64,000 nt of DNA. Source: Flavobacterium johnsoniae (GTDB lineage: Bacteria; Bacteroidota; Bacteroidia; Flavobacteriales; Flavobacteriaceae). The notes under the pieces are model-generated. The model worked only from the letters and a program-made list of their open reading frames with translations, searched no databases and was not told the origin of the DNA. The stretch covers positions 4,092,001 through 4,156,000 of the forward strand of contig NZ_CP103794.1 in the NCBI RefSeq assembly GCF_030388325.1. Direction: 5' to 3'. Below, one piece after another: positions 1 through 64,000 of the stretch. Positions within the stretch are counted from its first letter, which is position 1, and each line of letters starts with the position of its first letter. Both the position numbers and the translations under genes were made by a program.

Positions 1-658
1 TGGCAACAAAAAATACTTTCTGATTTTTTGCCCAACCTGTACTATAACGGTAACCGCTGATAGTATTGGCATCTTCAATTTTGATAGACGTTTTTAGCTC
101 CTTATCCCAGTTAATCGCAAAACCAAGATCTACAACAACCGACTGAACGTCGTTATTATTATAGGTATATTTATGGTATGCGGTTCTTTGCGTAGAAGTT
201 AATTCTACATTGATCTTAGGATCTTCAAGAAAAACTTGGTAAGAACCCGGTGTTGCTTTTTCGTTAACATGATTATATTTTGATTTATACGGAAGGAAAT
301 CGCGTGAAGCGGCTTTGGCGGTTAAGTCTAATTTTTTGTTTGTCGGCATAAATAAAATATCTGCCAAATCACCGATTCCTGTCCCGCTTAAGTGTAAGTG
401 ACTAAATCCAGAAACTATGGAGTCAGAATAATGATAACCAGAACACCAATCCCAGCTTGAAATTCCATTATCCGGACTCACTTGCAGCATCCCAAACGGA
501 ACTGTTGCGCCAGGATACGTATGTCCGTGACCTCCAGTACCAATAAATGGATCTACATAATTTGTTGCAAAATTTTTGTGATCTGTATTTTTATCTACTT
601 TTATTTTGCAACTTGCAATAAAAATTACCGTTAAAGAGAGCAGAGTAATTTTCTTCAT
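1..658 (-). CDS. GH92 alpha-mannosidase-like lipoprotein, N-terminal part (runs off left edge)
   Basis: The first 219 codons are visible; the rest lies beyond base 1. The start ATG is at 656-658 and is followed by a lipoprotein signal peptide with Cys at residue 17 (IASCK), so the enzyme is probably surface or periplasmic and lipid-anchored. Residues around 35-60 carry the GH92 opening motif (VDPFIGTGGHGHTYPGA, then VPFGM), and further on comes GFSHLHLSGTG, which lines part of the calcium-dependent active site in this family. GH92 enzymes are exo-alpha-mannosidases acting on N-glycan or mannan. The gene is divergent from the kinase at 789 and probably ends a neighbouring locus rather than belonging to the pectin PUL. 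The family call is firm; linkage specificity cannot be read from this part. Confidence 0.88.
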   Translation of the reverse strand, partial: MKKITLLSLTVIFIASCKIKVDKNTDHKNFATNYVDPFIGTGGHGHTYPGATVPFGMLQVSPDNGISSWDWCSGYHYSDSIVSGFSHLHLSGTGIGDLADILFMPTNKKLDLTAKAASRDFLPYKSKYNHVNEKATPGSYQVFLEDPKINVELTSTQRTAYHKYTYNNNDVQSVVVDLGFAINWDKELKTSIKIEDANTISGYRYSTGWAKNQKVFFVA

Positions 659-788
659 ATCAAAACAATATTAATTTAACTTTAAATTTAGATAAATTCA
701 ACTTTTACCAAAATAATTTTAGACGGACGACATTTAAACGGCTCTAAACATCAAAAAATACTAACAAACGACATTCTAAATTATCCAT
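659..788. promoter_or_regulatory. Divergent promoter region between GH92 and the sensor kinase
   Basis: This 130-bp AT-rich spacer separates the diverging starts of the GH92 gene and the histidine kinase, so both promoters should lie here. The 8-mer ACGACATT occurs twice in direct orientation (727-734 and 768-775). LytTR-type regulators bind direct repeats, so these could be their site, but the match is short and the spacing is not typical. No clear -33/-7 pair stands out. Confidence 0.35.
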
Positions 789-1847
789 ATGATTTTTAAT
801 TCAAGCAAGCTTTATAGGTTACCAATTCGCTATCATGTTTACTTCTGGCTGACGTATTTTGTATTCAATACATTCCGCTGGGGAAGTTATTTTAACGATT
901 ATGTTTACTCTTTAAAAACAACTTTGCTCGGTTTCCCAATTCACATGGCTTTATGTTATCTTAATATTTTGGTATTGATGCCGCATTTGGTTTATCGCAA
1001 AAAATACTTCCTATATATTATAAGTGTACTTTCTGCCATTTTTGTCATGGTCGTCATAAAATTCAATTTGACTTATTTGCTGATTACGCACAATGTCTGG
1101 CCAGAAGGTCCGCAAACTATTAATACGCTTACGCTAAATTATACAATTGATATGATGATGGGCGAATTATATGTTATGACTTTTGTTACGGCTATTAAAA
1201 TTACCCTAGATTTATTGCAAGAACAAAAACGTGTAACCGACTTAGAAAAATCGCAATTGGAAACTGAATTATTGTTTTTAAAATCTCAGATTTCACCGCA
1301 CTTTTTCTTTAACACCTTAAATAATATTTATTCGCTTTCTGTAGAGAAATCAAATAAAACGCCAAAAATAGTTTTAAAGCTTTCCGAATTAATGCGTTAT
1401 ATGCTTTATGAAACAAAAGAAAAGAAACAGTCTCTGGAAAATGAAATTCTTTGCATTCAGAATTATCTTGATTTGGAAAGAATTAGAAACGGAGAACGCT
1501 TAGAAGTCAATATGTATATTTCTGGAGATATTCATGATAAAGAAATTTCCCCCGTTCTACTTCTGACTTTCGTCGAAAATGCCTTTAAACATGGAGTAAA
1601 CAAAAACACAGGAAATGTTGTTATTGATATTAATTTCAAAGTAAAAGGAGATTATCTCTATTTTATTATTTCAAACCCAATGCCTGAAATTACCGTACAT
1701 AAAGATAATTTTAACAAGTCAAGTGGTATAGGTATTGAAAACGTGAAAAAAAGACTTGAATTAGGATATAATAAAAGTGACTATAAGCTTTCATTTAAAA
1801 ATAAAAAGAATATTTTTGTCGTTAAACTAGTTATAAAAGTCACATAG
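789..1847 (+). CDS. LytS/YehU-type sensor histidine kinase
   Basis: A 352-residue membrane histidine kinase. The N-terminal half has about four hydrophobic segments (roughly residues 15-30, 48-66, 73-100 and 120-142), then a short coiled linker. The His_kinase domain (PF06580 type) follows with the phosphorylation motif SPHFFFNTLNNI (His171). The ATPase domain has the N-box LLTFVENAFKHG and a glycine motif near GIGIENVKKRL. Unlike classical kinases there is no separate sensor domain; sensing is presumably by the membrane segments. It is followed 65 bp downstream by a LytTR response regulator, and the two should form a phosphorelay. The partner is clear; the stimulus is not. Nothing in the sequence ties the pair to the pectin genes, and the divergent GH92 gene is a plausible target. 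Confidence 0.9.
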   Translation: MIFNSSKLYRLPIRYHVYFWLTYFVFNTFRWGSYFNDYVYSLKTTLLGFPIHMALCYLNILVLMPHLVYRKKYFLYIISVLSAIFVMVVIKFNLTYLLITHNVWPEGPQTINTLTLNYTIDMMMGELYVMTFVTAIKITLDLLQEQKRVTDLEKSQLETELLFLKSQISPHFFFNTLNNIYSLSVEKSNKTPKIVLKLSELMRYMLYETKEKKQSLENEILCIQNYLDLERIRNGERLEVNMYISGDIHDKEISPVLLLTFVENAFKHGVNKNTGNVVIDINFKVKGDYLYFIISNPMPEITVHKDNFNKSSGIGIENVKKRLELGYNKSDYKLSFKNKKNIFVVKLVIKVT

Positions 1848-1918
1848 CCCACACTTTTAGAAGTTTAGAAAACTATACCTACAAAAAACCACATATAGGC
1901 CTAAATAATATTTTGCAA

Positions 1919-2632
1919 ATGAAAATAAAGTGTTTAATTATCGATGATGAGCCATTGGCAATAAACGTTATTAAGAATTATATTGAACAAATTGAAGATT
2001 TAGAATTAATAAACACCTTCAGTAATTCTATTGAAGGATTAAATTTTTTAAAGAACAATACTATTGATGTAATTTTTCTAGACATAAACATGCCAGTTTT
2101 AGACGGTATAAATTTTATTAAAAGTTTAGAAAATCCGCCTTTACTTATTATTACCAGCGCTTACGATCAATTTGCAATTGAAACGTACGAACTTGACGTG
2201 CTAGATTATCTGGTAAAACCAATCGAGTTTCCGAGATTAATGAAAGCCGTTAATAAAATAAACAAACGTCTTAACAATACGAGTAAACTTCCGCAGGAAA
2301 ATAGCAAAGAAAATCCTTTTATCTTCGTAAAAATCGACAAGAAAAAAATGAAGAAGATTTTCTTGAACGAAATTTTAGTAATAGAAAGTTTAAAAGATTA
2401 CCTAAAAATCAGCACAACTTCAGGAAAATTTATCATTCACAGCACTTTATCAGATTTTACAAGTTTACTGCCTGAAAGAGATTTCATCAGAATTCACAGA
2501 TCATATACAATTGCAATTGATAAAATTGATGCAGTTGAAGGAAACAGCATTGAAATTGAAGGACTTAGATATGTTATCGGAAGATCTTATATCGACGAAG
2601 TAAAACAGAAAATCTTGAATTCTTCTATTTAG
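1919..2632 (+). CDS. LytTR-family response regulator
   Basis: A 237-residue response regulator. The ATG at 1919 is preferred over an upstream in-frame TTG at 1913 because it gives the standard opening MKIKCLIIDDEP. The receiver domain (residues 1-115) has the acidic pair D9/D10, phosphoacceptor D55 (FLDINMP), the switch Thr/Ser region LIITSAYD and the conserved K100 (LVKP). A LytTR DNA-binding domain fills residues about 135-237 (KIFLNEILVIESLKDYLKI, then FIRIHRSYTIA). Such regulators bind direct repeats. It is very probably co-transcribed with the kinase upstream and is followed by a repeat hairpin and a terminator. The target genes are not shown by the sequence. Confidence 0.92.
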   Translation: MKIKCLIIDDEPLAINVIKNYIEQIEDLELINTFSNSIEGLNFLKNNTIDVIFLDINMPVLDGINFIKSLENPPLLIITSAYDQFAIETYELDVLDYLVKPIEFPRLMKAVNKINKRLNNTSKLPQENSKENPFIFVKIDKKKMKKIFLNEILVIESLKDYLKISTTSGKFIIHSTLSDFTSLLPERDFIRIHRSYTIAIDKIDAVEGNSIEIEGLRYVIGRSYIDEVKQKILNSSI

Positions 2633-2645
2633 ATTATTAAAATTT

Positions 2646-2784
2646 AAACGCAAAGGCGCAAAGAATTACGCAAAGTTCGCAAAGTTTATTTACAAAGCTT
2701 TGCGAACTTTTTTTGCTCAATCTTTAAATATAAAGAATAAAAAACCTTTGCGAACTTTGCGTAATTCTTTGCGCCTTTGCGGTT
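2646..2784. repeat. Long inverted repeat (family R) with a third internal copy
   Basis: Two 39-bp arms (2646-2684 and 2746-2784) are reverse complements with one mismatch and contain the phrase GCAAAGGCGCAAAGAATTAC. A partial third copy at 2698-2710 (CTTTGCGAACTTT) also pairs with 2672-2684, so two alternative hairpins are possible. It sits between the regulator pair and the convergent nagB gene. Confidence 0.9.
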
Positions 2785-2802
2785 AAAAAAATACTAGAAA
2801 AC

Positions 2803-2833
2803 AAAAAAGCAGTCTCTCCAGACTGCTTTTTTT
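2803..2833. terminator. Bidirectional rho-independent terminator
   Basis: An 8-bp stem (AAGCAGTC at 2807-2814 with GACTGCTT at 2821-2828) with a six-base loop is flanked by A-runs on the left and T-runs on the right. It can therefore end transcripts in both directions, as expected between the convergent regulator and nagB genes. Confidence 0.85.
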
Positions 2834-2903
2834 CTCAATTATAGGTAACTAACCAAAATAAACCATGAAAAATAGTTTATTATCTTCATTGCTGGAAAAA
2901 CAC

Positions 2904-4817
2904 CTAGAAATGATAACGTTTAAACGCCTCAATAGCCGAATAATCTGCTAATCCTAAGCTGTGGTATTTTTCTGCAGTCAATCTATTTCTGTCTTCAACT
3001 CGCACCCAAAACTCCCTGCTATCATCACCTTGAAACATTACGCCGTCTTTTTGAGACTGGTGATAAAAAATAGCATGTCGCTTCTTTAAAACTTGGTCAG
3101 GACTCATTGGTACTGCCATGTCAATTTGGTACGATTCCCATTCATGCCAAGCGCCTCTGTAAAGCCAAACCCAGCAATCATTCATAAAACTTACGTTCTT
3201 TAGCCTTTTTAAAGCTTCAAACAAACTATCCAAACACACTTTATGAGTTCCGTGTGGATCTGCTAAATCTCCAGCGGCATAAATTTGATGCGGTTTTATT
3301 CTTTCAATAATGTCACACATAATGTCGACATCTGCATCCGAAAGATTATTCTTTTTAACTGTTCCTGTTTCGTAAAACGGAAGATCTAAAAAGTTTACAT
3401 TAGCATCTGGCAAACCAATATAACGCGTAGCTCCAAAAGATTCGCTTCTTCTAATTAATCCTTTTAATTTTCTAACTTCTGGCGAATCGATTTCGTTTCC
3501 AGTTCTGTTTTTAAGGAAATCAATAATTTCCTGAGAAACTTTAGAATCTGGATTCACGGCTTTTGAAATTTCTGCAAACTTCAACGCTTCTTCATTTGAA
3601 ACGGCAATATTCCCAGAAGTCTGATATGCTACATGAACATCATGTCCCTGCTCTACCAAACGGTCAAAAGTTCCTCCCATCGAAATCACATCATCATCTG
3701 GATGCGGACTGAAAATAATGATTCTTTTCTTTTCCGGCGTGGAACGCTCCGGTCTATAAGTATCATCTGCATTGGGTTTTCCGCCCGGCCATCCCGTGAT
3801 GGTTTGCTGCATTTTATTAAACATTTTAATGTTCAAATCGTATGCAGTTCCTTCCTCCGTCAAAAGACTCGACATTCCGTGGTCGTTATAATCTTTATCC
3901 GTCAGTTTTAGGAAAGGTTTCTTCGTTAACTCACTTAACCAAGCCACCGCTTTTAATTTTAGTTCGTCTGTCCAAACACAAGACTTTACCAGCCAAGGCG
4001 TTTTTACACGCGTTAATTCAGACGAAGCTTCTGTATCTAGAACAAATGTTGTGTTGTGATGCTCTTGTAAATACGTTGCTGGCACTTGCGAAGAAACCTC
4101 GCCCTCGATTGTCTTTTTTATAATTCCTGCTTTACTGATTCCCCAACCTAGTAAAACAATTCTTTTTGCATTCCTAACGGTTCCAATTCCCATTGTAATG
4201 GCTTTTCTCGGAACATTGTCAATTCCTAAAAAAGAAGAAGCCGCGTCAATTCTCGTAACGTGATCCAGAGTTATACTTCTAGTTCCTGAGTTTACGTGCG
4301 AACCTGGCTCATTAAACCCGATATGCCCAGTTCTTCCGATTCCTAAAAGCTGAAAATCTAATCCTCCGTAAGAGATGATTTTCATCTCATAATCAATACA
4401 ATATTGCTGTAATTCCTCTGCACTTACTTGTCCGTCTGGAATATTTATATTTTCTGGATGAATGTTTACATGATGAAATAAATGCTCATGCATAAAATGA
4501 TAATAACTCTGAATATCATTTTTATCCATCGGATAATATTCATCTAAATTGAAAGTAACTACGTTTGCAAAACTTAGCCCTTCCTCTTTATGCATTCTCA
4601 CCAATTCTTCGTAAACTTTAATTGGCGAAGAACCTGTTGCCAAACCTAAAACACAAGGTTCGTTTAGTTCATTTTTTCTCTGAATTAAATTGGCAATTTC
4701 GCGAGCAACTAAGACAGAAGCTTCTTGCGAAGATTCGAAAATAACATTATGAATTTTCTCGTAACGAGTTTCTTCAAATTTACCAGCTTCTCTAAAACCT
4801 ATATCTTCTTTAATCAT
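2904..4817 (-). CDS. nagB: Glucosamine-6-phosphate deaminase fused to a PIG-L/LmbE-like deacetylase domain
   Basis: A 637-residue cytoplasmic protein. The N-terminal half (about residues 20-280) is a NagB deaminase: phosphate-binding GLATGSSP (58-65), NLDEYYP with catalytic Asp92, and GIGRTGHIGFNEPGS with the general base His165 and E170. NagB converts glucosamine-6-phosphate to fructose-6-phosphate and ammonia. The C-terminal part (about 360-637) is a PIG-L/LmbE-type domain with the metal-binding motif SPHPDDD and a later DPHGTHK. This two-domain form is common in Bacteroidota, so it is not an unusual fusion. The role of the second domain is not established; deacetylation of an N-acetyl sugar is the usual guess. 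It is a housekeeping amino-sugar gene next to the locus rather than a pectin gene. Confidence 0.93.
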   Translation of the reverse strand: MIKEDIGFREAGKFEETRYEKIHNVIFESSQEASVLVAREIANLIQRKNELNEPCVLGLATGSSPIKVYEELVRMHKEEGLSFANVVTFNLDEYYPMDKNDIQSYYHFMHEHLFHHVNIHPENINIPDGQVSAEELQQYCIDYEMKIISYGGLDFQLLGIGRTGHIGFNEPGSHVNSGTRSITLDHVTRIDAASSFLGIDNVPRKAITMGIGTVRNAKRIVLLGWGISKAGIIKKTIEGEVSSQVPATYLQEHHNTTFVLDTEASSELTRVKTPWLVKSCVWTDELKLKAVAWLSELTKKPFLKLTDKDYNDHGMSSLLTEEGTAYDLNIKMFNKMQQTITGWPGGKPNADDTYRPERSTPEKKRIIIFSPHPDDDVISMGGTFDRLVEQGHDVHVAYQTSGNIAVSNEEALKFAEISKAVNPDSKVSQEIIDFLKNRTGNEIDSPEVRKLKGLIRRSESFGATRYIGLPDANVNFLDLPFYETGTVKKNNLSDADVDIMCDIIERIKPHQIYAAGDLADPHGTHKVCLDSLFEALKRLKNVSFMNDCWVWLYRGAWHEWESYQIDMAVPMSPDQVLKKRHAIFYHQSQKDGVMFQGDDSREFWVRVEDRNRLTAEKYHSLGLADYSAIEAFKRYHF

Positions 4818-5122
4818 TTGCCGCTTGCCATTTAATTAGTAAGATAAAAGTAGAATTAAATTACTCTTTCCTATTAAAATTTCGACTAATAACGATTGCG
4901 CTTCGGCAGAAAGCAAAATAAAGCAGTCCCAAAAAAAGCAACTTCTTTTTTTAAAGCTTCGGAGAAGCTCAATATTTATAGCAAAAAGAATAAAGATTTA
5001 CAGCATAAAGCTCCGGAGGAACGACATATTATTGAGATTGTAAAAAAATATGTCGTTCCTCCGGAGCTTTTTTTGTCTTATTGCAATTCTATAAATATTT
5101 CACCCCGCTGGGGTTTACGTAT
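4818..5122. other. Gene-free spacer with a perfect inverted repeat
   Basis: A spacer of about 305 bp between the nagB start and the GH29 stop. It holds the palindrome at 5007-5070 and a GC-rich patch CCCCGCTGGGG near 5103. A plus-strand open frame across it is explained by the palindrome and has no protein-like character. The 78 bp just upstream of nagB should hold its promoter. Confidence 0.6.
5007..5070. repeat. 23-bp perfect inverted repeat (family S)
   Basis: Arms 5007-5029 and 5048-5070 are perfect reverse complements (core GCTCCGGAGGAACGACATAT), with an 18-base AT-rich loop. On the plus strand the right arm ends in a T-run, so the hairpin could also terminate transcription. It lies 3' of the GH29 stop on the opposite strand. 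Confidence 0.9.
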
Positions 5123-7216
5123 TTACTCCACAACTCCAATTTCAGCAATAGAAACAGTTTGACTATTTCCTACTGCTCCTGTAGCTACAAATCTTAAAAA
5201 TCTTGCTTTTACCACAGTAAAACTCTTAATTTGTTCAATTGGATTGTGTTTGATATTTGAGAATTCTCCTTCCGATCGCTTCGTCCAAGTTATATTATCT
5301 TCGCTCGTATAAAACTCATAATTTGAAATCAAACTCAAATTGCTTCCAACTTGCTGTGGCGTATAGGTAAAACCTTTTATTGTGCTCAATTCTCCCATAT
5401 CAATAATTATGGTTTGAGGCAATTTATTTTCATTGTTCCCGAATCCACAAGCGGTATTAGCATCGCCATCAATAATTTTCTCAACCGATTTATCATCTCC
5501 GCTAGAAATAGAAATTACTCTCCATTTTTCTTTAGAAACACCATATTTTGCAGTTTTCACGGCGCTGTTGATTTTCTCTTTCGTATTTCTAGAAATGGCT
5601 TGAATTGTAACTGCTTTATTATAAGTAAAAGGAGCTTTATATAAAATACTTTTTTCCGAAGGTTTTTTTCCGTCAAGCGAATAATAAACGGCATTTCCAT
5701 CTTCCGATTTAATCGTAACCAAACCATTTTTATCACGAAGAATTTGAGGCTCTTTAACGAAAGTTGGTGCATTAAACGCTTCAATTGTACTGATTACAAA
5801 TCCAGCTTTTGCATCTAAAATATTGATTCTAATTGCCGAAGCGATAACACGATCTAAACGCAGAATTCTTTTGTAACCAATTGTAGTTTCATTGGCAATT
5901 GTTTTCCATTGTCCGTTTACATTTGCTTCAACAGAAAATGATTTCACACGTTGACCAAGTTTAATATATTCTTGAAGTAAAAGTCTATTAATTGCCGTTG
6001 GTTTTTTAAACGTAAATTCTATTGAAGCTTGTTTTACTTTATCATCTGTTGCCCAATAAGTATTTTTATTTCCGTCAATAACATTCTGAGGTTCGAAATT
6101 AGAATCGTTTCCACGAATGTTCGAAGCTTGGACTTTCGTTTCTGCTAATAATTCTTTCTTGAAATCGGCTTTAATTGTCGCAACTAATTCTTTCAATCTT
6201 GCTTCATCATTTTCGTGAACTAAACCTCGTTTATCAACTGGAAGATTTAATAACAAAGTCGCATTTCGTCCGATCGATTCATAATAAATATCGACCATTT
6301 CGTCAAGCGAACGCACTTTATCGTCTTCCACCGAATGATAAAACCATCCTGGTCTTATCGAAACGTCGGCTTCTCCTGGAACCCATTTTTCTCCGTCTTC
6401 ATGTCCAGACATAAATTCGCTATAATGCACTTTTCCAGCCAACTCATCTTTCTGGCGAAGCAACGACCAATTTGTTTTTCCTGCACGTCCTTCTTCATTA
6501 CCAATCCATCTTGCTTCAGACGGACCAACTCCCCAAACCAAAGTTTTTGGTGCGATGTCGTAAATTAATTTATAGGTTTCATCCCAATTATAATACGTAA
6601 GCGAATTGATTTTTCTGGTTTCGTTTGCACCGCCATAATAGCCGTCTCCGCCGTTTGCTCCGTCAAACCACATTTCGAAAACATCGCCGTAATTCGTCAA
6701 TAATTCTTTTAACTGATTCCTGAAATACGTAACATATTCAGGTTTTCCATATTGCGGATGATTTCTATCCCAAGGCGAAAGGTATAATCCTAATTTTAAA
6801 TCGTACTCTTTGCAGGCAGCAGCCAATTCTTTTACCAAATCACCTTTACCATTTTCCCAAGGCGAATTCTTTACAGAACGTTCAGTATACGCTGATGGCC
6901 AAAGACAAAAACCATCGTGATGTTTAGCAACCAGAATAATTCCTTTCATTCCAGCCTCTTTCACCACGCGCGCCCATTGGCGAACATCTAATTGCGACGG
7001 ATTAAAAAGTTCTGGCGATTCGTCTCCAAAACCCCATTCTTTATTGGTAAATGTATTTAGTGAAAAATGCACAAAAGCATAGAATTCCATTTCCTGCCAA
7101 TCGATTTGTTTTTGCGTCGGAACTGGTCCAAAAGGTTTTGGAGCATTGGCAAATTCTTGTGCCGAACTGCTAAAAATTACACCAAAAAGACATAAAGAAA
7201 GGTAAATGTTTTTCAT
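5123..7216 (-). CDS. GH29 alpha-L-fucosidase with discoidin-type and chitobiase-C domains
   Basis: A 697-residue secreted enzyme with a signal peptide ending at SSAQ (residue 20). The GH29 barrel occupies about 25-365: HHDGFCLWPS (99-108) and the nucleophile Asp185 in EMWFDGANG. It is followed by an F5/8 type C (discoidin) carbohydrate-binding domain (about 375-485), a CHB_HEX_C_1-like beta-sandwich (about 490-560) and a second F5/8 type C domain (about 565-697). GH29 enzymes release alpha-L-fucose by a retaining mechanism. The length and appended domains match the group acting on alpha-1,3/1,4-fucosyl branches, but specificity is inferred. Fucose occurs in rhamnogalacturonan II and xyloglucan, so a link to the pectin locus is plausible though it lies at its distal end. 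Confidence 0.93.
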   Translation of the reverse strand: MKNIYLSLCLFGVIFSSSAQEFANAPKPFGPVPTQKQIDWQEMEFYAFVHFSLNTFTNKEWGFGDESPELFNPSQLDVRQWARVVKEAGMKGIILVAKHHDGFCLWPSAYTERSVKNSPWENGKGDLVKELAAACKEYDLKLGLYLSPWDRNHPQYGKPEYVTYFRNQLKELLTNYGDVFEMWFDGANGGDGYYGGANETRKINSLTYYNWDETYKLIYDIAPKTLVWGVGPSEARWIGNEEGRAGKTNWSLLRQKDELAGKVHYSEFMSGHEDGEKWVPGEADVSIRPGWFYHSVEDDKVRSLDEMVDIYYESIGRNATLLLNLPVDKRGLVHENDEARLKELVATIKADFKKELLAETKVQASNIRGNDSNFEPQNVIDGNKNTYWATDDKVKQASIEFTFKKPTAINRLLLQEYIKLGQRVKSFSVEANVNGQWKTIANETTIGYKRILRLDRVIASAIRINILDAKAGFVISTIEAFNAPTFVKEPQILRDKNGLVTIKSEDGNAVYYSLDGKKPSEKSILYKAPFTYNKAVTIQAISRNTKEKINSAVKTAKYGVSKEKWRVISISSGDDKSVEKIIDGDANTACGFGNNENKLPQTIIIDMGELSTIKGFTYTPQQVGSNLSLISNYEFYTSEDNITWTKRSEGEFSNIKHNPIEQIKSFTVVKARFLRFVATGAVGNSQTVSIAEIGVVE

Positions 7217-7354
7217 TGCTGATCTGCTTTAAAATAGTCTATAAAACATAAATGTACTATAAATTGAATTTGCTTGTATAGAATTTCGACCAACAACAAA
7301 TCTTAAAGTGTTTTTGGCAGAAAGTACATTTTACTAAAAATTGATTTTTATGAA

Positions 7355-8002
7355 TTAAGTAAAACTTTTAGTCTTTAATCTTAAAACAGAAATCAAAATA
7401 ATAGATAAAACCACAAAAGCAATTAAGATAAATATACCATTTACAATTGCAGTTTTGAAACCCAATTTAGTTGCATCAATAAAAGGATACGGATAAAAAC
7501 TTGTGAGAATTCCGTGAAACAAAGTGTAAATGATGTAAATGATTGGATAAATCAACCAAAAAGAAATAACTTTAAAAGATATCTTTTGCGGACTTACAAA
7601 AAACAGCCAATAAAAGAAAAATAATACTGGAACTACGGTGTGAAAAATTTCACTGACAATACGGTGATGTCCCTTTAAATCAACAATTTGACGAAGAAGC
7701 AGATTAAAAACAATTCCAACAATCAAGATATAAACCGTAATTGCAGTAATTGTAGTGCATTTTCTAAAAAAAGTATTCATTGCACATTTTCCGCCAAATA
7801 ACAGCATGGCAGTACAAATGAAAACTATAGTATTTGTGGTAATAGTAAAAAAACTAAAAAAACGAACTGCGGCACTGAAAAAAGTAAATTCAGAACCTTT
7901 TAGCAATAAATAAAACTGTACTGGCAAAGCGTATAATTCTAAAGAAAAAATAATACCCAGCAAAATTTCCCCCTTTATTTTTGTGGTATTTTGTATTTCC
8001 AT
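7355..8002 (-). CDS. Pr6Pr family integral membrane protein
   Basis: A 215-residue protein with six hydrophobic helices and few charged residues, matching the Pr6Pr (FAR-17a/AIG1-like) family in length and topology. Conserved-looking features include the Phe-rich second helix (FFSFFTITTNTIVF) and a His in the region HRIVSEIFHTVVPVLFFFYW. No enzymatic role is established for the bacterial members. The ATG is at 8000-8002. It stands alone, 47 bp downstream of the YdeI-like gene, and has no visible link to polysaccharide use. Confidence 0.75.
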   Translation of the reverse strand: MEIQNTTKIKGEILLGIIFSLELYALPVQFYLLLKGSEFTFFSAAVRFFSFFTITTNTIVFICTAMLLFGGKCAMNTFFRKCTTITAITVYILIVGIVFNLLLRQIVDLKGHHRIVSEIFHTVVPVLFFFYWLFFVSPQKISFKVISFWLIYPIIYIIYTLFHGILTSFYPYPFIDATKLGFKTAIVNGIFILIAFVVLSIILISVLRLKTKSFT

Positions 8003-8049
8003 ATAGCACTATAAATCAATACACTAAAATAATAAATTTTATATAATCT

Positions 8050-8607
8050 TTACAATACCCTTTTTTGTTTTTCGCTTTCCACAATTGTCTTTTCTAATCT
8101 TGATAATTGAGTCTTTTCTTGCTTGGCACTCATAATCCAATGAATCATTACTTTTTTGTATGAAGGTGCTTGTTTCTCGAAAAAATCCCAAGCAGTTTTA
8201 TTGCTTTTAAACTGTTTTTCATAAACTTCCAAAAGCGGAACAGGCTCTTTTTCGTGAGAATATATTTTGGATTTATTTTCGGTTCTAAGACTAAAAGCTT
8301 TCAAACCAGCTTCTTTCATAAGTCCAGCTTTAGTTAAATCTTCCATTTTTTGAATATTGATAGCACTCCAAATACTGGAAGTTTTTCTAGGCGTAAAACG
8401 AATGGTATAACTATCCTTATCGATAGATTTTCGAACACCATCTATCCAACCAAAACAAAGCGCTTGATCTACAGATTCTGGCCAAGTTATAGAAGGTTTT
8501 CCGCTTGTAACTTTATAAAAACCAACTAAAAGTTCTTTCTCGCTTTGATGATTTTTCTCAAGCCATTTTCTAAATTCTGATTGGTTTGCGAAGAAAGTTG
8601 GTGTCAT
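8050..8607 (-). CDS. YdeI/OmpD-associated family protein
   Basis: A 185-residue cytoplasmic protein of the YdeI family (bacteriocin-protection/OmpD-associated annotations). The typical signature is visible: FRKWLEKNH near residue 11, the phrase ITWPESVDQALCFGWIDGVR (about 40-59), RFTPRKTSSIWSAIN, and a C-terminal Lys-rich helix. There is no signal peptide or membrane segment. The molecular function is not known with confidence. It is probably in a short two-gene transcript with the Pr6Pr gene and is a passenger relative to the PUL. Confidence 0.85.
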   Translation of the reverse strand: MTPTFFANQSEFRKWLEKNHQSEKELLVGFYKVTSGKPSITWPESVDQALCFGWIDGVRKSIDKDSYTIRFTPRKTSSIWSAINIQKMEDLTKAGLMKEAGLKAFSLRTENKSKIYSHEKEPVPLLEVYEKQFKSNKTAWDFFEKQAPSYKKVMIHWIMSAKQEKTQLSRLEKTIVESEKQKRVL

Positions 8608-8666
8608 TTTTCTACTTATTTTTATAATGAAAATTATTAACGTAATTCAATATGGCTCTAAATTAC

Positions 8667-8705
8667 AAACTTCCGTTTAAATTGCTCTAAACGGAAGTTT
8701 TACTT
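8667..8705. terminator. Rho-independent terminator 3' of the symporter gene
   Basis: A 13-bp stem (8667-8679 with 8688-8700, AAACTTCCGTTTA and its complement) with an 8-base loop, lying about 20 bp past the symporter stop in the minus direction. Both flanks are AT-rich, so it may act on both strands. It marks the 3' end of the RuBisCO-like/kinase operon. Confidence 0.75.
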
Positions 8706-8723
8706 TTATAAAATAATAAGAAA

Positions 8724-9995
8724 TCAAGAAATAACTTCTTCCTCATCTCCTTTCTTTCGCCAATAATTAGCCAATAAAGAACCCGAAACATTCATCCACG
8801 GACTAAATACAGCCGAAGCTAAACCTAAAGTTGCCAGTTTTCCCATTGAACCTGCCAATCCAGAAGCCATGCCACCATTTTGAAGACCTACTTCGAAAGC
8901 GATAGTTTGACTGCTCTTTTTGTCCAGACCGCTGAGCCTGCTGAGCCAATAACCAAAAAAATAACCCGCTCCGTTGTGCAAAACTGAAGCTAAGAAAAGT
9001 AAAAAACCAATCTGAATTAAATTATCCCTTCCCGCTGCTGTGGTTACCAATGTAAAATAAATGATTCCGAACATAGAGAAATAAGGCATAATCACATCTA
9101 TTTTTGGATATACTTTATACAATAAATGATACATTGTTCCAACGATAAAAGCGCCACAAGTGAAATTGATTATTTCTAAAATATGCGAAGCCGTACTATC
9201 TTCAGCAACTGCAAACGAATTTCCGAAGAATAGGACAATCGCCAGCCAAACAGCTGACAGGAAAGTCAGAATATAAATTCTCTTTTTTGCCAGATTCCCA
9301 TAGTTTTTTAATATATCGTGAATCATTGCAGCTGCCAAAGGCACAAGGACAATTTTAATAATTTCCATCATCATATTGAAGAAATGCACTTCGACCATAG
9401 TACCTGCAAATATTTTCATCAAAAACGGAGTCATTATTGGCGCAGCCAAAGTAGACATTGCCGTTACAGTTACTGACAAAACCAAATTTCCTTTGGCTAT
9501 ATATGTCATCACATTCGAAGCCAATCCGCTGCTGCAAGAACCAATCAAGATAATTCCCGCTGCGATTTCAGGTTCAAAAACAAACGTTTTGGCAATCAGA
9601 AAACCCATAATCGGCATAATAGTAAAATGTCCCAACAAACCAATCAGAACACCTTTTCCTGATTTTCGAATACCCGTAAAATCTTCAATGCTCATCTGCG
9701 TTCCCATTCCGAACATTACCATTTGAATGATAATTAGAATAAGCCATTTATTACGCATATCGAAACTGCCTACGTGCAGAAAAAAATCAGGATACAGCAA
9801 TCCTGCACAAACTGCAGTGATGATCCAAAACGTGTATTGATAACCGCTTAATACTTTCAGATGTCCTGCTCCAATGGCAATACTAGAAAAACCAAACAGT
9901 AACCCTAACTTCCATATTATCTCTATTTGCTGTAACCAGCCCAAAGCAGCTGCAATAAAAAATATTGGGATAGCCCAAAGAAAATATTTACGCAT
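8724..9995 (-). CDS. Bile acid:sodium symporter (BASS) family transporter
   Basis: A 423-residue inner-membrane transporter with about ten hydrophobic segments. The core carries BASS/SBF-like signatures: IQMVMFGMGTQMSIEDF, the Gly/Ser-rich stretch GSCSSGLASNVMTYIAKGN (about 152-170) resembling the crossing region that binds sodium and substrate, and a later EVGLQNGGMASGLA repeat element. Family members import organic anions such as bile acids, pantoate and pyruvate with sodium. It follows the RuBisCO-like/kinase/racemase-like operon on the same strand after a 142-bp spacer with a palindromic repeat, so a role in importing the acid sugar that feeds those enzymes is a reasonable inference. The substrate is unknown. 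Confidence 0.85.
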   Translation of the reverse strand: MRKYFLWAIPIFFIAAALGWLQQIEIIWKLGLLFGFSSIAIGAGHLKVLSGYQYTFWIITAVCAGLLYPDFFLHVGSFDMRNKWLILIIIQMVMFGMGTQMSIEDFTGIRKSGKGVLIGLLGHFTIMPIMGFLIAKTFVFEPEIAAGIILIGSCSSGLASNVMTYIAKGNLVLSVTVTAMSTLAAPIMTPFLMKIFAGTMVEVHFFNMMMEIIKIVLVPLAAAMIHDILKNYGNLAKKRIYILTFLSAVWLAIVLFFGNSFAVAEDSTASHILEIINFTCGAFIVGTMYHLLYKVYPKIDVIMPYFSMFGIIYFTLVTTAAGRDNLIQIGFLLFLASVLHNGAGYFFGYWLSRLSGLDKKSSQTIAFEVGLQNGGMASGLAGSMGKLATLGLASAVFSPWMNVSGSLLANYWRKKGDEEEVIS

Positions 9996-10036
9996 ACAAA
10001 TAATTATTAAAACATGTTATTATTCATTTCTTCCAA

Positions 10037-10113
10037 ACCATATAAGGCATATAAGATTCAGATAAGTTTTCTTTTTGCATAATGCTTAAATGACCTTATA
10101 TGCCTTATATGGT
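10037..10113. repeat. Inverted repeat, family C copy 1
   Basis: Perfect 19-bp arms at 10037-10055 and 10095-10113 (ACCATATAAGGCATATAAG and complement). It lies between the racemase-like and symporter genes. Related copies occur at 61034-61132 and, as a half copy, at 19863-19883. Confidence 0.9.
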
Positions 10114-10137
10114 AAAAAATTAATCTGTTTATTGTTT

Positions 10138-10800
10138 TTAGAAATAAAGCTCTGCTAGTTTTTTCATTGCAATAGTTGGACTTGCCAAAATAGGCACTAG
10201 TTTTTCTTCGGCACTTAAGCCATCGACAACACGTGCCATTGAAGCCTGTGCCAAAACAATTACATCTACTTCTTTCATTAATTCTTTTAGCGCTTTAGCA
10301 ACCATTTCATCATGTTTAGCAGAATCTCCGCTCATTAAAGCTTCAAAAGCACCTTCACATAATTTCGAAGTAATAGTTGCATTTTTACCTGCCAATTCTG
10401 CTCTTCTTCTAACCAAATCACTGGTTGGTTCCAAAGTCGTTGGCAAAGTAGCAATTACACCAATTTTGCTGCTAATCTGCACTGCTTCATCCGCCATTGC
10501 CTGATCTACACGAATCACTGGAACTGTTGCCAATGTCGCAGCCGTTTCGATCGCCACACCAATAGACGAACAGGTTACCAAAATCACATCCGCACCTGCA
10601 GTTTCGGCAGCCTGAACATGGCTTACGACTCTTGCAGCAGTATTTGGCATTAATTTTCCTTTTTTGATTACGTCTTTTATCAAGCTGTCATCCACTATAT
10701 TGAATGTTTCAATTCCCTGTAAAAACTCATTGCTTAATTGCTGAAACAACGGAACCAATGTTGCCGATGTGTGTACAAAACCTAACACTTTTGCGCTCAT
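10138..10800 (-). CDS. Asp/Glu/hydantoin racemase-like protein lacking the second catalytic Cys
   Basis: A 220-residue cytoplasmic protein of the Asp/Glu racemase superfamily. The first half-site is intact (VTCSSIG, Cys77). The position where the second half usually supplies a Cys reads VLAQASMARV (182-191), with Ala and Ser instead. Another Cys, C148, sits in KLCEGAF and may or may not compensate. Single-Cys members of the superfamily include decarboxylases such as arylmalonate decarboxylase, so racemisation should not be assumed. Its start overlaps the kinase stop by 4 bp, so translation is probably coupled. A role in the same acid-sugar pathway as the kinase and RuBisCO-like protein is inferred from this coupling only. 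Confidence 0.82.
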   Translation of the reverse strand: MSAKVLGFVHTSATLVPLFQQLSNEFLQGIETFNIVDDSLIKDVIKKGKLMPNTAARVVSHVQAAETAGADVILVTCSSIGVAIETAATLATVPVIRVDQAMADEAVQISSKIGVIATLPTTLEPTSDLVRRRAELAGKNATITSKLCEGAFEALMSGDSAKHDEMVAKALKELMKEVDVIVLAQASMARVVDGLSAEEKLVPILASPTIAMKKLAELYF

Positions 10801-12176
10801 AATTTTTCTCCTTTTAATACTTTTATAAAATAATCGGCGGTGCCCACTTGTCCGCCTTTAAAATTCATTTCTATTCCATTTACCCATTCATTGTCTGAAA
10901 CTGCCATGCAAAGCGGAGCTCCAGGAGCGATTGGCGCAATCATTTCCAGTGCCAGAATATCCAATTCCGAAGCAGCATAACTCGAAGTATCGCCACCTGC
11001 AAAAAGAATTCTTTTTATTTTGACCGCTTTTAATACTTCTTTTGTTATTTGTCCCAAAACGCTTCCGTAAACTGAACTGCATTGTTTCTGAATTTCATTT
11101 GCTGAAAAGCCTTTTGATTTAAAAAACAATTCGGTTTCTGCAATACGCTGATCGTTTGAACCCTTGCTAGTATGTAAAATGGTACTTTTACCCTGATTGA
11201 AATTGTCGACAATTTGAGCAACTGTATTCTTTATAATTTCAGCCTGATTTTCAATAGCAACGGCTTTGCTTTCTAATGCGATTTCCAAAAATCCATTTTG
11301 CAAAGCATTTTCAATTTGACCTGATGTTACTGGAGAACAGCTTCCTGATAAAACAAGTATGGGAGAAATTTCTCCTGCTGATTCAAATGTTTTTTGATTT
11401 CCTATAACTTTTTTGTCTTTCCAATCTAATCCCAAAGCCATTTCGATTCCGGATGAACCCACAGAAAATAATGTTTTTTTGGCCGCTAATTCATTAAAAA
11501 CATTTCCAATCGTTTTGAGATGTTCCAAATTGAATCCGTCGAAAAACAGGATTTCCGATTTGTTATTAGCTACTTCTTCCAGAACTTTTTCAGAACCCTT
11601 TTCAATTGTGGTTAAATTGACAAGATTGATGGATTTCTCGGTTTGTTTTGCCAAATGAATCGTCAAATCCCCTTCCAAAGCAGGTGTTACAGGATGTTTG
11701 CTCATAGACGGATGACGGTCGATACGGTAAATTTCTCCGTTTCCGATAGTTCCCATTCGGGCAAAGAGATTTCCAAATACACAAAATCTTCCCAAATGTG
11801 GTGCTGACGGCGAAACCAAAACTGTTTTCTGATTGAAAACCTCGCTTCCAATTTCAATTGCTTTTCCAATGTTACCAACGTGTGGTGCCGAATCGAAAGT
11901 AGAACAGACTTTATAATGAAAATGTGCAGGTTCAAAACTTTTCAGGTTTTCGAAAGCAGGAAAAAGTTCTTCTTCCATTTCTGAAGGCGACATTGATCGA
12001 CTTTTTCCAGCTAGACCAATTGCTTGAATTTTTGGAAAACGATCTAAGTCCTTTTGAGTTGGTTTTCTAAGAAAGAGAATGGTTTTAACTCCAGCCAATG
12101 TCAGAAATTCAAGGGCATCCGTAGAACCCGTAAAATCATCCCCATAATAAGCCAATAGCAATTTATTGTTTTTCAT
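10797..12176 (-). CDS. Four-carbon acid sugar kinase family protein (DUF1537), OiaK/OtnK/DtnK-like
   Basis: A 459-residue cytoplasmic kinase. The N-terminal sugar-binding domain starts with YYGDDFTGSTDALEF (D13/D14). The C-terminal nucleotide-binding domain has ILFAGGDTSSYAASEL and the Gly-rich loop NFKGGQVGTADYF. Length and motifs match the DUF1537 family, whose characterised members phosphorylate D-threonate, D-erythronate, 2-oxo-tetronates or 3-oxo-isoapionate. The ATG overlaps the stop of the RuBisCO-like gene by one base (TAATG), and its own stop overlaps the racemase-like start. In D-apiose catabolism a DUF1537 kinase (OiaK) makes the substrate for a RuBisCO-like enzyme, so the pairing here favours that type of substrate. 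The exact substrate is not proven. Confidence 0.9.
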   Translation of the reverse strand: MKNNKLLLAYYGDDFTGSTDALEFLTLAGVKTILFLRKPTQKDLDRFPKIQAIGLAGKSRSMSPSEMEEELFPAFENLKSFEPAHFHYKVCSTFDSAPHVGNIGKAIEIGSEVFNQKTVLVSPSAPHLGRFCVFGNLFARMGTIGNGEIYRIDRHPSMSKHPVTPALEGDLTIHLAKQTEKSINLVNLTTIEKGSEKVLEEVANNKSEILFFDGFNLEHLKTIGNVFNELAAKKTLFSVGSSGIEMALGLDWKDKKVIGNQKTFESAGEISPILVLSGSCSPVTSGQIENALQNGFLEIALESKAVAIENQAEIIKNTVAQIVDNFNQGKSTILHTSKGSNDQRIAETELFFKSKGFSANEIQKQCSSVYGSVLGQITKEVLKAVKIKRILFAGGDTSSYAASELDILALEMIAPIAPGAPLCMAVSDNEWVNGIEMNFKGGQVGTADYFIKVLKGEKL

Positions 12177-13417
12177 TACTTAGAAAATTTCTTTACTGAT
12201 GCGGCAAATTCAGGATACTTCAAAGCAGTTTCTTCCACAGACAAACCTTCAACGGCTCCCGTCCAAGCTTGCTGTAATGCGTTTACTCCAGCTTTTGGTC
12301 CCATAGGATGTGCTAAAATACCGCCACCTGCCATATACAACAAATCGGTAGTTTGGGTTCTTCTGTAAGTTTCTACCGCTTGTCCTCCCCATTGTCCCGA
12401 AGAGACAACAGGCAAGATTTCGTATCCGCCTAAAAACGGTTTCAAACAAGATTTTATGGACGTCACTACTGAATCATCCGATTCCCAAAATTTATTCTGA
12501 ATTCCGTTAACGTGCAGTTGGTCGACTCCCGCCAGACGCTGAATTTTTTGATAAGCAGGAAACTCAATTCCCAACAGAGGATGACGGTTCAGCATTCCCC
12601 AGCCGTTTCTGTGACCGTGAATAACGAGTTCACCCTGATCACATATTTTCTTCGTTCCCGAAAGCCCGACACTGTTGATGCTAATCATTGCGCAGCTACC
12701 TTCTTCCTTTTTAATCAAATCGTATTTTCGTTGCATCTCGTCAATTTCATCACTTATATTGAAAGCATACATTACTTTTTTACCCGTTTTTTGTTCGTTG
12801 TCACGGATGACTTTCATTATTGCTTTTACCCTTTCGTCAAAAGGCGAATTAGCAGCAGATCCCATCAATTCATCGTCTTTAATAAAATCGATTCCGGCAT
12901 CAATTAATGATTTTACCAAAGTTGCGGTTTCCTCCACGCTCATTCCTATGCTGGGTTTTATAATAGTTCCAATCATTGGTCGGTCGGTTACGCCACAAGA
13001 TAATTTAGAGCCTTTGATTCCGAATTTAGGTCCTTTGAAATGATTTTGAAAAGATTCCGGCACTTCAAAATCCATTAGTTTCAAACCAGTAAATTGCGTG
13101 ATTTCATATAGATTTCCTTGTAAAGTGCTGATTAAAACTGGCAGATTATAACCAAAATTTTCTATCGACCAGCTTACTTTTACTCTTGCTTTCTGATATT
13201 TTTTTCCAGGAATACTGCCGCCCGGAATGGATGGTTCATCTGATAAATCCAATAACTGAATATCTTCTACCCTTGCTGCAAAACGCTTTTTCAATTCCTC
13301 GGTTTCACCCGGAACTGACACAAAGGTTCCAGAAGATTGCTCTCCTGCCAAAACCGCCGAAGCCTGCTCTACATCATAAGGGGTCTCAATAAGATATTCT
13401 GCAAAAACTCTTTCCAT
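12176..13417 (-). CDS. RuBisCO-like protein (candidate 3-oxo-isoapionate-4-phosphate-type enzyme)
   Basis: A 413-residue member of the RuBisCO large-subunit superfamily. It keeps the metal/carbamate site (DFIKDDE, K180-D182-E183), the first catalytic lysine (GTIIKPSIG, K154), the active-site His/Arg (HGHR, 267-270), Ser339/340 before GQWGG and the phosphate-binding GGGILAHPMGP (364-374). Loop 6, which closes over CO2 in true RuBisCO, is replaced by HVNGIQNKFWE (302-311), so carboxylation of ribulose bisphosphate is very unlikely. RuBisCO-like proteins include enolases and isomerases of methionine salvage and the apiose-pathway decarboxylase and transcarboxylase/hydrolase (OiaX, OiaT). It is first gene of a coupled operon with a DUF1537 kinase, which favours the apiose-type role over methionine salvage. 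Confidence 0.9.
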   Translation of the reverse strand: MERVFAEYLIETPYDVEQASAVLAGEQSSGTFVSVPGETEELKKRFAARVEDIQLLDLSDEPSIPGGSIPGKKYQKARVKVSWSIENFGYNLPVLISTLQGNLYEITQFTGLKLMDFEVPESFQNHFKGPKFGIKGSKLSCGVTDRPMIGTIIKPSIGMSVEETATLVKSLIDAGIDFIKDDELMGSAANSPFDERVKAIMKVIRDNEQKTGKKVMYAFNISDEIDEMQRKYDLIKKEEGSCAMISINSVGLSGTKKICDQGELVIHGHRNGWGMLNRHPLLGIEFPAYQKIQRLAGVDQLHVNGIQNKFWESDDSVVTSIKSCLKPFLGGYEILPVVSSGQWGGQAVETYRRTQTTDLLYMAGGGILAHPMGPKAGVNALQQAWTGAVEGLSVEETALKYPEFAASVKKFSK

Positions 13418-13612
13418 CTAATATATTTTTTTTTTAAGAAATTCTAAATAAACGAATTTATAGGAAGTAAGTGTCCTGTGGTGTGAGGGTTACGAAAGAA
13501 ATCTTAAAATAGTTAGTTTTCTTTTCCTTCTTTTAGATTTTATCAAAAGAAAAAGATATAATGGACAGCCAACCTTTCTGTCAAGACTCCCATAATAAAT
13601 GTGGTTATCAAC

Positions 13613-13646
13613 AAAAAAACTCCATTATTTCTAATGGAGTTTTTTA
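13613..13646. terminator. Terminator 3' of GH2
   Basis: A 12-bp perfect stem (13616-13627 with 13632-13643, AAAACTCCATTA and complement) and a four-base loop, 18 bp past the GH2 stop in the minus direction, followed on that strand by a T-run. It separates the hydrolase block from the RuBisCO-like operon, whose promoter should lie at 13418-13612. Confidence 0.85.
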
Positions 13647-13660
13647 AGCTTTCTATTTTT

Positions 13661-16072
13661 TTAATTCACTTTAATATTAATTGACGAAATTGGAATTCCA
13701 TTTCCGGTACTTGCTTTCAACTGAACATTGTCTCTTTTCCCATTCGATTGAATAATCACAACACATTTTCCATTAAACAATTTACAAGAATTGGCTTTAA
13801 AAGAATCCAAATTGGCTTGATAACCATTATCAACTCCAACTAATTTTCCTCCGCCAGAAACTTCAAAATTGATTAAATCCATCGCATTTGGCAATAAGTT
13901 TCCATCTTTATCTAACATAGAAACTGTTACATAAACCAAATCGTAAGTATCATTTTTGATTGAAGTTTTTTCTGCTTTTAAATCAATTTTAGAAGCTTCT
14001 CCAGCTGTGTGAATTTCTTTTTCTAAAACTACTTTTCCGTTCTTTCTAGAAATTGCTTTTAATGTTCCAGGTTCGAACTTTACACGCCATGAAATATGCA
14101 AATCATCATTTTGTTTTGATTTTTTACCAAGCGATTTTCCGTTTAAGAATAATTCCACTTCATCTGCATTGTTGTAATATGCCCAAACTTCTACTTCTTG
14201 ATCTTTAGTCCAGTTCCAATGCGGTAAAATATGTAAAACCGTTTTATTCGACCATTCGCTTTGATACATATAATATACATCTTTTGGAAGTCCGGCTAAA
14301 TCAACAATTCCGAAATACGAGCTTCTTGCAGGGAACGGATAGGGATCAGGTTCTCCGATATAATCAAAACCTGTCCAGATAAAAGTTCCCGCCATGAAAT
14401 CCTGACTTTTAATCGTTTTCCAGTTTTCTTCATGCGTTGCGCCCCAATACGATTTTACCTGATCATAAGCCGAAACTGTCCAATCTGCATTTCCGTCAAA
14501 CGGCGCACCATATTTTGTTGGCCACGCTTTAATTCCATCAGGAAAATCATAATGCCCACGAGTTTCCAAAGCCGAAACACTTTCTGAAGCTAATATTTTC
14601 TGTCCTTTAAATTTAGTTGGAAAATCTTTATAATCTTCATGTTTATAATTGAATCCCAAAAGATCTAAAGCTCCAGATTGGTAAATAAAATTCTTTTCAA
14701 TTACATTCTCTGTCAAAGCAGAAGTTACGGGACGAGTTACATCTAAAGATTTTACGATTTTAGCTAATTCTCTAGTAATTGCAATTCCAGTTGAATCAAA
14801 TTGTTCTCTAATTTCGTTACCAATACTCCACATCATAACTGATGGATGATTACGATCTCTTTTGATAAAATCCTCTAAATCTTGTTTGTGCCAAGCATCC
14901 CAATCTTTATGATAATCGTTGGTTACTTTTTTCTTTTTCCAAACGTCAAAAGCTTCGTCCTGAACAATGAATCCCATTTCGTCGCACAATTGCATCATTT
15001 CCAACGAATGTGGATTATGAGACATTCTGATAGCGTTTACTCCCATTTCTTTCATTAAAGTCAGTTTTCTTCTAACCGCATGAATGTTTTCTACCGCTCC
15101 CAAAGCTCCATTATCGTGATGCAGACAAACCCCGTATATTTTGGTTGGAACACCATTTAATGAAAATCCTTTTTCTGAATCAAAATTAAAAAATCTAAAT
15201 CCGAGCGGAGTTTCATAATTGTCAACTAGCACAGATTTCTCGTAGATTTTTGTAACAACTTTATACAAATACGGGGTTTCAGTATTCCATAATTGCGTCT
15301 TTAAAACATCTAGATTATGCACTATAGTTTCAAAAGTTTTAGCTCCAATTTTCTCTACAGAAGTCTTATTCGCCACTTCTTTATTCTTAGCATCTAAAAT
15401 AGAAGTGACCAAGGTAAATTCTCTGGCGGTATCATTATCATTATCAATTGTAACTTCTAAATGCACTTTTGATTTTTTTGTCGAAATCTCAGGCGTAGTT
15501 ACAAAAGTTCCCCATTTTCCAACGTGCAATTTTTCGCTTGTCACCAATCTCACATTTCTGTAGATTCCAGAACCTGTATACCATCTTGAGTTTGGCTGAG
15601 CATCATTATCAACTTTAACGGCAATAATATTGGCTTGTCCATAATTTAAGTACGGAGACAAATCATAACCAAAAGAAATATAGCCATTTGGACGAACTCC
15701 TAATGATTTTCCATTAATAAAAACTTCGCTATTCTTAAAAACGCCATCGAATTCAATTGAAATTGTTTTGCTTTTCCAACTCGCTGGAACAGTAAATACT
15801 TTACGATACCAGCCTTTTCCTGCTGGTAAAAATCCTTGTGCTTGTTTTGTTTTAGCATCTTTATCAAAAGCGCCTTCGATACTCCAATCGTGCGGTAATT
15901 GAAGCGTTCTCCAATCTGAAGTATTGAAATTTGCATTTATTGCTTCTGGATAATCTCCTAATTTGAAGTTCCAGTTTTTATTGAAGTCTTCTACAATTCT
16001 GACTTGTTTTTGTGCAAAAATGGATACCGAAAACAGTATTATTAATGCAATTATTATTCTTTTTAAAATCAT
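13661..16072 (-). CDS. GH2 glycoside hydrolase (beta-galactosidase-like, DUF4982 type)
   Basis: An 803-residue secreted enzyme with a signal peptide ending at IFAQ (residue 21). Domains: GH2 sugar-binding jelly roll (about 25-185, with PHDW, GWYRK and FDGVFKNSEVFING), an Ig-like domain (about 190-300), the TIM barrel (about 300-610), a DUF4982-type sandwich (about 630-700) and a C-terminal Ig-like domain (about 705-803). The acid/base is E420 (MWSIGNE) and the likely nucleophile is E497 (ILASES). Members of this architecture are mostly beta-galactosidases, and galactan side chains of rhamnogalacturonan would be a fitting substrate; beta-glucuronidase activity is the main alternative. It is the last gene of the hydrolase block, closed by a terminator. 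Confidence 0.92.
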   Translation of the reverse strand: MILKRIIIALIILFSVSIFAQKQVRIVEDFNKNWNFKLGDYPEAINANFNTSDWRTLQLPHDWSIEGAFDKDAKTKQAQGFLPAGKGWYRKVFTVPASWKSKTISIEFDGVFKNSEVFINGKSLGVRPNGYISFGYDLSPYLNYGQANIIAVKVDNDAQPNSRWYTGSGIYRNVRLVTSEKLHVGKWGTFVTTPEISTKKSKVHLEVTIDNDNDTAREFTLVTSILDAKNKEVANKTSVEKIGAKTFETIVHNLDVLKTQLWNTETPYLYKVVTKIYEKSVLVDNYETPLGFRFFNFDSEKGFSLNGVPTKIYGVCLHHDNGALGAVENIHAVRRKLTLMKEMGVNAIRMSHNPHSLEMMQLCDEMGFIVQDEAFDVWKKKKVTNDYHKDWDAWHKQDLEDFIKRDRNHPSVMMWSIGNEIREQFDSTGIAITRELAKIVKSLDVTRPVTSALTENVIEKNFIYQSGALDLLGFNYKHEDYKDFPTKFKGQKILASESVSALETRGHYDFPDGIKAWPTKYGAPFDGNADWTVSAYDQVKSYWGATHEENWKTIKSQDFMAGTFIWTGFDYIGEPDPYPFPARSSYFGIVDLAGLPKDVYYMYQSEWSNKTVLHILPHWNWTKDQEVEVWAYYNNADEVELFLNGKSLGKKSKQNDDLHISWRVKFEPGTLKAISRKNGKVVLEKEIHTAGEASKIDLKAEKTSIKNDTYDLVYVTVSMLDKDGNLLPNAMDLINFEVSGGGKLVGVDNGYQANLDSFKANSCKLFNGKCVVIIQSNGKRDNVQLKASTGNGIPISSINIKVN

Positions 16073-16115
16073 AATATTTAAATAATCATTTTTCTAATTC
16101 CTAATTTCTACAATC

Positions 16116-16219
16116 TTGTCATTTCGACGAAGGAGAAATCTTCGCGAGTAACTCCGCAACGTAATTCGCCAATCTTTGTCGAGCTTCTTGTGGAGATTTC
16201 TCCTTCGTCGAAATGACAA
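16116..16219. repeat. Palindromic element family A, copy 1
   Basis: Two perfect 25-bp arms (16116-16140 and 16195-16219) beginning TTGTCATTTCGACGAAGG, around a 54-bp centre containing AACTCCGCAACG and CAATCTTTG. It lies between the two GH2 genes. Six more copies are in this window. Confidence 0.95.
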
Positions 16220-16241
16220 ACTGGATGGATAATTGGAGCGT

Positions 16242-16261
16242 AGACGCACTGCGGTGCGTCT
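16242..16261. repeat. Short palindrome AGACGCACTGCGGTGCGTCT
   Basis: An 8-bp stem with a four-base loop, flanked by GT and CT that extend the pairing loosely. It sits just left of the GH2 (1173-residue) stop on the minus strand and may act as its transcript end. Confidence 0.8.
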
Positions 16262-16329
16262 CTACAATATAATCCTAATTAAATCTTTGTCACTTTGAAC
16301 CTCTGTGGCTTTGCATCCCCCAAAAAAAC

Positions 16330-19300
16330 CTATTGAAATTCAAAATTATCCAACATCAATCCCTTCAAATCATCACCTTCTAGCGTTATTTTATATGTTC
16401 CTGCATTAATATAACCGCCGGATGTTGTATTTAAAATCTTCCATTTTTCAGGCGAAGGGAAAAATTCGATTGTATCATTTCGCATTAAAATTCCGTAAGC
16501 ATCTTCCATTTTAAATTTGACTTTTAATGGCGTTTCATTTCGATTCATAAATTTAAAACGCATTAAATAGATCCCTGCAACTCCAGGTTTTACTTCAAAC
16601 TCGATGCTGTTATTTGTCTTTTTTGTAAACTCAATGTAATCGGCTTTTTTGAAATTTCCTTTTTCAATTCCGATTCCAGTTGTTTTTGTCTTTTCTGCTT
16701 CAATAATTACGACTGGTCTTGAATCGTCTTTTTCGCCCATATCATAAGTTGGAACGACTGCAATTGTAGAAATTGTTTCTGAATTATCAAAAAGAACTTT
16801 CTCCCCTTTCTTTACTTTTTTAGTGAAAACATCAAAAGAAATTCCGTTGCTGTTTTTCGCTTTTTCTTCTATTTTTTTATAATCAGAAAGCCCGTTTAAT
16901 GTTTTGATTTTAGTGTCAACTAAAACATAAACAGTCGATTCTTCTTTTACTGTAAATGATCCTGAAACTTTTGAATTCGAAGAAAACTGTAAATAATCTG
17001 CTCCAAAAACTTCTGATGGCAATTCAGTAAAAACAACTTCCGAGTTTATATTTTGTTTCGAATTAATATCTAACCAAGAAGCAATTTTAAAATCTTTAAA
17101 ATCTAAACTTACATTTTGAATGTTTTTTGGAGATTCTTCTGCTGGTCTTGCATGAATATCTTTTGTCGCAATCGCAATGGCAGAAATAATTGCCTGTGAA
17201 GCTTTTACATTCGGGAACGAAATCACAATTTTTCCGTTTGTGCTTTTTACTTTGAATGTTTTCTTTAAAGCATTATCATGTCCAGCTTCTGCCCAAATAT
17301 CAAAATCTTTTAAAACTACATTATTATTTATGGCAACATCAAACAAACGCCAGCCTTTGCAATCCATTCCGCCTCCAGTTCCGTACCAAGGTTCTGTGAA
17401 ATAGAGTTCTATTAAATATTCTCCGTCTGGAGCAGGAAATTCATAACGCAGTTTATCAACTCCGTATCTAAAACTTTGAAATAATTCTGAATCTTTTGTA
17501 CCGTTTATCGGGTCGAAAGTTTTTCTTTGACTGGCAAAAAAGTCTGGCAGTTTTTCAAAATTATCGGTCCATGATAACGAACCCCAAGTATTTTGTCCGT
17601 TTTTATGTGTATCCGTAAACCAAGTATTTCCGGCAGAATCAGTCAATTCAGAACCTCCGCAATTGACTCTGTAAATATAATTGTAACCGCTTTTTGCTTT
17701 TGTAATATCTGTTTTATTAGTTGTTAAAACATCTAAATTTGGAGCTTTAGGAAGATTATTCAAAATAATATAATCTTTAGCAACCGCTTTTCCGTTTACA
17801 TATCCAACTGCATACAAAACATTGTACTGAATATTGACATTATTGAACTGGAAATGCTGTCCGATACCTGGATTTTTTAGTTTTCCTAAAGAAGATTTAT
17901 TCACATCATTAAACAATTCTACTTCATCGCAGTTTGAGTAAATATCGATTCCGCTTTTAATTCCTGGTTTTTCCCAACGGCTTGGCCAAGTATGCGAAAC
18001 GATATAAACCATCGGATTGGTTTTGTTCGAAACATAATTGGCGCGATACATATAAAACGCATCTAAAGGCTCGCCCCAAATGGTAAAAAGTCCTTTGTAA
18101 TTTACTGGGCCAACTTTATCAATATCTCTAAAGCCTTCTCCGTTTTGCACACGTCCCGGATTTTCATGCGAAGCAAAAAGCCAGTTGAATTGTCCCGCAA
18201 TTTTATCTTTTACCGATTCGGCTTCTCTAACTTTAATTTCCATTAATTGAGAAAAACGGTTTTCACTTAAAGTTCCCTTTTGGTCAAACTCACCTTCAGT
18301 ATGTAAATCGGCTGAACGCCAAGCGCCGTATTCTCCGTTTAATAACTGAGTGGTCATTTCTAAATGGTATTTTAACGGATCTCCGCCATACGTTCCCGAC
18401 CAGTTTTGAACGACATTCCAATCTGTTCCTTCTCCTCCGTTACAAGTTGTTACGATTCTTTGTGATTCTGATAAAGGATCCATTTCACGAATAATCTGCA
18501 TACATTCTTCAGCAAATTCCTTTGGAATCGTGCTTTCATTCTGCAATCCCCACATTACAACAGATGGACTGTTTCTTCGTTCTTTGATCCATTCTCGTAA
18601 AAGTATTTTAAAGTTTTCTTTAAACTCAGGCGTATCGTACCAAATATGTGCTGAAAACTGACTCCAAAACAGAATTCCGTTTTCGTCTAGTTCTTTTTGA
18701 TATAATAAATTATGAGGCTGATGTGCTTCTCTAAAAGCATTAAATCCGCCAGCTTTAATTTGTTCGATTCTGGAATGAATCATTTCATCTGAAAACGAAT
18801 GGCTTTTTCCAATCAAATGTTCGTATTCGCAAACTCCATTTATAAAAACAGGTTCGTCATTGATGAAAAAACGATTGTCTTTTCCGTCACGGCTAACTGG
18901 CCAGCTCACCCAACTGATTCCGTAAGGCGTTGTTAATTGATCGATTACTTTTCCGTTTTCATAAATTGAAGTCACCAATTTATACAAATATGGATTGGAT
19001 GGCGACCATAATTTCGGATTCTGAATCTCAGGAAATGTTTGTGCTATTTCTTTTGTTTCTCCCGAATTGATTTTATTATCGCTTTTTATAATCACAACTT
19101 TTTTTCCTGAAGCATCAAGAAGTATATTTTCGATAGTTAAGTTTCGTGCAGATGTGCCGTAATTCTTAATCTCGGTTGTAGTATGAAGAATCGCTTTTTG
19201 TTTAGAAACCGATTTGTCATTCCAGATATGAACACCAAACGGCTGAACTCTCACATTATTTGTAATTACTAAAGAGACTGGCCTGAAAATTCCCATTGGC

Positions 19301-19851
19301 TGAGAACCTTCTGAAAATCCCCATTCTCCAGAACAACCACCGCAAACCCAAGGAAGATCTGCAATAAATGATGGATGCGAAGCTTTTAATAAAATGATAT
19401 TTGCTGCATCGAAAGAAACAGCTTTTGTAATATCAAGTGTAAAAGTGGTTCGCCCACCTTTGTGTTCGCCTACTTTTTTACCATTTACCCAAACAGTGGC
19501 GTAAGAACTAACGCCTTCGAAATAAAGAAAATGCTGTTTTGAACTGTCTTTTTTATCGAGTTTCAGCGTTTTTTTGTACCAGGCTGTACCGTGTAAATTT
19601 CCATGTTTTGTTCTTCTGAAACCATAATACTGATCCCAATTGTGAGGCACACTAACCTTCTGCCAATTGGAATCAGTTTCTGGATGGTCTACAAACCTCT
19701 CTTCCTGTGCGGGAAGATTTTCCAAGATTACGGTTTCCCAAGACGAATTCAGCGAAATTTCTTTACGAAACTTCCCTGAATCTTTGCTCTGACTCCAAAC
19801 AAAGCAAAGACTTGAAAAAAAACAAAAAATAAAAAAAACTATTCTATTCAT
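16330..19851 (-). CDS. Large GH2 family hydrolase with malectin-like and C-terminal carbohydrate-binding-like domains
   Basis: A 1173-residue secreted enzyme with a signal peptide ending VWSQ (residue 21). GH2 N-terminal jelly roll about 30-200 (VPHNWD, WYKKTL, YFEGVSSYATVWVNG), Ig-like domain about 205-315, TIM barrel about 320-640. The acid/base is E439 (MWGLQNES) and the candidate nucleophile is E507 (LLNGEYGAW). A malectin-like domain follows (about 720-900; YRVNCGG, ELYFTEPWYG) and a C-terminal CBM6/35-like sandwich (about 1045-1173; IEAEKT to LMLDNFEFQ). Substrate-binding loops differ from the 803-residue GH2 next door, so the two probably cut different linkages. Beta-galactosidase or beta-glucuronidase activity on rhamnogalacturonan side chains is likely, not proven. 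Confidence 0.9.
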   Translation of the reverse strand: MNRIVFFIFCFFSSLCFVWSQSKDSGKFRKEISLNSSWETVILENLPAQEERFVDHPETDSNWQKVSVPHNWDQYYGFRRTKHGNLHGTAWYKKTLKLDKKDSSKQHFLYFEGVSSYATVWVNGKKVGEHKGGRTTFTLDITKAVSFDAANIILLKASHPSFIADLPWVCGGCSGEWGFSEGSQPMGIFRPVSLVITNNVRVQPFGVHIWNDKSVSKQKAILHTTTEIKNYGTSARNLTIENILLDASGKKVVIIKSDNKINSGETKEIAQTFPEIQNPKLWSPSNPYLYKLVTSIYENGKVIDQLTTPYGISWVSWPVSRDGKDNRFFINDEPVFINGVCEYEHLIGKSHSFSDEMIHSRIEQIKAGGFNAFREAHQPHNLLYQKELDENGILFWSQFSAHIWYDTPEFKENFKILLREWIKERRNSPSVVMWGLQNESTIPKEFAEECMQIIREMDPLSESQRIVTTCNGGEGTDWNVVQNWSGTYGGDPLKYHLEMTTQLLNGEYGAWRSADLHTEGEFDQKGTLSENRFSQLMEIKVREAESVKDKIAGQFNWLFASHENPGRVQNGEGFRDIDKVGPVNYKGLFTIWGEPLDAFYMYRANYVSNKTNPMVYIVSHTWPSRWEKPGIKSGIDIYSNCDEVELFNDVNKSSLGKLKNPGIGQHFQFNNVNIQYNVLYAVGYVNGKAVAKDYIILNNLPKAPNLDVLTTNKTDITKAKSGYNYIYRVNCGGSELTDSAGNTWFTDTHKNGQNTWGSLSWTDNFEKLPDFFASQRKTFDPINGTKDSELFQSFRYGVDKLRYEFPAPDGEYLIELYFTEPWYGTGGGMDCKGWRLFDVAINNNVVLKDFDIWAEAGHDNALKKTFKVKSTNGKIVISFPNVKASQAIISAIAIATKDIHARPAEESPKNIQNVSLDFKDFKIASWLDINSKQNINSEVVFTELPSEVFGADYLQFSSNSKVSGSFTVKEESTVYVLVDTKIKTLNGLSDYKKIEEKAKNSNGISFDVFTKKVKKGEKVLFDNSETISTIAVVPTYDMGEKDDSRPVVIIEAEKTKTTGIGIEKGNFKKADYIEFTKKTNNSIEFEVKPGVAGIYLMRFKFMNRNETPLKVKFKMEDAYGILMRNDTIEFFPSPEKWKILNTTSGGYINAGTYKITLEGDDLKGLMLDNFEFQ

Positions 19852-19862
19852 ATTTTCTTATT

Positions 19863-19883
19863 AAACCATATAATTAATATAAG
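19863..19883. repeat. Family C half copy
   Basis: The phrase AACCATATAATTAATATAAG matches one arm of the family C palindromes at 10037 and 61034; no opposing arm is seen. Confidence 0.6.
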
Positions 19884-19913
19884 GTTATTAAAGTTTTTAT
19901 TTTACTCGACTTT

Positions 19914-20020
19914 TTGTCATTTCGACGTAAGGAGAAATCTTCACAAGTAACTCCGTATAGAAATGTCGCCAATCTTTGTAGAGTTTCTTGCGAAGATCCC
20001 TCGTTCCTCGGGATGACAAG
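19914..20020. repeat. Palindromic element family A, copy 2 (degenerate right arm)
   Basis: The left arm (19914-19939) is intact; the right arm (19995-20020) is diverged, reading CCTCGTTCCTCGGGATGACA. The same central phrases as in other copies are present. Confidence 0.85.
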
Positions 20021-20043
20021 ATTGTGTTTATATTTTCAATTAA

Positions 20044-20075
20044 AACTAACAGATTTTAAAAACATGTTTAGGTCT
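20044..20075. repeat. Family F palindrome, degenerate copy
   Basis: A diverged version of the AACAGGTTTTAAAAACCTGTT-type palindrome seen intact at 30262-30294 and, in a variant form, at 47376-47408. Confidence 0.6.
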
Positions 20076-20085
20076 AAATTAACAA

Positions 20086-20194
20086 CGAGTTCGCGTGAGG
20101 GATTGAGGCGGTATCCTTTTATGTAGCGGAGCGGAATAAAAGATATAGCCGAAAGCCCGACCCGGAGGGACATGCCCACACGAGCGATAGCGAA
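20086..20194 (+). repeat. Repeat element family E, copy 1
   Basis: It starts with CGCGTGAGGGATTGAGGCGG and ends with AGCCCGACCCGGAGGGACAT. The reverse complement of 30041-30139 shares both ends and part of the middle. Not a simple palindrome; origin unknown. Confidence 0.7.
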
Positions 20195-20213
20195 CTGACG
20201 CAGTAAATTATTC

Positions 20214-22934
20214 TTAATAAAACAACCAATCTATAGCTGCTTTTTCTCCTGCATCAATATATCCAACGTCACGTGGCGTTATGGTTTGATCCGCGTCGAT
20301 GAAACCTAAAATCAATACTTTTCCTTTTCCTAAATCTAATTTATTCTCACCCGGTTGGAACGTATAAGTATGAATATTTACTCTCGGAAGTTCTTTTAAA
20401 TTCATAGCACTTGCCAGAATCACTTCGGCTTGACCGTGAGCATTTCCTGCTGCGTCTGTTTCTAAACTTGGCGGCAATAAAAATCTCTTCTGATCTGAAT
20501 TGAAATAACCTACTACTAATTTAACCGCTTTTGTATTTCTAAACTTCAAATGCGTTCCTTTTTCATTTTGATCGTTTTCTACGAAAGTAAATCCTTTAAG
20601 GTTTTGAAGTTCTGGAGCGATTTTCGTTAATTCAGAAATATCTGTTCCGTACACTTTTGTACCAGTTTTCACTAAATAAGTTCCCGGTTTTTCGTCAATG
20701 AAAATTACTTCTGTTGGTTTCCAAGGTTTTCCTTCTTTAGTTTCAATTTTACCGTCTTTTGACGATTTTAGTTTATCTAAATTTCTTTTAAAATTAGCCA
20801 ATTCACGCTCGTAATGCGGTAATAATTCAGCCCAAGTTTTGTTGTTTCCATCGTCTCCACCAATTGGAATTCTTCTTTGAGCAGTTTGCATACTATTTGC
20901 ATAGTAATACGTGTCTTTTGTCAAGTTTACCAATAACTCATAGTATTCAATACTTTTCTCTAAATGAGGCATTGCTTTATCTAAATCGGCAATATCGTTT
21001 GAATAACTATATCTTAAAACCAATAAAGCTGCTTTTACCTTTTCTGAGAAGAAATCGGCAAACGCTTTATAAGCATGCATATCATTTTTAAGACGTGCAA
21101 ATTCTTCTTTGTCTTTGGTTACGCTGGCTTCGGCTTTATCTATTGCTTCAACGGCTAATCTCCCGTGTTCTGTAATTTCAGCAATAATCTGCGTTGGAAG
21201 TTCGCCTGAATGCGGTTCTTTGTTCCATTCTTTTTTAGCATATTCTAAAAGCAGTTCGCCTGCTGGCCCGCAAGATTCGTGGAATCCTGGATAAACGCGC
21301 CATTTCGACGGATTCACCAACTGACTTTCGAACATTCCTAACAATAAAGTTTGGCGGTTTCCTTCTGTAATTCCAAAACGTCTTAAGGTTTTTGGAGCAA
21401 TTTCTCCTGTTTCTTCGTAAGCTTTTAAAATGTTATTGGCAGCTTCCTGACTTGTTCCATATTTAGAAGCCAAATCTTTATCCCAGAATTTTACTTCTTC
21501 ATTACGATCTCTTTTACTGTCCCAAGCATATCTCGCCCAAGCTTTGTACCAAATCCAGTCGCGATCCATTTCTAATAAACGTTCTCCCGATTTCGTTTTA
21601 TCTGCCGAATATGGCCAATCCCAATACGAAGCTTGTGGATATAAATGCAGTGCATTTGCGCCGTGAACGCTATGCATCGCTTTTACCGTTTTCTGAATAA
21701 AATCTGGCGAACCGTATCTGAAAGGTTCTAAATTAGCCAAAATATGAACATTCTCAATATGAATTGATTTTAAAGCGCTTAACTGTTTGTGCGTTTCTCC
21801 CCAAGGTCCGCCCGGCGTATAGGTTGTTAAAGATTCTCCAGTATATTTACTTTCTGTATAAAGGTTTTTGTATAATGGAAGCGATTTTTCCATTACCAAA
21901 GGTCCGTCTGTATCGTGAGAACGAAGAATAATTGGCGGTTCTTCTGTTTTTCCTAATGCTTGCAAACCGTCGCGAACGCCCGGAATAATAGTTTTGGTAA
22001 ACCATTCTACATCATCATCAACTGTGTTAATAGCTTCTCCCAAACAAACCATTAATCCAACATTTGGATATTTTTCGATAAAAGCAGCAATAGACTTTCT
22101 CGTATAATCTGATAATAAAGGCGTAATAGGTCTTGAACGATCTTGCGTTTTAATATTATAATGCTCTGCAAAAGGCTTAGAAACAATAATATTGTAGAAC
22201 ATCTGAATTACCCAGATTCCTCTTTTGTTAGCTTCAACAGTCAGAAATTTATAGATTTCTTCATTCTTTTTGAAATCTTCGTCGCTGACTTCAACTGCAA
22301 ATGGATATTCTTTTAGTTTCACTAAAGAAGCAAACGGATGTCCGTTCCATAAATACAAAGAATTCATGCGGTTTTCTACCAGCATATCCAAGTATTTTAT
22401 CCATAAAGCTTTATCATAAAACCACGGAAAAGTTTCTGGTGTATATGGATATTCGTAAACATCACGTCCTGGAAGATAAACTGGTTTTTGCATTCCGATG
22501 CAAGCTCCTCTCAAAACCATTTCTGGACTGTCTTCAATATTGATTTCTGATGGAAGTTTTCCTGAAGCTTTAATTTCATCTGATAATTCTAATGCACCGT
22601 ACAATGTTCCAGAAGCATCTGCTCCTTCAATATAAATGACATTATTTTGAGTGCGAATCTGAAAACCTTCTTTTTTAGTTAATTTGCTGTCATCTATTTT
22701 AGCATTTTTCTTCCAGAAATCGGTTCCTTTTTCTCCAATAACAATTACTTTATCTTTTGATTTTTTGAATTTATTGACAGAAGTTACTTTGAAACCTTTT
22801 GCAGAAAGTGTTTCTGATAATTTCTCTGCTCCAAATTTTGCTCTCGGCGAACTCGGATCACTCACAACAGTGATGTTCTGCGCTGTCGCGAAAGAGACGT
22901 AAAGACATAAAAAAAGTAATTGTAAATATTTCAT
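20214..22934 (-). CDS. Secreted glycoside hydrolase with GH20b/GH67N-like N-terminal domain, candidate alpha-uronidase
   Basis: A 906-residue secreted protein. The ATG at 22932-22934 is chosen over one 30 bp upstream because it directly opens a signal peptide (MKYLQLLFLCLYVSFATAQ). Residues about 20-135 form a small alpha/beta domain (SPRAKFGAEKLSETL, then EGADASGTLYGALEL) as found before the barrel in GH20, GH67 and GH115. The large barrel (about 140-560) contains LMVCLGEAIN and ILANLEPFRYGS, each with a Glu that could be catalytic, plus many Trp. A helical and sandwich C-terminus follows. It does not show the usual GH67 or GH115 signatures clearly, so I place it only as a probable exo-acting uronidase (galacturonic or glucuronic acid), consistent with its pectin neighbours. 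Confidence 0.7.
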   Translation of the reverse strand: MKYLQLLFLCLYVSFATAQNITVVSDPSSPRAKFGAEKLSETLSAKGFKVTSVNKFKKSKDKVIVIGEKGTDFWKKNAKIDDSKLTKKEGFQIRTQNNVIYIEGADASGTLYGALELSDEIKASGKLPSEINIEDSPEMVLRGACIGMQKPVYLPGRDVYEYPYTPETFPWFYDKALWIKYLDMLVENRMNSLYLWNGHPFASLVKLKEYPFAVEVSDEDFKKNEEIYKFLTVEANKRGIWVIQMFYNIIVSKPFAEHYNIKTQDRSRPITPLLSDYTRKSIAAFIEKYPNVGLMVCLGEAINTVDDDVEWFTKTIIPGVRDGLQALGKTEEPPIILRSHDTDGPLVMEKSLPLYKNLYTESKYTGESLTTYTPGGPWGETHKQLSALKSIHIENVHILANLEPFRYGSPDFIQKTVKAMHSVHGANALHLYPQASYWDWPYSADKTKSGERLLEMDRDWIWYKAWARYAWDSKRDRNEEVKFWDKDLASKYGTSQEAANNILKAYEETGEIAPKTLRRFGITEGNRQTLLLGMFESQLVNPSKWRVYPGFHESCGPAGELLLEYAKKEWNKEPHSGELPTQIIAEITEHGRLAVEAIDKAEASVTKDKEEFARLKNDMHAYKAFADFFSEKVKAALLVLRYSYSNDIADLDKAMPHLEKSIEYYELLVNLTKDTYYYANSMQTAQRRIPIGGDDGNNKTWAELLPHYERELANFKRNLDKLKSSKDGKIETKEGKPWKPTEVIFIDEKPGTYLVKTGTKVYGTDISELTKIAPELQNLKGFTFVENDQNEKGTHLKFRNTKAVKLVVGYFNSDQKRFLLPPSLETDAAGNAHGQAEVILASAMNLKELPRVNIHTYTFQPGENKLDLGKGKVLILGFIDADQTITPRDVGYIDAGEKAAIDWLFY

Positions 22935-22969
22935 GGTATAATTTAATTCATTAAAAATTCTCATCTAGT

Positions 22970-23098
22970 TTGTCATTTCGACGAAGGAGACTCGAGCAAT
23001 AGCGAACAGGCGAAGCAAATCTTCGCAAGTAACTCCGCAACGAGAATCCAATCTTTGTAGAGCTTCTCGTGGAGATTTCACCTTCGTCGAAATGACAA
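22970..23098. repeat. Palindromic element family A, copy 3, with internal insertion
   Basis: Arms at both ends match the family (right arm 23074-23098). The left side carries an extra stretch of about 26 bp (CTCGAGCAATAGCGAACAGG and following) not seen in the other copies. Confidence 0.88.
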
Positions 23099-23117
23099 AA
23101 ATGAGAAAACTATATTT

Positions 23118-24002
23118 TTAATTCTGAAAAATCTTCTTCAAATAAGCTACGTTTGCTCCGTAATTGGCTTTTACATTATGAACTTGTGTTACGTCACGAG
23201 AACGTTCTACGATAAGCCATCCGTTCCATTTCATCTCATCTAATGTTGCTTTGATTTTAGGCATATCAATCGCTTTGTCATTCTCTAACCAAAACTGATC
23301 GGTATTGGAAGCGTGAATCTGCGCTACATATTTCTTTCCTAAAATTTTTAATTCTGATGAAATATCTCTTTTATTATCTAAAGCATTCGCAAAATTAAAA
23401 GAGCTTTTAATATATTTTGAGCCGACTTCGTCTAAAAGTTTTTTCTCTTCTGTCGCATTCAATGAAGTTTCAATTGCGATTACTCCGCCAATTTTACCAA
23501 CTTCTTTTCCTGCCCATTGCAGTCTTTTAATCACTTCTGGACGTAATTCTGGATTTTTAACTAAATCCGTTTGCGTTCCTAACGGAAGATACGCCACTTT
23601 TACTTTCATGTTTTTCATTGCCTGAATACAATCGGTAATCATTGGTGTGATTTCTCTTGTGGCAAAAGATTGAGCATAAAATCCAGACATGGCAATCGAG
23701 CTGATTCCAACTCCGGTTTCTTTCGATTTATCTAAGAATTTTTGTCTTTCAACTGGGTCACCCAATTTACTGTCAAAAGTGGGACGATTTCCTAAACCTC
23801 CCATATCTAGTTCGATTCCGTCAGCTTTTATTTCAGCTGCTAAACCAAAAGCACCTAATTTTTGTCTTTTCAAAATCATCCAGTCACAAACGGCAACTTT
23901 GTATTTTTGCTTTTTATTGGAAGACTGAGCAGTTGCACAGCTATTGAATGTTGTTGCTACAAGAACAAGTATTGTAACAATTAAGTTTTTATTTAGCTTC
24001 AT
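23118..24002 (-). CDS. Sugar phosphate isomerase/epimerase-like TIM-barrel lipoprotein
   Basis: A 294-residue protein starting at the ATG 24000-24002; an upstream in-frame ATG would add seven residues in front of the signal peptide. The signal peptide ends in a lipobox-like FNSC, so it is probably lipid-anchored outside the cytoplasm. The mature part is a xylose-isomerase-like (AP_endonuc_2) TIM barrel: KADGIELDMGG, VAYLPLG, GVIAIETSLN and YVAQIHASNTDQFW, with acidic and His residues at the usual metal positions. Cytoplasmic relatives are isomerases or epimerases; exported versions occur in Bacteroidota PULs without a settled function. It lies between the uronidase candidate and a propeller protein and should be part of the pectin block. 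Confidence 0.8.
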   Translation of the reverse strand: MKLNKNLIVTILVLVATTFNSCATAQSSNKKQKYKVAVCDWMILKRQKLGAFGLAAEIKADGIELDMGGLGNRPTFDSKLGDPVERQKFLDKSKETGVGISSIAMSGFYAQSFATREITPMITDCIQAMKNMKVKVAYLPLGTQTDLVKNPELRPEVIKRLQWAGKEVGKIGGVIAIETSLNATEEKKLLDEVGSKYIKSSFNFANALDNKRDISSELKILGKKYVAQIHASNTDQFWLENDKAIDMPKIKATLDEMKWNGWLIVERSRDVTQVHNVKANYGANVAYLKKIFQN

Positions 24003-24018
24003 GTTAATTGGTGGTTTT

Positions 24019-24154
24019 ACCATTAAGATATTAAGAAAATTAAGCTTAGATACTTTTATTATTTTGGCATTAAAAGATTAAGAAAGTTAAGCTTAATGCC
24101 CTTTTTAAAGAATAAATGAGCACAACAACTTAATTTTCTTAATCTCTTAATGGT
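24019..24154. repeat. Long inverted repeat, family H
   Basis: Arms 24019-24044 and 24129-24154 are reverse complements with one mismatch (ACCATTAAGATATTAAGAAA and onward). A second, smaller palindrome (GCATTAA to TTAATGC, about 24067-24099) sits inside. It fills the spacer between the TIM-barrel lipoprotein and the propeller gene. Confidence 0.88.
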
Positions 24155-24163
24155 TCAATTCAT

Positions 24164-25309
24164 TTATTCTTCTTCCGCTTTTACCGCTGTAACTACTTTT
24201 CCTTCGTCACCTGGCCAGATTCCGTTTTTGATTGGAAGAGCCACTAATTTACTTGGATCCACTTTTACATATTTCAGTTTTTCTCTTCTCCAAGTATACA
24301 CAATATGCACCATTCCGTCAGAACTTTGAATCATCGAAGGATAAGAATATTGACTGATTTTTGAATCTTCCAAAACTAAAGCAGCGTTCCAATGAATTCC
24401 GTCTTTAGAAACCGAAACGTTTAAAGGCGTTCTTGGTCCTTTAGCTTCTTTTCCAGGAGGAAGTACGTGATTGTAAACCAATAAATGTCTGCCGTCTTTA
24501 AGTGTTACGGCATCAGTTCCTGAGTTGTTATTTGGAAGTCCGATTAACTCAACATCCGACCATGTTTTTCCATTATCTTTTGAAAATGTGCTGAAAATCG
24601 CTCTGTTTCTAGTTCTTCCGATGGCTTGAATACTTCCGTCTTTATGGAATAAAATACTTGGCTGAATCGCATTGATTTTTTGTTTTCCTCTTGGAAGCGT
24701 ATCGCCCATTACCCAAGTTTTACCGAAATCTGGAGTAGATTCCATACGAAGTCTCCAGCCATCACCTTCAATACTTGACGGACATAATAAAGTTCCGTTG
24801 CTTAATAAAACTGGTTTATTTTTGATTGGCCCTAAGAAACCATCTGGCATTTTTTTAGCCTCAGACCAAGTTTTTCCGCCATCAGATGAAGTTCTGATTA
24901 CGCCCCACCATTCAGATGGTTTTGGACCTATTTTGTAGAATAACATTAAATCCCCACCTGGAATTTGATATAAAACTGGATTCCAAGTTGGCAATCTCGG
25001 GCCTTCTTTCATCACACCGTCAGCAACTTTTACGCCTTCGTTCCAAGTGTCACTTCCTTTTGGTTTGATGGCTACATAAATGCAAACATCAGGATTTCTT
25101 TCATGAGTTCCTCCAAACCAAGAAGCAACTAAATCACCATTTGTCGCTTCGACAATTGTAATAGCATGACAAGACGGATATGGCGCTTTATCGTAAACAA
25201 ACTGATCTACTAAAATTCCTTCTTTCCAAGTCTTTTTCTCTAAAGCCGATTTACAACTTCCTAAAAGGAAAAGTCCAAACAAGACAAATGCTAATTTTGC
25301 TAACTTCAT
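24164..25309 (-). CDS. Sialidase-fold (BNR/Asp-box) beta-propeller lipoprotein
   Basis: A 381-residue lipoprotein (LLGSCKS, Cys19). The mature protein is a six-bladed sialidase-type propeller with repeated Asp boxes: SSDGGKTWSEA, DFGKTWVMG, SKDNGKTWSDV and SKDGIHWNAA. It matches the BNR_2 / exo-alpha-sialidase-like group. Sialic acid is not expected in pectin, while propellers of this fold also act on Kdo-like sugars and on rhamnose-glucuronic acid linkages, so the automatic sialidase label should not be trusted. Upstream of its start, at 25416-25425, lies a 10-mer shared with the susC upstream region. Confidence 0.82.
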   Translation of the reverse strand: MKLAKLAFVLFGLFLLGSCKSALEKKTWKEGILVDQFVYDKAPYPSCHAITIVEATNGDLVASWFGGTHERNPDVCIYVAIKPKGSDTWNEGVKVADGVMKEGPRLPTWNPVLYQIPGGDLMLFYKIGPKPSEWWGVIRTSSDGGKTWSEAKKMPDGFLGPIKNKPVLLSNGTLLCPSSIEGDGWRLRMESTPDFGKTWVMGDTLPRGKQKINAIQPSILFHKDGSIQAIGRTRNRAIFSTFSKDNGKTWSDVELIGLPNNNSGTDAVTLKDGRHLLVYNHVLPPGKEAKGPRTPLNVSVSKDGIHWNAALVLEDSKISQYSYPSMIQSSDGMVHIVYTWRREKLKYVKVDPSKLVALPIKNGIWPGDEGKVVTAVKAEEE

Positions 25310-25452
25310 TCTTAATTAAATTATGAATTATTTTTTTTGACTATAAATACATACCTAACATTTTTTTAGGTAAAAATATTTAATAAGTGTAAAAATAACA
25401 CGAAAAAATTAACAATGTATCCTGTACTGTCCCGAATTATTAAAAATGCAGA
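25310..25452 (-). promoter_or_regulatory. Probable promoter with ACAGGATACA motif upstream of the propeller gene
   Basis: Read on the minus strand, ACAGGATACA (25416-25425) is followed after 18 bp by TATTTTTA, a near match to the Bacteroidota -7 box TAnnTTTG. The same 10-mer precedes the putative susC -7 box, there at 28 bp. The spacer has no long palindrome, unlike most others in the locus. Promoter assignment is inference. Confidence 0.4.
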
Positions 25453-28203
25453 TTATTTAACGTTTATAGCATAATTCCCTGACGAAAGTGTCACAACTAT
25501 TTGATTTTTATCTTTAGAATAAGCATATGAAGTCTTATCTAACTTCTGTTTGTTGATTGAAACAGCCGAAATCTCACTCGTAGGAAGATACACAATTGCA
25601 GAAGTATTCGCAGGAATAGTAATATTCCAAACCAAACCTTTTTTATCCTTTTTCCAATCGCTTTTAATTGTTCCGTAAACTGATTCGTAAGAAGCATTTA
25701 CATAAGTCAATCCTGCATTAAAATCTGGTTTCATGATAATTTGCTTAAAACCAGGAGTATCAGGATTGCTCTTAATTCCCGCCATATTTTCGTAATACCA
25801 AATCAGTAAATCGCCTAAAAGCATAACATGGTTTTGCGAATTCATTGCTGGGTCGGCGGTATTTCCGTTCCAAAGTTCCCAAATGGTTGTGGCACCATTT
25901 TCGACCATATAACCCCAACTTGGATAGGTTTTGTTTGAGGCCAATTTGAAAGCCAAATCACCACGACCAAAATTGGTTAACGTTCGCATTAAAAACTGTG
26001 TTCCAATAACTCCCGTGCTTACATGACCGTTTTTAGTTACTTCTACTTCATGAACTAAATTTTCAAATACTTTTTGCTGTAATTCTTCTGGAACCATTCC
26101 GAAAGTCAAAGGAAGTAAATTCGCTGTTACAGTATTATTGGCGTAACTATTTTTGGCTGAATTAAAATATTTAGTGTTGAATGCTTTTTTGATTCTTGAA
26201 GCTAATTCGTCATAATGTTTAATATCATTTTGAGCATTGGCGATTACCGCAAATTTCTTCATGATGTTTAAAAGCTGATAATAAAATGCACTAGAAATCA
26301 ATTCGCCATCTGTTAAACGAGAAGGATCTTTCGAACGAATTAATTCCAACGATTCTGGCGGAACGCACCAATCGCCATATTTGTCTTTGGTCATGATATC
26401 ATCAACCAAATAGTTTTCTTCCATATAATCCATCCATTTTTTCATCGACGGATATTGTTTTTCTACTACTTTTTTATCTCCAAATTGTTGATACAACATG
26501 TCTGCAACTGTAATGTAAGTTCCCGGCCAAGTTACATTATCACCGTAATAACGCCAGAAAGCTGGTGCCACGTCTGGAAGTCCACCATCAATTGTTTGTG
26601 AGTTTTTAATATCGTCTAACCATTTTGCATATAACGTCTGATTATCAAACAAGAAACTTTCTCCATAAGCTCCAGTCGTTCTGTCTCCCAACCAAGGCTG
26701 ACGCTCGTTTCTCTGCGGACAATCAATAGGCATTCCTTTATAATTTCCGCTGATTCCCCACCAAGCGTTTTTAAAAATCTGATTCATAATTGGGTTTGAA
26801 GAATCGAAAGTTCCTGTTGTGGCAATGTCATCATAAACGACTTTTCCAACGAAATTTTCTAAAGTCGGTTTGGTTCTGAAACCTGAAATTTCTACAAATC
26901 TGAAACCGTGAAAAATAAATCGGGGTTCCCAAACTTCTTCTCCTTCGCCTTTTAACGTATAAATATCCGTTGTTTTAGCATCACGTAAATTGGCAATGTA
27001 TAACGAACCATCTGGCTGTAAAGATTCAGCAAATTTTATGGTGATTTTGTCGCCAGCGTTTCCTTTCACTTTCAATTGTAGCCAGCCCACCATATTTTGT
27101 CCCATATCTAAGATATAAGTTCCTTTTGGTGTTTGTTTAATCGAAATAGGTTTTACTTCACGTTTTACCTTCATATTCGCCGACATCTGTCCTTCGTAGA
27201 ATCCGCCTGGTTCTTGAACATATTCAGCCGAAAGCCATTTTTTATCATTAAAATTAACGGCATTCCAGCCTTTCATTTCTTTACGGGCATCATATTCTTC
27301 GCCATCGTATTCATTGTTCGATAAAATCGGACCGTAGGTTGTGATTTTCCAAGTATCGTCTGTACGAATAACATCTTTACTTCCATCAGTATATTCTACA
27401 AACAACTGCAAAGCCATTTTCGGATAACCAAAAGTTTTGATTTTATAAGGTTTGTAATCTTGACGCATCGTAAAAAAACGTCCGTTTCCTAAAATCGTTC
27501 CTAATGCATTTTTACCTTCCTGCAATTGTGAAGTCACATCAAAAACATTGTATTTTACATTCTTGGTATAATCCGTAGGAACGGGAGCTAAAACCTGATC
27601 ACCAATCTTATTTCCGTTAATATATAACTCGTACAAGCCCATTCCCATGATATAAACTTTGGCATTTTTGACCTTCTTTTTCAAGTCAATTTCTTTTCTT
27701 AAATATCTCGCTGATAATCTCGAATACTGCGAAATACTATCTCCTGGAGAAGTTTTTTCATACCCAATCCATCGTGTTGATTTCCAATCCGCATAAGTCA
27801 AAATTCCGATGCTGAAATGTGCTGTTTCTTTTGATTGAACTTCGCCTTTATTTGTAAAAACATTTACTTTCCAATAAACGTCTTGTCTGTCTTTTAGCTT
27901 TTTTCCGTTATAAATTACATTTACAGATTCGTTGCTTTGTACCTTTCCGCTATCCCATAAATCTGCGTTTCCTGCATTTAGTTTTTCTAAAGACGAAGAA
28001 GCTAAAATTTGATAATGAGTTTGTTTTACATCATTTATTTCTGCTTTTATTTTCCAGCTCAATCTTGGCTGTAAAACATCAATTCCTTCTGGATTTGTCA
28101 GCATTTCGCATTTTAAATCACTTACAATTATTTTAGTTTGGGCTTTCGCCGAAATTGTAAAAAGTGAAATGATTAATGTAAGATGTAAAAAAAACTTTTT
28201 CAT
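25453..28203 (-). CDS. GH78 alpha-L-rhamnosidase (first)
   Basis: A 916-residue secreted enzyme with a signal peptide ending SAKAQ. It has the full GH78 layout: N-terminal Fn3-like domain (about 30-135, PRLSWKI), rhamnosidase N domain (about 170-330, YELYINGNKIGDQVLAP), concanavalin-like domain (about 340-450, YILDMGQNMVGW), six-hairpin barrel (about 460-800) and C-terminal sandwich (about 805-916). The catalytic region reads DCPQRNERQPWLGDRTTGAYGE; the family general acid is an acidic residue here. GH78 removes alpha-L-rhamnose by inversion. With a second GH78 nearby, the pair probably covers different rhamnosyl linkages of rhamnogalacturonan. Confidence 0.94.
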   Translation of the reverse strand: MKKFFLHLTLIISLFTISAKAQTKIIVSDLKCEMLTNPEGIDVLQPRLSWKIKAEINDVKQTHYQILASSSLEKLNAGNADLWDSGKVQSNESVNVIYNGKKLKDRQDVYWKVNVFTNKGEVQSKETAHFSIGILTYADWKSTRWIGYEKTSPGDSISQYSRLSARYLRKEIDLKKKVKNAKVYIMGMGLYELYINGNKIGDQVLAPVPTDYTKNVKYNVFDVTSQLQEGKNALGTILGNGRFFTMRQDYKPYKIKTFGYPKMALQLFVEYTDGSKDVIRTDDTWKITTYGPILSNNEYDGEEYDARKEMKGWNAVNFNDKKWLSAEYVQEPGGFYEGQMSANMKVKREVKPISIKQTPKGTYILDMGQNMVGWLQLKVKGNAGDKITIKFAESLQPDGSLYIANLRDAKTTDIYTLKGEGEEVWEPRFIFHGFRFVEISGFRTKPTLENFVGKVVYDDIATTGTFDSSNPIMNQIFKNAWWGISGNYKGMPIDCPQRNERQPWLGDRTTGAYGESFLFDNQTLYAKWLDDIKNSQTIDGGLPDVAPAFWRYYGDNVTWPGTYITVADMLYQQFGDKKVVEKQYPSMKKWMDYMEENYLVDDIMTKDKYGDWCVPPESLELIRSKDPSRLTDGELISSAFYYQLLNIMKKFAVIANAQNDIKHYDELASRIKKAFNTKYFNSAKNSYANNTVTANLLPLTFGMVPEELQQKVFENLVHEVEVTKNGHVSTGVIGTQFLMRTLTNFGRGDLAFKLASNKTYPSWGYMVENGATTIWELWNGNTADPAMNSQNHVMLLGDLLIWYYENMAGIKSNPDTPGFKQIIMKPDFNAGLTYVNASYESVYGTIKSDWKKDKKGLVWNITIPANTSAIVYLPTSEISAVSINKQKLDKTSYAYSKDKNQIVVTLSSGNYAINVK

Positions 28204-28242
28204 GGTATTATTTTTAAGCTTTTGGCTTTTTTTTTTTTATTT

Positions 28243-28309
28243 CTCCCGCAGATTTGGCAGATTATTTTACTCAATTAAAAATCTCCTAAATCTCCCAAAT
28301 CTGCGGGAG
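28243..28309. repeat. Inverted repeat, family G
   Basis: Arms CTCCCGCAGATTTGGCAGAT (from 28243) and CCCAAATCTGCGGGAG (to 28309) pair imperfectly over about 20 bp. A related phrase, CCCGCAGATTT, occurs at 39550. Confidence 0.8.
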
Positions 28310-28325
28310 TAAATTATGTTCATTT

Positions 28326-28427
28326 TTGTCATTTCGACGTAAGGAGAAATCACACTAGAAACTCCGCAAAGTAATGCCAATCTTTGTAGAATCCCGAGTG
28401 TGATTTCTCCTTACGTCGAAATGACAA
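28326..28427. repeat. Palindromic element family A, copy 4
   Basis: Perfect 26-bp arms (28326-28351 and 28402-28427) of the GACGTAAGGAG variant, with the family's ACTCCGCAAAG and CAATCTTTG centre. Between the GH78 and MGH1-like genes, next to a family G palindrome. Confidence 0.94.
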
Positions 28428-28440
28428 ACTAGGCATTTAT

Positions 28441-30009
28441 TTATTTCGAAACCAACTTCTCTAATTTCTCAGAAACCGCAATTTCTTTTCCATTTTTAAA
28501 AATTCTGAAACCTTTACCCTTTTTATATTTTTCTCCTGTTTTATCCCAAAGAATTGTTATTATATTTCCATGATACAAAACATTATCCAAACAAAACCAA
28601 TCCCATTTTTCTTGCGGAATTAATGGATTTACTTCAATCTTTTCATCTGCTCTCGGGCGTAAACCAACCAAACCTGTAATCACCAAATCATTGAAAGTGG
28701 AATGATTATAATAACGGCTTCTTTCTCTGTCGCCCATTAACCAATAACCCGTTGTTTCGTCCAAATATTCGCCAAGATAAGGTTTCCCTCTGTAATATTG
28801 TGATTGCACATACAAATCCATTTGTTTGAAATAATCTGTTTTAGCTACAAAATTCTGATTGTAATTATTCAAAACATTTGCTAAAGCCGTTAACGTCTGC
28901 GAACTTGCAAATGGCCAAATCGCACCGTCCCATTCACACGTTCCTGTTCCGTGTGTTCTAAATCTAGGACTTCTTCTTTCTGCTGTTGTTAAACCAAACG
29001 GAGCCGAAAATCCTTTTTCATCTTTAATTTGTTCCCAAGCTTTTTCAAAACCTTTGTTCTGCTCCGGCAGATTAAAATACCACGGAATAAATCCGATTGC
29101 TTCTCTAACCTGTGCCAAAGTATCTTTTTCTGTAAAGGTCTCAAAAAATTCGCTTTTCTGATTCCATAATTTAGTTTCTACTAATTTTTGTAAAACATCA
29201 GCTTTAGCTTTGAATTTGTTTTCTGTTTCCTTATCACATTTCAACTCAGCCATTTTAGAAATTGCTATAGCATTTCCATACATATAACTGTTTATCGTTG
29301 GTCTCGCATTTTGCACTTTTCTTCCTCCGCTTAAAGATTCTTCCATTCCATCTTTTACATCATGTTGCCAAAACAAACCATCTTTTCTCTGACGATCTTT
29401 TTCCCAAACGGCATAATCTGTAACCATGTCTGGATACAAATCCAATAAAAATTTTTCATCCTTATTTACCAAATAACGATTGTACAAAGCATCTGCTGTC
29501 CAACTGCTGAATTTATACAATTTATTCATTGGTTTTCCATCATTTCCTCGATACCAAAGTTTGACATCCTGCTCAATGTATTTAGGATCATGAACCCATC
29601 TGAACTCGTTAATATGATGGCCTAAAGCACAACTAATCATATTATATTTATCGGCATACGAACGATCAACTAAAAACTCGGTAATTGCAAATCCTTGCGG
29701 TGTATTTTTAATATGTTTTCGAATGCTCCACCATCTGAAATAATAGATTTCCTCAAAATTCTGCTGTGGACATTCAAACAACGGAATATTCTTTTCCATC
29801 CACGCCCACGCGCTGTCATTCGGAATTGCGAATTTTAAGTTTTCATCTTCCATTGTGTTTAAATAATCCACATAATGTTTGAAGTTTTTTTCTTTTAAGA
29901 TAACTGCTTTTCCTTTTTGAGAATGTACTGTACCCGATTTGCAACCGCTGTTTATACAGGCGATTACTATTGAAAGTGCTATTATTTTATGTTTGAAATG
30001 TTGTAACAT
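28441..30009 (-). CDS. MGH1-like (alpha/alpha)6-barrel glycoside hydrolase lipoprotein
   Basis: A 522-residue lipoprotein (NSGCKSG, Cys23). The protein is an (alpha/alpha)6-barrel hydrolase of the GH63/MGH1-like superfamily: WSIRKHIKNTPQGF, LFWQHDVKDGMEESLSGG, RFRTHGTGTCEWDGAIWPFASSQ and GYWLMGDRERSRYYNHSTFND. The acidic residues in HDVKDGMEES and CEWDG are the best candidates for catalysis. GH63-type relatives are alpha-glucosidases or mannosylglycerate hydrolases, but this subgroup recurs in pectin and rhamnose PULs with an unassigned activity. It sits between GH95 and GH78, so a rhamnogalacturonan side-chain substrate is likely. Confidence 0.78.
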   Translation of the reverse strand: MLQHFKHKIIALSIVIACINSGCKSGTVHSQKGKAVILKEKNFKHYVDYLNTMEDENLKFAIPNDSAWAWMEKNIPLFECPQQNFEEIYYFRWWSIRKHIKNTPQGFAITEFLVDRSYADKYNMISCALGHHINEFRWVHDPKYIEQDVKLWYRGNDGKPMNKLYKFSSWTADALYNRYLVNKDEKFLLDLYPDMVTDYAVWEKDRQRKDGLFWQHDVKDGMEESLSGGRKVQNARPTINSYMYGNAIAISKMAELKCDKETENKFKAKADVLQKLVETKLWNQKSEFFETFTEKDTLAQVREAIGFIPWYFNLPEQNKGFEKAWEQIKDEKGFSAPFGLTTAERRSPRFRTHGTGTCEWDGAIWPFASSQTLTALANVLNNYNQNFVAKTDYFKQMDLYVQSQYYRGKPYLGEYLDETTGYWLMGDRERSRYYNHSTFNDLVITGLVGLRPRADEKIEVNPLIPQEKWDWFCLDNVLYHGNIITILWDKTGEKYKKGKGFRIFKNGKEIAVSEKLEKLVSK

Positions 30010-30040
30010 ATTCTAATTATTATTTTAAAACTAATTCTTT

Positions 30041-30139
30041 GGGCGTGTCCCTCCGGGTCGTGCTGTCCGTTTCCGCTTTTTTTGTTCGGCTGAAAAAGCC
30101 TCACAAAAAAGAGCTCCACTTCCATCACTCACGCAAGAG
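30041..30139 (-). repeat. Repeat element family E, copy 2 (inverted)
   Basis: Its reverse complement shares with 20086-20194 both the opening GCGTGAGtGATgGAAG-like phrase and the closing GACCCGGAGGGACACGCCC. The middle is less conserved. Confidence 0.7.
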
Positions 30140-30157
30140 ACCTTTTCGTTTTCTTAC

Positions 30158-30252
30158 TCCTGCAAGGTTTTCAAAACCTTGTAGGTGTTTTATTTTAATT
30201 AAAAACTAAACCTTCTATTTCATACCTACAAGGTTTTGAAAACCTTGCAGGA
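30158..30252. repeat. Nested palindromes, family F copy 1
   Basis: A 29-bp unit at 30158-30186 recurs as an exact reverse complement at 30224-30252. Each unit is itself a palindrome around CAAGGTTTTCAAAACCTTG, so two small hairpins or one large one can form. Confidence 0.93.
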
Positions 30253-30261
30253 AACGTATCA

Positions 30262-30294
30262 AGACCTAACAGGTTTTAAAAACCTGTTAGGTCT
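30262..30294. repeat. Palindrome, family F copy 2
   Basis: AGACCTAACAGGTTTT pairs perfectly with AAAACCTGTTAGGTCT around a single central base. It lies 11 bp past the GH95 stop in the minus direction and may serve as its transcript end. Confidence 0.9.
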
Positions 30295-30305
30295 AACCTC
30301 ATATA

Positions 30306-32756
30306 TTAATTCCCAGTAAAAGTATAAGTCTGCCCCGCTTTCATATTCACATCGTAAATACTATAATTTGGCAATTGTACTTTAGGCAATTTTGCTTCAT
30401 TAGAAATAATCGGTTTCTTCACTTCTACATCATAAAACAGCGGATTTGAATTTTTCCCTTTTGCTTTTTTGATTGAAGAACCTTTTAAAGTATTCTCTAC
30501 TTTCAATCTGCAGTTTCCTCCAATTTTCGAATAGATTTTCAAAGTCGAAACTTTATTGTTTTTCCAAGTCATATCAATTACAAATCCGCCTCTTGCGACT
30601 AAACCTTTTATACTTCCGTCCTTCCAAACCGTTGGCAAAGCAGGCAATAATTGAATTGCATCTTCTTGACTCTGCATCAGCATTTCGGCAAAACCGGCTG
30701 CGCATCCAAAATTTCCATCAATTTGAAATGGCTGATGCGCATCTAACATATTCGGATACGTTCCTCCTCCTTTTCTTTGATCCGCGGTTACCAAATGCAA
30801 TTGATCTTGAATCAATTTATAAGCATGATTTCCGTCTAATAATCTCGCCCATAGATTCACTTTCCATCCCATTGACCAGCCTGTAGATTCGTCTGTCCTG
30901 TAGATCAAAGATTGTTTGGTTGCTTCAAATAATTCAGGTGTTTTAATTGGCGAAATCTGATTACTTGGATACAATCCGTACAAATGTGAAACGTGTCTGT
31001 GATTGTCTTTCGGATTGTCCCAATCGTCCTGCCATTCTTGTAATTGATTATGTTTGCCCACTTTCATTGGAGGCATTTTTGCCAAAGCATCACTCACTTT
31101 TTTCACATAAACAGCATCTGGAGAAACCAATGCTGAAGCTTCCATAACATGTGTAAACAAATCAAAAACCAACTGATTATCCATTGTTGTTCCTGATGCA
31201 ATTGTTGCTTTTCCAGTTCCGCCTGCGTGTGTGTTTTCAGGTGAACTCGACGGAACAACCACTAAATATTTTGTGTTTGGATCTATCACCATGAAATCTA
31301 AAAAGAAATCAGCTGCACCTTTCATAATTGGATAAATTTCTGCCAAATATTTTTTATCTCCTGTATATAAATATCTTTCCCATAAATCCTGACAAACCCA
31401 AGCACCACCAGTCGGCCACATTCCTGAAGCAGCAGAATCTACCGGAGCAGTTACACGCCAGATATCGGTGTTATGATGTAAAACCCAACCGCTGGCATTA
31501 TACATTGTTTTGGCTGTTTCCGCACCTGTAACCGCCAATTCTTTTGCCATTTGCACAAAAGGTTCGTGCATTTCCTGCAGATTGGTTACTTGTGCGGGCC
31601 AGTAATTCATTTCGGCATTGATGTTTGTTGTGTATTTACTGTCCCAAGGTGGTGTTACCATATCGTTCCAGATTCCTTGTAAATTGGCTGGCTGACCTCC
31701 TGGCTGTGAACTCGAAATCAAAAGATAACGTCCGAATTGGAAATACAAACTCGCCAATTGAGGGTCAAACTGTTTTGAAAAATCTCTAATTCTTTCGTTT
31801 GTTGGTTTCTTTGTCAATTCATTTGAACCTAAATCTAAAGATACTCTGTTGAAGAATTTTTGATAATAATCAACATGGGCTTTCTTTATGGCTTCAAAAT
31901 CTTTTATTTCCGCTTTCGCTAAATAATCTTTGCTTTTTGCAATTTCATCACCCGAAATATCCTGATAGTTTTTGAAATTCGTTGCAATCGAAATGTATAA
32001 AGTCACTTCGTCGGCTTTGTTGATACTTAAAACACCGTTGCTTGCATCGATTTGACCACCTTTGTTTTTAGCTGTAAATCGGCCTTGAAATTTCACTTTT
32101 CCTTTTACATTTTCAAAATTAGTTCCAACTCCTGAAAGTATAATCTGGTTTCCTTCTGTCGAAGCTACCGTTTTATCAATTGGACTGTTCATGAAAACGT
32201 TACAAGTAATTTGTCCAGGCTGACTAGCAGAAAGTTTTACTACAATAACCTGATCTGAAAATGCGGTTAGAATTTCTCTTGTAAATTCAACGCCGTTTAC
32301 TTTGTATTTTACTTTAGCTGTAGCGTTGCTGATGTCTAAATCACGGTAGTAATCGGTATATTTTTGATGTCCGTTGAATGAAATATAAACGCTTCCAAAA
32401 GTCTGATAGGGCATTCCGTCATTGGTTTGCGACATAATATCCTGCGTAGCCAAATCTTGTGCTTCATCAAATTTTCCGTCAAAAATTAATTGACGAACAA
32501 TTGGAAGTGCTTTTATCGATTTAGAATGTGCATTGCTGTTTGGAGAACCTGCCCAAATGGTTTCTTCGTTCAACTGCAAACGTTCTACTGCCGGATCGCC
32601 AAAAACCATTGCGCCCAGACGTCCGTTACCTAAAGGCAAAGCTTCGTTCCAGATTGCAGCTGGTTTATCGTACCATAATTTTAGGTCGCTTTGAGCTGTT
32701 GCTGTTAAGGAAAAAAATCCAAGACAGATTGCCGTTATTTTAATTTTTAACTTCAT
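30306..32756 (-). CDS. GH95 alpha-L-fucosidase / alpha-L-galactosidase
   Basis: An 816-residue secreted enzyme with a signal peptide ending TATAQ. The N-terminal beta domain begins [20 protein letters not shown] with the family phrase LNEETIWAG, followed by the (alpha/alpha)6 barrel. The catalytic elements of GH95 are all visible: NAEMNYWP (the two Asn that activate water), [10 protein letters not shown] (Glu) and FQIDGNFG (Asp general acid). GH95 enzymes invert alpha-1,2-linked L-fucose; a subgroup in pectin loci removes alpha-L-galactose from rhamnogalacturonan II. Context favours a pectin side-chain role, but fucose versus L-galactose cannot be decided from sequence alone. Confidence 0.94.
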
Positions 32757-32902
32757 ATTCTATGGTTGATAGTTAATAGTTGATTGTTGTTGGTTATTCT
32801 CATCAGAGTATATTTTTCGATTTCAACAGATCAATTATTAAATTCATATTTCTTTATTTCTTAAACTTCTAATCAAAAGACAAATATCCTTAAATGACTA
32901 GA

Positions 32903-33019
32903 GCGCGTGAGGGATAGAAGCTGGCTACCGAAGTAGCGCGGATAGCCCGACCCGATTTGAAAAAGGGGGCGAAATATGCGGTTACAAAAGTGCCCCCTTT
33001 TTCAAATTGGGTCACGCCC
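32903..33019 (+). repeat. Repeat element family E, copy 3, with nested hairpin
   Basis: It opens with GCGTGAGGGATAGAAG and contains GATAGCCCGACCC like the other copies. Its end is replaced by a strong hairpin: GATTTGAAAAAGGGGGC (from about 32954) pairs with GCCCCCTTTTTCAAATTG. It directly precedes the esterase stop on the minus strand. Confidence 0.75.
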
Positions 33020-33024
33020 AAATA

Positions 33025-34443
33025 TCATTTCTTAACTTCATACACTTTCAGATTTTTTTCTCCGAACATTTCATATAATTTGTTGATGTCTTTCAATGCG
33101 TTTTTTGGCAGATTTTCAGCTTTATTTCCAAAAACATATAATTTCTCATAAGGTTCAATCACACAAGTCGATTCGTCGATTTCTCCTTTATCATTCTTCA
33201 CTTTATTCAAATCTAGGTTTAAATATTTCGCCATAAACGGATACAAAGCCATACGTTTTGAGATTCCGAAATCGTGTCCTTCCTTTGCAAAATGAGCGTT
33301 TCCGACTAAATCTTTCTTTCCATACAATTCATACGTTCTTTGGATAAAAGGAAATTCCAATTCGGGAACTGCCAAAGTCCAGTCTTTTCCGTCAGAAACA
33401 ATCAATTGTGGTTTTGGTGCCATCATAGCTGAGATTTCAGCGTTATTAGTTCCGTTTCCGCATAAGTGAATTCCACGACCGCTTTCGCATGGACAACCAC
33501 CTGAGAAATGTGAAGAAACCATCACAACTGGAGCTGAAACTTTTACACGATCATCAATTGCTGCTAAAAACATCGTATGCGATCCTCCACCAGAACCTCC
33601 TGTAACACCTACTCTTGACATATCGGCATTTTTTACGGTTGCCAAATAATCTAATAAACGAATTCCCGTCAGCAATTGAACTGTAGATGCAATGCTATTT
33701 CTATGCGTTTCTTCTGGAAATTGCAATAACGATTCTCCCCAAGCAAATAAATCGTAACCGACTACAATTGCTCCCATTTTAGCCATCATCGCACATCTGT
33801 ATTGCTCGTCTTTTCGATATCTTCCGTCTCCGAAATGCCCGTCAGGAGTTATGATAACCGCTGCTTTTTTATTTAACGGATACGGTTTGTAAATCGAACC
33901 TGTGGCATAAACGCCAGGTAGAATTTCTAATGCAATATTTTCGACACTATAATCTTTATAAATTCTTTTTGGTGTTAAAATCGGTTTCGATTTAGGCATC
34001 GGTGGCGCTTTGTCCAAACCAAAAGATGCAATCATGCAAGCTTTTAATTCTGCTTTACGTTTTTCCCATTGTTCTTTAGTTGAATAAAGGCTTTCTAGAT
34101 AAAACAAACGTTCTTTTCCTTTATCTACAGAAACTTTATGGTTTTCATATTTACGAATAATATAGGTTCCATCAGGCTGTTTGAAATACATTAATTCAAA
34201 CGGCGCTAAAATATTAGTCAGCGAAAGCGGTAGATTTCCAGGTTCAATTCTCCAATCTGCATAATCAAGTTCTTTTCCTTTTAATAAACCTCTGTCGTCG
34301 TTGATCGTTACGTTAAAAACAGTTTCAATTTTTTTTAAAGTTTCTGAAACTGGTTTTCTAAAATTAGTATCAGAAGTGCTTTGCGCATTGGCAAATGTCA
34401 AAGCAAAAATGGAAACTAAGAAGATGTATTTTAAATTTTTCAT
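33025..34443 (-). CDS. Alpha/beta-hydrolase esterase with an N-terminal STN-like domain
   Basis: A 472-residue secreted protein; the ATG at 34441-34443 opens a signal peptide ending ANAQ (residue 21), so the longer frame is not used. Residues about 33-99 (SETLKKIETVFNVTI to LPLSLTNILAPFELMYFKQPDG) look like an STN/DUF4974-type domain, normally found in TonB transducers and secretins. The rest is an alpha/beta hydrolase of the acetyl-xylan-esterase-like kind: nucleophile S284 in GVTGGSGGGSH, acid D351 or D354 (VSDGKDW) and H390 (EGHDFG). It probably removes acetyl or methyl esters from pectin fragments. The motif is not that of CE15 glucuronoyl esterases. The fold is secure; the domain pairing and substrate are inference. 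Confidence 0.82.
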   Translation of the reverse strand: MKNLKYIFLVSIFALTFANAQSTSDTNFRKPVSETLKKIETVFNVTINDDRGLLKGKELDYADWRIEPGNLPLSLTNILAPFELMYFKQPDGTYIIRKYENHKVSVDKGKERLFYLESLYSTKEQWEKRKAELKACMIASFGLDKAPPMPKSKPILTPKRIYKDYSVENIALEILPGVYATGSIYKPYPLNKKAAVIITPDGHFGDGRYRKDEQYRCAMMAKMGAIVVGYDLFAWGESLLQFPEETHRNSIASTVQLLTGIRLLDYLATVKNADMSRVGVTGGSGGGSHTMFLAAIDDRVKVSAPVVMVSSHFSGGCPCESGRGIHLCGNGTNNAEISAMMAPKPQLIVSDGKDWTLAVPELEFPFIQRTYELYGKKDLVGNAHFAKEGHDFGISKRMALYPFMAKYLNLDLNKVKNDKGEIDESTCVIEPYEKLYVFGNKAENLPKNALKDINKLYEMFGEKNLKVYEVKK

Positions 34444-34471
34444 TTTAATATTGTTGTGTGTTGATACGCTC

Positions 34472-34590
34472 ATGAAACAGATTTACTTCGTAAAGACGCG
34501 GATTAAAACGGATTTTCTTTTTCCTAAAAACAAATAAAAAAATCCGTGTCAATCAGCGTTTTCGCGATAGCGAATCTGCGTCATCCGCGT
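34472..34590. repeat. Palindromic element family B, copy 1
   Basis: Inverted halves built on GATTTACTTCGTAAAGACGC and its diverged complement (CGCGATAGCGAATCTGCG), around an A/T-rich loop. It lies between the esterase start and the next GH78 stop. Confidence 0.82.
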
Positions 34591-34594
34591 TCCA

Positions 34595-37375
34595 TTATAT
34601 TGTGCATTCTATTGTATAAATTCCAGATCCTAATTCCAAAACAGGATTTTGCGCTTTTTCATCAAAACCTACTCTAACCTTTTTATTGTCAATTTTTATT
34701 TCTGAATTTTTAGCAACTGGCAATTTGATTGTCGCTGTTGTATTTACAGGAATCTGAACCGTCAAAATAAATTTGCCGTCTTTCTTTTCCCAAGAAGAAG
34801 CAATTTTTCCATAAACCGATTGATAGTCCGCTTTCGCGAAAGTCATATCACCAACTACTTCTGGCTGAATAAAGAAATGTTTGAATCCTGGCTTTTCAGG
34901 ATCGGACATAATTCCGGCTAAACTTTGGTAAAACCATTCTTCAATTTGCCCTAACATAAAGTGATTCCACGAATTTCCTTTTCTAGGATCCCATTGTTCC
35001 GTTAAAGTGGTCAAGCCAAATTTAATCTGAAAACCATAACCAGGTGCATCGTAATGATTGTGCATTCTGTACATCGTTTCATTTTCGCCGTTTCTTGCCA
35101 AAGTCTGAAATAAATAACGATTTCCAACATCTCCCGTTGTTAAACGATCTCCTTTTTCTTTGATATCGGCTAACAGATTTTGCATTACAGCTTCTTTATA
35201 CTGAGGTTCTACGATATCCATAAAAATCGGAACCGAGTTGCTAAACTGACTCTTTGTTCCGTATTGTTTGGTTTCTTCGTTGAAAAACTCTTTATTGAAG
35301 GCTGTTTTAATCTCAGAAGCCAAAGCATTATATTTCTCAAAATCTTCAGTTTTCCCTAATAATTTTGATGCTTTTGCTACTAAATAAGCTCCATAATAAT
35401 AGTGCGAAGTCGCAGAAAGCGCAATCGGACTATTCTTTGAATATCCTGCAGGATGCGTTCCGTAATCGTACCAATCGCCTAATCCGTGTGAAACGATATG
35501 ATTTGTTGCTTTCGTTCCTAAATAATCCACGTAATTTTTCATTACTGGAAAATATTTCTCTAATAATGAAGCGTCGCCATAATATTCATAATACATCCAA
35601 GGCAGAATAACTCCTGTAACTCCCCATTCTGGAGAATCGGTAAAATCACCTCCAAAAATTACATATTCAGGAACAATGGTCGGAATTAAACCATTATCAC
35701 GTTGTGAATCAGAAATGTTTTGCATTGTTGCTGGAATGAAATTCTGAAGGTTATAATTGAACATTAAACCTGGACCATTTAGTTGAATTTCTTCCAACCA
35801 ACCTAATTTTTCACGCTGTGGACAATCGGTAAAAACGCTTTGAAAATTACTTTTTATCGAGTTATTAATCAATTCGTGTGTTTTATTAAAAATTTCATTC
35901 GAACATGAAAAACTTCCTGCTTCTCCTGCCGAATTGTAAATGAAATTCGATTTCAATTCAACCAAAGTTGGAAGTTCTTTATTTTTATCTTCTTTGTAAT
36001 TAATATTTTCAATCTGAACATACTGATAACCGTAGAAACCGAATTTTGGTGTCCATTCTTCCACTCCATCGCCTTTTAAAGTATAATCGTAATAGTATGG
36101 TTTTCCAGATCTTCCTTGCGCGATTGTCCCTTCTTCATTTAAACCTTCGGCAACCCAAACACGAATCGTTTGTCCTCTTTTTCCTTTTACTTTGATAGTT
36201 GGAAATCCTGAAAGATTCTGTCCCATGTCAAAAACATAGAAATTCGGTTTCAGCTCTTTTACGGTTTTAACTTCATATTGTTTCTGAATTGTAACTGGCG
36301 GAGCTGTCTGAGGTCTTAAAACTCCTTTTGGCGCTTCTTGAATGACAACTTTTTTCCACTCTCTATCTTTGAAACCTTTTCTATTCCAGCCTTTCTGTTC
36401 TAGATTGGCATTGTAATCTTCTCCTCCAAAAATGCTATTATAAGTAATCGGACTTTTGCTGTATTTCCAAGATCCATCTGACTTTACAATTTCTTCTGAA
36501 CCATCGTTATATTTAATTTTCATTTTGAAGAATAAAGTCGGCGGACCAAAACTCACAAAGAATTTGGTATATCTTTCTGCAAGCGTATTGTACATTCCGT
36601 TTCCTAACAAAACACCAATTACGTTATCGCCTTTTTGAAATTCTTTGGCGCTTAATTCGTAAACATTGTAATTCACTGTTTTATCATAATCTGTCCACAA
36701 AGGCGCAAATTGGCTGTTTCCAACTTTTTTCCCATTGATTGTTAATTCGTAATGCCCTAAACCTGAAATATAAACAACGGCTTCTTTGATTTCTTTTTTT
36801 ACTTCGAAAGGTTTACGAAGCATAATACTTCTTCTTGCCAAAGAATCGGAAGCATTGATAAACGAATTCTTTTTTTCTCTATTGAAAGTGGCTGTGTGGT
36901 AATTTCTTCCTTCTGGTAAATGACTGTCGGCTTTTGTAATCGCACCAATCCAAGTCGGATTTAAATCTGATTCTAAAGAAGCGGTTCTGAACGAAGCAGT
37001 TCTACTCCATTTTGAAACTTTTCCTGATTGATTCCAAACTTTTACTTTCCAGAAATATTTGGTTTCATTTTTTAATGGTTTTCCATTATAAACGATATGT
37101 AGGTTTTTGTCTGTATTAACTCTTCCGCTGTTCCAAATATCCCCATCATCCATTTTTAATTTTTCTTCCGAAGAAGCTACTAAAATCAAATAAGCGACTT
37201 GTGATGCATCAGATTCTTTTGAAACCAATTGCCAGCTTAATCTCGGCTGATTCTGAACTATTGCTAATGGGTTTTCAGCCATTTCTGTTGTTAAACGTAC
37301 AGGCAGAATTTGTGCATTCGAGATGAATGTCATTAAAAAGATAAGTCCTAATAATATGTTTTTGAAATTCTTCAT
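34595..37375 (-). CDS. GH78 alpha-L-rhamnosidase (second)
   Basis: A 926-residue secreted enzyme. The ATG at 37373-37375 opens the signal peptide (ending SNAQ); an upstream ATG would add eleven non-signal residues. Domain order matches GH78: Fn3-like (about 25-130, NQPRLSWQL), rhamnosidase N domain (about 185-345, GLGHYELTINGKKVG), concanavalin-like (about 365-470, FYVFDMGQNLSG), six-hairpin barrel (about 480-810) and C-terminal sandwich. The catalytic stretch reads TDCPQREKLGWLEEIQ. It belongs to the longer GH78 group and differs clearly from the GH78 at 25453, so the two are not a recent duplication and should have different linkage preferences. Confidence 0.94.
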   Translation of the reverse strand: MKNFKNILLGLIFLMTFISNAQILPVRLTTEMAENPLAIVQNQPRLSWQLVSKESDASQVAYLILVASSEEKLKMDDGDIWNSGRVNTDKNLHIVYNGKPLKNETKYFWKVKVWNQSGKVSKWSRTASFRTASLESDLNPTWIGAITKADSHLPEGRNYHTATFNREKKNSFINASDSLARRSIMLRKPFEVKKEIKEAVVYISGLGHYELTINGKKVGNSQFAPLWTDYDKTVNYNVYELSAKEFQKGDNVIGVLLGNGMYNTLAERYTKFFVSFGPPTLFFKMKIKYNDGSEEIVKSDGSWKYSKSPITYNSIFGGEDYNANLEQKGWNRKGFKDREWKKVVIQEAPKGVLRPQTAPPVTIQKQYEVKTVKELKPNFYVFDMGQNLSGFPTIKVKGKRGQTIRVWVAEGLNEEGTIAQGRSGKPYYYDYTLKGDGVEEWTPKFGFYGYQYVQIENINYKEDKNKELPTLVELKSNFIYNSAGEAGSFSCSNEIFNKTHELINNSIKSNFQSVFTDCPQREKLGWLEEIQLNGPGLMFNYNLQNFIPATMQNISDSQRDNGLIPTIVPEYVIFGGDFTDSPEWGVTGVILPWMYYEYYGDASLLEKYFPVMKNYVDYLGTKATNHIVSHGLGDWYDYGTHPAGYSKNSPIALSATSHYYYGAYLVAKASKLLGKTEDFEKYNALASEIKTAFNKEFFNEETKQYGTKSQFSNSVPIFMDIVEPQYKEAVMQNLLADIKEKGDRLTTGDVGNRYLFQTLARNGENETMYRMHNHYDAPGYGFQIKFGLTTLTEQWDPRKGNSWNHFMLGQIEEWFYQSLAGIMSDPEKPGFKHFFIQPEVVGDMTFAKADYQSVYGKIASSWEKKDGKFILTVQIPVNTTATIKLPVAKNSEIKIDNKKVRVGFDEKAQNPVLELGSGIYTIECTI

Positions 37376-37395
37376 TCTTAATTGTTGAGATTCGT

Positions 37396-37514
37396 ACGCG
37401 GATGACACGGATTTACTTCGTAAAGACGCGGATAAAAACTGATTTTTTATTTGTTTAAAAATAAAATCCGTGCAAATCTGCGTCTTCGCGGTAGCGAATC
37501 CGTATCATCCGCGT
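37396..37514. repeat. Palindromic element family B, copy 2
   Basis: Arms ACGCGGATGACACGGATTT (from 37396) and AATCCGTATCATCCGCGT (to 37514), with the inner GATTTACTTCGTAAAGACGC phrase shared with copies 1 and 3. Confidence 0.87.
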
Positions 37515-37525
37515 TCTATTTTTTT

Positions 37526-37589
37526 TGCCACGAATTACACAAATTTCACTAATTTTTGAATCAATAATTATCAAAAATAATTCGTGACA
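37526..37589. repeat. Inverted repeat, family D copy 1
   Basis: TGCCACGAATTACAC at the left pairs loosely with AATTCGTGACA at the right. It is a worn copy of the element seen intact at 43866-43993. Confidence 0.65.
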
Positions 37590-37597
37590 ATATATTT

Positions 37598-39460
37598 TTA
37601 CAATTTCTTAGTAATCAACGATTCGATATTGAATACTGCTTCTGGAATTAATTTTCCGGTTTGAGGCAGATCGTCGTAATCGTCTGTATCTGGCTCAGTG
37701 TCTGGATTTGGCGTGTATCTTTGTTCTCCTGTTCGGAACATAATTCGCTCGAAACCGTCTGTTGGCGCATAAAATATCTTTGTTGATTCTTTTCCATCGT
37801 TTACTTTTATAGTGTACTGACGGTTTTTAGCATCTAATTTAACGGTGATTGTATATGCTTTGTTTGCTTCGTATTTTGTAACCGCACTCAAACGCGCACC
37901 ATTTTTTACCTTTAATTCTCCGTCCGAATCAAAAATCAATCTTACGGAAGGTAATCCTTGTTTATTTTGGAATTCAATCTGTAATAAACCATGATCGTTC
38001 TGTTCTGGTTTTACGGTGAAAACGGCTTCCATTTTTGAAGCAAAAGGAATTACTCTTTCAGCACGAGAATAATCAAAATAATCCTGATCTCTTAACGTGA
38101 GCCATTTTTTACCATCGGCTTTCTTTTCGATTTTGGTTGATGCCCAAGAAAGATCGTAGGTATTCCATAATTTTAATTCCTCACCATCAGGAAGTGCATT
38201 GAAAACATCATTTGCTTGTTCTTTAACCTCTGAAGTTACAGGAACAGGAATCGAAGCTACCCAAATATCTTCTTTATTTACACTATAACCAACCCAAATT
38301 TTTCCGTCTGGCGGAGTTCCGTTTTTTTCCGTGATTCCGCGAACGTATTGAGGACCTGCAGATTTGTAGTTTCCGCCGTAACGCATCGGACTTACTTCGC
38401 CATGAACTAATAGTAAATCTTTATAATTCAGTCCGTCATCACTTGTTGAAATCGCCAACGGCCAACGATATTCTGATGGATTGTAAAGTGTTGCATAACG
38501 ATTGTCTGATGTTTTTTGTCCCCAGATTTTAGCGTTGCTGTTTACAAATCCTGGCGCACGTAATGGCATATAATCCCAAGATTTTCCTCCGTCTCTACTG
38601 ATTGAAGTTAAAGCGTGTTTCCATAAACCAACCACATTTCCGTTTGCCAAATGGTAATAACTAAACGCTTTGTAAGGTTTCTGTAATGGAATCAATTCAT
38701 CATCACGATCGGCTTCTTCTACCCATTGCTGTAAAACCAATGGTTCTGATAAGATTTCTTCGCAGGCTTTTTTGAAACCTTTGTCTTTTGATGTGGTGTA
38801 AAATGGGAATTTCGATTTCGATTTGTCCCAAGTTTTGTTGTATCTGATAAAATAGATTTCGCCAAAACTACCGTCTTTTTTAATTTCACGAATGACACGA
38901 CCAATTCCTTTTCCGTCGTTTGGATCGTCTTTTTCATCCATTGCGATTCCGTAATACGCTAACGCAAAAAGTCTTTTGTCTTTTGACGTATAAAATCCCA
39001 TTCTTTGGTGCATAATCGCATCGAGATTTTTGGCAACGCCTTCAACTCCTTCTTTTTTCCATCCATCAGGAATTCTATAAATAGGGAAAATTACTTCTGG
39101 TTTTGTCCACGTTACACCATCTTTAGAAGTCATTAGTAAAGTCTGGCTTGGCGGAATATGTTCGCCTGAAGGATCGCTTAAATAATGCAAATAAAAGGTA
39201 TTATTCCAATACGCCATCATCGGCTGGTGGTTGTATGTCCATCCAAAACCATCCGCTTTTTCAGGATGTTCACGGCTTGCACGCATAATTTGCGTAGCGT
39301 GAACTCCAACCGCTGGACTTAACATTCCGTGATGATAATCAATGTTTGAAAGTGTTTTTCCAACATAACGCACTGTGTCGTTTTGAGCATTTACAGCGTT
39401 ACAAGCCAATATAATTGTGGCTGTGATGATGTTGGTTTTTATGTTTTGGAAAGCAATCAT
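37598..39460 (-). CDS. Sialidase-fold beta-propeller protein with a C-terminal LamG-like sandwich
   Basis: A 620-residue secreted protein with a signal peptide ending NAVNAQ. Residues about 40-420 form a propeller with Asp-box repeats (TSKDGVTWTKP, SRDGGKSWDYM, STSDDGLNYKDL) and a conserved-looking front: YNHQPMMAYWNNTFYLHYLSDPSGEH. Residues about 430-620 form a jelly-roll sandwich (AVFTVKPEQNDHGLLQIEF). Propellers with this look in PULs have been linked to cleaving rhamnose-glucuronic acid ends (GH145 and lyase relatives) or remain unassigned; a sialidase is improbable here. Between GH43 and GH78, it should act on a rhamnogalacturonan side chain. Fold is likely, activity open. Confidence 0.72.
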   Translation of the reverse strand: MIAFQNIKTNIITATIILACNAVNAQNDTVRYVGKTLSNIDYHHGMLSPAVGVHATQIMRASREHPEKADGFGWTYNHQPMMAYWNNTFYLHYLSDPSGEHIPPSQTLLMTSKDGVTWTKPEVIFPIYRIPDGWKKEGVEGVAKNLDAIMHQRMGFYTSKDKRLFALAYYGIAMDEKDDPNDGKGIGRVIREIKKDGSFGEIYFIRYNKTWDKSKSKFPFYTTSKDKGFKKACEEILSEPLVLQQWVEEADRDDELIPLQKPYKAFSYYHLANGNVVGLWKHALTSISRDGGKSWDYMPLRAPGFVNSNAKIWGQKTSDNRYATLYNPSEYRWPLAISTSDDGLNYKDLLLVHGEVSPMRYGGNYKSAGPQYVRGITEKNGTPPDGKIWVGYSVNKEDIWVASIPVPVTSEVKEQANDVFNALPDGEELKLWNTYDLSWASTKIEKKADGKKWLTLRDQDYFDYSRAERVIPFASKMEAVFTVKPEQNDHGLLQIEFQNKQGLPSVRLIFDSDGELKVKNGARLSAVTKYEANKAYTITVKLDAKNRQYTIKVNDGKESTKIFYAPTDGFERIMFRTGEQRYTPNPDTEPDTDDYDDLPQTGKLIPEAVFNIESLITKKL

Positions 39461-39475
39461 TGTGTTTATTTTTTT

Positions 39476-39615
39476 GCCACAGATTACACTGATTAAAAAG
39501 ATTATTTTTTATCTGCTTGATCTGCTAAATCTGCGAGAGTAAATTTTTTCCCGCAGATTTATATTTTTAATTATTAGATCTTAAAAAAATCATTTTAATC
39601 TGTGTAATCTGTGGC
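39476..39615. repeat. Inverted repeat, family D-like copy 4
   Basis: Arms 39476-39498 (GCCACAGATTACACTGATTA) and 39593-39615 are reverse complements with one mismatch. A G-family fragment lies in the loop. It fills the spacer between GH43 and the propeller gene. Confidence 0.88.
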
Positions 39616-39623
39616 TATATAAT

Positions 39624-40541
39624 TTATTTTCTATCAATTAATCCTTTTAAAACGTCCGCAGAGATTGTTGTAATCGTTCCGTGTTTATGTCCTTCTGGAA
39701 GGCTTATTTTGGAAGAAACATCTTCAAAATGAACAAAATCTGTTGTGCTTAACGCTTTATAATTTTTTGAACCGTAATTATCATAATACAACAACCAATT
39801 TTTACCGACTTTCACCACCGTTGGACCTTCAGATAAATACTCCGTTAAAGGTTCTGAACTTTTTTGAAAGGGCCCTAAAGGCGATTTTCCGAAAGCTACT
39901 TTTATATTTCGCATTGGTCTTGTATTATCTTTTAAAACCAAAACATAATCCTTTTTGCTTTTTTTGACAATCACACAATCAATTACGCTGAAACCTGGAT
40001 CGTAATATAATTTTGTATCCGAAAACGTTTTGAAATCCTTAGTCGTTACATAATACATTCTGTGGTTGTTTTTCTCTTCTTCCACTCCTTTTGGATATCT
40101 AAACGGAATTGTTGATGCCCAAATAATAATGCATTCTTTTTTTACATCATCATAAAAAATCTCTGGTGCCCAAACATTTACAACTTCTGGTTCGTTTTTC
40201 ATAACCGGAATATACTGCTGTTCTGACCAATGAATCAAATCTTTTGAACTTGCATAACCAAAACCATTTCCACCTTTCCAATCGGTTGTCCAAACCATGT
40301 GATAGGTTCCGTCTGCTCCTTTTGTGATTGAGGGATCGCGCATGATTTTACTGGCTCCGATTTCTGGTTTTAAAAATGATCCTTCCAATCCTTTCCAATT
40401 GTAACCGTCTTCACTATATGCCAAATATAAGCCTTCTGTCGCTGGTTCTCTAAATGACGTAAAAAGATATAAATCTTTCTTTTTCTGCGAATAACACACA
40501 GCAAAAAGCGAAAGGGTTAGTATAATGAATATTTTTTTCAT
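39624..40541 (-). CDS. GH43-like five-bladed propeller hydrolase (arabinosidase/galactosidase type)
   Basis: A 305-residue secreted enzyme; the ATG at 40539-40541 opens a signal peptide ending CYSQ. The whole protein is one GH43-type propeller: MRDPSITKG (candidate general base Asp), WAPEIFYDD, FSVIDCVIV (the pKa-modulating Asp) and YLSEGPTVVKVG (candidate general acid Glu). It lacks the extra beta-sandwich of larger GH43s. Members of this compact type act on arabinofuranosyl or galactosyl ends, both present in rhamnogalacturonan side chains. Family firm, sugar uncertain. Confidence 0.85.
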   Translation of the reverse strand: MKKIFIILTLSLFAVCYSQKKKDLYLFTSFREPATEGLYLAYSEDGYNWKGLEGSFLKPEIGASKIMRDPSITKGADGTYHMVWTTDWKGGNGFGYASSKDLIHWSEQQYIPVMKNEPEVVNVWAPEIFYDDVKKECIIIWASTIPFRYPKGVEEEKNNHRMYYVTTKDFKTFSDTKLYYDPGFSVIDCVIVKKSKKDYVLVLKDNTRPMRNIKVAFGKSPLGPFQKSSEPLTEYLSEGPTVVKVGKNWLLYYDNYGSKNYKALSTTDFVHFEDVSSKISLPEGHKHGTITTISADVLKGLIDRK

Positions 40542-40553
40542 GATATAAAATCG

Positions 40554-40612
40554 AACACTAATTTCACGAATTATCACGAATTAAATTGGTGTAAATTCGT
40601 GAAATTAGTGTT
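40554..40612. repeat. Inverted repeat, family D copy 2
   Basis: Perfect 19-bp arms, AACACTAATTTCACGAATT at 40554-40572 and its complement at 40594-40612, between GH28 and GH43. Confidence 0.92.
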
Positions 40613-40620
40613 ATTATAAT

Positions 40621-42189
40621 CTATTCTGTAATTGCTTTTTTATCTAAAGAAGCTCCTTTTTTGATTTTCGTTGTAACGTTGTTTAAAACATTATTTTTTA
40701 AGAAAATGTTTTTAGTGTCTTTTCCATCGGCTTCGATAAAAACATCGGTTGGGTTGCATGGAAAATTATTACTAATCAATGCATTCGAAACATTATCTAA
40801 TTTGATAACAGGAACTCCTTTTATTGCTGTTGAAGATCCGACGTTGTCTAAAATAATATTTTTTGAATCTGATATTTTGAAAGAAGAACCTACAGTTGCA
40901 TTTACTTTTACATCGTGAAATTCAACATCTGTTGCTGTGCTTACGGTAAAACCTTCTTTTCCATCCATATTGATGTTCGAAAAAGTGATGTTTTGAATTG
41001 GCATTTCAGTAATTCCAAGAATTTGTCCAGCTTTGTTTACGTTTGAAGCTGTAATATTGCTCATGTGAATGTTTCTGAAAATCGGAGTTTTCTCGGTTAC
41101 AGGTTCAACTGTGGTTCCTTTATCGTAGAAAAGGCTCAAAACGATAGCTTCTTCTTTGATATTTTTCATTACGATATTATCGACGCGAATATCTTCTACA
41201 ACTCCGCCTCTTCCACGAGCCGATTTAATACGGATTCCGCGATCTGTTCCATCAAAAACACAGTTTGAAATCGTAATTTTTTTGATTCCGCCCGACATTT
41301 CGCTTCCGATAACTACTCCGCCGTGACCGCTTAGCATGGTGCAGTTTGTAATGGTTACATTTTCTGTTGCTTTTCCGTATTTACGTCCGTCTCCGTCTCT
41401 TCCTGATTTGATTGTAATACAGTCATCGCCAACGCTGATATGGCAATTTGAAATGTGAACATTGGTACAAGAAGAAGGATTAATCCCGTCTGTATTTGGT
41501 GAATGCGGATTGAAAATCGAAATCCCGGTAACGGTTACATTATCACAAAATTCTGGATTGATGGTCCAGAAAGGCGAATTTTTGAACGTAACGCCTTCAA
41601 TTAAAATGTTTTTGCAGTTATAAGCCTGAAAGAAAGATGGTCTAAAGAATTTCTTATCAACTGTTCTTTTATAATATGGTTCTGTGTAAAGTCCTTTGTT
41701 TTGCTCTTCCCACATGGTTTGGTATTTGGTTGGAGGCAATGGTTCTTTTGCCGTTTCAATTCTATACACTTCATTCCACCATGCTTTTCCCTGTCCGTCG
41801 ATTATACCTCTTCCTGTAATGGTGATATTTTCGACGTCTTTTGCGTAAAATAAGGGTTGAAAACTTTTCATTACAATTCCTTCGTAACGCATTTCTACAT
41901 ACGGAAGAAAATCATCGAAGTTCTCTGAGAACTTTAAAAGTGCTCCAGAATCTAAGTGAATCGTGATGTTGCTTCTTAATGTTAAAGCTCCAGTTAAGTA
42001 TTCCCCAGCAGGGAAAAAGATCGTTCCACCGCCGTTTTTAGATGCTTTTTCTATAGCGTTCTGAATGGCTTGCGTGCATTTTATTCCTTTGTTGTTTCCG
42101 CCTTCGTTTAGGATGTTTAACCAACCGTCGTTTGCGAAAGTGGTGTTTAGTCCGGTAATGAAGCAGAATATTATTAGTATGTTTTTCAT
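40621..42189 (-). CDS. GH28 polygalacturonase
   Basis: A 522-residue secreted right-handed beta-helix enzyme with a signal peptide ending TFAN. All four GH28 catalytic motifs are present: NTDGINPSS (D234), GDDCITIKSG (D255/D256), GHGGVVIGSE (H289) and RGIRIKSARG (R320, K322). GH28 hydrolyses alpha-1,4-galacturonic acid in homogalacturonan, or galacturonic acid-rhamnose bonds in rhamnogalacturonan. The insertion at about 145-185 (before FFRPSFFQAYNC) and the overall length are typical of the exo-acting Bacteroidota group. It sits directly upstream, in the locus order, of debranching enzymes. Confidence 0.95.
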   Translation of the reverse strand: MKNILIIFCFITGLNTTFANDGWLNILNEGGNNKGIKCTQAIQNAIEKASKNGGGTIFFPAGEYLTGALTLRSNITIHLDSGALLKFSENFDDFLPYVEMRYEGIVMKSFQPLFYAKDVENITITGRGIIDGQGKAWWNEVYRIETAKEPLPPTKYQTMWEEQNKGLYTEPYYKRTVDKKFFRPSFFQAYNCKNILIEGVTFKNSPFWTINPEFCDNVTVTGISIFNPHSPNTDGINPSSCTNVHISNCHISVGDDCITIKSGRDGDGRKYGKATENVTITNCTMLSGHGGVVIGSEMSGGIKKITISNCVFDGTDRGIRIKSARGRGGVVEDIRVDNIVMKNIKEEAIVLSLFYDKGTTVEPVTEKTPIFRNIHMSNITASNVNKAGQILGITEMPIQNITFSNINMDGKEGFTVSTATDVEFHDVKVNATVGSSFKISDSKNIILDNVGSSTAIKGVPVIKLDNVSNALISNNFPCNPTDVFIEADGKDTKNIFLKNNVLNNVTTKIKKGASLDKKAITE

Positions 42190-42252
42190 GGTTGTGTTGT
42201 TTTATTTTGCCACAGATTAAAATGATTAGCACAGATTTTTTACTCTCATTTT

Positions 42253-42352
42253 TTGTCATTTCGACGAAGGAGAAATCTTCTTTAGTGGCTCCGTATGCTT
42301 GAGCAACTTTGTAGAGTTTCTTGCGAAGATTTCTCCTTCGTCGAAATGACAA
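42253..42352. repeat. Palindromic element family A, copy 5
   Basis: Arms 42253-42277 and 42328-42352 are perfect 25-bp reverse complements, around TGGCTCCGTATGCTTGAGC and TTTGTAGAG. Between the apiosidase-like and GH28 genes. Confidence 0.94.
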
Positions 42353-42421
42353 GATTGTGGATAATTCGTGATTACTTACTCACAAATTGCATTTCACTAA
42401 TTACTTTTTACTTTTCACTAA

Positions 42422-43828
42422 TCACTTAGTAGACTTCAAAATCAAAACCCAGTCATTACCATCTTCCTTTTTACCTTCAGGTTGAAAATTCTGAGTTCCT
42501 TTATTATCAAATGTTCCGATTTTAGTTTTCTTTCCGTTTCTTGGATTGTACCAAGTTGCTTCGAATTTATCTCCTGAAATTATTCCTAGTTTTACTTCAA
42601 TTATTCTTCCGTTGTAAGTGTATAATAAAGCGTATTTTTCTCCTCTTATTGCAGGAATATAATCGTATTTATCGCCTTGATTAACAACTAAAGAAACATC
42701 TGGAACTCCTTCTAAAAATGGCACTTCTTCCATTAATTTCTTAATGTAAACCATTTGTTTTGCTCCTGGCGCATTGATAGCTGATGTCCATAATTCTTTG
42801 TTTCCGTAAGCAGGTTTATCGCCTTTTCTGAACATTTGCATTACCGCATTGTGTCCGTAAGTGTAACCAGCTCCGCCTGATAAAACCGACCAATATCCGT
42901 AACGGCGAACGTCGTTTGCTGCCCATTTTGGCTGTAAAGTGTCGTGTAAACCGTGCGGAATTCCTTCATAAGATGGTTCTCCGTCAAGTGTCGGTTTCGT
43001 TGGTTTTAATTCGAAATCTCTTAGAACAAATTTATAATTATCTTCTTTGAAATTAGTTTTTGATGAATCCTGATCGTATCTTCTATGTCCAGATTGGAAC
43101 ATATTGAAATCCAGCCATTTTTCGTTATGAAAGTTCTCTGAAGAATCTGTTCTTCCAAACGGGTGGAAAGTTACTAACTGATTCGGATTGTTTGTTTTTA
43201 AAGTATTTCCGATCGCATTCCAAATATCTTGAAATTCATTTCCGTGTGTGTCTCCACCGTTTAACCAAATTACATTGGTTCTGTTTTTATATCTTTTAGC
43301 CAAGAAATCAGCATAAACTATTGCTTGTTCTTTGCTTACTTTATTTCCTTTTGAAACATTTGTTCCCCAAACTGGAACCATGGCTACGTAAATTCCGTTT
43401 TTCTGAGCTACATCTAAAGTGTAATCCACATGATCCCAATAGTCATATTGCTTTGCATCTTTAAAATCATTTCCTGCCGTAATCAACGGTTTTGAAACAT
43501 CTTCGTTGATTAAAGCGGCATCTCCGTAAACATTAACAGCATTGATGTTATGCAAAACCATAACCTGAACTACATTAAATCCTTTGTCTTTTCTGTCTTT
43601 GAAATATTTCTCAATTCCTGCTCTATCCAGTTTTCCAAATGCCAGCCAGCCTGTGTCGCCTAACCAGAAAAATGGTTTTTCGTTTTCGGTAACAAAATAA
43701 TGCTGATTTTTAGATACTTTGATTTCAGGCAGAGATGTTTTTGTTTTGGCAGATTGCGAAAATCCGCTTTGTGCTGTCAACATAAAGCTTATACAAAGAG
43801 CGTATAAAGATTTAATTTTCAGATTCAT
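42422..43828 (-). CDS. GH140-type apiosidase-like hydrolase (DUF4038)
   Basis: A 468-residue secreted TIM-barrel enzyme with a signal peptide ending SGFSQ. The barrel covers about 40-380: FFWLGDTGWLAF (53-64), GFNVVQVMVL, then IWLNGGDTHG with D193 and TLDGEPSYEGIP with E284. These positions fit the retaining acid/base and nucleophile pair described for the founding GH140 beta-apiosidase of gut Bacteroides. A small C-terminal sandwich (about 390-468) follows. GH140 releases D-apiose from the galacturonan backbone in rhamnogalacturonan II; apiogalacturonan is another possible source. The same strand block carries a RuBisCO-like/DUF1537 operon that could use the product. The main alternative is another DUF4038-family hydrolase. 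Confidence 0.86.
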   Translation of the reverse strand: MNLKIKSLYALCISFMLTAQSGFSQSAKTKTSLPEIKVSKNQHYFVTENEKPFFWLGDTGWLAFGKLDRAGIEKYFKDRKDKGFNVVQVMVLHNINAVNVYGDAALINEDVSKPLITAGNDFKDAKQYDYWDHVDYTLDVAQKNGIYVAMVPVWGTNVSKGNKVSKEQAIVYADFLAKRYKNRTNVIWLNGGDTHGNEFQDIWNAIGNTLKTNNPNQLVTFHPFGRTDSSENFHNEKWLDFNMFQSGHRRYDQDSSKTNFKEDNYKFVLRDFELKPTKPTLDGEPSYEGIPHGLHDTLQPKWAANDVRRYGYWSVLSGGAGYTYGHNAVMQMFRKGDKPAYGNKELWTSAINAPGAKQMVYIKKLMEEVPFLEGVPDVSLVVNQGDKYDYIPAIRGEKYALLYTYNGRIIEVKLGIISGDKFEATWYNPRNGKKTKIGTFDNKGTQNFQPEGKKEDGNDWVLILKSTK

Positions 43829-43865
43829 TTTGGGTTGTTTTTGAATTTATGTTTTTTGGGTTTGG

Positions 43866-43993
43866 TTGCCACGAATTACACGAATTTTCACTAATTTTTA
43901 TTCTGCTTGTGTTTATTGTTTCACGCAGATTTTGCAGATTGAGCAGATTTAATTTAAAATTAAATTCGTGCCAATTCGTGTAATTCGTGGCAA
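43866..43993. repeat. Inverted repeat, family D copy 3
   Basis: Perfect 21-bp arms (43866-43886 and 43973-43993; core GCCACGAATTACACGAATT). The right end lies 9 bp from the stop of the DUF6298 gene on the minus strand. Confidence 0.93.
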
Positions 43994-44002
43994 ACCCTTC
44001 TT

Positions 44003-47000
44003 TTACTTTCTTACTACAAAAAGCACTTTTTCTTTTATTTCGGCTTGTGGAATTGTTACTTGTTTTCCTCCAATGATGTTGGCTTTTTTGGTTATAGTTC
44101 CTATTGAAGCATTGATTGCAAATACTTCAAATGTACCTTTTTCGTTTGCTAAATCGATTGTGATATCCTGATCATTTTTCAAGAAAAAAAGGTAGCTTTT
44201 TCCTTTGTTTTCCAATTTCCAAAGATTGTCTGAAAAGGTATTTCCGTCAACTAATTTCATTTCGCTTAAAGCGGAATAAAACTGAGGCAACTCGATTTTC
44301 GGAATGTTTGGCATTGAAGCCCCCGCCATTAAAGCCGGCCATCCAAATCTTGATGAACCGTCTGTTGAATATAAAATGACTTTTTCAGGATATTTTTCTC
44401 GGTATTCACGAACGGCACGATAAACTTGATTATCAGTTTCTTTTCCGGTTTTTAGTTTTCTGGCGTGCTGTCTTGGTGCTAAATTTACACCTCCTTGCGG
44501 TGCATAAGCTGAGCCGTCTTCTTTGTAATACCAATAACGAATGTCAATTACATCAACGGTTTTTACTCTTTTGGCATCATTCAAAATAGCATCCTGAACA
44601 TCTTTTGTCGCGCTTAAACCGATTAAGCCTTTTTTACCTGTTTCGTCTTTCCATTTTTGAGCTTGGTCAATCCAGAATTCCATAAAATGTAATGGACCAG
44701 TATATTCTGCACTTGTAAGCTGAATTACATTGCTGTTTTCCTGAAAGTTCTCAAATGATTTTCTGATGAAACCTTCGTGCAATTTTCTTCTTTGAGCATT
44801 TGTAATATCGTAAAACTGCTCTGCCATAAAAATACGTTTGTCTCCTGCATAAGGCGGTGGCTCCGGAAAACCTGTGCTGTTGATATTGTTTGCTGAACGC
44901 CAAGGCGAACTTGCCCAGTGAGCTCCTGCTTCTAAAATATTATGCTGAAAATATTGCTGATTGATTAACAATTGTCCGTTTGGTTCTGCTAATGTTGCAA
45001 ACTGTGCTAAACGATTCCAATACCAATCGTTGAATTTTGTTAAATCGTATTTACTCAAATGATCCCAAGCTAGATCTTGTCCGCTTCTTGCAAAAGGCTG
45101 TTCGTAAAACGGAGGCCAAACATCGTCATCAACTCGGCGTACACGTTCGTGATCGTCCATTCTTCTGTCGTACCATAAACCGTAATTATGTTCTAAGGCA
45201 ACGATATTATTTTTTGTCAAATAATCTACAGTCTCCTGAACTTTATCCGTCAATCCATTTCCTGTTCTTCCTGGAACGAAACGAGTGATGTGCGGTGTTG
45301 ATTTATTAACGAAATCATCACTTAAATCACCTCTCCACCAAGCTACGTTGGTTTGTTTTCCAGCAATTACTTTTCCTTCAAATGTCAACCAACCGTTTTC
45401 TGTTGTTACTTTAGAAGCTGATTTTTCTGTTTTATTTGAAGCAACTTTTAAATCGTTTGCATTTTTTAAACCTTTACTGTCTGTATTAATTGGATTTGCT
45501 TTTGAAGCTTCTGCAATCAATTCTTGTAAACTTTTTGCAGTCGTTGCTGAGCTTTTAGTCAATTCCGCAGCCACTTCTACACTCGGACTTGAAGAAGCTT
45601 CTGAACCTAAATCGTAAATAAATGGCTGAACCGGAAGTTTTCCTAATCTGGCTTCTAGTTGTGTGTAGAATAAACTTCTTGGACCGATATGTTCGTTTAC
45701 GTTTTTCCAATGTCCGTTTCCTCCAAATTGCCCCCAAACTCCAAAAGCCCAGTTTTGTGCTGTTGGCGGACTATAACATTCTACTTTTGATGCCGATGAT
45801 TCCCAAATAACAGAATTCGCCGATGTCCATCCTGCACCTCTTCCACCTTGTTCTCTGTTGTTATAACTTAAAGGTTTTCCGTCGATATTGGCAATGTCAA
45901 ATAAAACTCCAGTTGCCCAGCTTCCTATTGTTCCACTGTTTTCGAAAGGCAAATGTGATTCACATTGTACGAAAGCATTTGGACCAGTTGTTCCAAATCC
46001 GCCTACAGCGAAATCATGATATCCAAATTCTGAATAACAGCGTTGGAAAAGTGTCTGTTGACCTTCTGTATAAAAAGTATGTCTTCTAAATGAAGCGATT
46101 TCAGAAATTGGTTCTGTGGAAATACAATCTTCAACTGTAATTTGCTGACTAGTTTTTAAAATCGTAACCGCTCCGCCTGCAAAGTGTTTGAAATTCACTT
46201 GTTTTACCCAAGCATTTCTAGTATTTTCAATGCTGATTGCTTGCCAACGGTGTTCTTCGTCTTTTAAATTTGAAGGATTATAGGCTGATTTTATTAAGAT
46301 ATTTTCAATTCCGTTATTTTCAATTCTTCCCTGCCAAGAATAAACTGTTACTTTTGAAGTTCCGAAAACATCATCTAAAGACATTGTGATTGGAGCGTTT
46401 ACCGTTACTTCGTTTCCGTATATTTTGGTTACGACACGATTCCAAGTTGTAATCCAGTCTCCTTTTTTCCAGCCAATCCAAGAAGTTTCTCCACCGAAAT
46501 CCTGCATGTTTACTTCTTTAATGAAATTATCCGTTAAAGGTTTGCTGATTTCGATTTCGTCGCCAACTTTTAATTTTGAAGTATTTTTTAGTTGGATTTT
46601 CTGCGTTCCAAGTGGCGTGTAAGAATTTGCGAATTCAAATGAATCTTTGTAAACTTTATCATTTTCACCCAAAATTCTAATTAAAGCTTCTCTTTCTAAA
46701 CCAGTTCCTAAAAGTACGGTTCCGTTTTCCGCATTTCCGCTTCCTCTTAAAACAACTCCCGATTTTCTAATGTATAATGTTCCGCTGATTTTGAAAGTTC
46801 CTTTGTCCAATAAAACAGCTCCACGAAATCCTGATTTATCTGGTTTTAATGCACTTACATAATCAATCGCATTTTGGATTTTCTGCGTTGCATCTTCTTC
46901 TAGTTGAGATACAAAAATTTTGTTGTCTAGATTCGGAATTGCAACTTCAGAGTTTCTATATCCTGCAAAAGAAAAATCAGGGATTTGATTTCCTTGATTA

Positions 47001-47152
47001 TCTTTTGTTAAAGAAAGTTTTCCTTCTTTGGTTTTAACGATGTCTGGGAAATTGTTTTGGGCTGTGATGTTGGTACATATAGACATCGCAAAACACATTA
47101 TTACTAATGTGTTTTTTAAGCAAGAGATTATATTTTGTTTAATGAAATTCAC
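44003..47152 (-). CDS. Two-module protein: pectate-lyase-like beta-helix plus DUF6298
   Basis: A 1049-residue secreted protein with a signal peptide ending NITAQ. Residues about 70-545 form a right-handed beta-helix like the pectate lyase superfamily (GTLYIRKSGVVLRGSGN, ENILIKSAY, ITVEDCIS, QNWAFGVWGQFGG). A low-complexity Ala/Ser/Lys linker follows (about 550-600), then a second catalytic-looking module of DUF6298 type (about 605-1049) with AWWRGDLSDDFV, FVPGRTGNG, ALEHNYGLWYDRRMDDHERVR, MAEQFYDITNAQRRKLHEGF and VIDIRYWYYKEDG, probably a TIM barrel with a final beta domain. Both modules could be enzymatic, giving a bifunctional protein. Activity is unassigned; its neighbours between PL1 and the apiosidase point to a complex pectin. 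Confidence 0.8.
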   Translation of the reverse strand: MNFIKQNIISCLKNTLVIMCFAMSICTNITAQNNFPDIVKTKEGKLSLTKDNQGNQIPDFSFAGYRNSEVAIPNLDNKIFVSQLEEDATQKIQNAIDYVSALKPDKSGFRGAVLLDKGTFKISGTLYIRKSGVVLRGSGNAENGTVLLGTGLEREALIRILGENDKVYKDSFEFANSYTPLGTQKIQLKNTSKLKVGDEIEISKPLTDNFIKEVNMQDFGGETSWIGWKKGDWITTWNRVVTKIYGNEVTVNAPITMSLDDVFGTSKVTVYSWQGRIENNGIENILIKSAYNPSNLKDEEHRWQAISIENTRNAWVKQVNFKHFAGGAVTILKTSQQITVEDCISTEPISEIASFRRHTFYTEGQQTLFQRCYSEFGYHDFAVGGFGTTGPNAFVQCESHLPFENSGTIGSWATGVLFDIANIDGKPLSYNNREQGGRGAGWTSANSVIWESSASKVECYSPPTAQNWAFGVWGQFGGNGHWKNVNEHIGPRSLFYTQLEARLGKLPVQPFIYDLGSEASSSPSVEVAAELTKSSATTAKSLQELIAEASKANPINTDSKGLKNANDLKVASNKTEKSASKVTTENGWLTFEGKVIAGKQTNVAWWRGDLSDDFVNKSTPHITRFVPGRTGNGLTDKVQETVDYLTKNNIVALEHNYGLWYDRRMDDHERVRRVDDDVWPPFYEQPFARSGQDLAWDHLSKYDLTKFNDWYWNRLAQFATLAEPNGQLLINQQYFQHNILEAGAHWASSPWRSANNINSTGFPEPPPYAGDKRIFMAEQFYDITNAQRRKLHEGFIRKSFENFQENSNVIQLTSAEYTGPLHFMEFWIDQAQKWKDETGKKGLIGLSATKDVQDAILNDAKRVKTVDVIDIRYWYYKEDGSAYAPQGGVNLAPRQHARKLKTGKETDNQVYRAVREYREKYPEKVILYSTDGSSRFGWPALMAGASMPNIPKIELPQFYSALSEMKLVDGNTFSDNLWKLENKGKSYLFFLKNDQDITIDLANEKGTFEVFAINASIGTITKKANIIGGKQVTIPQAEIKEKVLFVVRK

Positions 47153-47247
47153 TTTTTCTTATTTTAAATTTCAGGGTTTAGATTTTATATTCTTAAAATT
47201 AACCTTTTAAAGAACAATAAATTTATAAAATCCTATTTTCTCCAATC

Positions 47248-47349
47248 TTGTCATTTCGACGAAGGAGAAATCGCACTAAAAACTCCACTCTGAAAATCGC
47301 CAATCTTTGTCGAATTACTTGTGTGATTCCTCCTTCGTCGGAATGACAA
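47248..47349. repeat. Palindromic element family A, copy 6
   Basis: Left arm 47248-47272; right arm 47325-47349 with two changes (TTCCTCC and GGAATG). Usual centre with ACTCCACTC and CAATCTTTG. Confidence 0.92.
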
Positions 47350-47375
47350 ACTGGATGGATATTATTTCTGTGCTT

Positions 47376-47408
47376 AAACCTGACAGGTTTTTAAAAACTG
47401 TCAGGTTT
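47376..47408. repeat. Palindrome, family F copy 3
   Basis: AAACCTGACAGGTTTTTA followed by its near-perfect complement. It lies 30 bp beyond the PL1 stop in the minus direction and could act as a terminator-like hairpin. Confidence 0.88.
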
Positions 47409-47438
47409 GCGTTGAGAATATTTAACTAATTAAAATCC

Positions 47439-49145
47439 TTATTGTAATAAAGACTTTAATTTCGCCAATGTATCCGTATTATTTTCAACTTTTGTCCAGT
47501 CAATTTTACTGTTTGGATCTATTCCGTTAAAATACTTTTCGATATTCGTATATCCGTCTCCGTTTGCATCTTTATTGGCGTCTGAAGCATCATTTGGATT
47601 TAATCCAAATTTCTTCTCCCATGCATCTGGAATTCCGTCGTTATCTGAATCTTTGTACGCTTTTCCTTTGTAAGTCGGATATCCACCAACTTGATCAGGA
47701 TGCGTTATAATTCCTTTTTTATAAGAATCAGCTGGTAATCTTCTTTTGATAAATTCTTTTCCAATTGAATTTTCTAAACCGTCTTTAACTTCGATTTTTC
47801 CTGTTTTAACTTGTTTCAGAATTCTTTCGTCAACGGCATCTCTTTTCGGAATTGTCGCTCCAACATTCGCTAAAACAAAATCATAAGCTTCTTCTGCTTT
47901 CATAATAGTGATATGAGGCATTGAGAAAGGTTTTGGCACTTTGATATCTGCTAAGAATTCTTTTGTTTCTGCTTCTGGAAGGTTTTCCAATTGCACTCCA
48001 CCATTCCAGTTATCTGCTGTAACTTCTGGAGAACCTACAATGAAGTTTCCTGAAACATAAGCTCTTCCGTATTGTTTTGGTTCAATATATCCAGATTCTG
48101 GTTTTACGATTCTATGCGAAATAGGTTCGTTTTGCGGTGTAATTGGTCCTGGTTTAAAGTAGTTGTTGATGATGTTTAACATCGAACGATAATCACCTCC
48201 GTCAAGCGTACGATTCCACCAATTAAATACTACGTTATTCACAAAATTAAAGTCGCCATACATTCCGATAGAAGCATTTCTAGAAATGTTGTCAGCCCAT
48301 AAGTTGCGCATAAACGTACTATTTAATCCGCCAATCGTGCTTCCGAAAGCATGATTGTAAGTATCTAAACCTTCTGATGAAATAGTGTTTTGAATTGTGA
48401 TATTACAAGCAGGAAGTTTCTCTAATTTCGATTTTGCATTAGCCGCAAATTGATGTCTGTATAAAGAAATATTTTCGTCTAATCCCCAACTTACAGAGCA
48501 GTGATCTACAATGATATTTCCCATTGGATTTCCACCCAAAGCGTCATCTCTTCTTGTTACTTCCGTTTCGCCACGTCTAAAACGCATGTGTCTGATAATA
48601 ACATCGTGTGTGTCGATTTCTAAAGTTTCTCCAGCAATACAGATTCCGTCACCAGGAGCAGTTTGTCCAGCAATAGTTACGTAAGGCGCACGCATGCTGA
48701 TTCTCTTTTTTAAGCGAATAATTCCTGAAACATTAAAAACAATAGTTCTTGCTCCAACTGCTTCACAAGCTTCACGGAAAGTTCCTTTTCCGCTGTCTTC
48801 CAAACTAGTTACAACAAATATTTTTCCGCCACGACCACCTGGAGTGTAAGCTCCACCACCTTCTGCACCTGGAAAAGCTGGAATATCAGCATGAACAAAA
48901 TCTTTAGGATAAGAAGCCCAAGGTAAATAAGGTCTTCCCTCTCTAGCTTGTTCTTTTATGATATGATAATTAGCTTTCCAAATTTCGCCAAGTCTTGTTT
49001 CTTCTTCAGTTAAAAGAGCATCGGCTTTTTCTTGAACAGGTTTTGGAATTACGGGATATTGGGCATACGCAGATGAGAAAAGAGAACAAAATGAAAATGC
49101 TAATAATGTTCTTTTCAAGGTAAGATTAGGAAAAATATTTTGCAT
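47439..49145 (-). CDS. PL1-type pectate lyase with C-terminal calcium-binding repeats (first of two)
   Basis: A 568-residue secreted lyase with a signal peptide ending SAYAQ. The right-handed beta-helix (about 85-400) opens FPGAEGGGAYTPGGRGG and carries the family strands TIVFNVSGIIRLK, YVTIAGQTAPGDGICI, DVIIRHMRFRRGE, IIVDHCSVSWGLDENIS and NVVFNWWNRT. The C-terminus has a thrombospondin-3/dockerin-like calcium motif, DSDNDGIPDAWEKKFGLNP then DANGDGYTNIEKYFNG (about 500-545). PL1 lyases cut polygalacturonate by beta-elimination with calcium. The close relative at 49959 shares layout, with DUF3826 between them, suggesting local duplication. Confidence 0.92.
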   Translation of the reverse strand: MQNIFPNLTLKRTLLAFSFCSLFSSAYAQYPVIPKPVQEKADALLTEEETRLGEIWKANYHIIKEQAREGRPYLPWASYPKDFVHADIPAFPGAEGGGAYTPGGRGGKIFVVTSLEDSGKGTFREACEAVGARTIVFNVSGIIRLKKRISMRAPYVTIAGQTAPGDGICIAGETLEIDTHDVIIRHMRFRRGETEVTRRDDALGGNPMGNIIVDHCSVSWGLDENISLYRHQFAANAKSKLEKLPACNITIQNTISSEGLDTYNHAFGSTIGGLNSTFMRNLWADNISRNASIGMYGDFNFVNNVVFNWWNRTLDGGDYRSMLNIINNYFKPGPITPQNEPISHRIVKPESGYIEPKQYGRAYVSGNFIVGSPEVTADNWNGGVQLENLPEAETKEFLADIKVPKPFSMPHITIMKAEEAYDFVLANVGATIPKRDAVDERILKQVKTGKIEVKDGLENSIGKEFIKRRLPADSYKKGIITHPDQVGGYPTYKGKAYKDSDNDGIPDAWEKKFGLNPNDASDANKDANGDGYTNIEKYFNGIDPNSKIDWTKVENNTDTLAKLKSLLQ

Positions 49146-49197
49146 GGAATTGATGGTCTAAGGTTTAATAGTTTTTGATAGAAAGTTAAATCAGAAT

Positions 49198-49890
49198 TTA
49201 ATCTTTTTTAGAAGTAGAGTCTTTAGCTTTATTTTTTTCTCTTTCTTCAACACGTTTATGCCAATCAGCACTTTCTTTGTTAAGATCGTAACCTTGTTTA
49301 GATAAATAATTGTTGATTCTTCCTTTGTATTTACCAAACCAGCCGTGTTTTTCTTTAGAAGAACCGCCATCCATTGCATGTTCTCTTGCTTCAACTAAAG
49401 CTTTATAAATGTAATCTTTTTGTTCTGCAGTCAAGTTTGGAAGCATATCATTATAACCTGCAACTGTGATAGGAAGCACGCCATAAGTCATTCCGTCTTT
49501 AACCTCAGTAATTTTGTCTTCTGATAATTCTTTACCTAATTTTTTGATGTAAGATTTATGCAGTTTTGCAATTGATTCGTCTGCTTTTGATTTTAACTTA
49601 TCAATTTTTTCATTTTGTTTTTCTTTTGCTAAAGAAGTGTCTTCTTTTACTTTTTTGATTTCAGCATCTCTTCCGTCTTGGATTTCAGTTAAATCTCTGA
49701 ATTGCTGAGCAATAATATTTGAAACTGCTTTTTCTTTTGCTTCGTTTTTCAAATCTAATTTGGTAACGATTTTTGCAGCTCTTTCATTTGTAACCTTTAC
49801 ATATTCGGGGTCCAAATGCTGTTGTGCACTTAAAGTTGAAAATGCAAAAACCAACGATAATAAGCCAACATTTAATTTATTTAGTGCCAT
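49198..49890 (-). CDS. DUF3826 domain protein
   Basis: A 230-residue secreted, mostly helical, highly charged protein with a signal peptide ending LSAQ. The DUF3826 core spans about 25-205, with the recognisable end region PNLTAEQKDYIYKALVEARE followed by GWFGKYKGRINNYLSKQGYDL. A Lys/Glu-rich tail closes it. No catalytic motif is visible. DUF3826 is repeatedly found beside pectin lyases in Bacteroidota PULs, and here it lies between two PL1 genes, so an accessory role for pectate lyase or oligogalacturonate handling is inferred. Function unknown. Confidence 0.88.
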   Translation of the reverse strand: MALNKLNVGLLSLVFAFSTLSAQQHLDPEYVKVTNERAAKIVTKLDLKNEAKEKAVSNIIAQQFRDLTEIQDGRDAEIKKVKEDTSLAKEKQNEKIDKLKSKADESIAKLHKSYIKKLGKELSEDKITEVKDGMTYGVLPITVAGYNDMLPNLTAEQKDYIYKALVEAREHAMDGGSSKEKHGWFGKYKGRINNYLSKQGYDLNKESADWHKRVEEREKNKAKDSTSKKD

Positions 49891-49907
49891 GATTTTTATT
49901 TTTAGTA

Positions 49908-49950
49908 TTTGAAAACATTCTTGTTTTAATTTGACAAGAATGTTTTCAAA
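49908..49950. terminator. Perfect 17-bp hairpin between PL1 and DUF3826
   Basis: Arms 49908-49924 and 49934-49950 (TTTGAAAACATTCTTGT and complement), nine-base loop, starting 9 bp past the PL1 stop in the minus direction. There is no strong T-run after it on that strand, so it may work as a partial terminator or as a 3' stabilising hairpin within the susCD transcript. Confidence 0.65.
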
Positions 49951-49958
49951 AATTGTTC

Positions 49959-51668
49959 CTATTTTAAATCTAATAAAGGTCTAACCAAAGTTTCTTTGTT
50001 ATTAGCCAAATCTTTCCAGTCAACTTTTATTGCTGGATTTACTCCATTGATGTAATCTTCAATATTAGAGTAACCATCTCCGTTTAAATCTCCTTTTGCA
50101 TCAGATGGATCATTTGGGTTTAAACCGTATTTTTTCTCCCATGCATCTGGCATACCGTCTTTGTCTGTATCTACATACGCTTTACCTTTATAGTCAGGAT
50201 ATCCTCCAACTTGAGAAATATCTGTAATAATTCCTTTTTTATAAGAATCCATTGGTAAACGTCTGTGTTCGAACTGATAGAATTCTTTTTTCTCTAAACC
50301 TTTAGCATATTCAGGAACTCCAGTTTTAACCGTTCTTACAATTCTTTCGTCTACTTTATCTCTAATTGGTAACGTTGCTCCCACATTTTTAAGTACAAAT
50401 TCATAAGACTCTTCAGCCGTCATAAATTTATTGAACCAAGGCATTGGGAAAGGCTTGTCTGCTTTCATTTTATCGAAATACTCTTTCGATTCATCGTAAG
50501 TCATTAACTCTCCTTTTTTATTTTCAATTTGGATTCCGCCATCCCAGTTGTTTTTTGTAACTTTTTCGTTATTATTCACAACATTTCCGTTTACATAAGC
50601 TCTACCGAAAACCATATAAGGCAATTTGCTTCTTCCAGATTCTGGTTTTAAGATTCTGTAGCTAATTGGCTGAGTCAAATCGGTAACTGGTCCTGGTTTG
50701 TAAAAGTTATTAATGATATTATAATTCGCAGTATAATCTCCACCATCAGTAGATCTGTTATACCAGTTGAAAACTACGTTATTCACAAAATTAAAAATTC
50801 CATTCCATCCAATAGAAGGATTTCTACCAGCATTATTAGCCCACATATTTCTCATAAAAGAGCAGTTTTCACCACCCAAAGTACTTCCGAAAGCGTGATT
50901 GTAAGTATCTAAGGCTTCACCAAATAAACTATTTTGAATAGTAATGTTTACGGTTCCAACTTTTACATCTGGATAACCAGGTCCTGGACTATAGATATGT
51001 CTGTAAATTGACATATTTTCATCTAATCCCCAAGTTGCAGAAACGTGGTCGATCATGATATTTCCAACAGGATTTCCTCCAATTGAATCGTCTCTACGTC
51101 CAACAAAAGTTTCTCCTCTACGGAAACGCATATGTCTGATAATTACGTCGTGCGTATCAATCCAAGTAGATTCTCCTGCAACACAAATACCATCTCCAGG
51201 CGCTGTTTGCCCAGCAATTGTGATGTAAGGTGCACGAATAATTAATGGACTTTTTAATCTGATAATTCCTGAAACATTAAATACCACAATTCTTGCTCCT
51301 CCTTTTTCGCAAGCTTCACGTAAAGTTCCTGGTCCGCGGTCTTCTAAACTTGTCACTACGTAAACATTTCCACCACGTCCACCGAAAGTATACATTCCTC
51401 CTCCTTCAGCACCTGGGAAAGCTGGAATTTCTGCCTGTGGTAAATCTGTTGGTCTTGATGCCCACGGAATGTAAGGCTTACCATGCTTTGCCTCTTCTTC
51501 AATAACAACTAATGCTTTTTCCCAAGCTTCGTCAGAAAGTCTTTGAGCTTCTGCTTTAATTGCTTTTTCCTGAGCCTGAACTTCTGGACTTATTTTAGGG
51601 TATTGAGCAAAACATTTTGCACTTCCCAAAAAAAGTAGAGATGCGATAAATAATGCGGAATTTTTCAT
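49959..51668 (-). CDS. PL1-type pectate lyase with C-terminal calcium-binding repeats (second)
   Basis: A 569-residue secreted lyase with a signal peptide ending KCFAQ. It closely parallels the PL1 at 47439: FPGAEGGGMYTFGGRGG, TIAGQTAPGDGICVAGE, IIRHMRFRRGETFVGRRDD, IMIDHVSATWGLDENMS, then the C-terminal DTDKDGMPDAWEKKYGLNP and LNGDGYSNIEDYING. Differences in the DHxS strand (DHVSATW here, DHCSVSW there) and in loops suggest different chain-end or methylation preferences. It is the gene immediately after susD, separated by 91 bp with a hairpin, and is likely the main surface or periplasmic lyase of the core operon. Confidence 0.93.
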   Translation of the reverse strand: MKNSALFIASLLFLGSAKCFAQYPKISPEVQAQEKAIKAEAQRLSDEAWEKALVVIEEEAKHGKPYIPWASRPTDLPQAEIPAFPGAEGGGMYTFGGRGGNVYVVTSLEDRGPGTLREACEKGGARIVVFNVSGIIRLKSPLIIRAPYITIAGQTAPGDGICVAGESTWIDTHDVIIRHMRFRRGETFVGRRDDSIGGNPVGNIMIDHVSATWGLDENMSIYRHIYSPGPGYPDVKVGTVNITIQNSLFGEALDTYNHAFGSTLGGENCSFMRNMWANNAGRNPSIGWNGIFNFVNNVVFNWYNRSTDGGDYTANYNIINNFYKPGPVTDLTQPISYRILKPESGRSKLPYMVFGRAYVNGNVVNNNEKVTKNNWDGGIQIENKKGELMTYDESKEYFDKMKADKPFPMPWFNKFMTAEESYEFVLKNVGATLPIRDKVDERIVRTVKTGVPEYAKGLEKKEFYQFEHRRLPMDSYKKGIITDISQVGGYPDYKGKAYVDTDKDGMPDAWEKKYGLNPNDPSDAKGDLNGDGYSNIEDYINGVNPAIKVDWKDLANNKETLVRPLLDLK

Positions 51669-51703
51669 GTTAATTTTTAATTATGGTAATTCTTTTAAAC
51701 AAA

Positions 51704-51735
51704 TCACCTGTATCTTTTGAGAAGAATACAGGTGA
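51704..51735. terminator. Hairpin immediately 3' of susD
   Basis: A 9-bp perfect stem (TCACCTGTA at 51704-51712 with 51727-51735), 14-base loop, about 25 bp past the susD stop on the minus strand. It probably lowers read-through into the PL1 gene or protects the susCD message. Confidence 0.55.
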
Positions 51736-51759
51736 AAAGCTTTTCTTTGATTTTAAAAT

Positions 51760-53757
51760 CTATTCTTGGTAATTGTAATTTCCATCTGCTCCATTACCAT
51801 CTTTCCATCCGATAGTTTGTGTCAACCAAGGATTACTAACCAAAGCACTTTGATTAAGTCCCATGATATAGTAGTTTGATCTCCATAATATTGGAGTAGC
51901 AACACTATTCACATTATCCATTGGTGTTGGAGGCGAACGCAATTCAAAATTAGCAGTATAAAAAGTTGCTAAAGCTGTAATTTGAGCTTGGAAGTTTGAT
52001 GCATCTGGATCAACAGAAATAGAAGCGCGAGCAGCTGCCAAAGGATCAGTACCTGCTGCACTAGTTCCATTTTTATAATGTAAATAATTTCCAATACGTT
52101 GTGTTCCGTTTATTACTGGAATACCTAATTTGCTATTTGTGTTATCATTAATTGCTGCATCATCACTATAAAGCATCCATCTTTGAGTATCCCAAAAACG
52201 TTTTCCTTCATAAGCTAATTCCACTCTACGCTCATATAAAACAGCTTCAAGAGCTGCATATTTGTCTCCTAATGTACCAATTCCGTAATTTTCAGCTGCA
52301 GGAATTCCTACACGTTTACGGATTCTTCCTAAATACTCTGTAGTATTTGCAATATCTCCTTTCGCAGCATAACATTCTGCAATGTTCAATAATAATTCAG
52401 CATAACGATATTCTATAATATCTGTTCCAGAAAGCTGGTAGTTTGATGCATTACTTACTGTAGGACTAGACATTTTACGAACAAAAGCTGGACTTGATAC
52501 ATCATTACCCATACTAAATGCTACACCAGTAGTTGCATTTGTAGACCAACGATATGCCCAAACTGTAGGTGCTGCAGCTGTAGTTAAACTGTTGTTGTAA
52601 GGCCAGTAACTTCCTGAGAAACCAAATGTTCTATAAAAACGTGGATCACGATCTCTAAAAAATAAGAATGCATTATAGTTATTTGCTGCTGTCGGTCTTT
52701 TTCCGTTTGCCATAGGAAACAAATCAATCATACCTTTTGGAGCTTTAACTCCACCACTTCCTTGTCCTCCTTGACTTGCCAAACGAATCGATCTCTCCCA
52801 ACCATTGTTTGATTGTAAAGAAGTAGTAACTGTAGTGCTACTTGCTAAAAGTTTAATTGCAATTGCTTCTGAAATAAATGCGTTATCATTAATATAAAAC
52901 ATTCTTTCCCAATCTCTTGCAGTAGTTCCATATAAACCATGACCTTGCGAACTTAATTCTGCTTCTGCTGCCAATCCAGCTGCCAAAGCGGCATCCCATC
53001 TTGAAGTTGAAGAATCCCAGTTTTTATTAAATAATGGGCTAGCATAAGTTAATAAAACACGTGATTTTTGAGCTAACGCCGCACCTTTAGTAAAACGACC
53101 GTAATCACTAGCTGGCCATTTACCTGGTAATAAACTAGCTGCTAAGTCAAAGTCAGCTGTAATTTGAGCAACTAATTCAGTTACTGTCGCTCTAGGAATC
53201 TTAATTGATGGATCATCTTTAGAAGGAGTCTGAACAGTTGTAACAATCGGAACACCTCCATAAGTACGCATTAAATCAAAATATTGAACTGCGCGTAAAT
53301 AATACATCTGTCCTTTAATCTGATCGCGAAATGTCTGGCTCAAATTAGCTCCATCCACATCAATTCTTTCCAACATAACATTAATATCTCTAATTCTGTT
53401 ATAAGGGTCATTAGCAGGATTTTCAACTAATGTTTTTCCGAAATAACCAGATCCATCTGCTGCAGTTCCTAAAGTTATATTTGGATTAATCATAGCAGAA
53501 ATACCTCCTAATTCTTCTGTATAAGTAGACTGAGTAGTTGTAAAAGATCCAACTACTACCGCAGTTGGAGTTTTATATCCATCATAAAAATCGTAATATA
53601 AATTGTTTACGTACCAATTTACACGTTCTTCACTTTTAAAGAATTCTGCATCGTAATATTTATATTGCTTTTTTTCTTCTAAAAAGTCGTCACTACAAGA
53701 AACTCCTAATACCATTAAAAGAATCATTGTTATATATGTACAAATTTTTGCTTTCAT
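51760..53757 (-). CDS. RagB/SusD family outer-membrane glycan-binding lipoprotein
   Basis: A 665-residue lipoprotein. The ATG at 53755-53757 is chosen because it opens the lipoprotein signal (MKAKICTYITMILLMVLGVSC, Cys21); a longer frame would overlap susC and add 16 residues. It has the SusD architecture: an N-terminal SusD-like domain (about 25-240, QMYYLRAVQYFDLMRTYGGVPIV) and a C-terminal RagB/SusD domain (about 330-665, DIIEYRYAELLLNIAECYAAKGD, then YERRVELAYEGKRFWDTQRW). SusD proteins sit as a lid on SusC and capture oligosaccharides. It begins 17 bp after the susC stop, so the two are co-transcribed. Substrate is inferred as pectic oligosaccharide from neighbours. Confidence 0.95.
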   Translation of the reverse strand: MKAKICTYITMILLMVLGVSCSDDFLEEKKQYKYYDAEFFKSEERVNWYVNNLYYDFYDGYKTPTAVVVGSFTTTQSTYTEELGGISAMINPNITLGTAADGSGYFGKTLVENPANDPYNRIRDINVMLERIDVDGANLSQTFRDQIKGQMYYLRAVQYFDLMRTYGGVPIVTTVQTPSKDDPSIKIPRATVTELVAQITADFDLAASLLPGKWPASDYGRFTKGAALAQKSRVLLTYASPLFNKNWDSSTSRWDAALAAGLAAEAELSSQGHGLYGTTARDWERMFYINDNAFISEAIAIKLLASSTTVTTSLQSNNGWERSIRLASQGGQGSGGVKAPKGMIDLFPMANGKRPTAANNYNAFLFFRDRDPRFYRTFGFSGSYWPYNNSLTTAAAPTVWAYRWSTNATTGVAFSMGNDVSSPAFVRKMSSPTVSNASNYQLSGTDIIEYRYAELLLNIAECYAAKGDIANTTEYLGRIRKRVGIPAAENYGIGTLGDKYAALEAVLYERRVELAYEGKRFWDTQRWMLYSDDAAINDNTNSKLGIPVINGTQRIGNYLHYKNGTSAAGTDPLAAARASISVDPDASNFQAQITALATFYTANFELRSPPTPMDNVNSVATPILWRSNYYIMGLNQSALVSNPWLTQTIGWKDGNGADGNYNYQE

Positions 53758-53774
53758 AATTGTTTTAATTAATA

Positions 53775-56700
53775 TTAGAATGATACATTCAAATTGATTG
53801 ACCAAGTTCTAAGAGTTGGATATCTAGAAGCTGAATCATCATACATATTTCTATAATGATCTGGATAAGGATTATACAAATCCCATAAGTTATTACCTGT
53901 TATTCCTAAAGTTGCTTTTGAAATATTAATTTGTTTCATTGCTTCCCTTGGAAGTTCAAATCCAACGCTCATATTTCTTACCACACATCTAAATGTATTT
54001 AATTGCCAGAAATCTGATGGAGCAAAGATATAATCTTGTTGTGCCATATTAGGATATTTTCCGTTAGGATTATCAGTAGCATCGTACATATCATTCCAGA
54101 AAGATTCATGAGCCCAATCATTATGAGCAGACGAAGTCCCTTGTTTTACTAGATCGATAGCATTGTAACCTCCCCATGAAGTTTGAATCTGAGTTTTGAA
54201 GTAGAACGTTTTATACTTGAATCCTAAATTACTTGTAAAACCGTAAGTTCTGTTATTATTAGCTAATTTAACATAATCTTCATTTCTCATAATTCTACCA
54301 TCAGCACCTGCTTGAGTTCCTGTTGAAGCATTATAAACTCCTGCTGTATCCTCGTAAGCTAACATTCCTTTACGCATAGCATTTACGTTAGTGATACCCA
54401 TATAATTAGGAACTCCACCAACAGCAGTAGCTCTCTGTGTTAAATAACTCCAATAGTTAGCTACATCTTCATCAGTTCTTAAGATACCATCACCTGTTGA
54501 AGTTTGTTTCCAAGTATTGAATCCCCAAACTGGAAAAAATGTGGAAGCTCCAACTGTTGTTATATTTGTATTTGCATCAGTTCTAGCAAGATTAGGATAT
54601 TTTTTAACTTCATTATTATTGAATCCAAAGTTTATCCCTACACTATAGCTTAAATCTTTTTTAATATTGTCATTCCAATTTAAGCTAAACTCACTTCCCC
54701 AAGCATCAACAGCTGCATAATTCACCTCTGCAAAACCACCTCCAACTGTAATTGGAGTACCTGCCTCACCTGCTAATCCGATCAACATCTCTGTAGATTT
54801 ATCATAGTAGAAATCAGCTGAAAGTTGCAATCTGTTTTTTAAGATACCAAGATCAATACCAAAGTTGTTTTTGATAGTAGTATCCCAATGTACATCTACG
54901 TTTGGATTTGGTCTCGGTGTAATTCCACCTCCTAAAAGACCTCCGCTGTTACCGAATTGAGCTCCTTTATCTGGCAATGGTTCATAAAACTGTAGCCATC
55001 TCCAGTAGTCAATATTATCTTTTCCTGTTTTACCAATTGAATAACGTAATTTCAAATTACTTACCCAAGATACATTATCAGTAAACCAGTCTTCTTTAGA
55101 AACAACCCATCCTAATTGCGCACCTGGGAAAAAGCCCCAGTAATTATTCGGAGCAAATTTAGTAGAAGCATCACTTCTAAAAATAAACTCAGCAAGATAT
55201 CTATCTTTAAAACTGTAGTTTACACGTCCCAAGTAAGACTGTGTTCCAGACTCCACTTTTACAGCTTGTGAGTTTGTACTAATTGGTCCAGCAGTCGTAC
55301 TATTACCTAAGAAATCTTTTGAAGTTCCTTCGTAAGCTAAACGAACATTTTTATTCCATGCTTCAGATTGCTCATAACCAAACATCGCAGATACATTATG
55401 ATTTCCAAATGTTCTAGCATATGTTGCAAAAAAGTTAGCTTGTACTAATTTATCTAAATCTGTAGTATAATAAACTCTAGAACCACGAATATTTGTTTCT
55501 ACAGCATATATAGAATTAGGGTTTTCTAAGTGGTTATCAGCTAATTGGTAATTTGTTATTCTTGCCAAATCATACGGTAATTGGTATTGCTCTGTATAAC
55601 TGCTTGATTGGCTTCTAGCAAAACTTCCTTTTACGCTTAAACCTTTTACAAATGGTATTTTATATTCTAAAGATAAATTCACATTATATGAAAATTGCTC
55701 TTCTATTTGTTTTCCAGCATCTAAACCTGCAAAATAGTTCCATCCTGCAATAGTTGTATTAGCGTTAGCACTTCCTAAGTTACGATCTGTACGTGGAAAC
55801 GGAGACATCCAATATTCTTTTCCACCAACAGTAGTTGACCATGGAATGTATTTTGGCATGTGTAACAAGTAAGCATAATCTGCTTGTTCTCCACCAGCAG
55901 CCGAACCAAAACTACTATCGTTTAAGTTTGCTGAAGCTTTAGAGAATGATTTTGTTACGTCTGTTGTAATAGCAGAAACGGAAGCAGAAAATTCTAAATC
56001 TTGAGAGATTTTAATAGTAGTTCCTGTTCTGAAATTCCATTTTTTATAATCTTGCTCTCCTAAATTAGCTCCTTGATCAAAGTAAGTAACACCTGCAAAA
56101 TAAGTTGCTTTTTCAGTACCTCCACTTGCAGAAAGTGATTGTCTTTGCTGAACAGCAGGCATCCAAGCTTTTTTAAGCCAATCATAATCTAAACCTTTCA
56201 TTTTTTCAAGCTCTGCAGCAGAAAAATATTTAGATCTGTCAGCATCCAAGTTAGAATTTAAAAATCTATTTTTCCAAATTCCATGCTCATAAGCATTCAT
56301 TGTTTTACTATGGCTTACTGCATCATTCATTGCATATTGGCTGTAGTATGTAAATTTTGGTTTTCCAGATTTTCCTCTTTTAGTCTTTACTATAATAGCA
56401 CCTTGAGAAGCTCTTGATCCATAAATTGCTGCAGAACCGTCTTTTAAGACTGTCATACTTTCAATCTCTGAAGGATCTAACTGGTTAAAGGTATCTAAAG
56501 TAGGTTTTCCATTTTGAGGATCAATTTGCACCATATCATCAATAACTACTAAAGGAATATTCGAATTACCATCTTTAGAAAATCCAAAAGTCTGACGTAT
56601 TTGAAGTGTTGCTGCATCTCCAGGACGACCCGCACCTCCAGATACACTCACTCCTGGAGTTAAACCTCTTAAAGCTTCAGATAAATTCGATACAGGCAAA

Positions 56701-57104
56701 TCCTGAAAATCGTCTGGTTTTAAAGTAACAATAGCTCCAGTAACATTATTTTTCTTTTGCGTACCGTATGCCACAACTACAATATCATCTAATACATTAG
56801 AATCATCTTGCATTTTAACATCCAGGTTAGTACGGCCATTTAAAGGAACTTCTGTTTTTTTCATTCCAATAAATGAGAAAACCAATGTTGCTCCTGGCTT
56901 AACCTTAATCTGATACTTACCATTGTAATCTGTGGTAACTGTATTCTTCGTAGATTTTTCCGTTACGTTTACTCCCGGAAGAAGGCCTGATACATTATCA
57001 ATTACAGTTCCTGTTACTGTAACTTGATTACTTTGAGCATAACTCAGCATACTCATCAATGTAAACAAAAGAAAACTACATCTTTTTATAAGTGCTTGTT
57101 TCAT
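53775..57104 (-). CDS. SusC/RagA family TonB-dependent outer-membrane transporter
   Basis: A 1109-residue outer-membrane protein with a signal peptide ending SYAQ. Residues about 28-112 are a carboxypeptidase-regulatory-like beta-sandwich (VTGTVIDNVSGLLPGVNVTEKST, TTDYNGKYQIKV, LVFSFIGMKKTEV). The plug follows (about 115-230: VVVAYGTQKKNNVTGAI, ALRGLTPGV, MTVLKDGSAAIYGSRASQGAIIVKTK) and then the 22-strand barrel ending in NLNVSF with a terminal Phe. It imports oligosaccharides with TonB energy in complex with SusD. It has no N-terminal STN domain, so it is not a sigma/anti-sigma transducer type, and control must come from elsewhere. First gene of the core operon, after a 693-bp upstream region. 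Confidence 0.96.
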   Translation of the reverse strand: MKQALIKRCSFLLFTLMSMLSYAQSNQVTVTGTVIDNVSGLLPGVNVTEKSTKNTVTTDYNGKYQIKVKPGATLVFSFIGMKKTEVPLNGRTNLDVKMQDDSNVLDDIVVVAYGTQKKNNVTGAIVTLKPDDFQDLPVSNLSEALRGLTPGVSVSGGAGRPGDAATLQIRQTFGFSKDGNSNIPLVVIDDMVQIDPQNGKPTLDTFNQLDPSEIESMTVLKDGSAAIYGSRASQGAIIVKTKRGKSGKPKFTYYSQYAMNDAVSHSKTMNAYEHGIWKNRFLNSNLDADRSKYFSAAELEKMKGLDYDWLKKAWMPAVQQRQSLSASGGTEKATYFAGVTYFDQGANLGEQDYKKWNFRTGTTIKISQDLEFSASVSAITTDVTKSFSKASANLNDSSFGSAAGGEQADYAYLLHMPKYIPWSTTVGGKEYWMSPFPRTDRNLGSANANTTIAGWNYFAGLDAGKQIEEQFSYNVNLSLEYKIPFVKGLSVKGSFARSQSSSYTEQYQLPYDLARITNYQLADNHLENPNSIYAVETNIRGSRVYYTTDLDKLVQANFFATYARTFGNHNVSAMFGYEQSEAWNKNVRLAYEGTSKDFLGNSTTAGPISTNSQAVKVESGTQSYLGRVNYSFKDRYLAEFIFRSDASTKFAPNNYWGFFPGAQLGWVVSKEDWFTDNVSWVSNLKLRYSIGKTGKDNIDYWRWLQFYEPLPDKGAQFGNSGGLLGGGITPRPNPNVDVHWDTTIKNNFGIDLGILKNRLQLSADFYYDKSTEMLIGLAGEAGTPITVGGGFAEVNYAAVDAWGSEFSLNWNDNIKKDLSYSVGINFGFNNNEVKKYPNLARTDANTNITTVGASTFFPVWGFNTWKQTSTGDGILRTDEDVANYWSYLTQRATAVGGVPNYMGITNVNAMRKGMLAYEDTAGVYNASTGTQAGADGRIMRNEDYVKLANNNRTYGFTSNLGFKYKTFYFKTQIQTSWGGYNAIDLVKQGTSSAHNDWAHESFWNDMYDATDNPNGKYPNMAQQDYIFAPSDFWQLNTFRCVVRNMSVGFELPREAMKQINISKATLGITGNNLWDLYNPYPDHYRNMYDDSASRYPTLRTWSINLNVSF

Positions 57105-57236
57105 AAATGTTTTTTTTGGTTAGGTTATTAATTGTTAGTTAGTCATGTTAAACATGTCTTAATTTTAATAAAATTTTACTTAAAGAAATCTTAAAGCTTT
57201 TTATTAAATGTTTAAAACACATTTATTTTAGTATTC

Positions 57237-57282
57237 CAAAAATATAACGATGATATATGAGAACCGTCCTGCTGTATCCTGT
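57237..57282 (-). promoter_or_regulatory. Candidate susC promoter with upstream activator-type motif
   Basis: Minus-strand TATTTTTG (57237-57244) matches the Bacteroidota -7 consensus TAnnTTTG and would give a leader of about 125 nt before the susC ATG. No good -33 TTG is seen; instead ACAGGATACA (57273-57282) lies 28 bp upstream, as expected for activator-dependent PUL promoters. Start-site position is inferred. Confidence 0.45.
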
Positions 57283-57663
57283 TTTAATAGCATAATTTCA
57301 AAAAAAATGAGACAAAAAAAACAATATTAATAAAAAACGGACGTAAAAAATAAACGATGTAAAATATTCAAGAGAAATGATTGCTTAAAATAAAATTTAT
57401 AATCCTGTTTTGATCAAAAAACAATAAGATTTTTATCAAAAATATACATATACTATTTATTCTGCAAAACTAGGCGTTACCATAACTGATGCATAGAGGC
57501 TTATAAATAGTTCTATTTTACGAAAACGTTAGAGATAATTATTAAAATAACATTTAATTTACATTAAAAAACCTACAAAAACAATACAGGATACTATTAA
57601 AATAAGACTAAAAAATATTATAAAATAAAAAATATTTTTAAAAGTAAATTCTGACCAATGAAT

Positions 57664-57677
57664 TGTAAACGATTACA
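57664..57677. promoter_or_regulatory. LacI/GalR-like operator palindrome
   Basis: TGTAAACGATTACA is a 14-bp near-perfect palindrome with the central CG typical of LacI/GalR-family operators. It lies 560 bp upstream of the susC start and 121 bp past the CE8 stop. No LacI-type gene is in the window. Confidence 0.4.
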
Positions 57678-57699
57678 TTTTTAATTTTTGAACTCAAAA

Positions 57700-57740
57700 A
57701 ACGAATAAAAAACCCGCTAACCATCAAAGGCAGCGGGCGT
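57700..57740 (-). terminator. Terminator of the CE8 transcript
   Basis: A 6-bp GC stem (CCCGCT at 57713-57718 with AGCGGG at 57732-57737), extended by flanking A/T pairs, followed on the minus strand by a T-run (57700-57712). It separates the CE8/GH127/PL1 transcript from the susC promoter region. Confidence 0.8.
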
Positions 57741-57797
57741 TAAGCTAAAATTATTTTATTCAATTAAAATTTACAAAATTTTAAAGTTTTAAGGAAC

Positions 57798-58784
57798 TTA
57801 TTTATTCGGATTCCATCCGTTAAAAACCAAATCTTTTTTATATTTCTTAATATCTTCTTTCTTCAACTGATGTGACCATGAAACACGCTGAGACAAATCT
57901 TTTGCACTCAACCCTTTACTGCCGTATTCTGCATAATAAGCCGTTTTATCTTTATCAGGAAATCGAGAATCAAGCCAAGCATTCCAACCTTCTGGAATAA
58001 TGTGCGAACCTAAATCTGTATTAATAAAAACAGTTTGTGCATAAGGTCTCCAAGGTCTTCCCAGAAATACTTTATCAACAGATTTGTCTTTTGCAGTAAG
58101 CTTACAATCAACAAAAACAAATCCGTAGGCTTGCCCTTGCGGAGTTGAAGCTGCGGTAATATAAGAGTTCGTTAAACTTTCAATGTTGCATTTATAAAAA
58201 TAAGCCGTTGCGGCTCCAAAGATAAAATCAGTTGTTCCGTTGATAAAACAATTTTCGAAATAGGTTCTTGTATTTTCTTGTGATAAATAAAGCGTATCTT
58301 GATTTCCTAAAAGATTACAATTTTTCACAATAACTCGATCACTTTTTATGTGAAGCGCAACCGCCTGTCCTACTCGTCCCGCGCTATTTTCGACAGTTAG
58401 ATTTTCAAGTGTACAATCATTTCCTTTAATTAAAAAAGAATACGAAGTTGAAGTTCCAAATTCTTTTTTACCCGACGGATCTGGTTCTCGAAGCGGTTTC
58501 CCTGAATAATCATCAAATGAAATTATCGTTTTATTTCTGTCTAAACCTTTTAAAGTAATAAAGGGTTTTGAAGCAGGAATTTCCAATTTCTCGAAATACT
58601 TTCCTGGCTTTATAGTAATTATAACTCTTTTCTCTGAATCGTCTTTGACATTATTAACAGCTTCCTGAATGGTTTTAAAATCTCCAGAACCATCTTGGGC
58701 AACGGTTAATGCTAATTTATTATCGAGCGTTTGAGCTGATATTGACAATGTCGTTATTAAAAATAGAGTTAAAATGTATTTCAT
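57798..58784 (-). CDS. CE8 pectinesterase (pectin methylesterase)
   Basis: A 328-residue secreted beta-helix enzyme; the ATG at 58782-58784 opens a signal peptide ending SISAQ, so the eight-residue longer frame is rejected. CE8 motifs are complete: GQAVAL (Q140), GNQDTLYL (Q162, acid/base D163), GTTDFIFGAA (nucleophile D186) and LGRPWRPYA (R243). The enzyme removes methyl esters from homogalacturonan, making it accessible to pectate lyases and polygalacturonase encoded nearby. Length is normal for bacterial CE8. It is the last gene of a block with GH127 and a multidomain PL1, ending at a clear terminator. Confidence 0.96.
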   Translation of the reverse strand: MKYILTLFLITTLSISAQTLDNKLALTVAQDGSGDFKTIQEAVNNVKDDSEKRVIITIKPGKYFEKLEIPASKPFITLKGLDRNKTIISFDDYSGKPLREPDPSGKKEFGTSTSYSFLIKGNDCTLENLTVENSAGRVGQAVALHIKSDRVIVKNCNLLGNQDTLYLSQENTRTYFENCFINGTTDFIFGAATAYFYKCNIESLTNSYITAASTPQGQAYGFVFVDCKLTAKDKSVDKVFLGRPWRPYAQTVFINTDLGSHIIPEGWNAWLDSRFPDKDKTAYYAEYGSKGLSAKDLSQRVSWSHQLKKEDIKKYKKDLVFNGWNPNK

Positions 58785-58801
58785 TTGTTTTTTACTTTTT
58801 T

Positions 58802-58906
58802 TTGTCATTTTGACGAAGGAGAAATCACACTAGAAATTGCGCAATCTAAATCGACAATCTTTGGCGAGTTACGTATGTGATTTCTCCCTTTCGGTCTAAA
58901 TGACAA
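58802..58906. repeat. Palindromic element family A, copy 7
   Basis: Left arm TTGTCATTTTGACGAAGGAG from 58802; right arm to 58906 with several changes (CCCTTTCGGTCTAAATGACA). It directly abuts the CE8 signal sequence region, 18 bp from the ATG. Confidence 0.85.
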
Positions 58907-58939
58907 ACTGAACGATTAATATCTTTGACAAAATTTAAA

Positions 58940-58991
58940 AATCCGTTTTTAATCCGCGTCTTTACGAAGTAAATCCGTTTCATCTGCGTCC
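58940..58991. repeat. Family B half copy
   Basis: It contains GCGTCTTTACGAAGTAAATC, the reverse complement of the family B arm at 34472 and 37396, but only one half is present. It ends next to the GH127 stop. Confidence 0.75.
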
Positions 58992-58996
58992 AAAAC

Positions 58997-61018
58997 TTAA
59001 TGCGACATCCAAACCGTCATTTCGCCTTTTCCTTTATTCCCCCATGCAAAATAGGGAATCAATTTTACAGATACTGCCGTTGCATCTTTAGAAGAAAGCG
59101 GTTTGTACAAAGATTTATTCCATGAATTATTAGAATTTATAACCGCTTCTGCATCAATGCTAACTAAGTTTCTATTATTCAATGTAAAAGGGTTAGTCGT
59201 AAATTTTGATTTCAAATTCAAAGCCACATCATTCACACTAACTTTTGCAGGAAGCTGATCAGATTCTAAACAATAAACCAAAGGTCCTCTTTTTACAGCT
59301 ACTTGATTTTTAACTTCTTCCACTAACGGATTTGCTTCCATTAATTCTACTGGCATAGGAAGATTCAATTCGATCACGTCTCCTTTTTTCCATTTCTGAT
59401 TTAATTTCAGATAAGTTCCAGAAACGATTTTATCTGTAATTTTCGAATTATTCACCGAAACTTCAGCATTCTGACTCCAACCCGGAATTCTTAAAAAGAA
59501 ATTTTGTAAATCTTTTGGCGCTTTTACAATTTTCAACGTTATTTTTCCGTCCCAAGGATAATTAGTTTGTTGTTCAATTTCTATTTCTTCTCCGTTTAAA
59601 GATTTAGTTTTTAATGAATTACTTCCATATAAATTCACATACAAACCATCTTTTGAAATATTATAAGCATAATTTCCAATTTCTGCTACAGTTCTCGTTA
59701 CGTTTGGCGCACAACAGTTTGATAATGCAATATAACCTTCACGTTCATTTCCCCATCTTTGATGAAACGGTAAATCATTAGAAACATTCAACGGATTGTT
59801 ATACAAGAATTTTTCTCCTTCTAAATCCATTCCCGAAAGTACACTGTTATACAATGCCAGTTCTACAATATCAGCATATTTTGCATCTCCCGTAATTTGA
59901 AGCATTCTCCAATTCCATAACACATTTCCAATATTGGCGCAAGTTTCGGTATGAGCTGTTGCATTTGGCAATTGAAAAGGTCTTCCGTAAGCCTGATGAA
60001 TTTTCTGAACTACAGTTGGATCATAAGAAGTTCCATCTGGCGAAACTCCATCGTATAAAGAACCACAACCTCCTGTAATATACATTTTACGATACGTAAC
60101 ATCATCCCAAATCGATTCTAAATTATCCAGTAATTTTTTCTCTCCTGTTTCTGCATACAAATCGGCAACTCCAGCGTAAAGATAATTTGCTCTCACGGCG
60201 TGTCCCATTGCGGTTGTCTGTTGTCTAAACGGAATTCGATCTTGATTATCATCGGTTCCGTCATTTGTGGTTCCGCGAATATCAATTAAATTATTAGCTA
60301 ACTCTAAGTATTTTGGATTTTTAGTCGTTCTGTACATTTCGACAATTCCCATATAATGTGACGGGCAAATTGCATTTCGAGCCAATTCTGGTGAAGCTTT
60401 TTTGTAAAAATCATACAAGAAATCGGCAACACCTTTTGCGATGTTCAAAAAGTTTGTTTTTCCCGTGGCACGATAATGAACACAAGCTGCAGTCATTAAA
60501 TGCCCCATATTGTATTTCTCAAAACCTAATTGTTTTTTAACTTCTTCTGGGCCTAAAGTTCCCCAACGTTCGTCGATTAAAACTGGCGTATGAATATAAC
60601 CATCTTTGCGCTGTACTTTCGCGAAAAGCGCAATGGCTTTATCCATTTCTGCATCGAGTTTTTTATCTTTTGTAACGGCATAAGTCGCTGCCATTCCTTC
60701 AAAAATCTTATAGAAATCACCATCATGAAACGAAGGCCCTTTAAAAGTTCCTTTGCTTAATCCTGCAGCAATTTCGAAGTTTTTATAAGCATGAGAAGTT
60801 TCATTATGATACAAATCCCACATATATGGCAATGTGTTTTTGGTTTCTACATCAAATTGTTCTTTCCAAAAACCGTTTGTCCATTTTACGTCTTGTAAGC
60901 CTACACTTTGTAATTTAGAATACGGACTTTCTGAATTCGCAACCAAGCCTTTGTTTTGAGCAAACACTCCAGTGCTAACAAAAAACAATCCTAGGGAAAC
61001 ATTTAATATTTTTTTCAT
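58997..61018 (-). CDS. GH127 family hydrolase (beta-L-arabinofuranosidase type, DUF1680)
   Basis: A 673-residue secreted enzyme; the ATG at 61016-61018 opens a signal peptide ending GVFAQ. The (alpha/alpha)6 barrel (about 40-440) carries the GH127 zinc/cysteine site: HTETCANIGN (E358, C360) and SNCCAPNVTR (C435, C436), one Cys being the nucleophile in characterised members. A beta-sandwich C-terminus follows. GH127 removes beta-L-arabinofuranose; one gut homologue instead acts on aceric acid in rhamnogalacturonan II. Both sugars fit a pectin locus. It lies 212 bp before CE8, with repeats between. Confidence 0.93.
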   Translation of the reverse strand: MKKILNVSLGLFFVSTGVFAQNKGLVANSESPYSKLQSVGLQDVKWTNGFWKEQFDVETKNTLPYMWDLYHNETSHAYKNFEIAAGLSKGTFKGPSFHDGDFYKIFEGMAATYAVTKDKKLDAEMDKAIALFAKVQRKDGYIHTPVLIDERWGTLGPEEVKKQLGFEKYNMGHLMTAACVHYRATGKTNFLNIAKGVADFLYDFYKKASPELARNAICPSHYMGIVEMYRTTKNPKYLELANNLIDIRGTTNDGTDDNQDRIPFRQQTTAMGHAVRANYLYAGVADLYAETGEKKLLDNLESIWDDVTYRKMYITGGCGSLYDGVSPDGTSYDPTVVQKIHQAYGRPFQLPNATAHTETCANIGNVLWNWRMLQITGDAKYADIVELALYNSVLSGMDLEGEKFLYNNPLNVSNDLPFHQRWGNEREGYIALSNCCAPNVTRTVAEIGNYAYNISKDGLYVNLYGSNSLKTKSLNGEEIEIEQQTNYPWDGKITLKIVKAPKDLQNFFLRIPGWSQNAEVSVNNSKITDKIVSGTYLKLNQKWKKGDVIELNLPMPVELMEANPLVEEVKNQVAVKRGPLVYCLESDQLPAKVSVNDVALNLKSKFTTNPFTLNNRNLVSIDAEAVINSNNSWNKSLYKPLSSKDATAVSVKLIPYFAWGNKGKGEMTVWMSH

Positions 61019-61033
61019 TCTTTTATAATTTTG

Positions 61034-61132
61034 AACCATATAAGCAATATAAGTTCATTTAAACTAACCTTTTTAAACTTTCGCAATACAGATTAAGTCA
61101 AACTTATAATATCTTATATCACTTATATGGTT
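61034..61132. repeat. Inverted repeat, family C copy 2
   Basis: Arms 61034-61053 (AACCATATAAGCAATATAAG) and 61113-61132 pair with few mismatches. It fills the spacer between the third PL1 and GH127. Confidence 0.87.
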
Positions 61133-61139
61133 TAATAAT

Positions 61140-63599
61140 TTATTTTACGAAGAAATTAATCGTTCTGCTCATCGAATCTCCATCTGCATCTTTTACCGTT
61201 AAGACGAAAGATGCGAATCCTTTTTCAACTGTTGTAAACTGAATTTCTTTTCCTTTTAAAACAACTTTCCCATTTTTAACATCAGAGAAAGTATAAACCG
61301 GTTTGTTTTCGTATCCTTTAAAATAATCTGCAACACTTAAAGTTTTTTTCTCTCCCGAATTCACAAAATAATGAGGCTGAGCCAACCAATCTAAATAATT
61401 ATCCAACTGCGTAAATCCGTCTTTATCAGTATCTGAATTTGCATCTGAAAAATCTCCTGCTTTAGAATTTTCATTCAAACCAAAAGCTTTTTCCCACCAG
61501 TTTGGCAAACCGTCATGATCTGTATCCCAATCTGTCGGACGAGTTTCCGATACAAAGTTTGGCCATCCACCTGCATCTTGTTCGTTATCAATCATTCCGC
61601 CTAAACCACTTTTACTTCCTTTATATGTGAAAGTACCTTTTAAAGTTTCCTCTACAATTCGGTTATCGTGTTTATCAAAAAACGGCTGATTGGCACCAAC
61701 ATCTGAAAGTACATTTTTATAAGCCGCTTTCGCTGATTGCGTTTCTACGTAAGAAGGAAAAAATGGTTTGTCTACAAAAGTTTCATATTCTACTTTCTCA
61801 TTGTGACTTATAGTAGATTTTCTGCCTTTATCCTGAGATTTTTCATCAAAGTAACCTGGCATTATATTTCCGTTAAAATAATAACGTTGCATTCCTTTTC
61901 CAACACCTTCGTGCTGTGCATTTAACGCCACAAATATTTTAGTCGAAGCTCCTGGTTTGTAATAATTATTTACAAAATTCACTTCGTTAGCACCACCGTC
62001 AGTTGTTCTAGTTCCCCAGTTATAAACTACATTGTTTGTGATATCCAGTCTTCCCGTGTAATAACCGTCTCCATTTAAACCACCACCAATACTCCAGTTA
62101 CGGCCTTGATTGTGCGCCAATAAATTGTGATGAAAACTACCAATATCTCCGCCAATTGTTGCCGCAAAACCATGCATTTTTCCAGCAGGATATTTGTCAT
62201 GTCCGGCAATATTTAAAGCCTCTGAAATTAAAGTTCGCTGTAAAGTTATATGATGCGCGCCACGTGAACTAAACGATTCATCGATTGTCCAGCTAATTGA
62301 ACAGTGATCTATAATACTGTAATCCGCGCCTGTTAATCCCATTCCGTCAAAAGTAGTTCCACCGCCAATGCGAACTGTCAAAAATCGAATTACACCATCA
62401 TTTCCTGTCAATCCAATTGGAGCTCTACTGATCGTAATTCCTTCTCCCGGAGCCGTTTGTCCCGCAATAGTAATATAAGGCTGATTTGCGACTAATCTCG
62501 AAGCCAGTTTTATATTTCCCGAAACATTGAAAACAATCGTTCTCGGTCCAATTTCCTGATTAATCGCGTCACGTAAACTTCCTGGTCCGTCGTCATTTAA
62601 ATTCGTTACTTCAATTACTTTTCCGCCACGACCTCCTACTGCATAACGTCCGTAACCTTCTGCACCTGGAAACGCCAATTGAGCAGGTTTAAACGACCAA
62701 ACATTTCCTAATGTAACTTCACCATTATTATCTACTTCATCGACTCTCCAATAATAAGTTGTTCCCGAATATAAATCAGAAACCGTATACGATTTCTCAG
62801 TCAGTTTTCCTTTAAATTCTTTTGAAGATTCAGTTGCATTTTCTACCGCATTTTTATCTTCCCCGAAATATATTTTATGAGATGCTACATTTTTTACAGC
62901 GTCCCATTTTAGAGTTAAAGTTTTCCCAACTTCAACATGTTCGTCTCTATTTTTTGGTTCTGGAGTTCTGGCTTGATTCATTAAATTTGGCGTATCAATC
63001 TCAAAACCGTTGATTACAATCTGTTTTACAACATCAGGATTTGAAGTTGGATCAATTTCAAAACGAACGATTACATCTTTTCCTTTTTCAGCATTAAAAG
63101 TAATATATGCCATCGAAGCATCAATTTTAGCATTGGCTCTCTGACTTGCATTTACGGTTTCCTGAAGTTTTCCGTTTACGAAGATTTTTATCGGAGAAAA
63201 TGTTTTTCCTGTAATGACATCAAAAGCGTTATGAAAAGTCAAAAGTGTATGTTTTCCCGCTTTTAGTCCACTGATTTTCAATTCTAAATTTTCGGCAGTA
63301 ACCAAACCATCGCTTCCTAATTTGTTGTAAAACGGAGCGCTCATTCCAACTTTATACCATTTTGAAGTGAAGTTTCCTTTTAACTTAAATGACACATTAT
63401 TAAATGATTTTTCGGCTTCTTTTCCTTCATTAATCACCCACGAATCATAACTTGGATCATGAACTTCTTCCAGTCTTCTTTGAAAAAAATCAAAGTCAAC
63501 TTTTACAATTTGTTTATCAGTATTTGCGACTGATTGTGCTTGTCCATTTGTGGTCAAAAGCATGGACAAAACAGCACCACTTATTAATTTCTTTATCAT
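61140..63599 (-). CDS. Multidomain PL1-like pectate lyase with carbohydrate-binding-like and Fn3 domains
   Basis: An 819-residue secreted protein with a signal peptide ending NGQAQ. Order: a malectin/CBM-like beta-sandwich (about 30-205; SGLKAGKHTLLTFHNAFD, VNGKLQETV), an Fn3 domain (about 215-305; KIYFGEDKNAV, SGTTYYWRVDEVD), a PL1-type beta-helix (about 310-620; FPGAEGYGRYAVGGRGG, YITIAGQTAPGEGITI, YSIIDHCSISWTIDESFS), a calcium-binding segment (DTDHDGLPNWWEKAFGLNE, SDTDKDGFTQLDNYLDW; about 675-730) and a final cadherin/Ig-like domain. The helix is more distant from the other two PL1s. It is 14 bp from the upstream hydrolase, so likely co-transcribed. Pectate or rhamnogalacturonan cleavage is inferred. 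Confidence 0.88.
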   Translation of the reverse strand: MIKKLISGAVLSMLLTTNGQAQSVANTDKQIVKVDFDFFQRRLEEVHDPSYDSWVINEGKEAEKSFNNVSFKLKGNFTSKWYKVGMSAPFYNKLGSDGLVTAENLELKISGLKAGKHTLLTFHNAFDVITGKTFSPIKIFVNGKLQETVNASQRANAKIDASMAYITFNAEKGKDVIVRFEIDPTSNPDVVKQIVINGFEIDTPNLMNQARTPEPKNRDEHVEVGKTLTLKWDAVKNVASHKIYFGEDKNAVENATESSKEFKGKLTEKSYTVSDLYSGTTYYWRVDEVDNNGEVTLGNVWSFKPAQLAFPGAEGYGRYAVGGRGGKVIEVTNLNDDGPGSLRDAINQEIGPRTIVFNVSGNIKLASRLVANQPYITIAGQTAPGEGITISRAPIGLTGNDGVIRFLTVRIGGGTTFDGMGLTGADYSIIDHCSISWTIDESFSSRGAHHITLQRTLISEALNIAGHDKYPAGKMHGFAATIGGDIGSFHHNLLAHNQGRNWSIGGGLNGDGYYTGRLDITNNVVYNWGTRTTDGGANEVNFVNNYYKPGASTKIFVALNAQHEGVGKGMQRYYFNGNIMPGYFDEKSQDKGRKSTISHNEKVEYETFVDKPFFPSYVETQSAKAAYKNVLSDVGANQPFFDKHDNRIVEETLKGTFTYKGSKSGLGGMIDNEQDAGGWPNFVSETRPTDWDTDHDGLPNWWEKAFGLNENSKAGDFSDANSDTDKDGFTQLDNYLDWLAQPHYFVNSGEKKTLSVADYFKGYENKPVYTFSDVKNGKVVLKGKEIQFTTVEKGFASFVLTVKDADGDSMSRTINFFVK

Positions 63600-63614
63600 T
63601 TTTGTTAGTAATAG

Positions 63615-64000
63615 TTAGTTTAATTTCGTTTTCTCTGCTTCAGATTTTCCAAGCAGATTTATAATGTCTTTTTTTCTTTCTTCTGGAATAACTTTTAAAA
63701 CCTTTAATTCTCCGTTTAAGAGTTCGGCTTCAATTGTTGTATTTTGTTTGGCGTGTAATTTAAAATGTACATTCCAATCTTTCGGCCACGCTGGAAAAAG
63801 ATAAATTTTTCCATCTGTTTCCTGCAAAAGCATTTCCTGCATGCCAATCATTCCTGATCCTCCCCAGTTATGATCTGGAACCCAGTCAAATCCAGGACCC
63901 CAAAAAGCTGGAAAACGTCTCTCTGAATTCGCCATTTTCATTGTATTATATTTCATTGCTTCTTCGGTTAAACCCAAACGAGCCGAAAAAATATTATCTT
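63615..64000 (-). CDS. C-terminal end of a large hydrolase-like protein (runs off right edge)
   Basis: The last 128 codons of a gene whose start lies beyond base 64000; the reading frame is open to the edge, so no internal start should be assigned. The visible part reads RRFPAFWGPGFDWVPDHNWGGSGMIGMQEMLLQ followed by IYLFPAWPKDWNVHFKLHAK, the usual end of an (alpha/alpha)6-barrel hydrolase and its beta-sandwich (as in GH95-like and DUF5703-type proteins). The final Lys/Glu-rich stretch ends KTKLN. The family cannot be fixed from this fragment. It is 14 bp upstream of the multidomain PL1 and probably starts or continues the same operon. Confidence 0.6.
   Translation of the reverse strand, partial: DNIFSARLGLTEEAMKYNTMKMANSERRFPAFWGPGFDWVPDHNWGGSGMIGMQEMLLQETDGKIYLFPAWPKDWNVHFKLHAKQNTTIEAELLNGELKVLKVIPEERKKDIINLLGKSEAEKTKLN

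Follow-up and report, generated by a model that had tools for sequence, protein, structure and literature searches.

The four genes at positions 8724–13417 (− strand) of the window, the 64,000-nucleotide stretch of Flavobacterium johnsoniae DNA analyzed here, are rather likely to form an operon for the catabolism of aceric acid that is freed from side chain B of rhamnogalacturonan II (RG-II) by a GH127 enzyme encoded in the same locus. Aceric acid, a component of side chain B, is 3-C-carboxy-5-deoxy-L-xylose, a rare branched carboxylated plant sugar, and after one aldose–ketose isomerization it is a homologue of 3-oxo-isoapionate. The route we propose would comprise uptake of the sugar acid by a BASS symporter, conversion of the aldose into the ketose HOCH2-C(=O)-C(OH)(COO-)-CHOH-CH3, for which an Asp/Glu-racemase-like protein (RAC) is the most likely catalyst, phosphorylation of the terminal CH2OH next to the ketone by a DUF1537 kinase, and an OiaT-like reaction in which a RuBisCO-like protein (RLP) would decarboxylate, re-add CO2 one carbon over and hydrolyze, to give 3-phosphoglycerate and L-lactate. 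The full three-step pathway, with a one-cysteine member of the racemase superfamily as aldose–ketose isomerase and an RLP performing decarboxylation, recarboxylation and hydrolysis to these two products, is offered as a tentative proposal.

All four ORFs are open and complete and lie on the − strand: RLP (12176–13417, 413 aa; Pfam RuBisCO_large, 208 bits), the DUF1537 kinase (10797–12176, 459 aa; Pfam SBD_N/NBD_C, 185/110 bits), which overlaps RLP by 1 bp, RAC (10138–10800, 220 aa; Pfam Asp_Glu_race, 80 bits), which overlaps the kinase by 4 bp, and, after a 142-bp gap, the BASS/SBF transporter (8724–9995, 423 aa; Pfam SBF, 129 bits). The overlapping unit seen in the sequence-only reading thus holds. 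A terminator-like hairpin directly past BASS (8667–8700, which the scan lists for + only, the stem being palindromic) is no evidence of function, since four such sites were found against 4.4 expected from shuffles. Across 83 loci (the window, L002, L004 and L007–L086), RLP was clustered at 80, the kinase at 80, RAC at 76 and BASS at 75, and by this recurrence the unit is more than chance. These cluster counts are somewhat low because genes were lost to short contigs and a simple ORF caller (the RLPs of L048 and L086, matched by the related-locus search, and that of L004, annotated, are absent from the RLP cluster), and neighborhood counts are lower bounds, many neighborhoods ending at contig ends. 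RAC and the symporter had earlier been judged foreign to the pathway; they are instead constant members of the unit. At two loci, L034 and L046, the genes after RLP encode a BT_1020-like hydrolase and a GH43-like protein, and no kinase lies beside it; a substitute enzyme was considered and dropped, as both genomes encode the kinase elsewhere. Some loci also encode Gfo/Idh dehydrogenases no more than 10 kb from the set (cluster 15 in 13 loci, cluster 16 in 12), and these might be pathway members.

The window is an RG-II locus, in which BT_1020-like, GH140, GH95, GH78, GH28 and GH127 genes occur together, all on the − strand. The RG-II marker is a BT_1020-like beta-propeller hydrolase (37598–39460; PF24067, 415 bits), accompanied by an MGH1-like hydrolase (28441–30009), a GH95 hydrolase (30306–32756), two GH78-type rhamnosidases (25453–28203 and 34595–37408), a GH28 polygalacturonase-type enzyme (40621–42189), a pectinesterase (57798–58808) and a SusC/SusD-type outer-membrane uptake pair (51760–57104, comprising 53775–57104 and 51760–53805). 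The GH140-type apiosidase noticed earlier at 42422–43828 is confirmed (Pfam Apiosidase, 370 bits; best solved relative 3kzs/5msy, 400 bits). The Pfam GH127 protein at 58997–61039 scores 822 bits against 5mqo and 388 bits against the next chain, and is therefore closer to 5mqo than to the known beta-L-arabinofuranosidases; for three such GH127s the scores are 868, 830 and 822 bits, with next chains at 398, 392 and 388, and a GH127 fragment from a Bacteroides-like RG-II locus, closely related to 5mqo, gives 806 bits against it over 433 residues. We take 5mqo to be BT1003. BT1003 is a published aceric acid hydrolase, and the window GH127 is predicted to free aceric acid from RG-II chain B. The B. 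thetaiotaomicron RG-II locus with BT1003 has a likeness in genome G118 (locus L106), where a single run of nine ORFs is homologous to window enzymes, GH127, GH140 and GH95 included, and where the MGH1-like homologue and the BT_1020-like domain (PF24067) share one ORF (1394–4723). Unlike the window, the Bacteroides-like genomes G118 and G204 (family f32; kinship inferred) gave no RLP or kinase match.

GH127 and the four-gene set are inherited together. A 5mqo-type GH127 lies directly upstream of RLP (same strand, at most 300 bp) at 25 of the 77 scorable loci, ahead of GH2 (7) and rhamnosidase-like genes (5), 20 loci having no close upstream gene; in the fetched flanks of 82 neighborhoods GH127 occurs in 38 and GH140 in 3. 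For whole-genome counts we took 49 of 80 loci, picked for their long contigs and to reduce redundancy among Flavobacterium, and a BT1003-type GH127 is present in all 49 of these other cassette genomes (858–1280 bits, remaining matches at most 714). Profiles A2, A3 and A6 were built from set members including those of the window, which match by construction; for the GH127 profile A3, whose sources are the window GH127 and 20 GH127s adjacent to RLP, this holds for 16 of the 49 and not for 33. Among 296 genomes of the class, RLP occurs in 5, GH127 above 1000 bits in 11, and these 11 are also the ones with PF24067 above its cut-off, the GH127 threshold having been set after the scores were seen to jump from 669 to 1002 bits; the preset E-value was passed by 13 genomes, of which two, at 669 bits, have no PF24067 or RLP match. 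All five RLP-bearing genomes fall among the 11 RG-II degraders (hypergeometric p 2.5e-8, or 6.8e-7 without the own genome, both ignoring kinship), and RAC is found in exactly these five. Six RG-II genomes without RLP gave no kinase match, the same search among the RLP-bearing five having taken in G000, G125 and G308; G125 and G023 (L037) have identical coordinates, which makes the two data sets overlap. As 6 of the 11 RG-II genomes are without it, the four-gene set is not needed for RG-II use. A GH140 relative is present in all 11, so co-occurrence cannot separate aceric acid from apiose, and GH140 co-occurrence failed as a discriminator. In the own genome RLP lies 45.6 kb from GH127 and 29.0 kb from GH140, and GH140 is the closer of the two in 3 of the 5 RLP-bearing class genomes, this one included. 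Croceibacterium locus L004 has an RLP–kinase pair, without RAC or BASS, beside a GH127-domain protein (named beta-L-arabinofuranosidase domain) whose gene overlaps that of RLP by 1 bp; this protein is 24% identical to the BT1003 type, and L004 was dropped as independent support.

RLP scores 495 bits with the OiaX model (NF042437), below its curated cut-off of 700 bits, 243 with form III RuBisCO and 120.6 with the methionine salvage enolase MtnW (TIGR03332; cut-off 513.6 bits). The model scores rule out a methionine-salvage identity and agree with the earlier comparison to the RuBisCO-like enzymes of apiose catabolism, OiaX being the best model, with a score under its cut-off. In a tree of 21 of the 72 cassette RLPs with 19 others, the cassette RLPs form their own clade (support 99/95). 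Residues were tabulated for the 72 of 80 clustered cassette RLPs that have ORFs of 405–432 aa. Each of the 72 carries E26, N102, S156 and H302 (window numbering), where six of six OiaX-type RLPs, five of them labelled oiaX by annotation, have D, G, A and Q, a pattern derived in this analysis and no published criterion. The window RLP is 48–51% identical to nine proteins named OiaT in their source annotation and has their commonest residue at 18 of 19 sites picked by us, the sole mismatch being Q300, common to the OiaX type; at site 308 two of the nine themselves deviate. OiaT turns 3-oxo-isoapionate 4-phosphate into 3-phosphoglycerate and glycolate. With OiaT-like residues kept in 72 of 72 sequences, RLP is predicted to be a transcarboxylase/hydrolase of the phosphorylated aceric acid ketose, and the predicted products are thus 3-phosphoglycerate and L-lactate. 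OiaX, of the same family, is a decarboxylase, and on the same substrate evidence, and with Q300 in its favor, RLP might be a simple decarboxylase giving a 5-deoxypentulose 1-phosphate, which a fuculose/rhamnulose-phosphate-type aldolase would split into dihydroxyacetone phosphate and acetaldehyde. Such a split of 5-deoxyribulose 1-phosphate is proposed in PMC6302742. We retain this alternative as a fairly unlikely one, disfavored by the E, N and H that cassette RLPs have in place of the D, G and Q of the OiaX type; no class II sugar-phosphate aldolase was found among the recurrent neighbor families scanned with Pfam, though the gene for one may be located at another place in the genome. In three loci (cluster 46) the set has a DHDPS-family (aldolase-type) protein nearby.

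The kinase likewise scores best with OiaK (NF042436), the kinase named in the sequence-only reading, at 427 bits under a curated cut-off of 700, and is predicted to be a sugar-acid kinase acting on the terminal hydroxyl beside the ketone. The AF2 model of RAC (pLDDT 95) has the racemase fold, with Foldseek matches to 2ohg, 2eq5 and others (E from 2.7e-8), which places it with the Asp/Glu racemase superfamily of glutamate, aspartate and hydantoin racemases. Unlike the two-base enzymes of this superfamily, RAC appears to retain just one catalytic cysteine of the two: C77 is present in 76 of 76 sequences, and Gln185, invariant in the 43 rows of profile A6, aligns weakly (3 bits) to the second Cys of 2eq5. 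RAC is accordingly a one-cysteine protein of this fold and a predicted aldose–ketose isomerase, a reaction for which we know of no case in the Asp/Glu racemase fold; its role is the weakest step of the pathway, resting on one missing, weakly aligned cysteine. The BASS/SBF symporter (PanS model, 208 of 400 bits) is predicted to take up the free sugar acid.

The OiaK–OiaT branch of D-apiose catabolism, of the Xanthobacter type, was reportedly described by Carter et al. in 2018, and it resembles the present set in combining a DUF1537 kinase with an RLP of nearly identical inspected residues. The chemistry on P-O-CH2-C(=O)-C(OH)(R)-COO- is probably the same, R being CH2OH there, whereas it would be CHOH-CH3 here. 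Unlike that branch, which is treated in PMC6302742, the set comes with RAC and BASS, and the ApnO, apiose dehydrogenase and lactonase that make up the OiaT-type operon context were not detected with it. The rhizobial OiaX operon of R. etli p42f (L005) shares the RLP–DUF1537 gene pair, with RLPs of such operons differing at the four inspected sites and the cassette RLP scoring under the OiaX cut-off. The isomerase genes beside the L005 RLP are presumably LerI and RpiB. The sequence-only reading had the locus both free and consume apiose: the apiosidase gene is there, and apiose as the operon's substrate is probably wrong. R. etli ApnO had no match in the complete own genome or in 48 of the 49 other cassette genomes (the remaining one gave a partial match of 23 bits), and ApnL had none in 48 of 50 whole genomes, the own included (partial 34–36% matches in two Runella genomes); both queries are single R. 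etli sequences that distant versions could escape, and for both the positive control was the R. etli plasmid. ApnO, ApdH, ApnL, LerI and RpiB were likewise unmatched in the 82 fetched neighborhoods. The earlier suggestion of a variant or new route holds up. It is unlikely that GH140-freed apiose is turned into apionate and rearranged by unknown enzymes, with the kinase and an OiaT-like RLP finishing as in Xanthobacter; the OiaX and OiaK model scores, the OiaT-like residues and the GH140 of the same locus, nearer to RLP than GH127 in this genome and with relatives in all 11 RG-II genomes, speak for this variant, and against it stand the unmatched apiose enzymes, the rarity of GH140 in the fetched neighborhoods, the lead of GH127 among upstream genes and the sugar ABC systems of annotated apiose-type operons versus the BASS carrier here. 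That the set handles another branched RG-II hydroxy acid or a periplasmically modified sugar, the GH127 link reflecting a shared locus only, is quite unlikely: RLP–kinase pairs are versatile, several being accompanied by TRAP transporters in fetched stretches that lack an annotated ApnO, and RG-II degraders, to which the set is confined in the class sample, carry many linked genes, but GH127 tops the upstream adjacency counts and, to our knowledge, aceric acid alone among known RG-II residues is both branched and carboxylated.

No plant pectin is more complex than RG-II, and aceric acid belongs to its characteristic sugars. All plants contain RG-II (PMC12168206). Among the matches listed in the open literature, we recognized no description of onward aceric acid metabolism in the titles, abstract beginnings and passages. 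If true, catabolism of aceric acid by the four-gene set would assign a substrate to widespread genes of Bacteroidota and Verrucomicrobiota that carry the annotation 'ribulose-bisphosphate carboxylase', would add a further sugar-acid use of RuBisCO chemistry, and would put forward a possible new reaction of the racemase fold.

The four-gene set lies on the minus strand of a host genome of 5.32 Mb in one contig (99.97% complete) and opens with the gene of a RuBisCO-like protein (RLP, 12176–13417), followed by a DUF1537 kinase gene (10797–12176) that overlaps it by 1 bp, the gene of an Asp/Glu-racemase-family protein (RAC, 10138–10800) that overlaps the kinase gene by 4 bp and, after a gap of 142 bp, a BASS transporter gene (8724–9995), which confirms the order and overlaps given in the sequence-only reading. 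A search with an OiaX model found this single RLP in the whole genome, its closest named relatives being from Flavobacterium. Between the RAC and transporter genes lies a perfect 19-bp inverted repeat (10037–10055 and 10095–10113); short peptide motifs derived by reading this repeat were seen only in L009 among the loci compared. A palindromic terminator-like hairpin was listed by the hairpin scan at 8667–8700 (+ strand); the region has no more hairpins of this kind than shuffled sequence does.

The locus around the set is a rhamnogalacturonan-II (RG-II) locus. Between 13.7 and 63.6 kb, on the same strand, are encoded GH2, GH78, GH95, GH28, GH43-like, GH127, GH140 and BT_1020-like enzymes together with a pectinesterase and a SusC/SusD pair. 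In locus L106 of a presumed Bacteroides relative, nine ORFs matching window enzymes occur in one 20-kb run, with best matches to GH43-like, MGH1-like, GH78, GH28, esterase, GH95, GH140, GH78 and GH127. The MGH1-like (28441–30009) and BT_1020-like (37598–39460) proteins are encoded by separate genes in the window and by one 1109-residue ORF in L106 (1394–4723). Two Flavo-1 RNA matches, both above the Rfam gathering score of 42 bits, lie between genes of the locus, at 30052–30139 (−, 49.9 bits) and 20088–20166 (+, 43.6 bits).

We read the set as breaking down aceric acid freed from RG-II by GH127, the commonest gene directly upstream of the RLP gene (25 of 77 scorable loci). The RLP-adjacent GH127s have 5mqo as their best solved relative, about two-fold in bits over the next, and the window GH127 (58997–61039) is of the same type. 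We take 5mqo to be BT1003, a published aceric acid hydrolase; in support, the GH127 of the Bacteroides-like RG-II locus resembles it closely, with 806 bits over a fragment of 433 residues. The 49 cassette genomes hold one GH127 apiece at 858–1280 bits, by a profile that already contained 16 of these 49 proteins, all other matches scoring 714 bits or less; the BT_1020-like RG-II marker is present in 47 of the 49, and absent from the genomes of loci L021 and L022. No catabolic pathway for aceric acid is described among the matches listed in a literature search on aceric acid and apiose enzymes. A Croceibacterium plasmid (L004, 10175–14528) carries a pectin-type locus without RAC and BASS genes, in which a divergent GH127-domain gene, the RLP gene and the kinase gene overlap.

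Counting against aceric acid and for apiose, the distance from the RLP to GH140 is shorter than that to GH127 in the host genome and in two other genomes of the class sample, and a GH140 relative occurs in all 11 RG-II genomes of that sample. The sequence-only reading held that the locus both frees and consumes apiose; the first half fits the GH140, while consumption is not supported, the apiose enzymes not having been found. Annotated apiose-type plasmid operons (L003, L005, L006 and L088) encode a Gfo/Idh dehydrogenase as well as presumptive ApnO (annotated 'phosphogluconate dehydrogenase C-terminal domain' protein) and presumptive ApnL (a large hypothetical protein). As that reading had also remarked, such enzymes were not found here: neither R. 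etli ApnO nor R. etli ApnL, each used as a single query, has a match in the complete host genome. ApnO likewise gave no hit in 48 of 49 cassette genomes, the remaining one giving 23 bits over 95 residues; its control, 614 bits on the R. etli plasmid, is a self-match and does not prove sensitivity to distant ApnO. For ApnL, 48 of 50 genomes, the host's included, were without a match, and R. etli ApnO, ApdH, ApnL, LerI and RpiB gave zero matches across 82 neighbourhoods. Partial ApnL matches (34–36% identity, in pieces) were seen in two Runella genomes, outside the fetched neighbourhoods (G038, contig C3, 82247–83734; G043, contig C67, 237456–238904; the genomes of loci L054 and L063).

To class the RLP, we compared 19 sites of our choosing with nine proteins whose source names them OiaT. 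At 18 of the 19 the window RLP carries the residue most frequent among these nine, two of which deviate at site 308, and all 19 window residues are common to 72/72 cassette RLPs. Positions 26, 102, 156 and 302 are D, G, A and Q in the OiaX-type RLPs (n = 6, of which five bear the oiaX label); the cassette RLP agrees with OiaX at position 300, where it has Q and OiaT has H. Alignment to the form III-type structures 8dht and 2cwx places N102, K154, K180, D182, E183, H267, R270 and H302 on identical residues, with E26 identical in 8dht only and K309 in 2cwx only; we take these to be catalytic positions. In the R. etli OiaX locus L005, 'triose-phosphate isomerase' and RpiB-family genes adjoin the RLP, and neither was found in the fetched stretches of L003, L006 and L088, which have OiaT-like residues (the L006 RLP is 78–81% identical to OiaT-named proteins). 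A tree of RLPs with the OiaX type (40 rows, no OiaT-named proteins included), part of a check that the sequence-only reading had proposed, places the cassette RLPs in a single group (support 99/95). The OiaX type (100/100) lies outside it, as do the apiose- and TRAP-associated rows, which include the Croceibacterium L004 RLP. On these grounds we predict that the cassette RLP does OiaT-type chemistry.

Aldose-ketose isomerisation of aceric acid, OHC-CHOH-C(OH)(COO-)-CHOH-CH3, would give HOCH2-C(=O)-C(OH)(COO-)-CHOH-CH3. This ketose shares the skeleton of 3-oxo-isoapionate of the apiose route, HOCH2-C(=O)-C(OH)(CH2OH)-COO-, with CHOH-CH3 replacing CH2OH, so that one isomerisation would replace the dehydrogenase, lactonase and oxidoisomerase of that route. 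Judged from structure formulae and gene content, the scheme fits the set, in which these three enzymes are not found and RAC is added; the carrier differs too, being of the BASS family where apiose-type operons have ABC systems. An OiaT-type RLP would then release 3-phosphoglycerate and L-lactate, the latter from carbons 3–5 and its L form following from the L-xylo configuration.

The isomerisation by RAC is the least certain step of this route. The RAC model (pLDDT 95) has the Asp/Glu racemase fold, with C77 invariant (76/76). Gln185 is invariant in 43 rows of a profile alignment built from set members and belongs to the positions with 93% conservation or more across the 76. A second, weak alignment (3 bits) to hydantoin racemase 2eq5 puts Gln185 opposite that enzyme's second catalytic cysteine, which makes a two-base racemase unlikely. 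By analogy with aldose-ketose isomerases, a one-base 1,2-proton transfer is possible; another isomerase could supply the step, with RAC acting elsewhere.

RLP-DUF1537 kinase pairs beside TRAP transporters (L089, L090, L091, L102 and L105, whose fetched stretches contain no gene annotated as ApnO-type) show that the module acts on other compounds as well, which counts against the aceric acid reading. A VOC-family protein is encoded directly upstream in L090, L102 and L105. In L098 and L099, OiaX-labelled RLPs occur with aldo/keto reductases, the fetched stretch showing no kinase annotation, and the label may be wrong. A haloarchaeal plasmid (L087, 8995–14019) combines RLP, DUF1537 kinase, ApnO-like gene and GntP permease, possibly an apionate uptake route in an archaeon. 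In L083 (a Verrucomicrobia genome) and L084 (a MAG labelled Akkermansia), an enolase-superfamily gene, assigned to MR_MLE from other cluster members, lies directly upstream of the RLP gene, and a sugar-acid dehydratase may be involved in these two.

The set is conserved as a unit. A species-genome scan confirmed 568 loci, of which the best 80 are in the main from Bacteroidota, plus Balneolota and Verrucomicrobiota (record and tree labels); carriers of the set include Pedobacter sp. Leaf170 (L037) and Flavobacterium pectinovorum (L010). After the window and the plasmids of Rufibacter and Croceibacterium were added to these 80, ORF clustering found the RLP in 80/83, the kinase in 80/83, RAC in 76/83 and the BASS transporter in 75/83. 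In L034 and L046 the kinase gene is not beside the RLP gene and is encoded elsewhere in both genomes. Among the 296 genomes of the class sample, 11 have a GH127 above 1000 bits and the same 11 have the RG-II marker PF24067 above cut-off; five of them carry an RLP (no further match at E 1e-60 among the 296), RAC is present in precisely these five, and the kinase had no match in the six RG-II genomes without RLP. Since these genomes are related, the co-occurrence p values overstate independence. From this pattern of presence and absence, the set looks like an optional add-on to RG-II degradation, acquired or lost as one.
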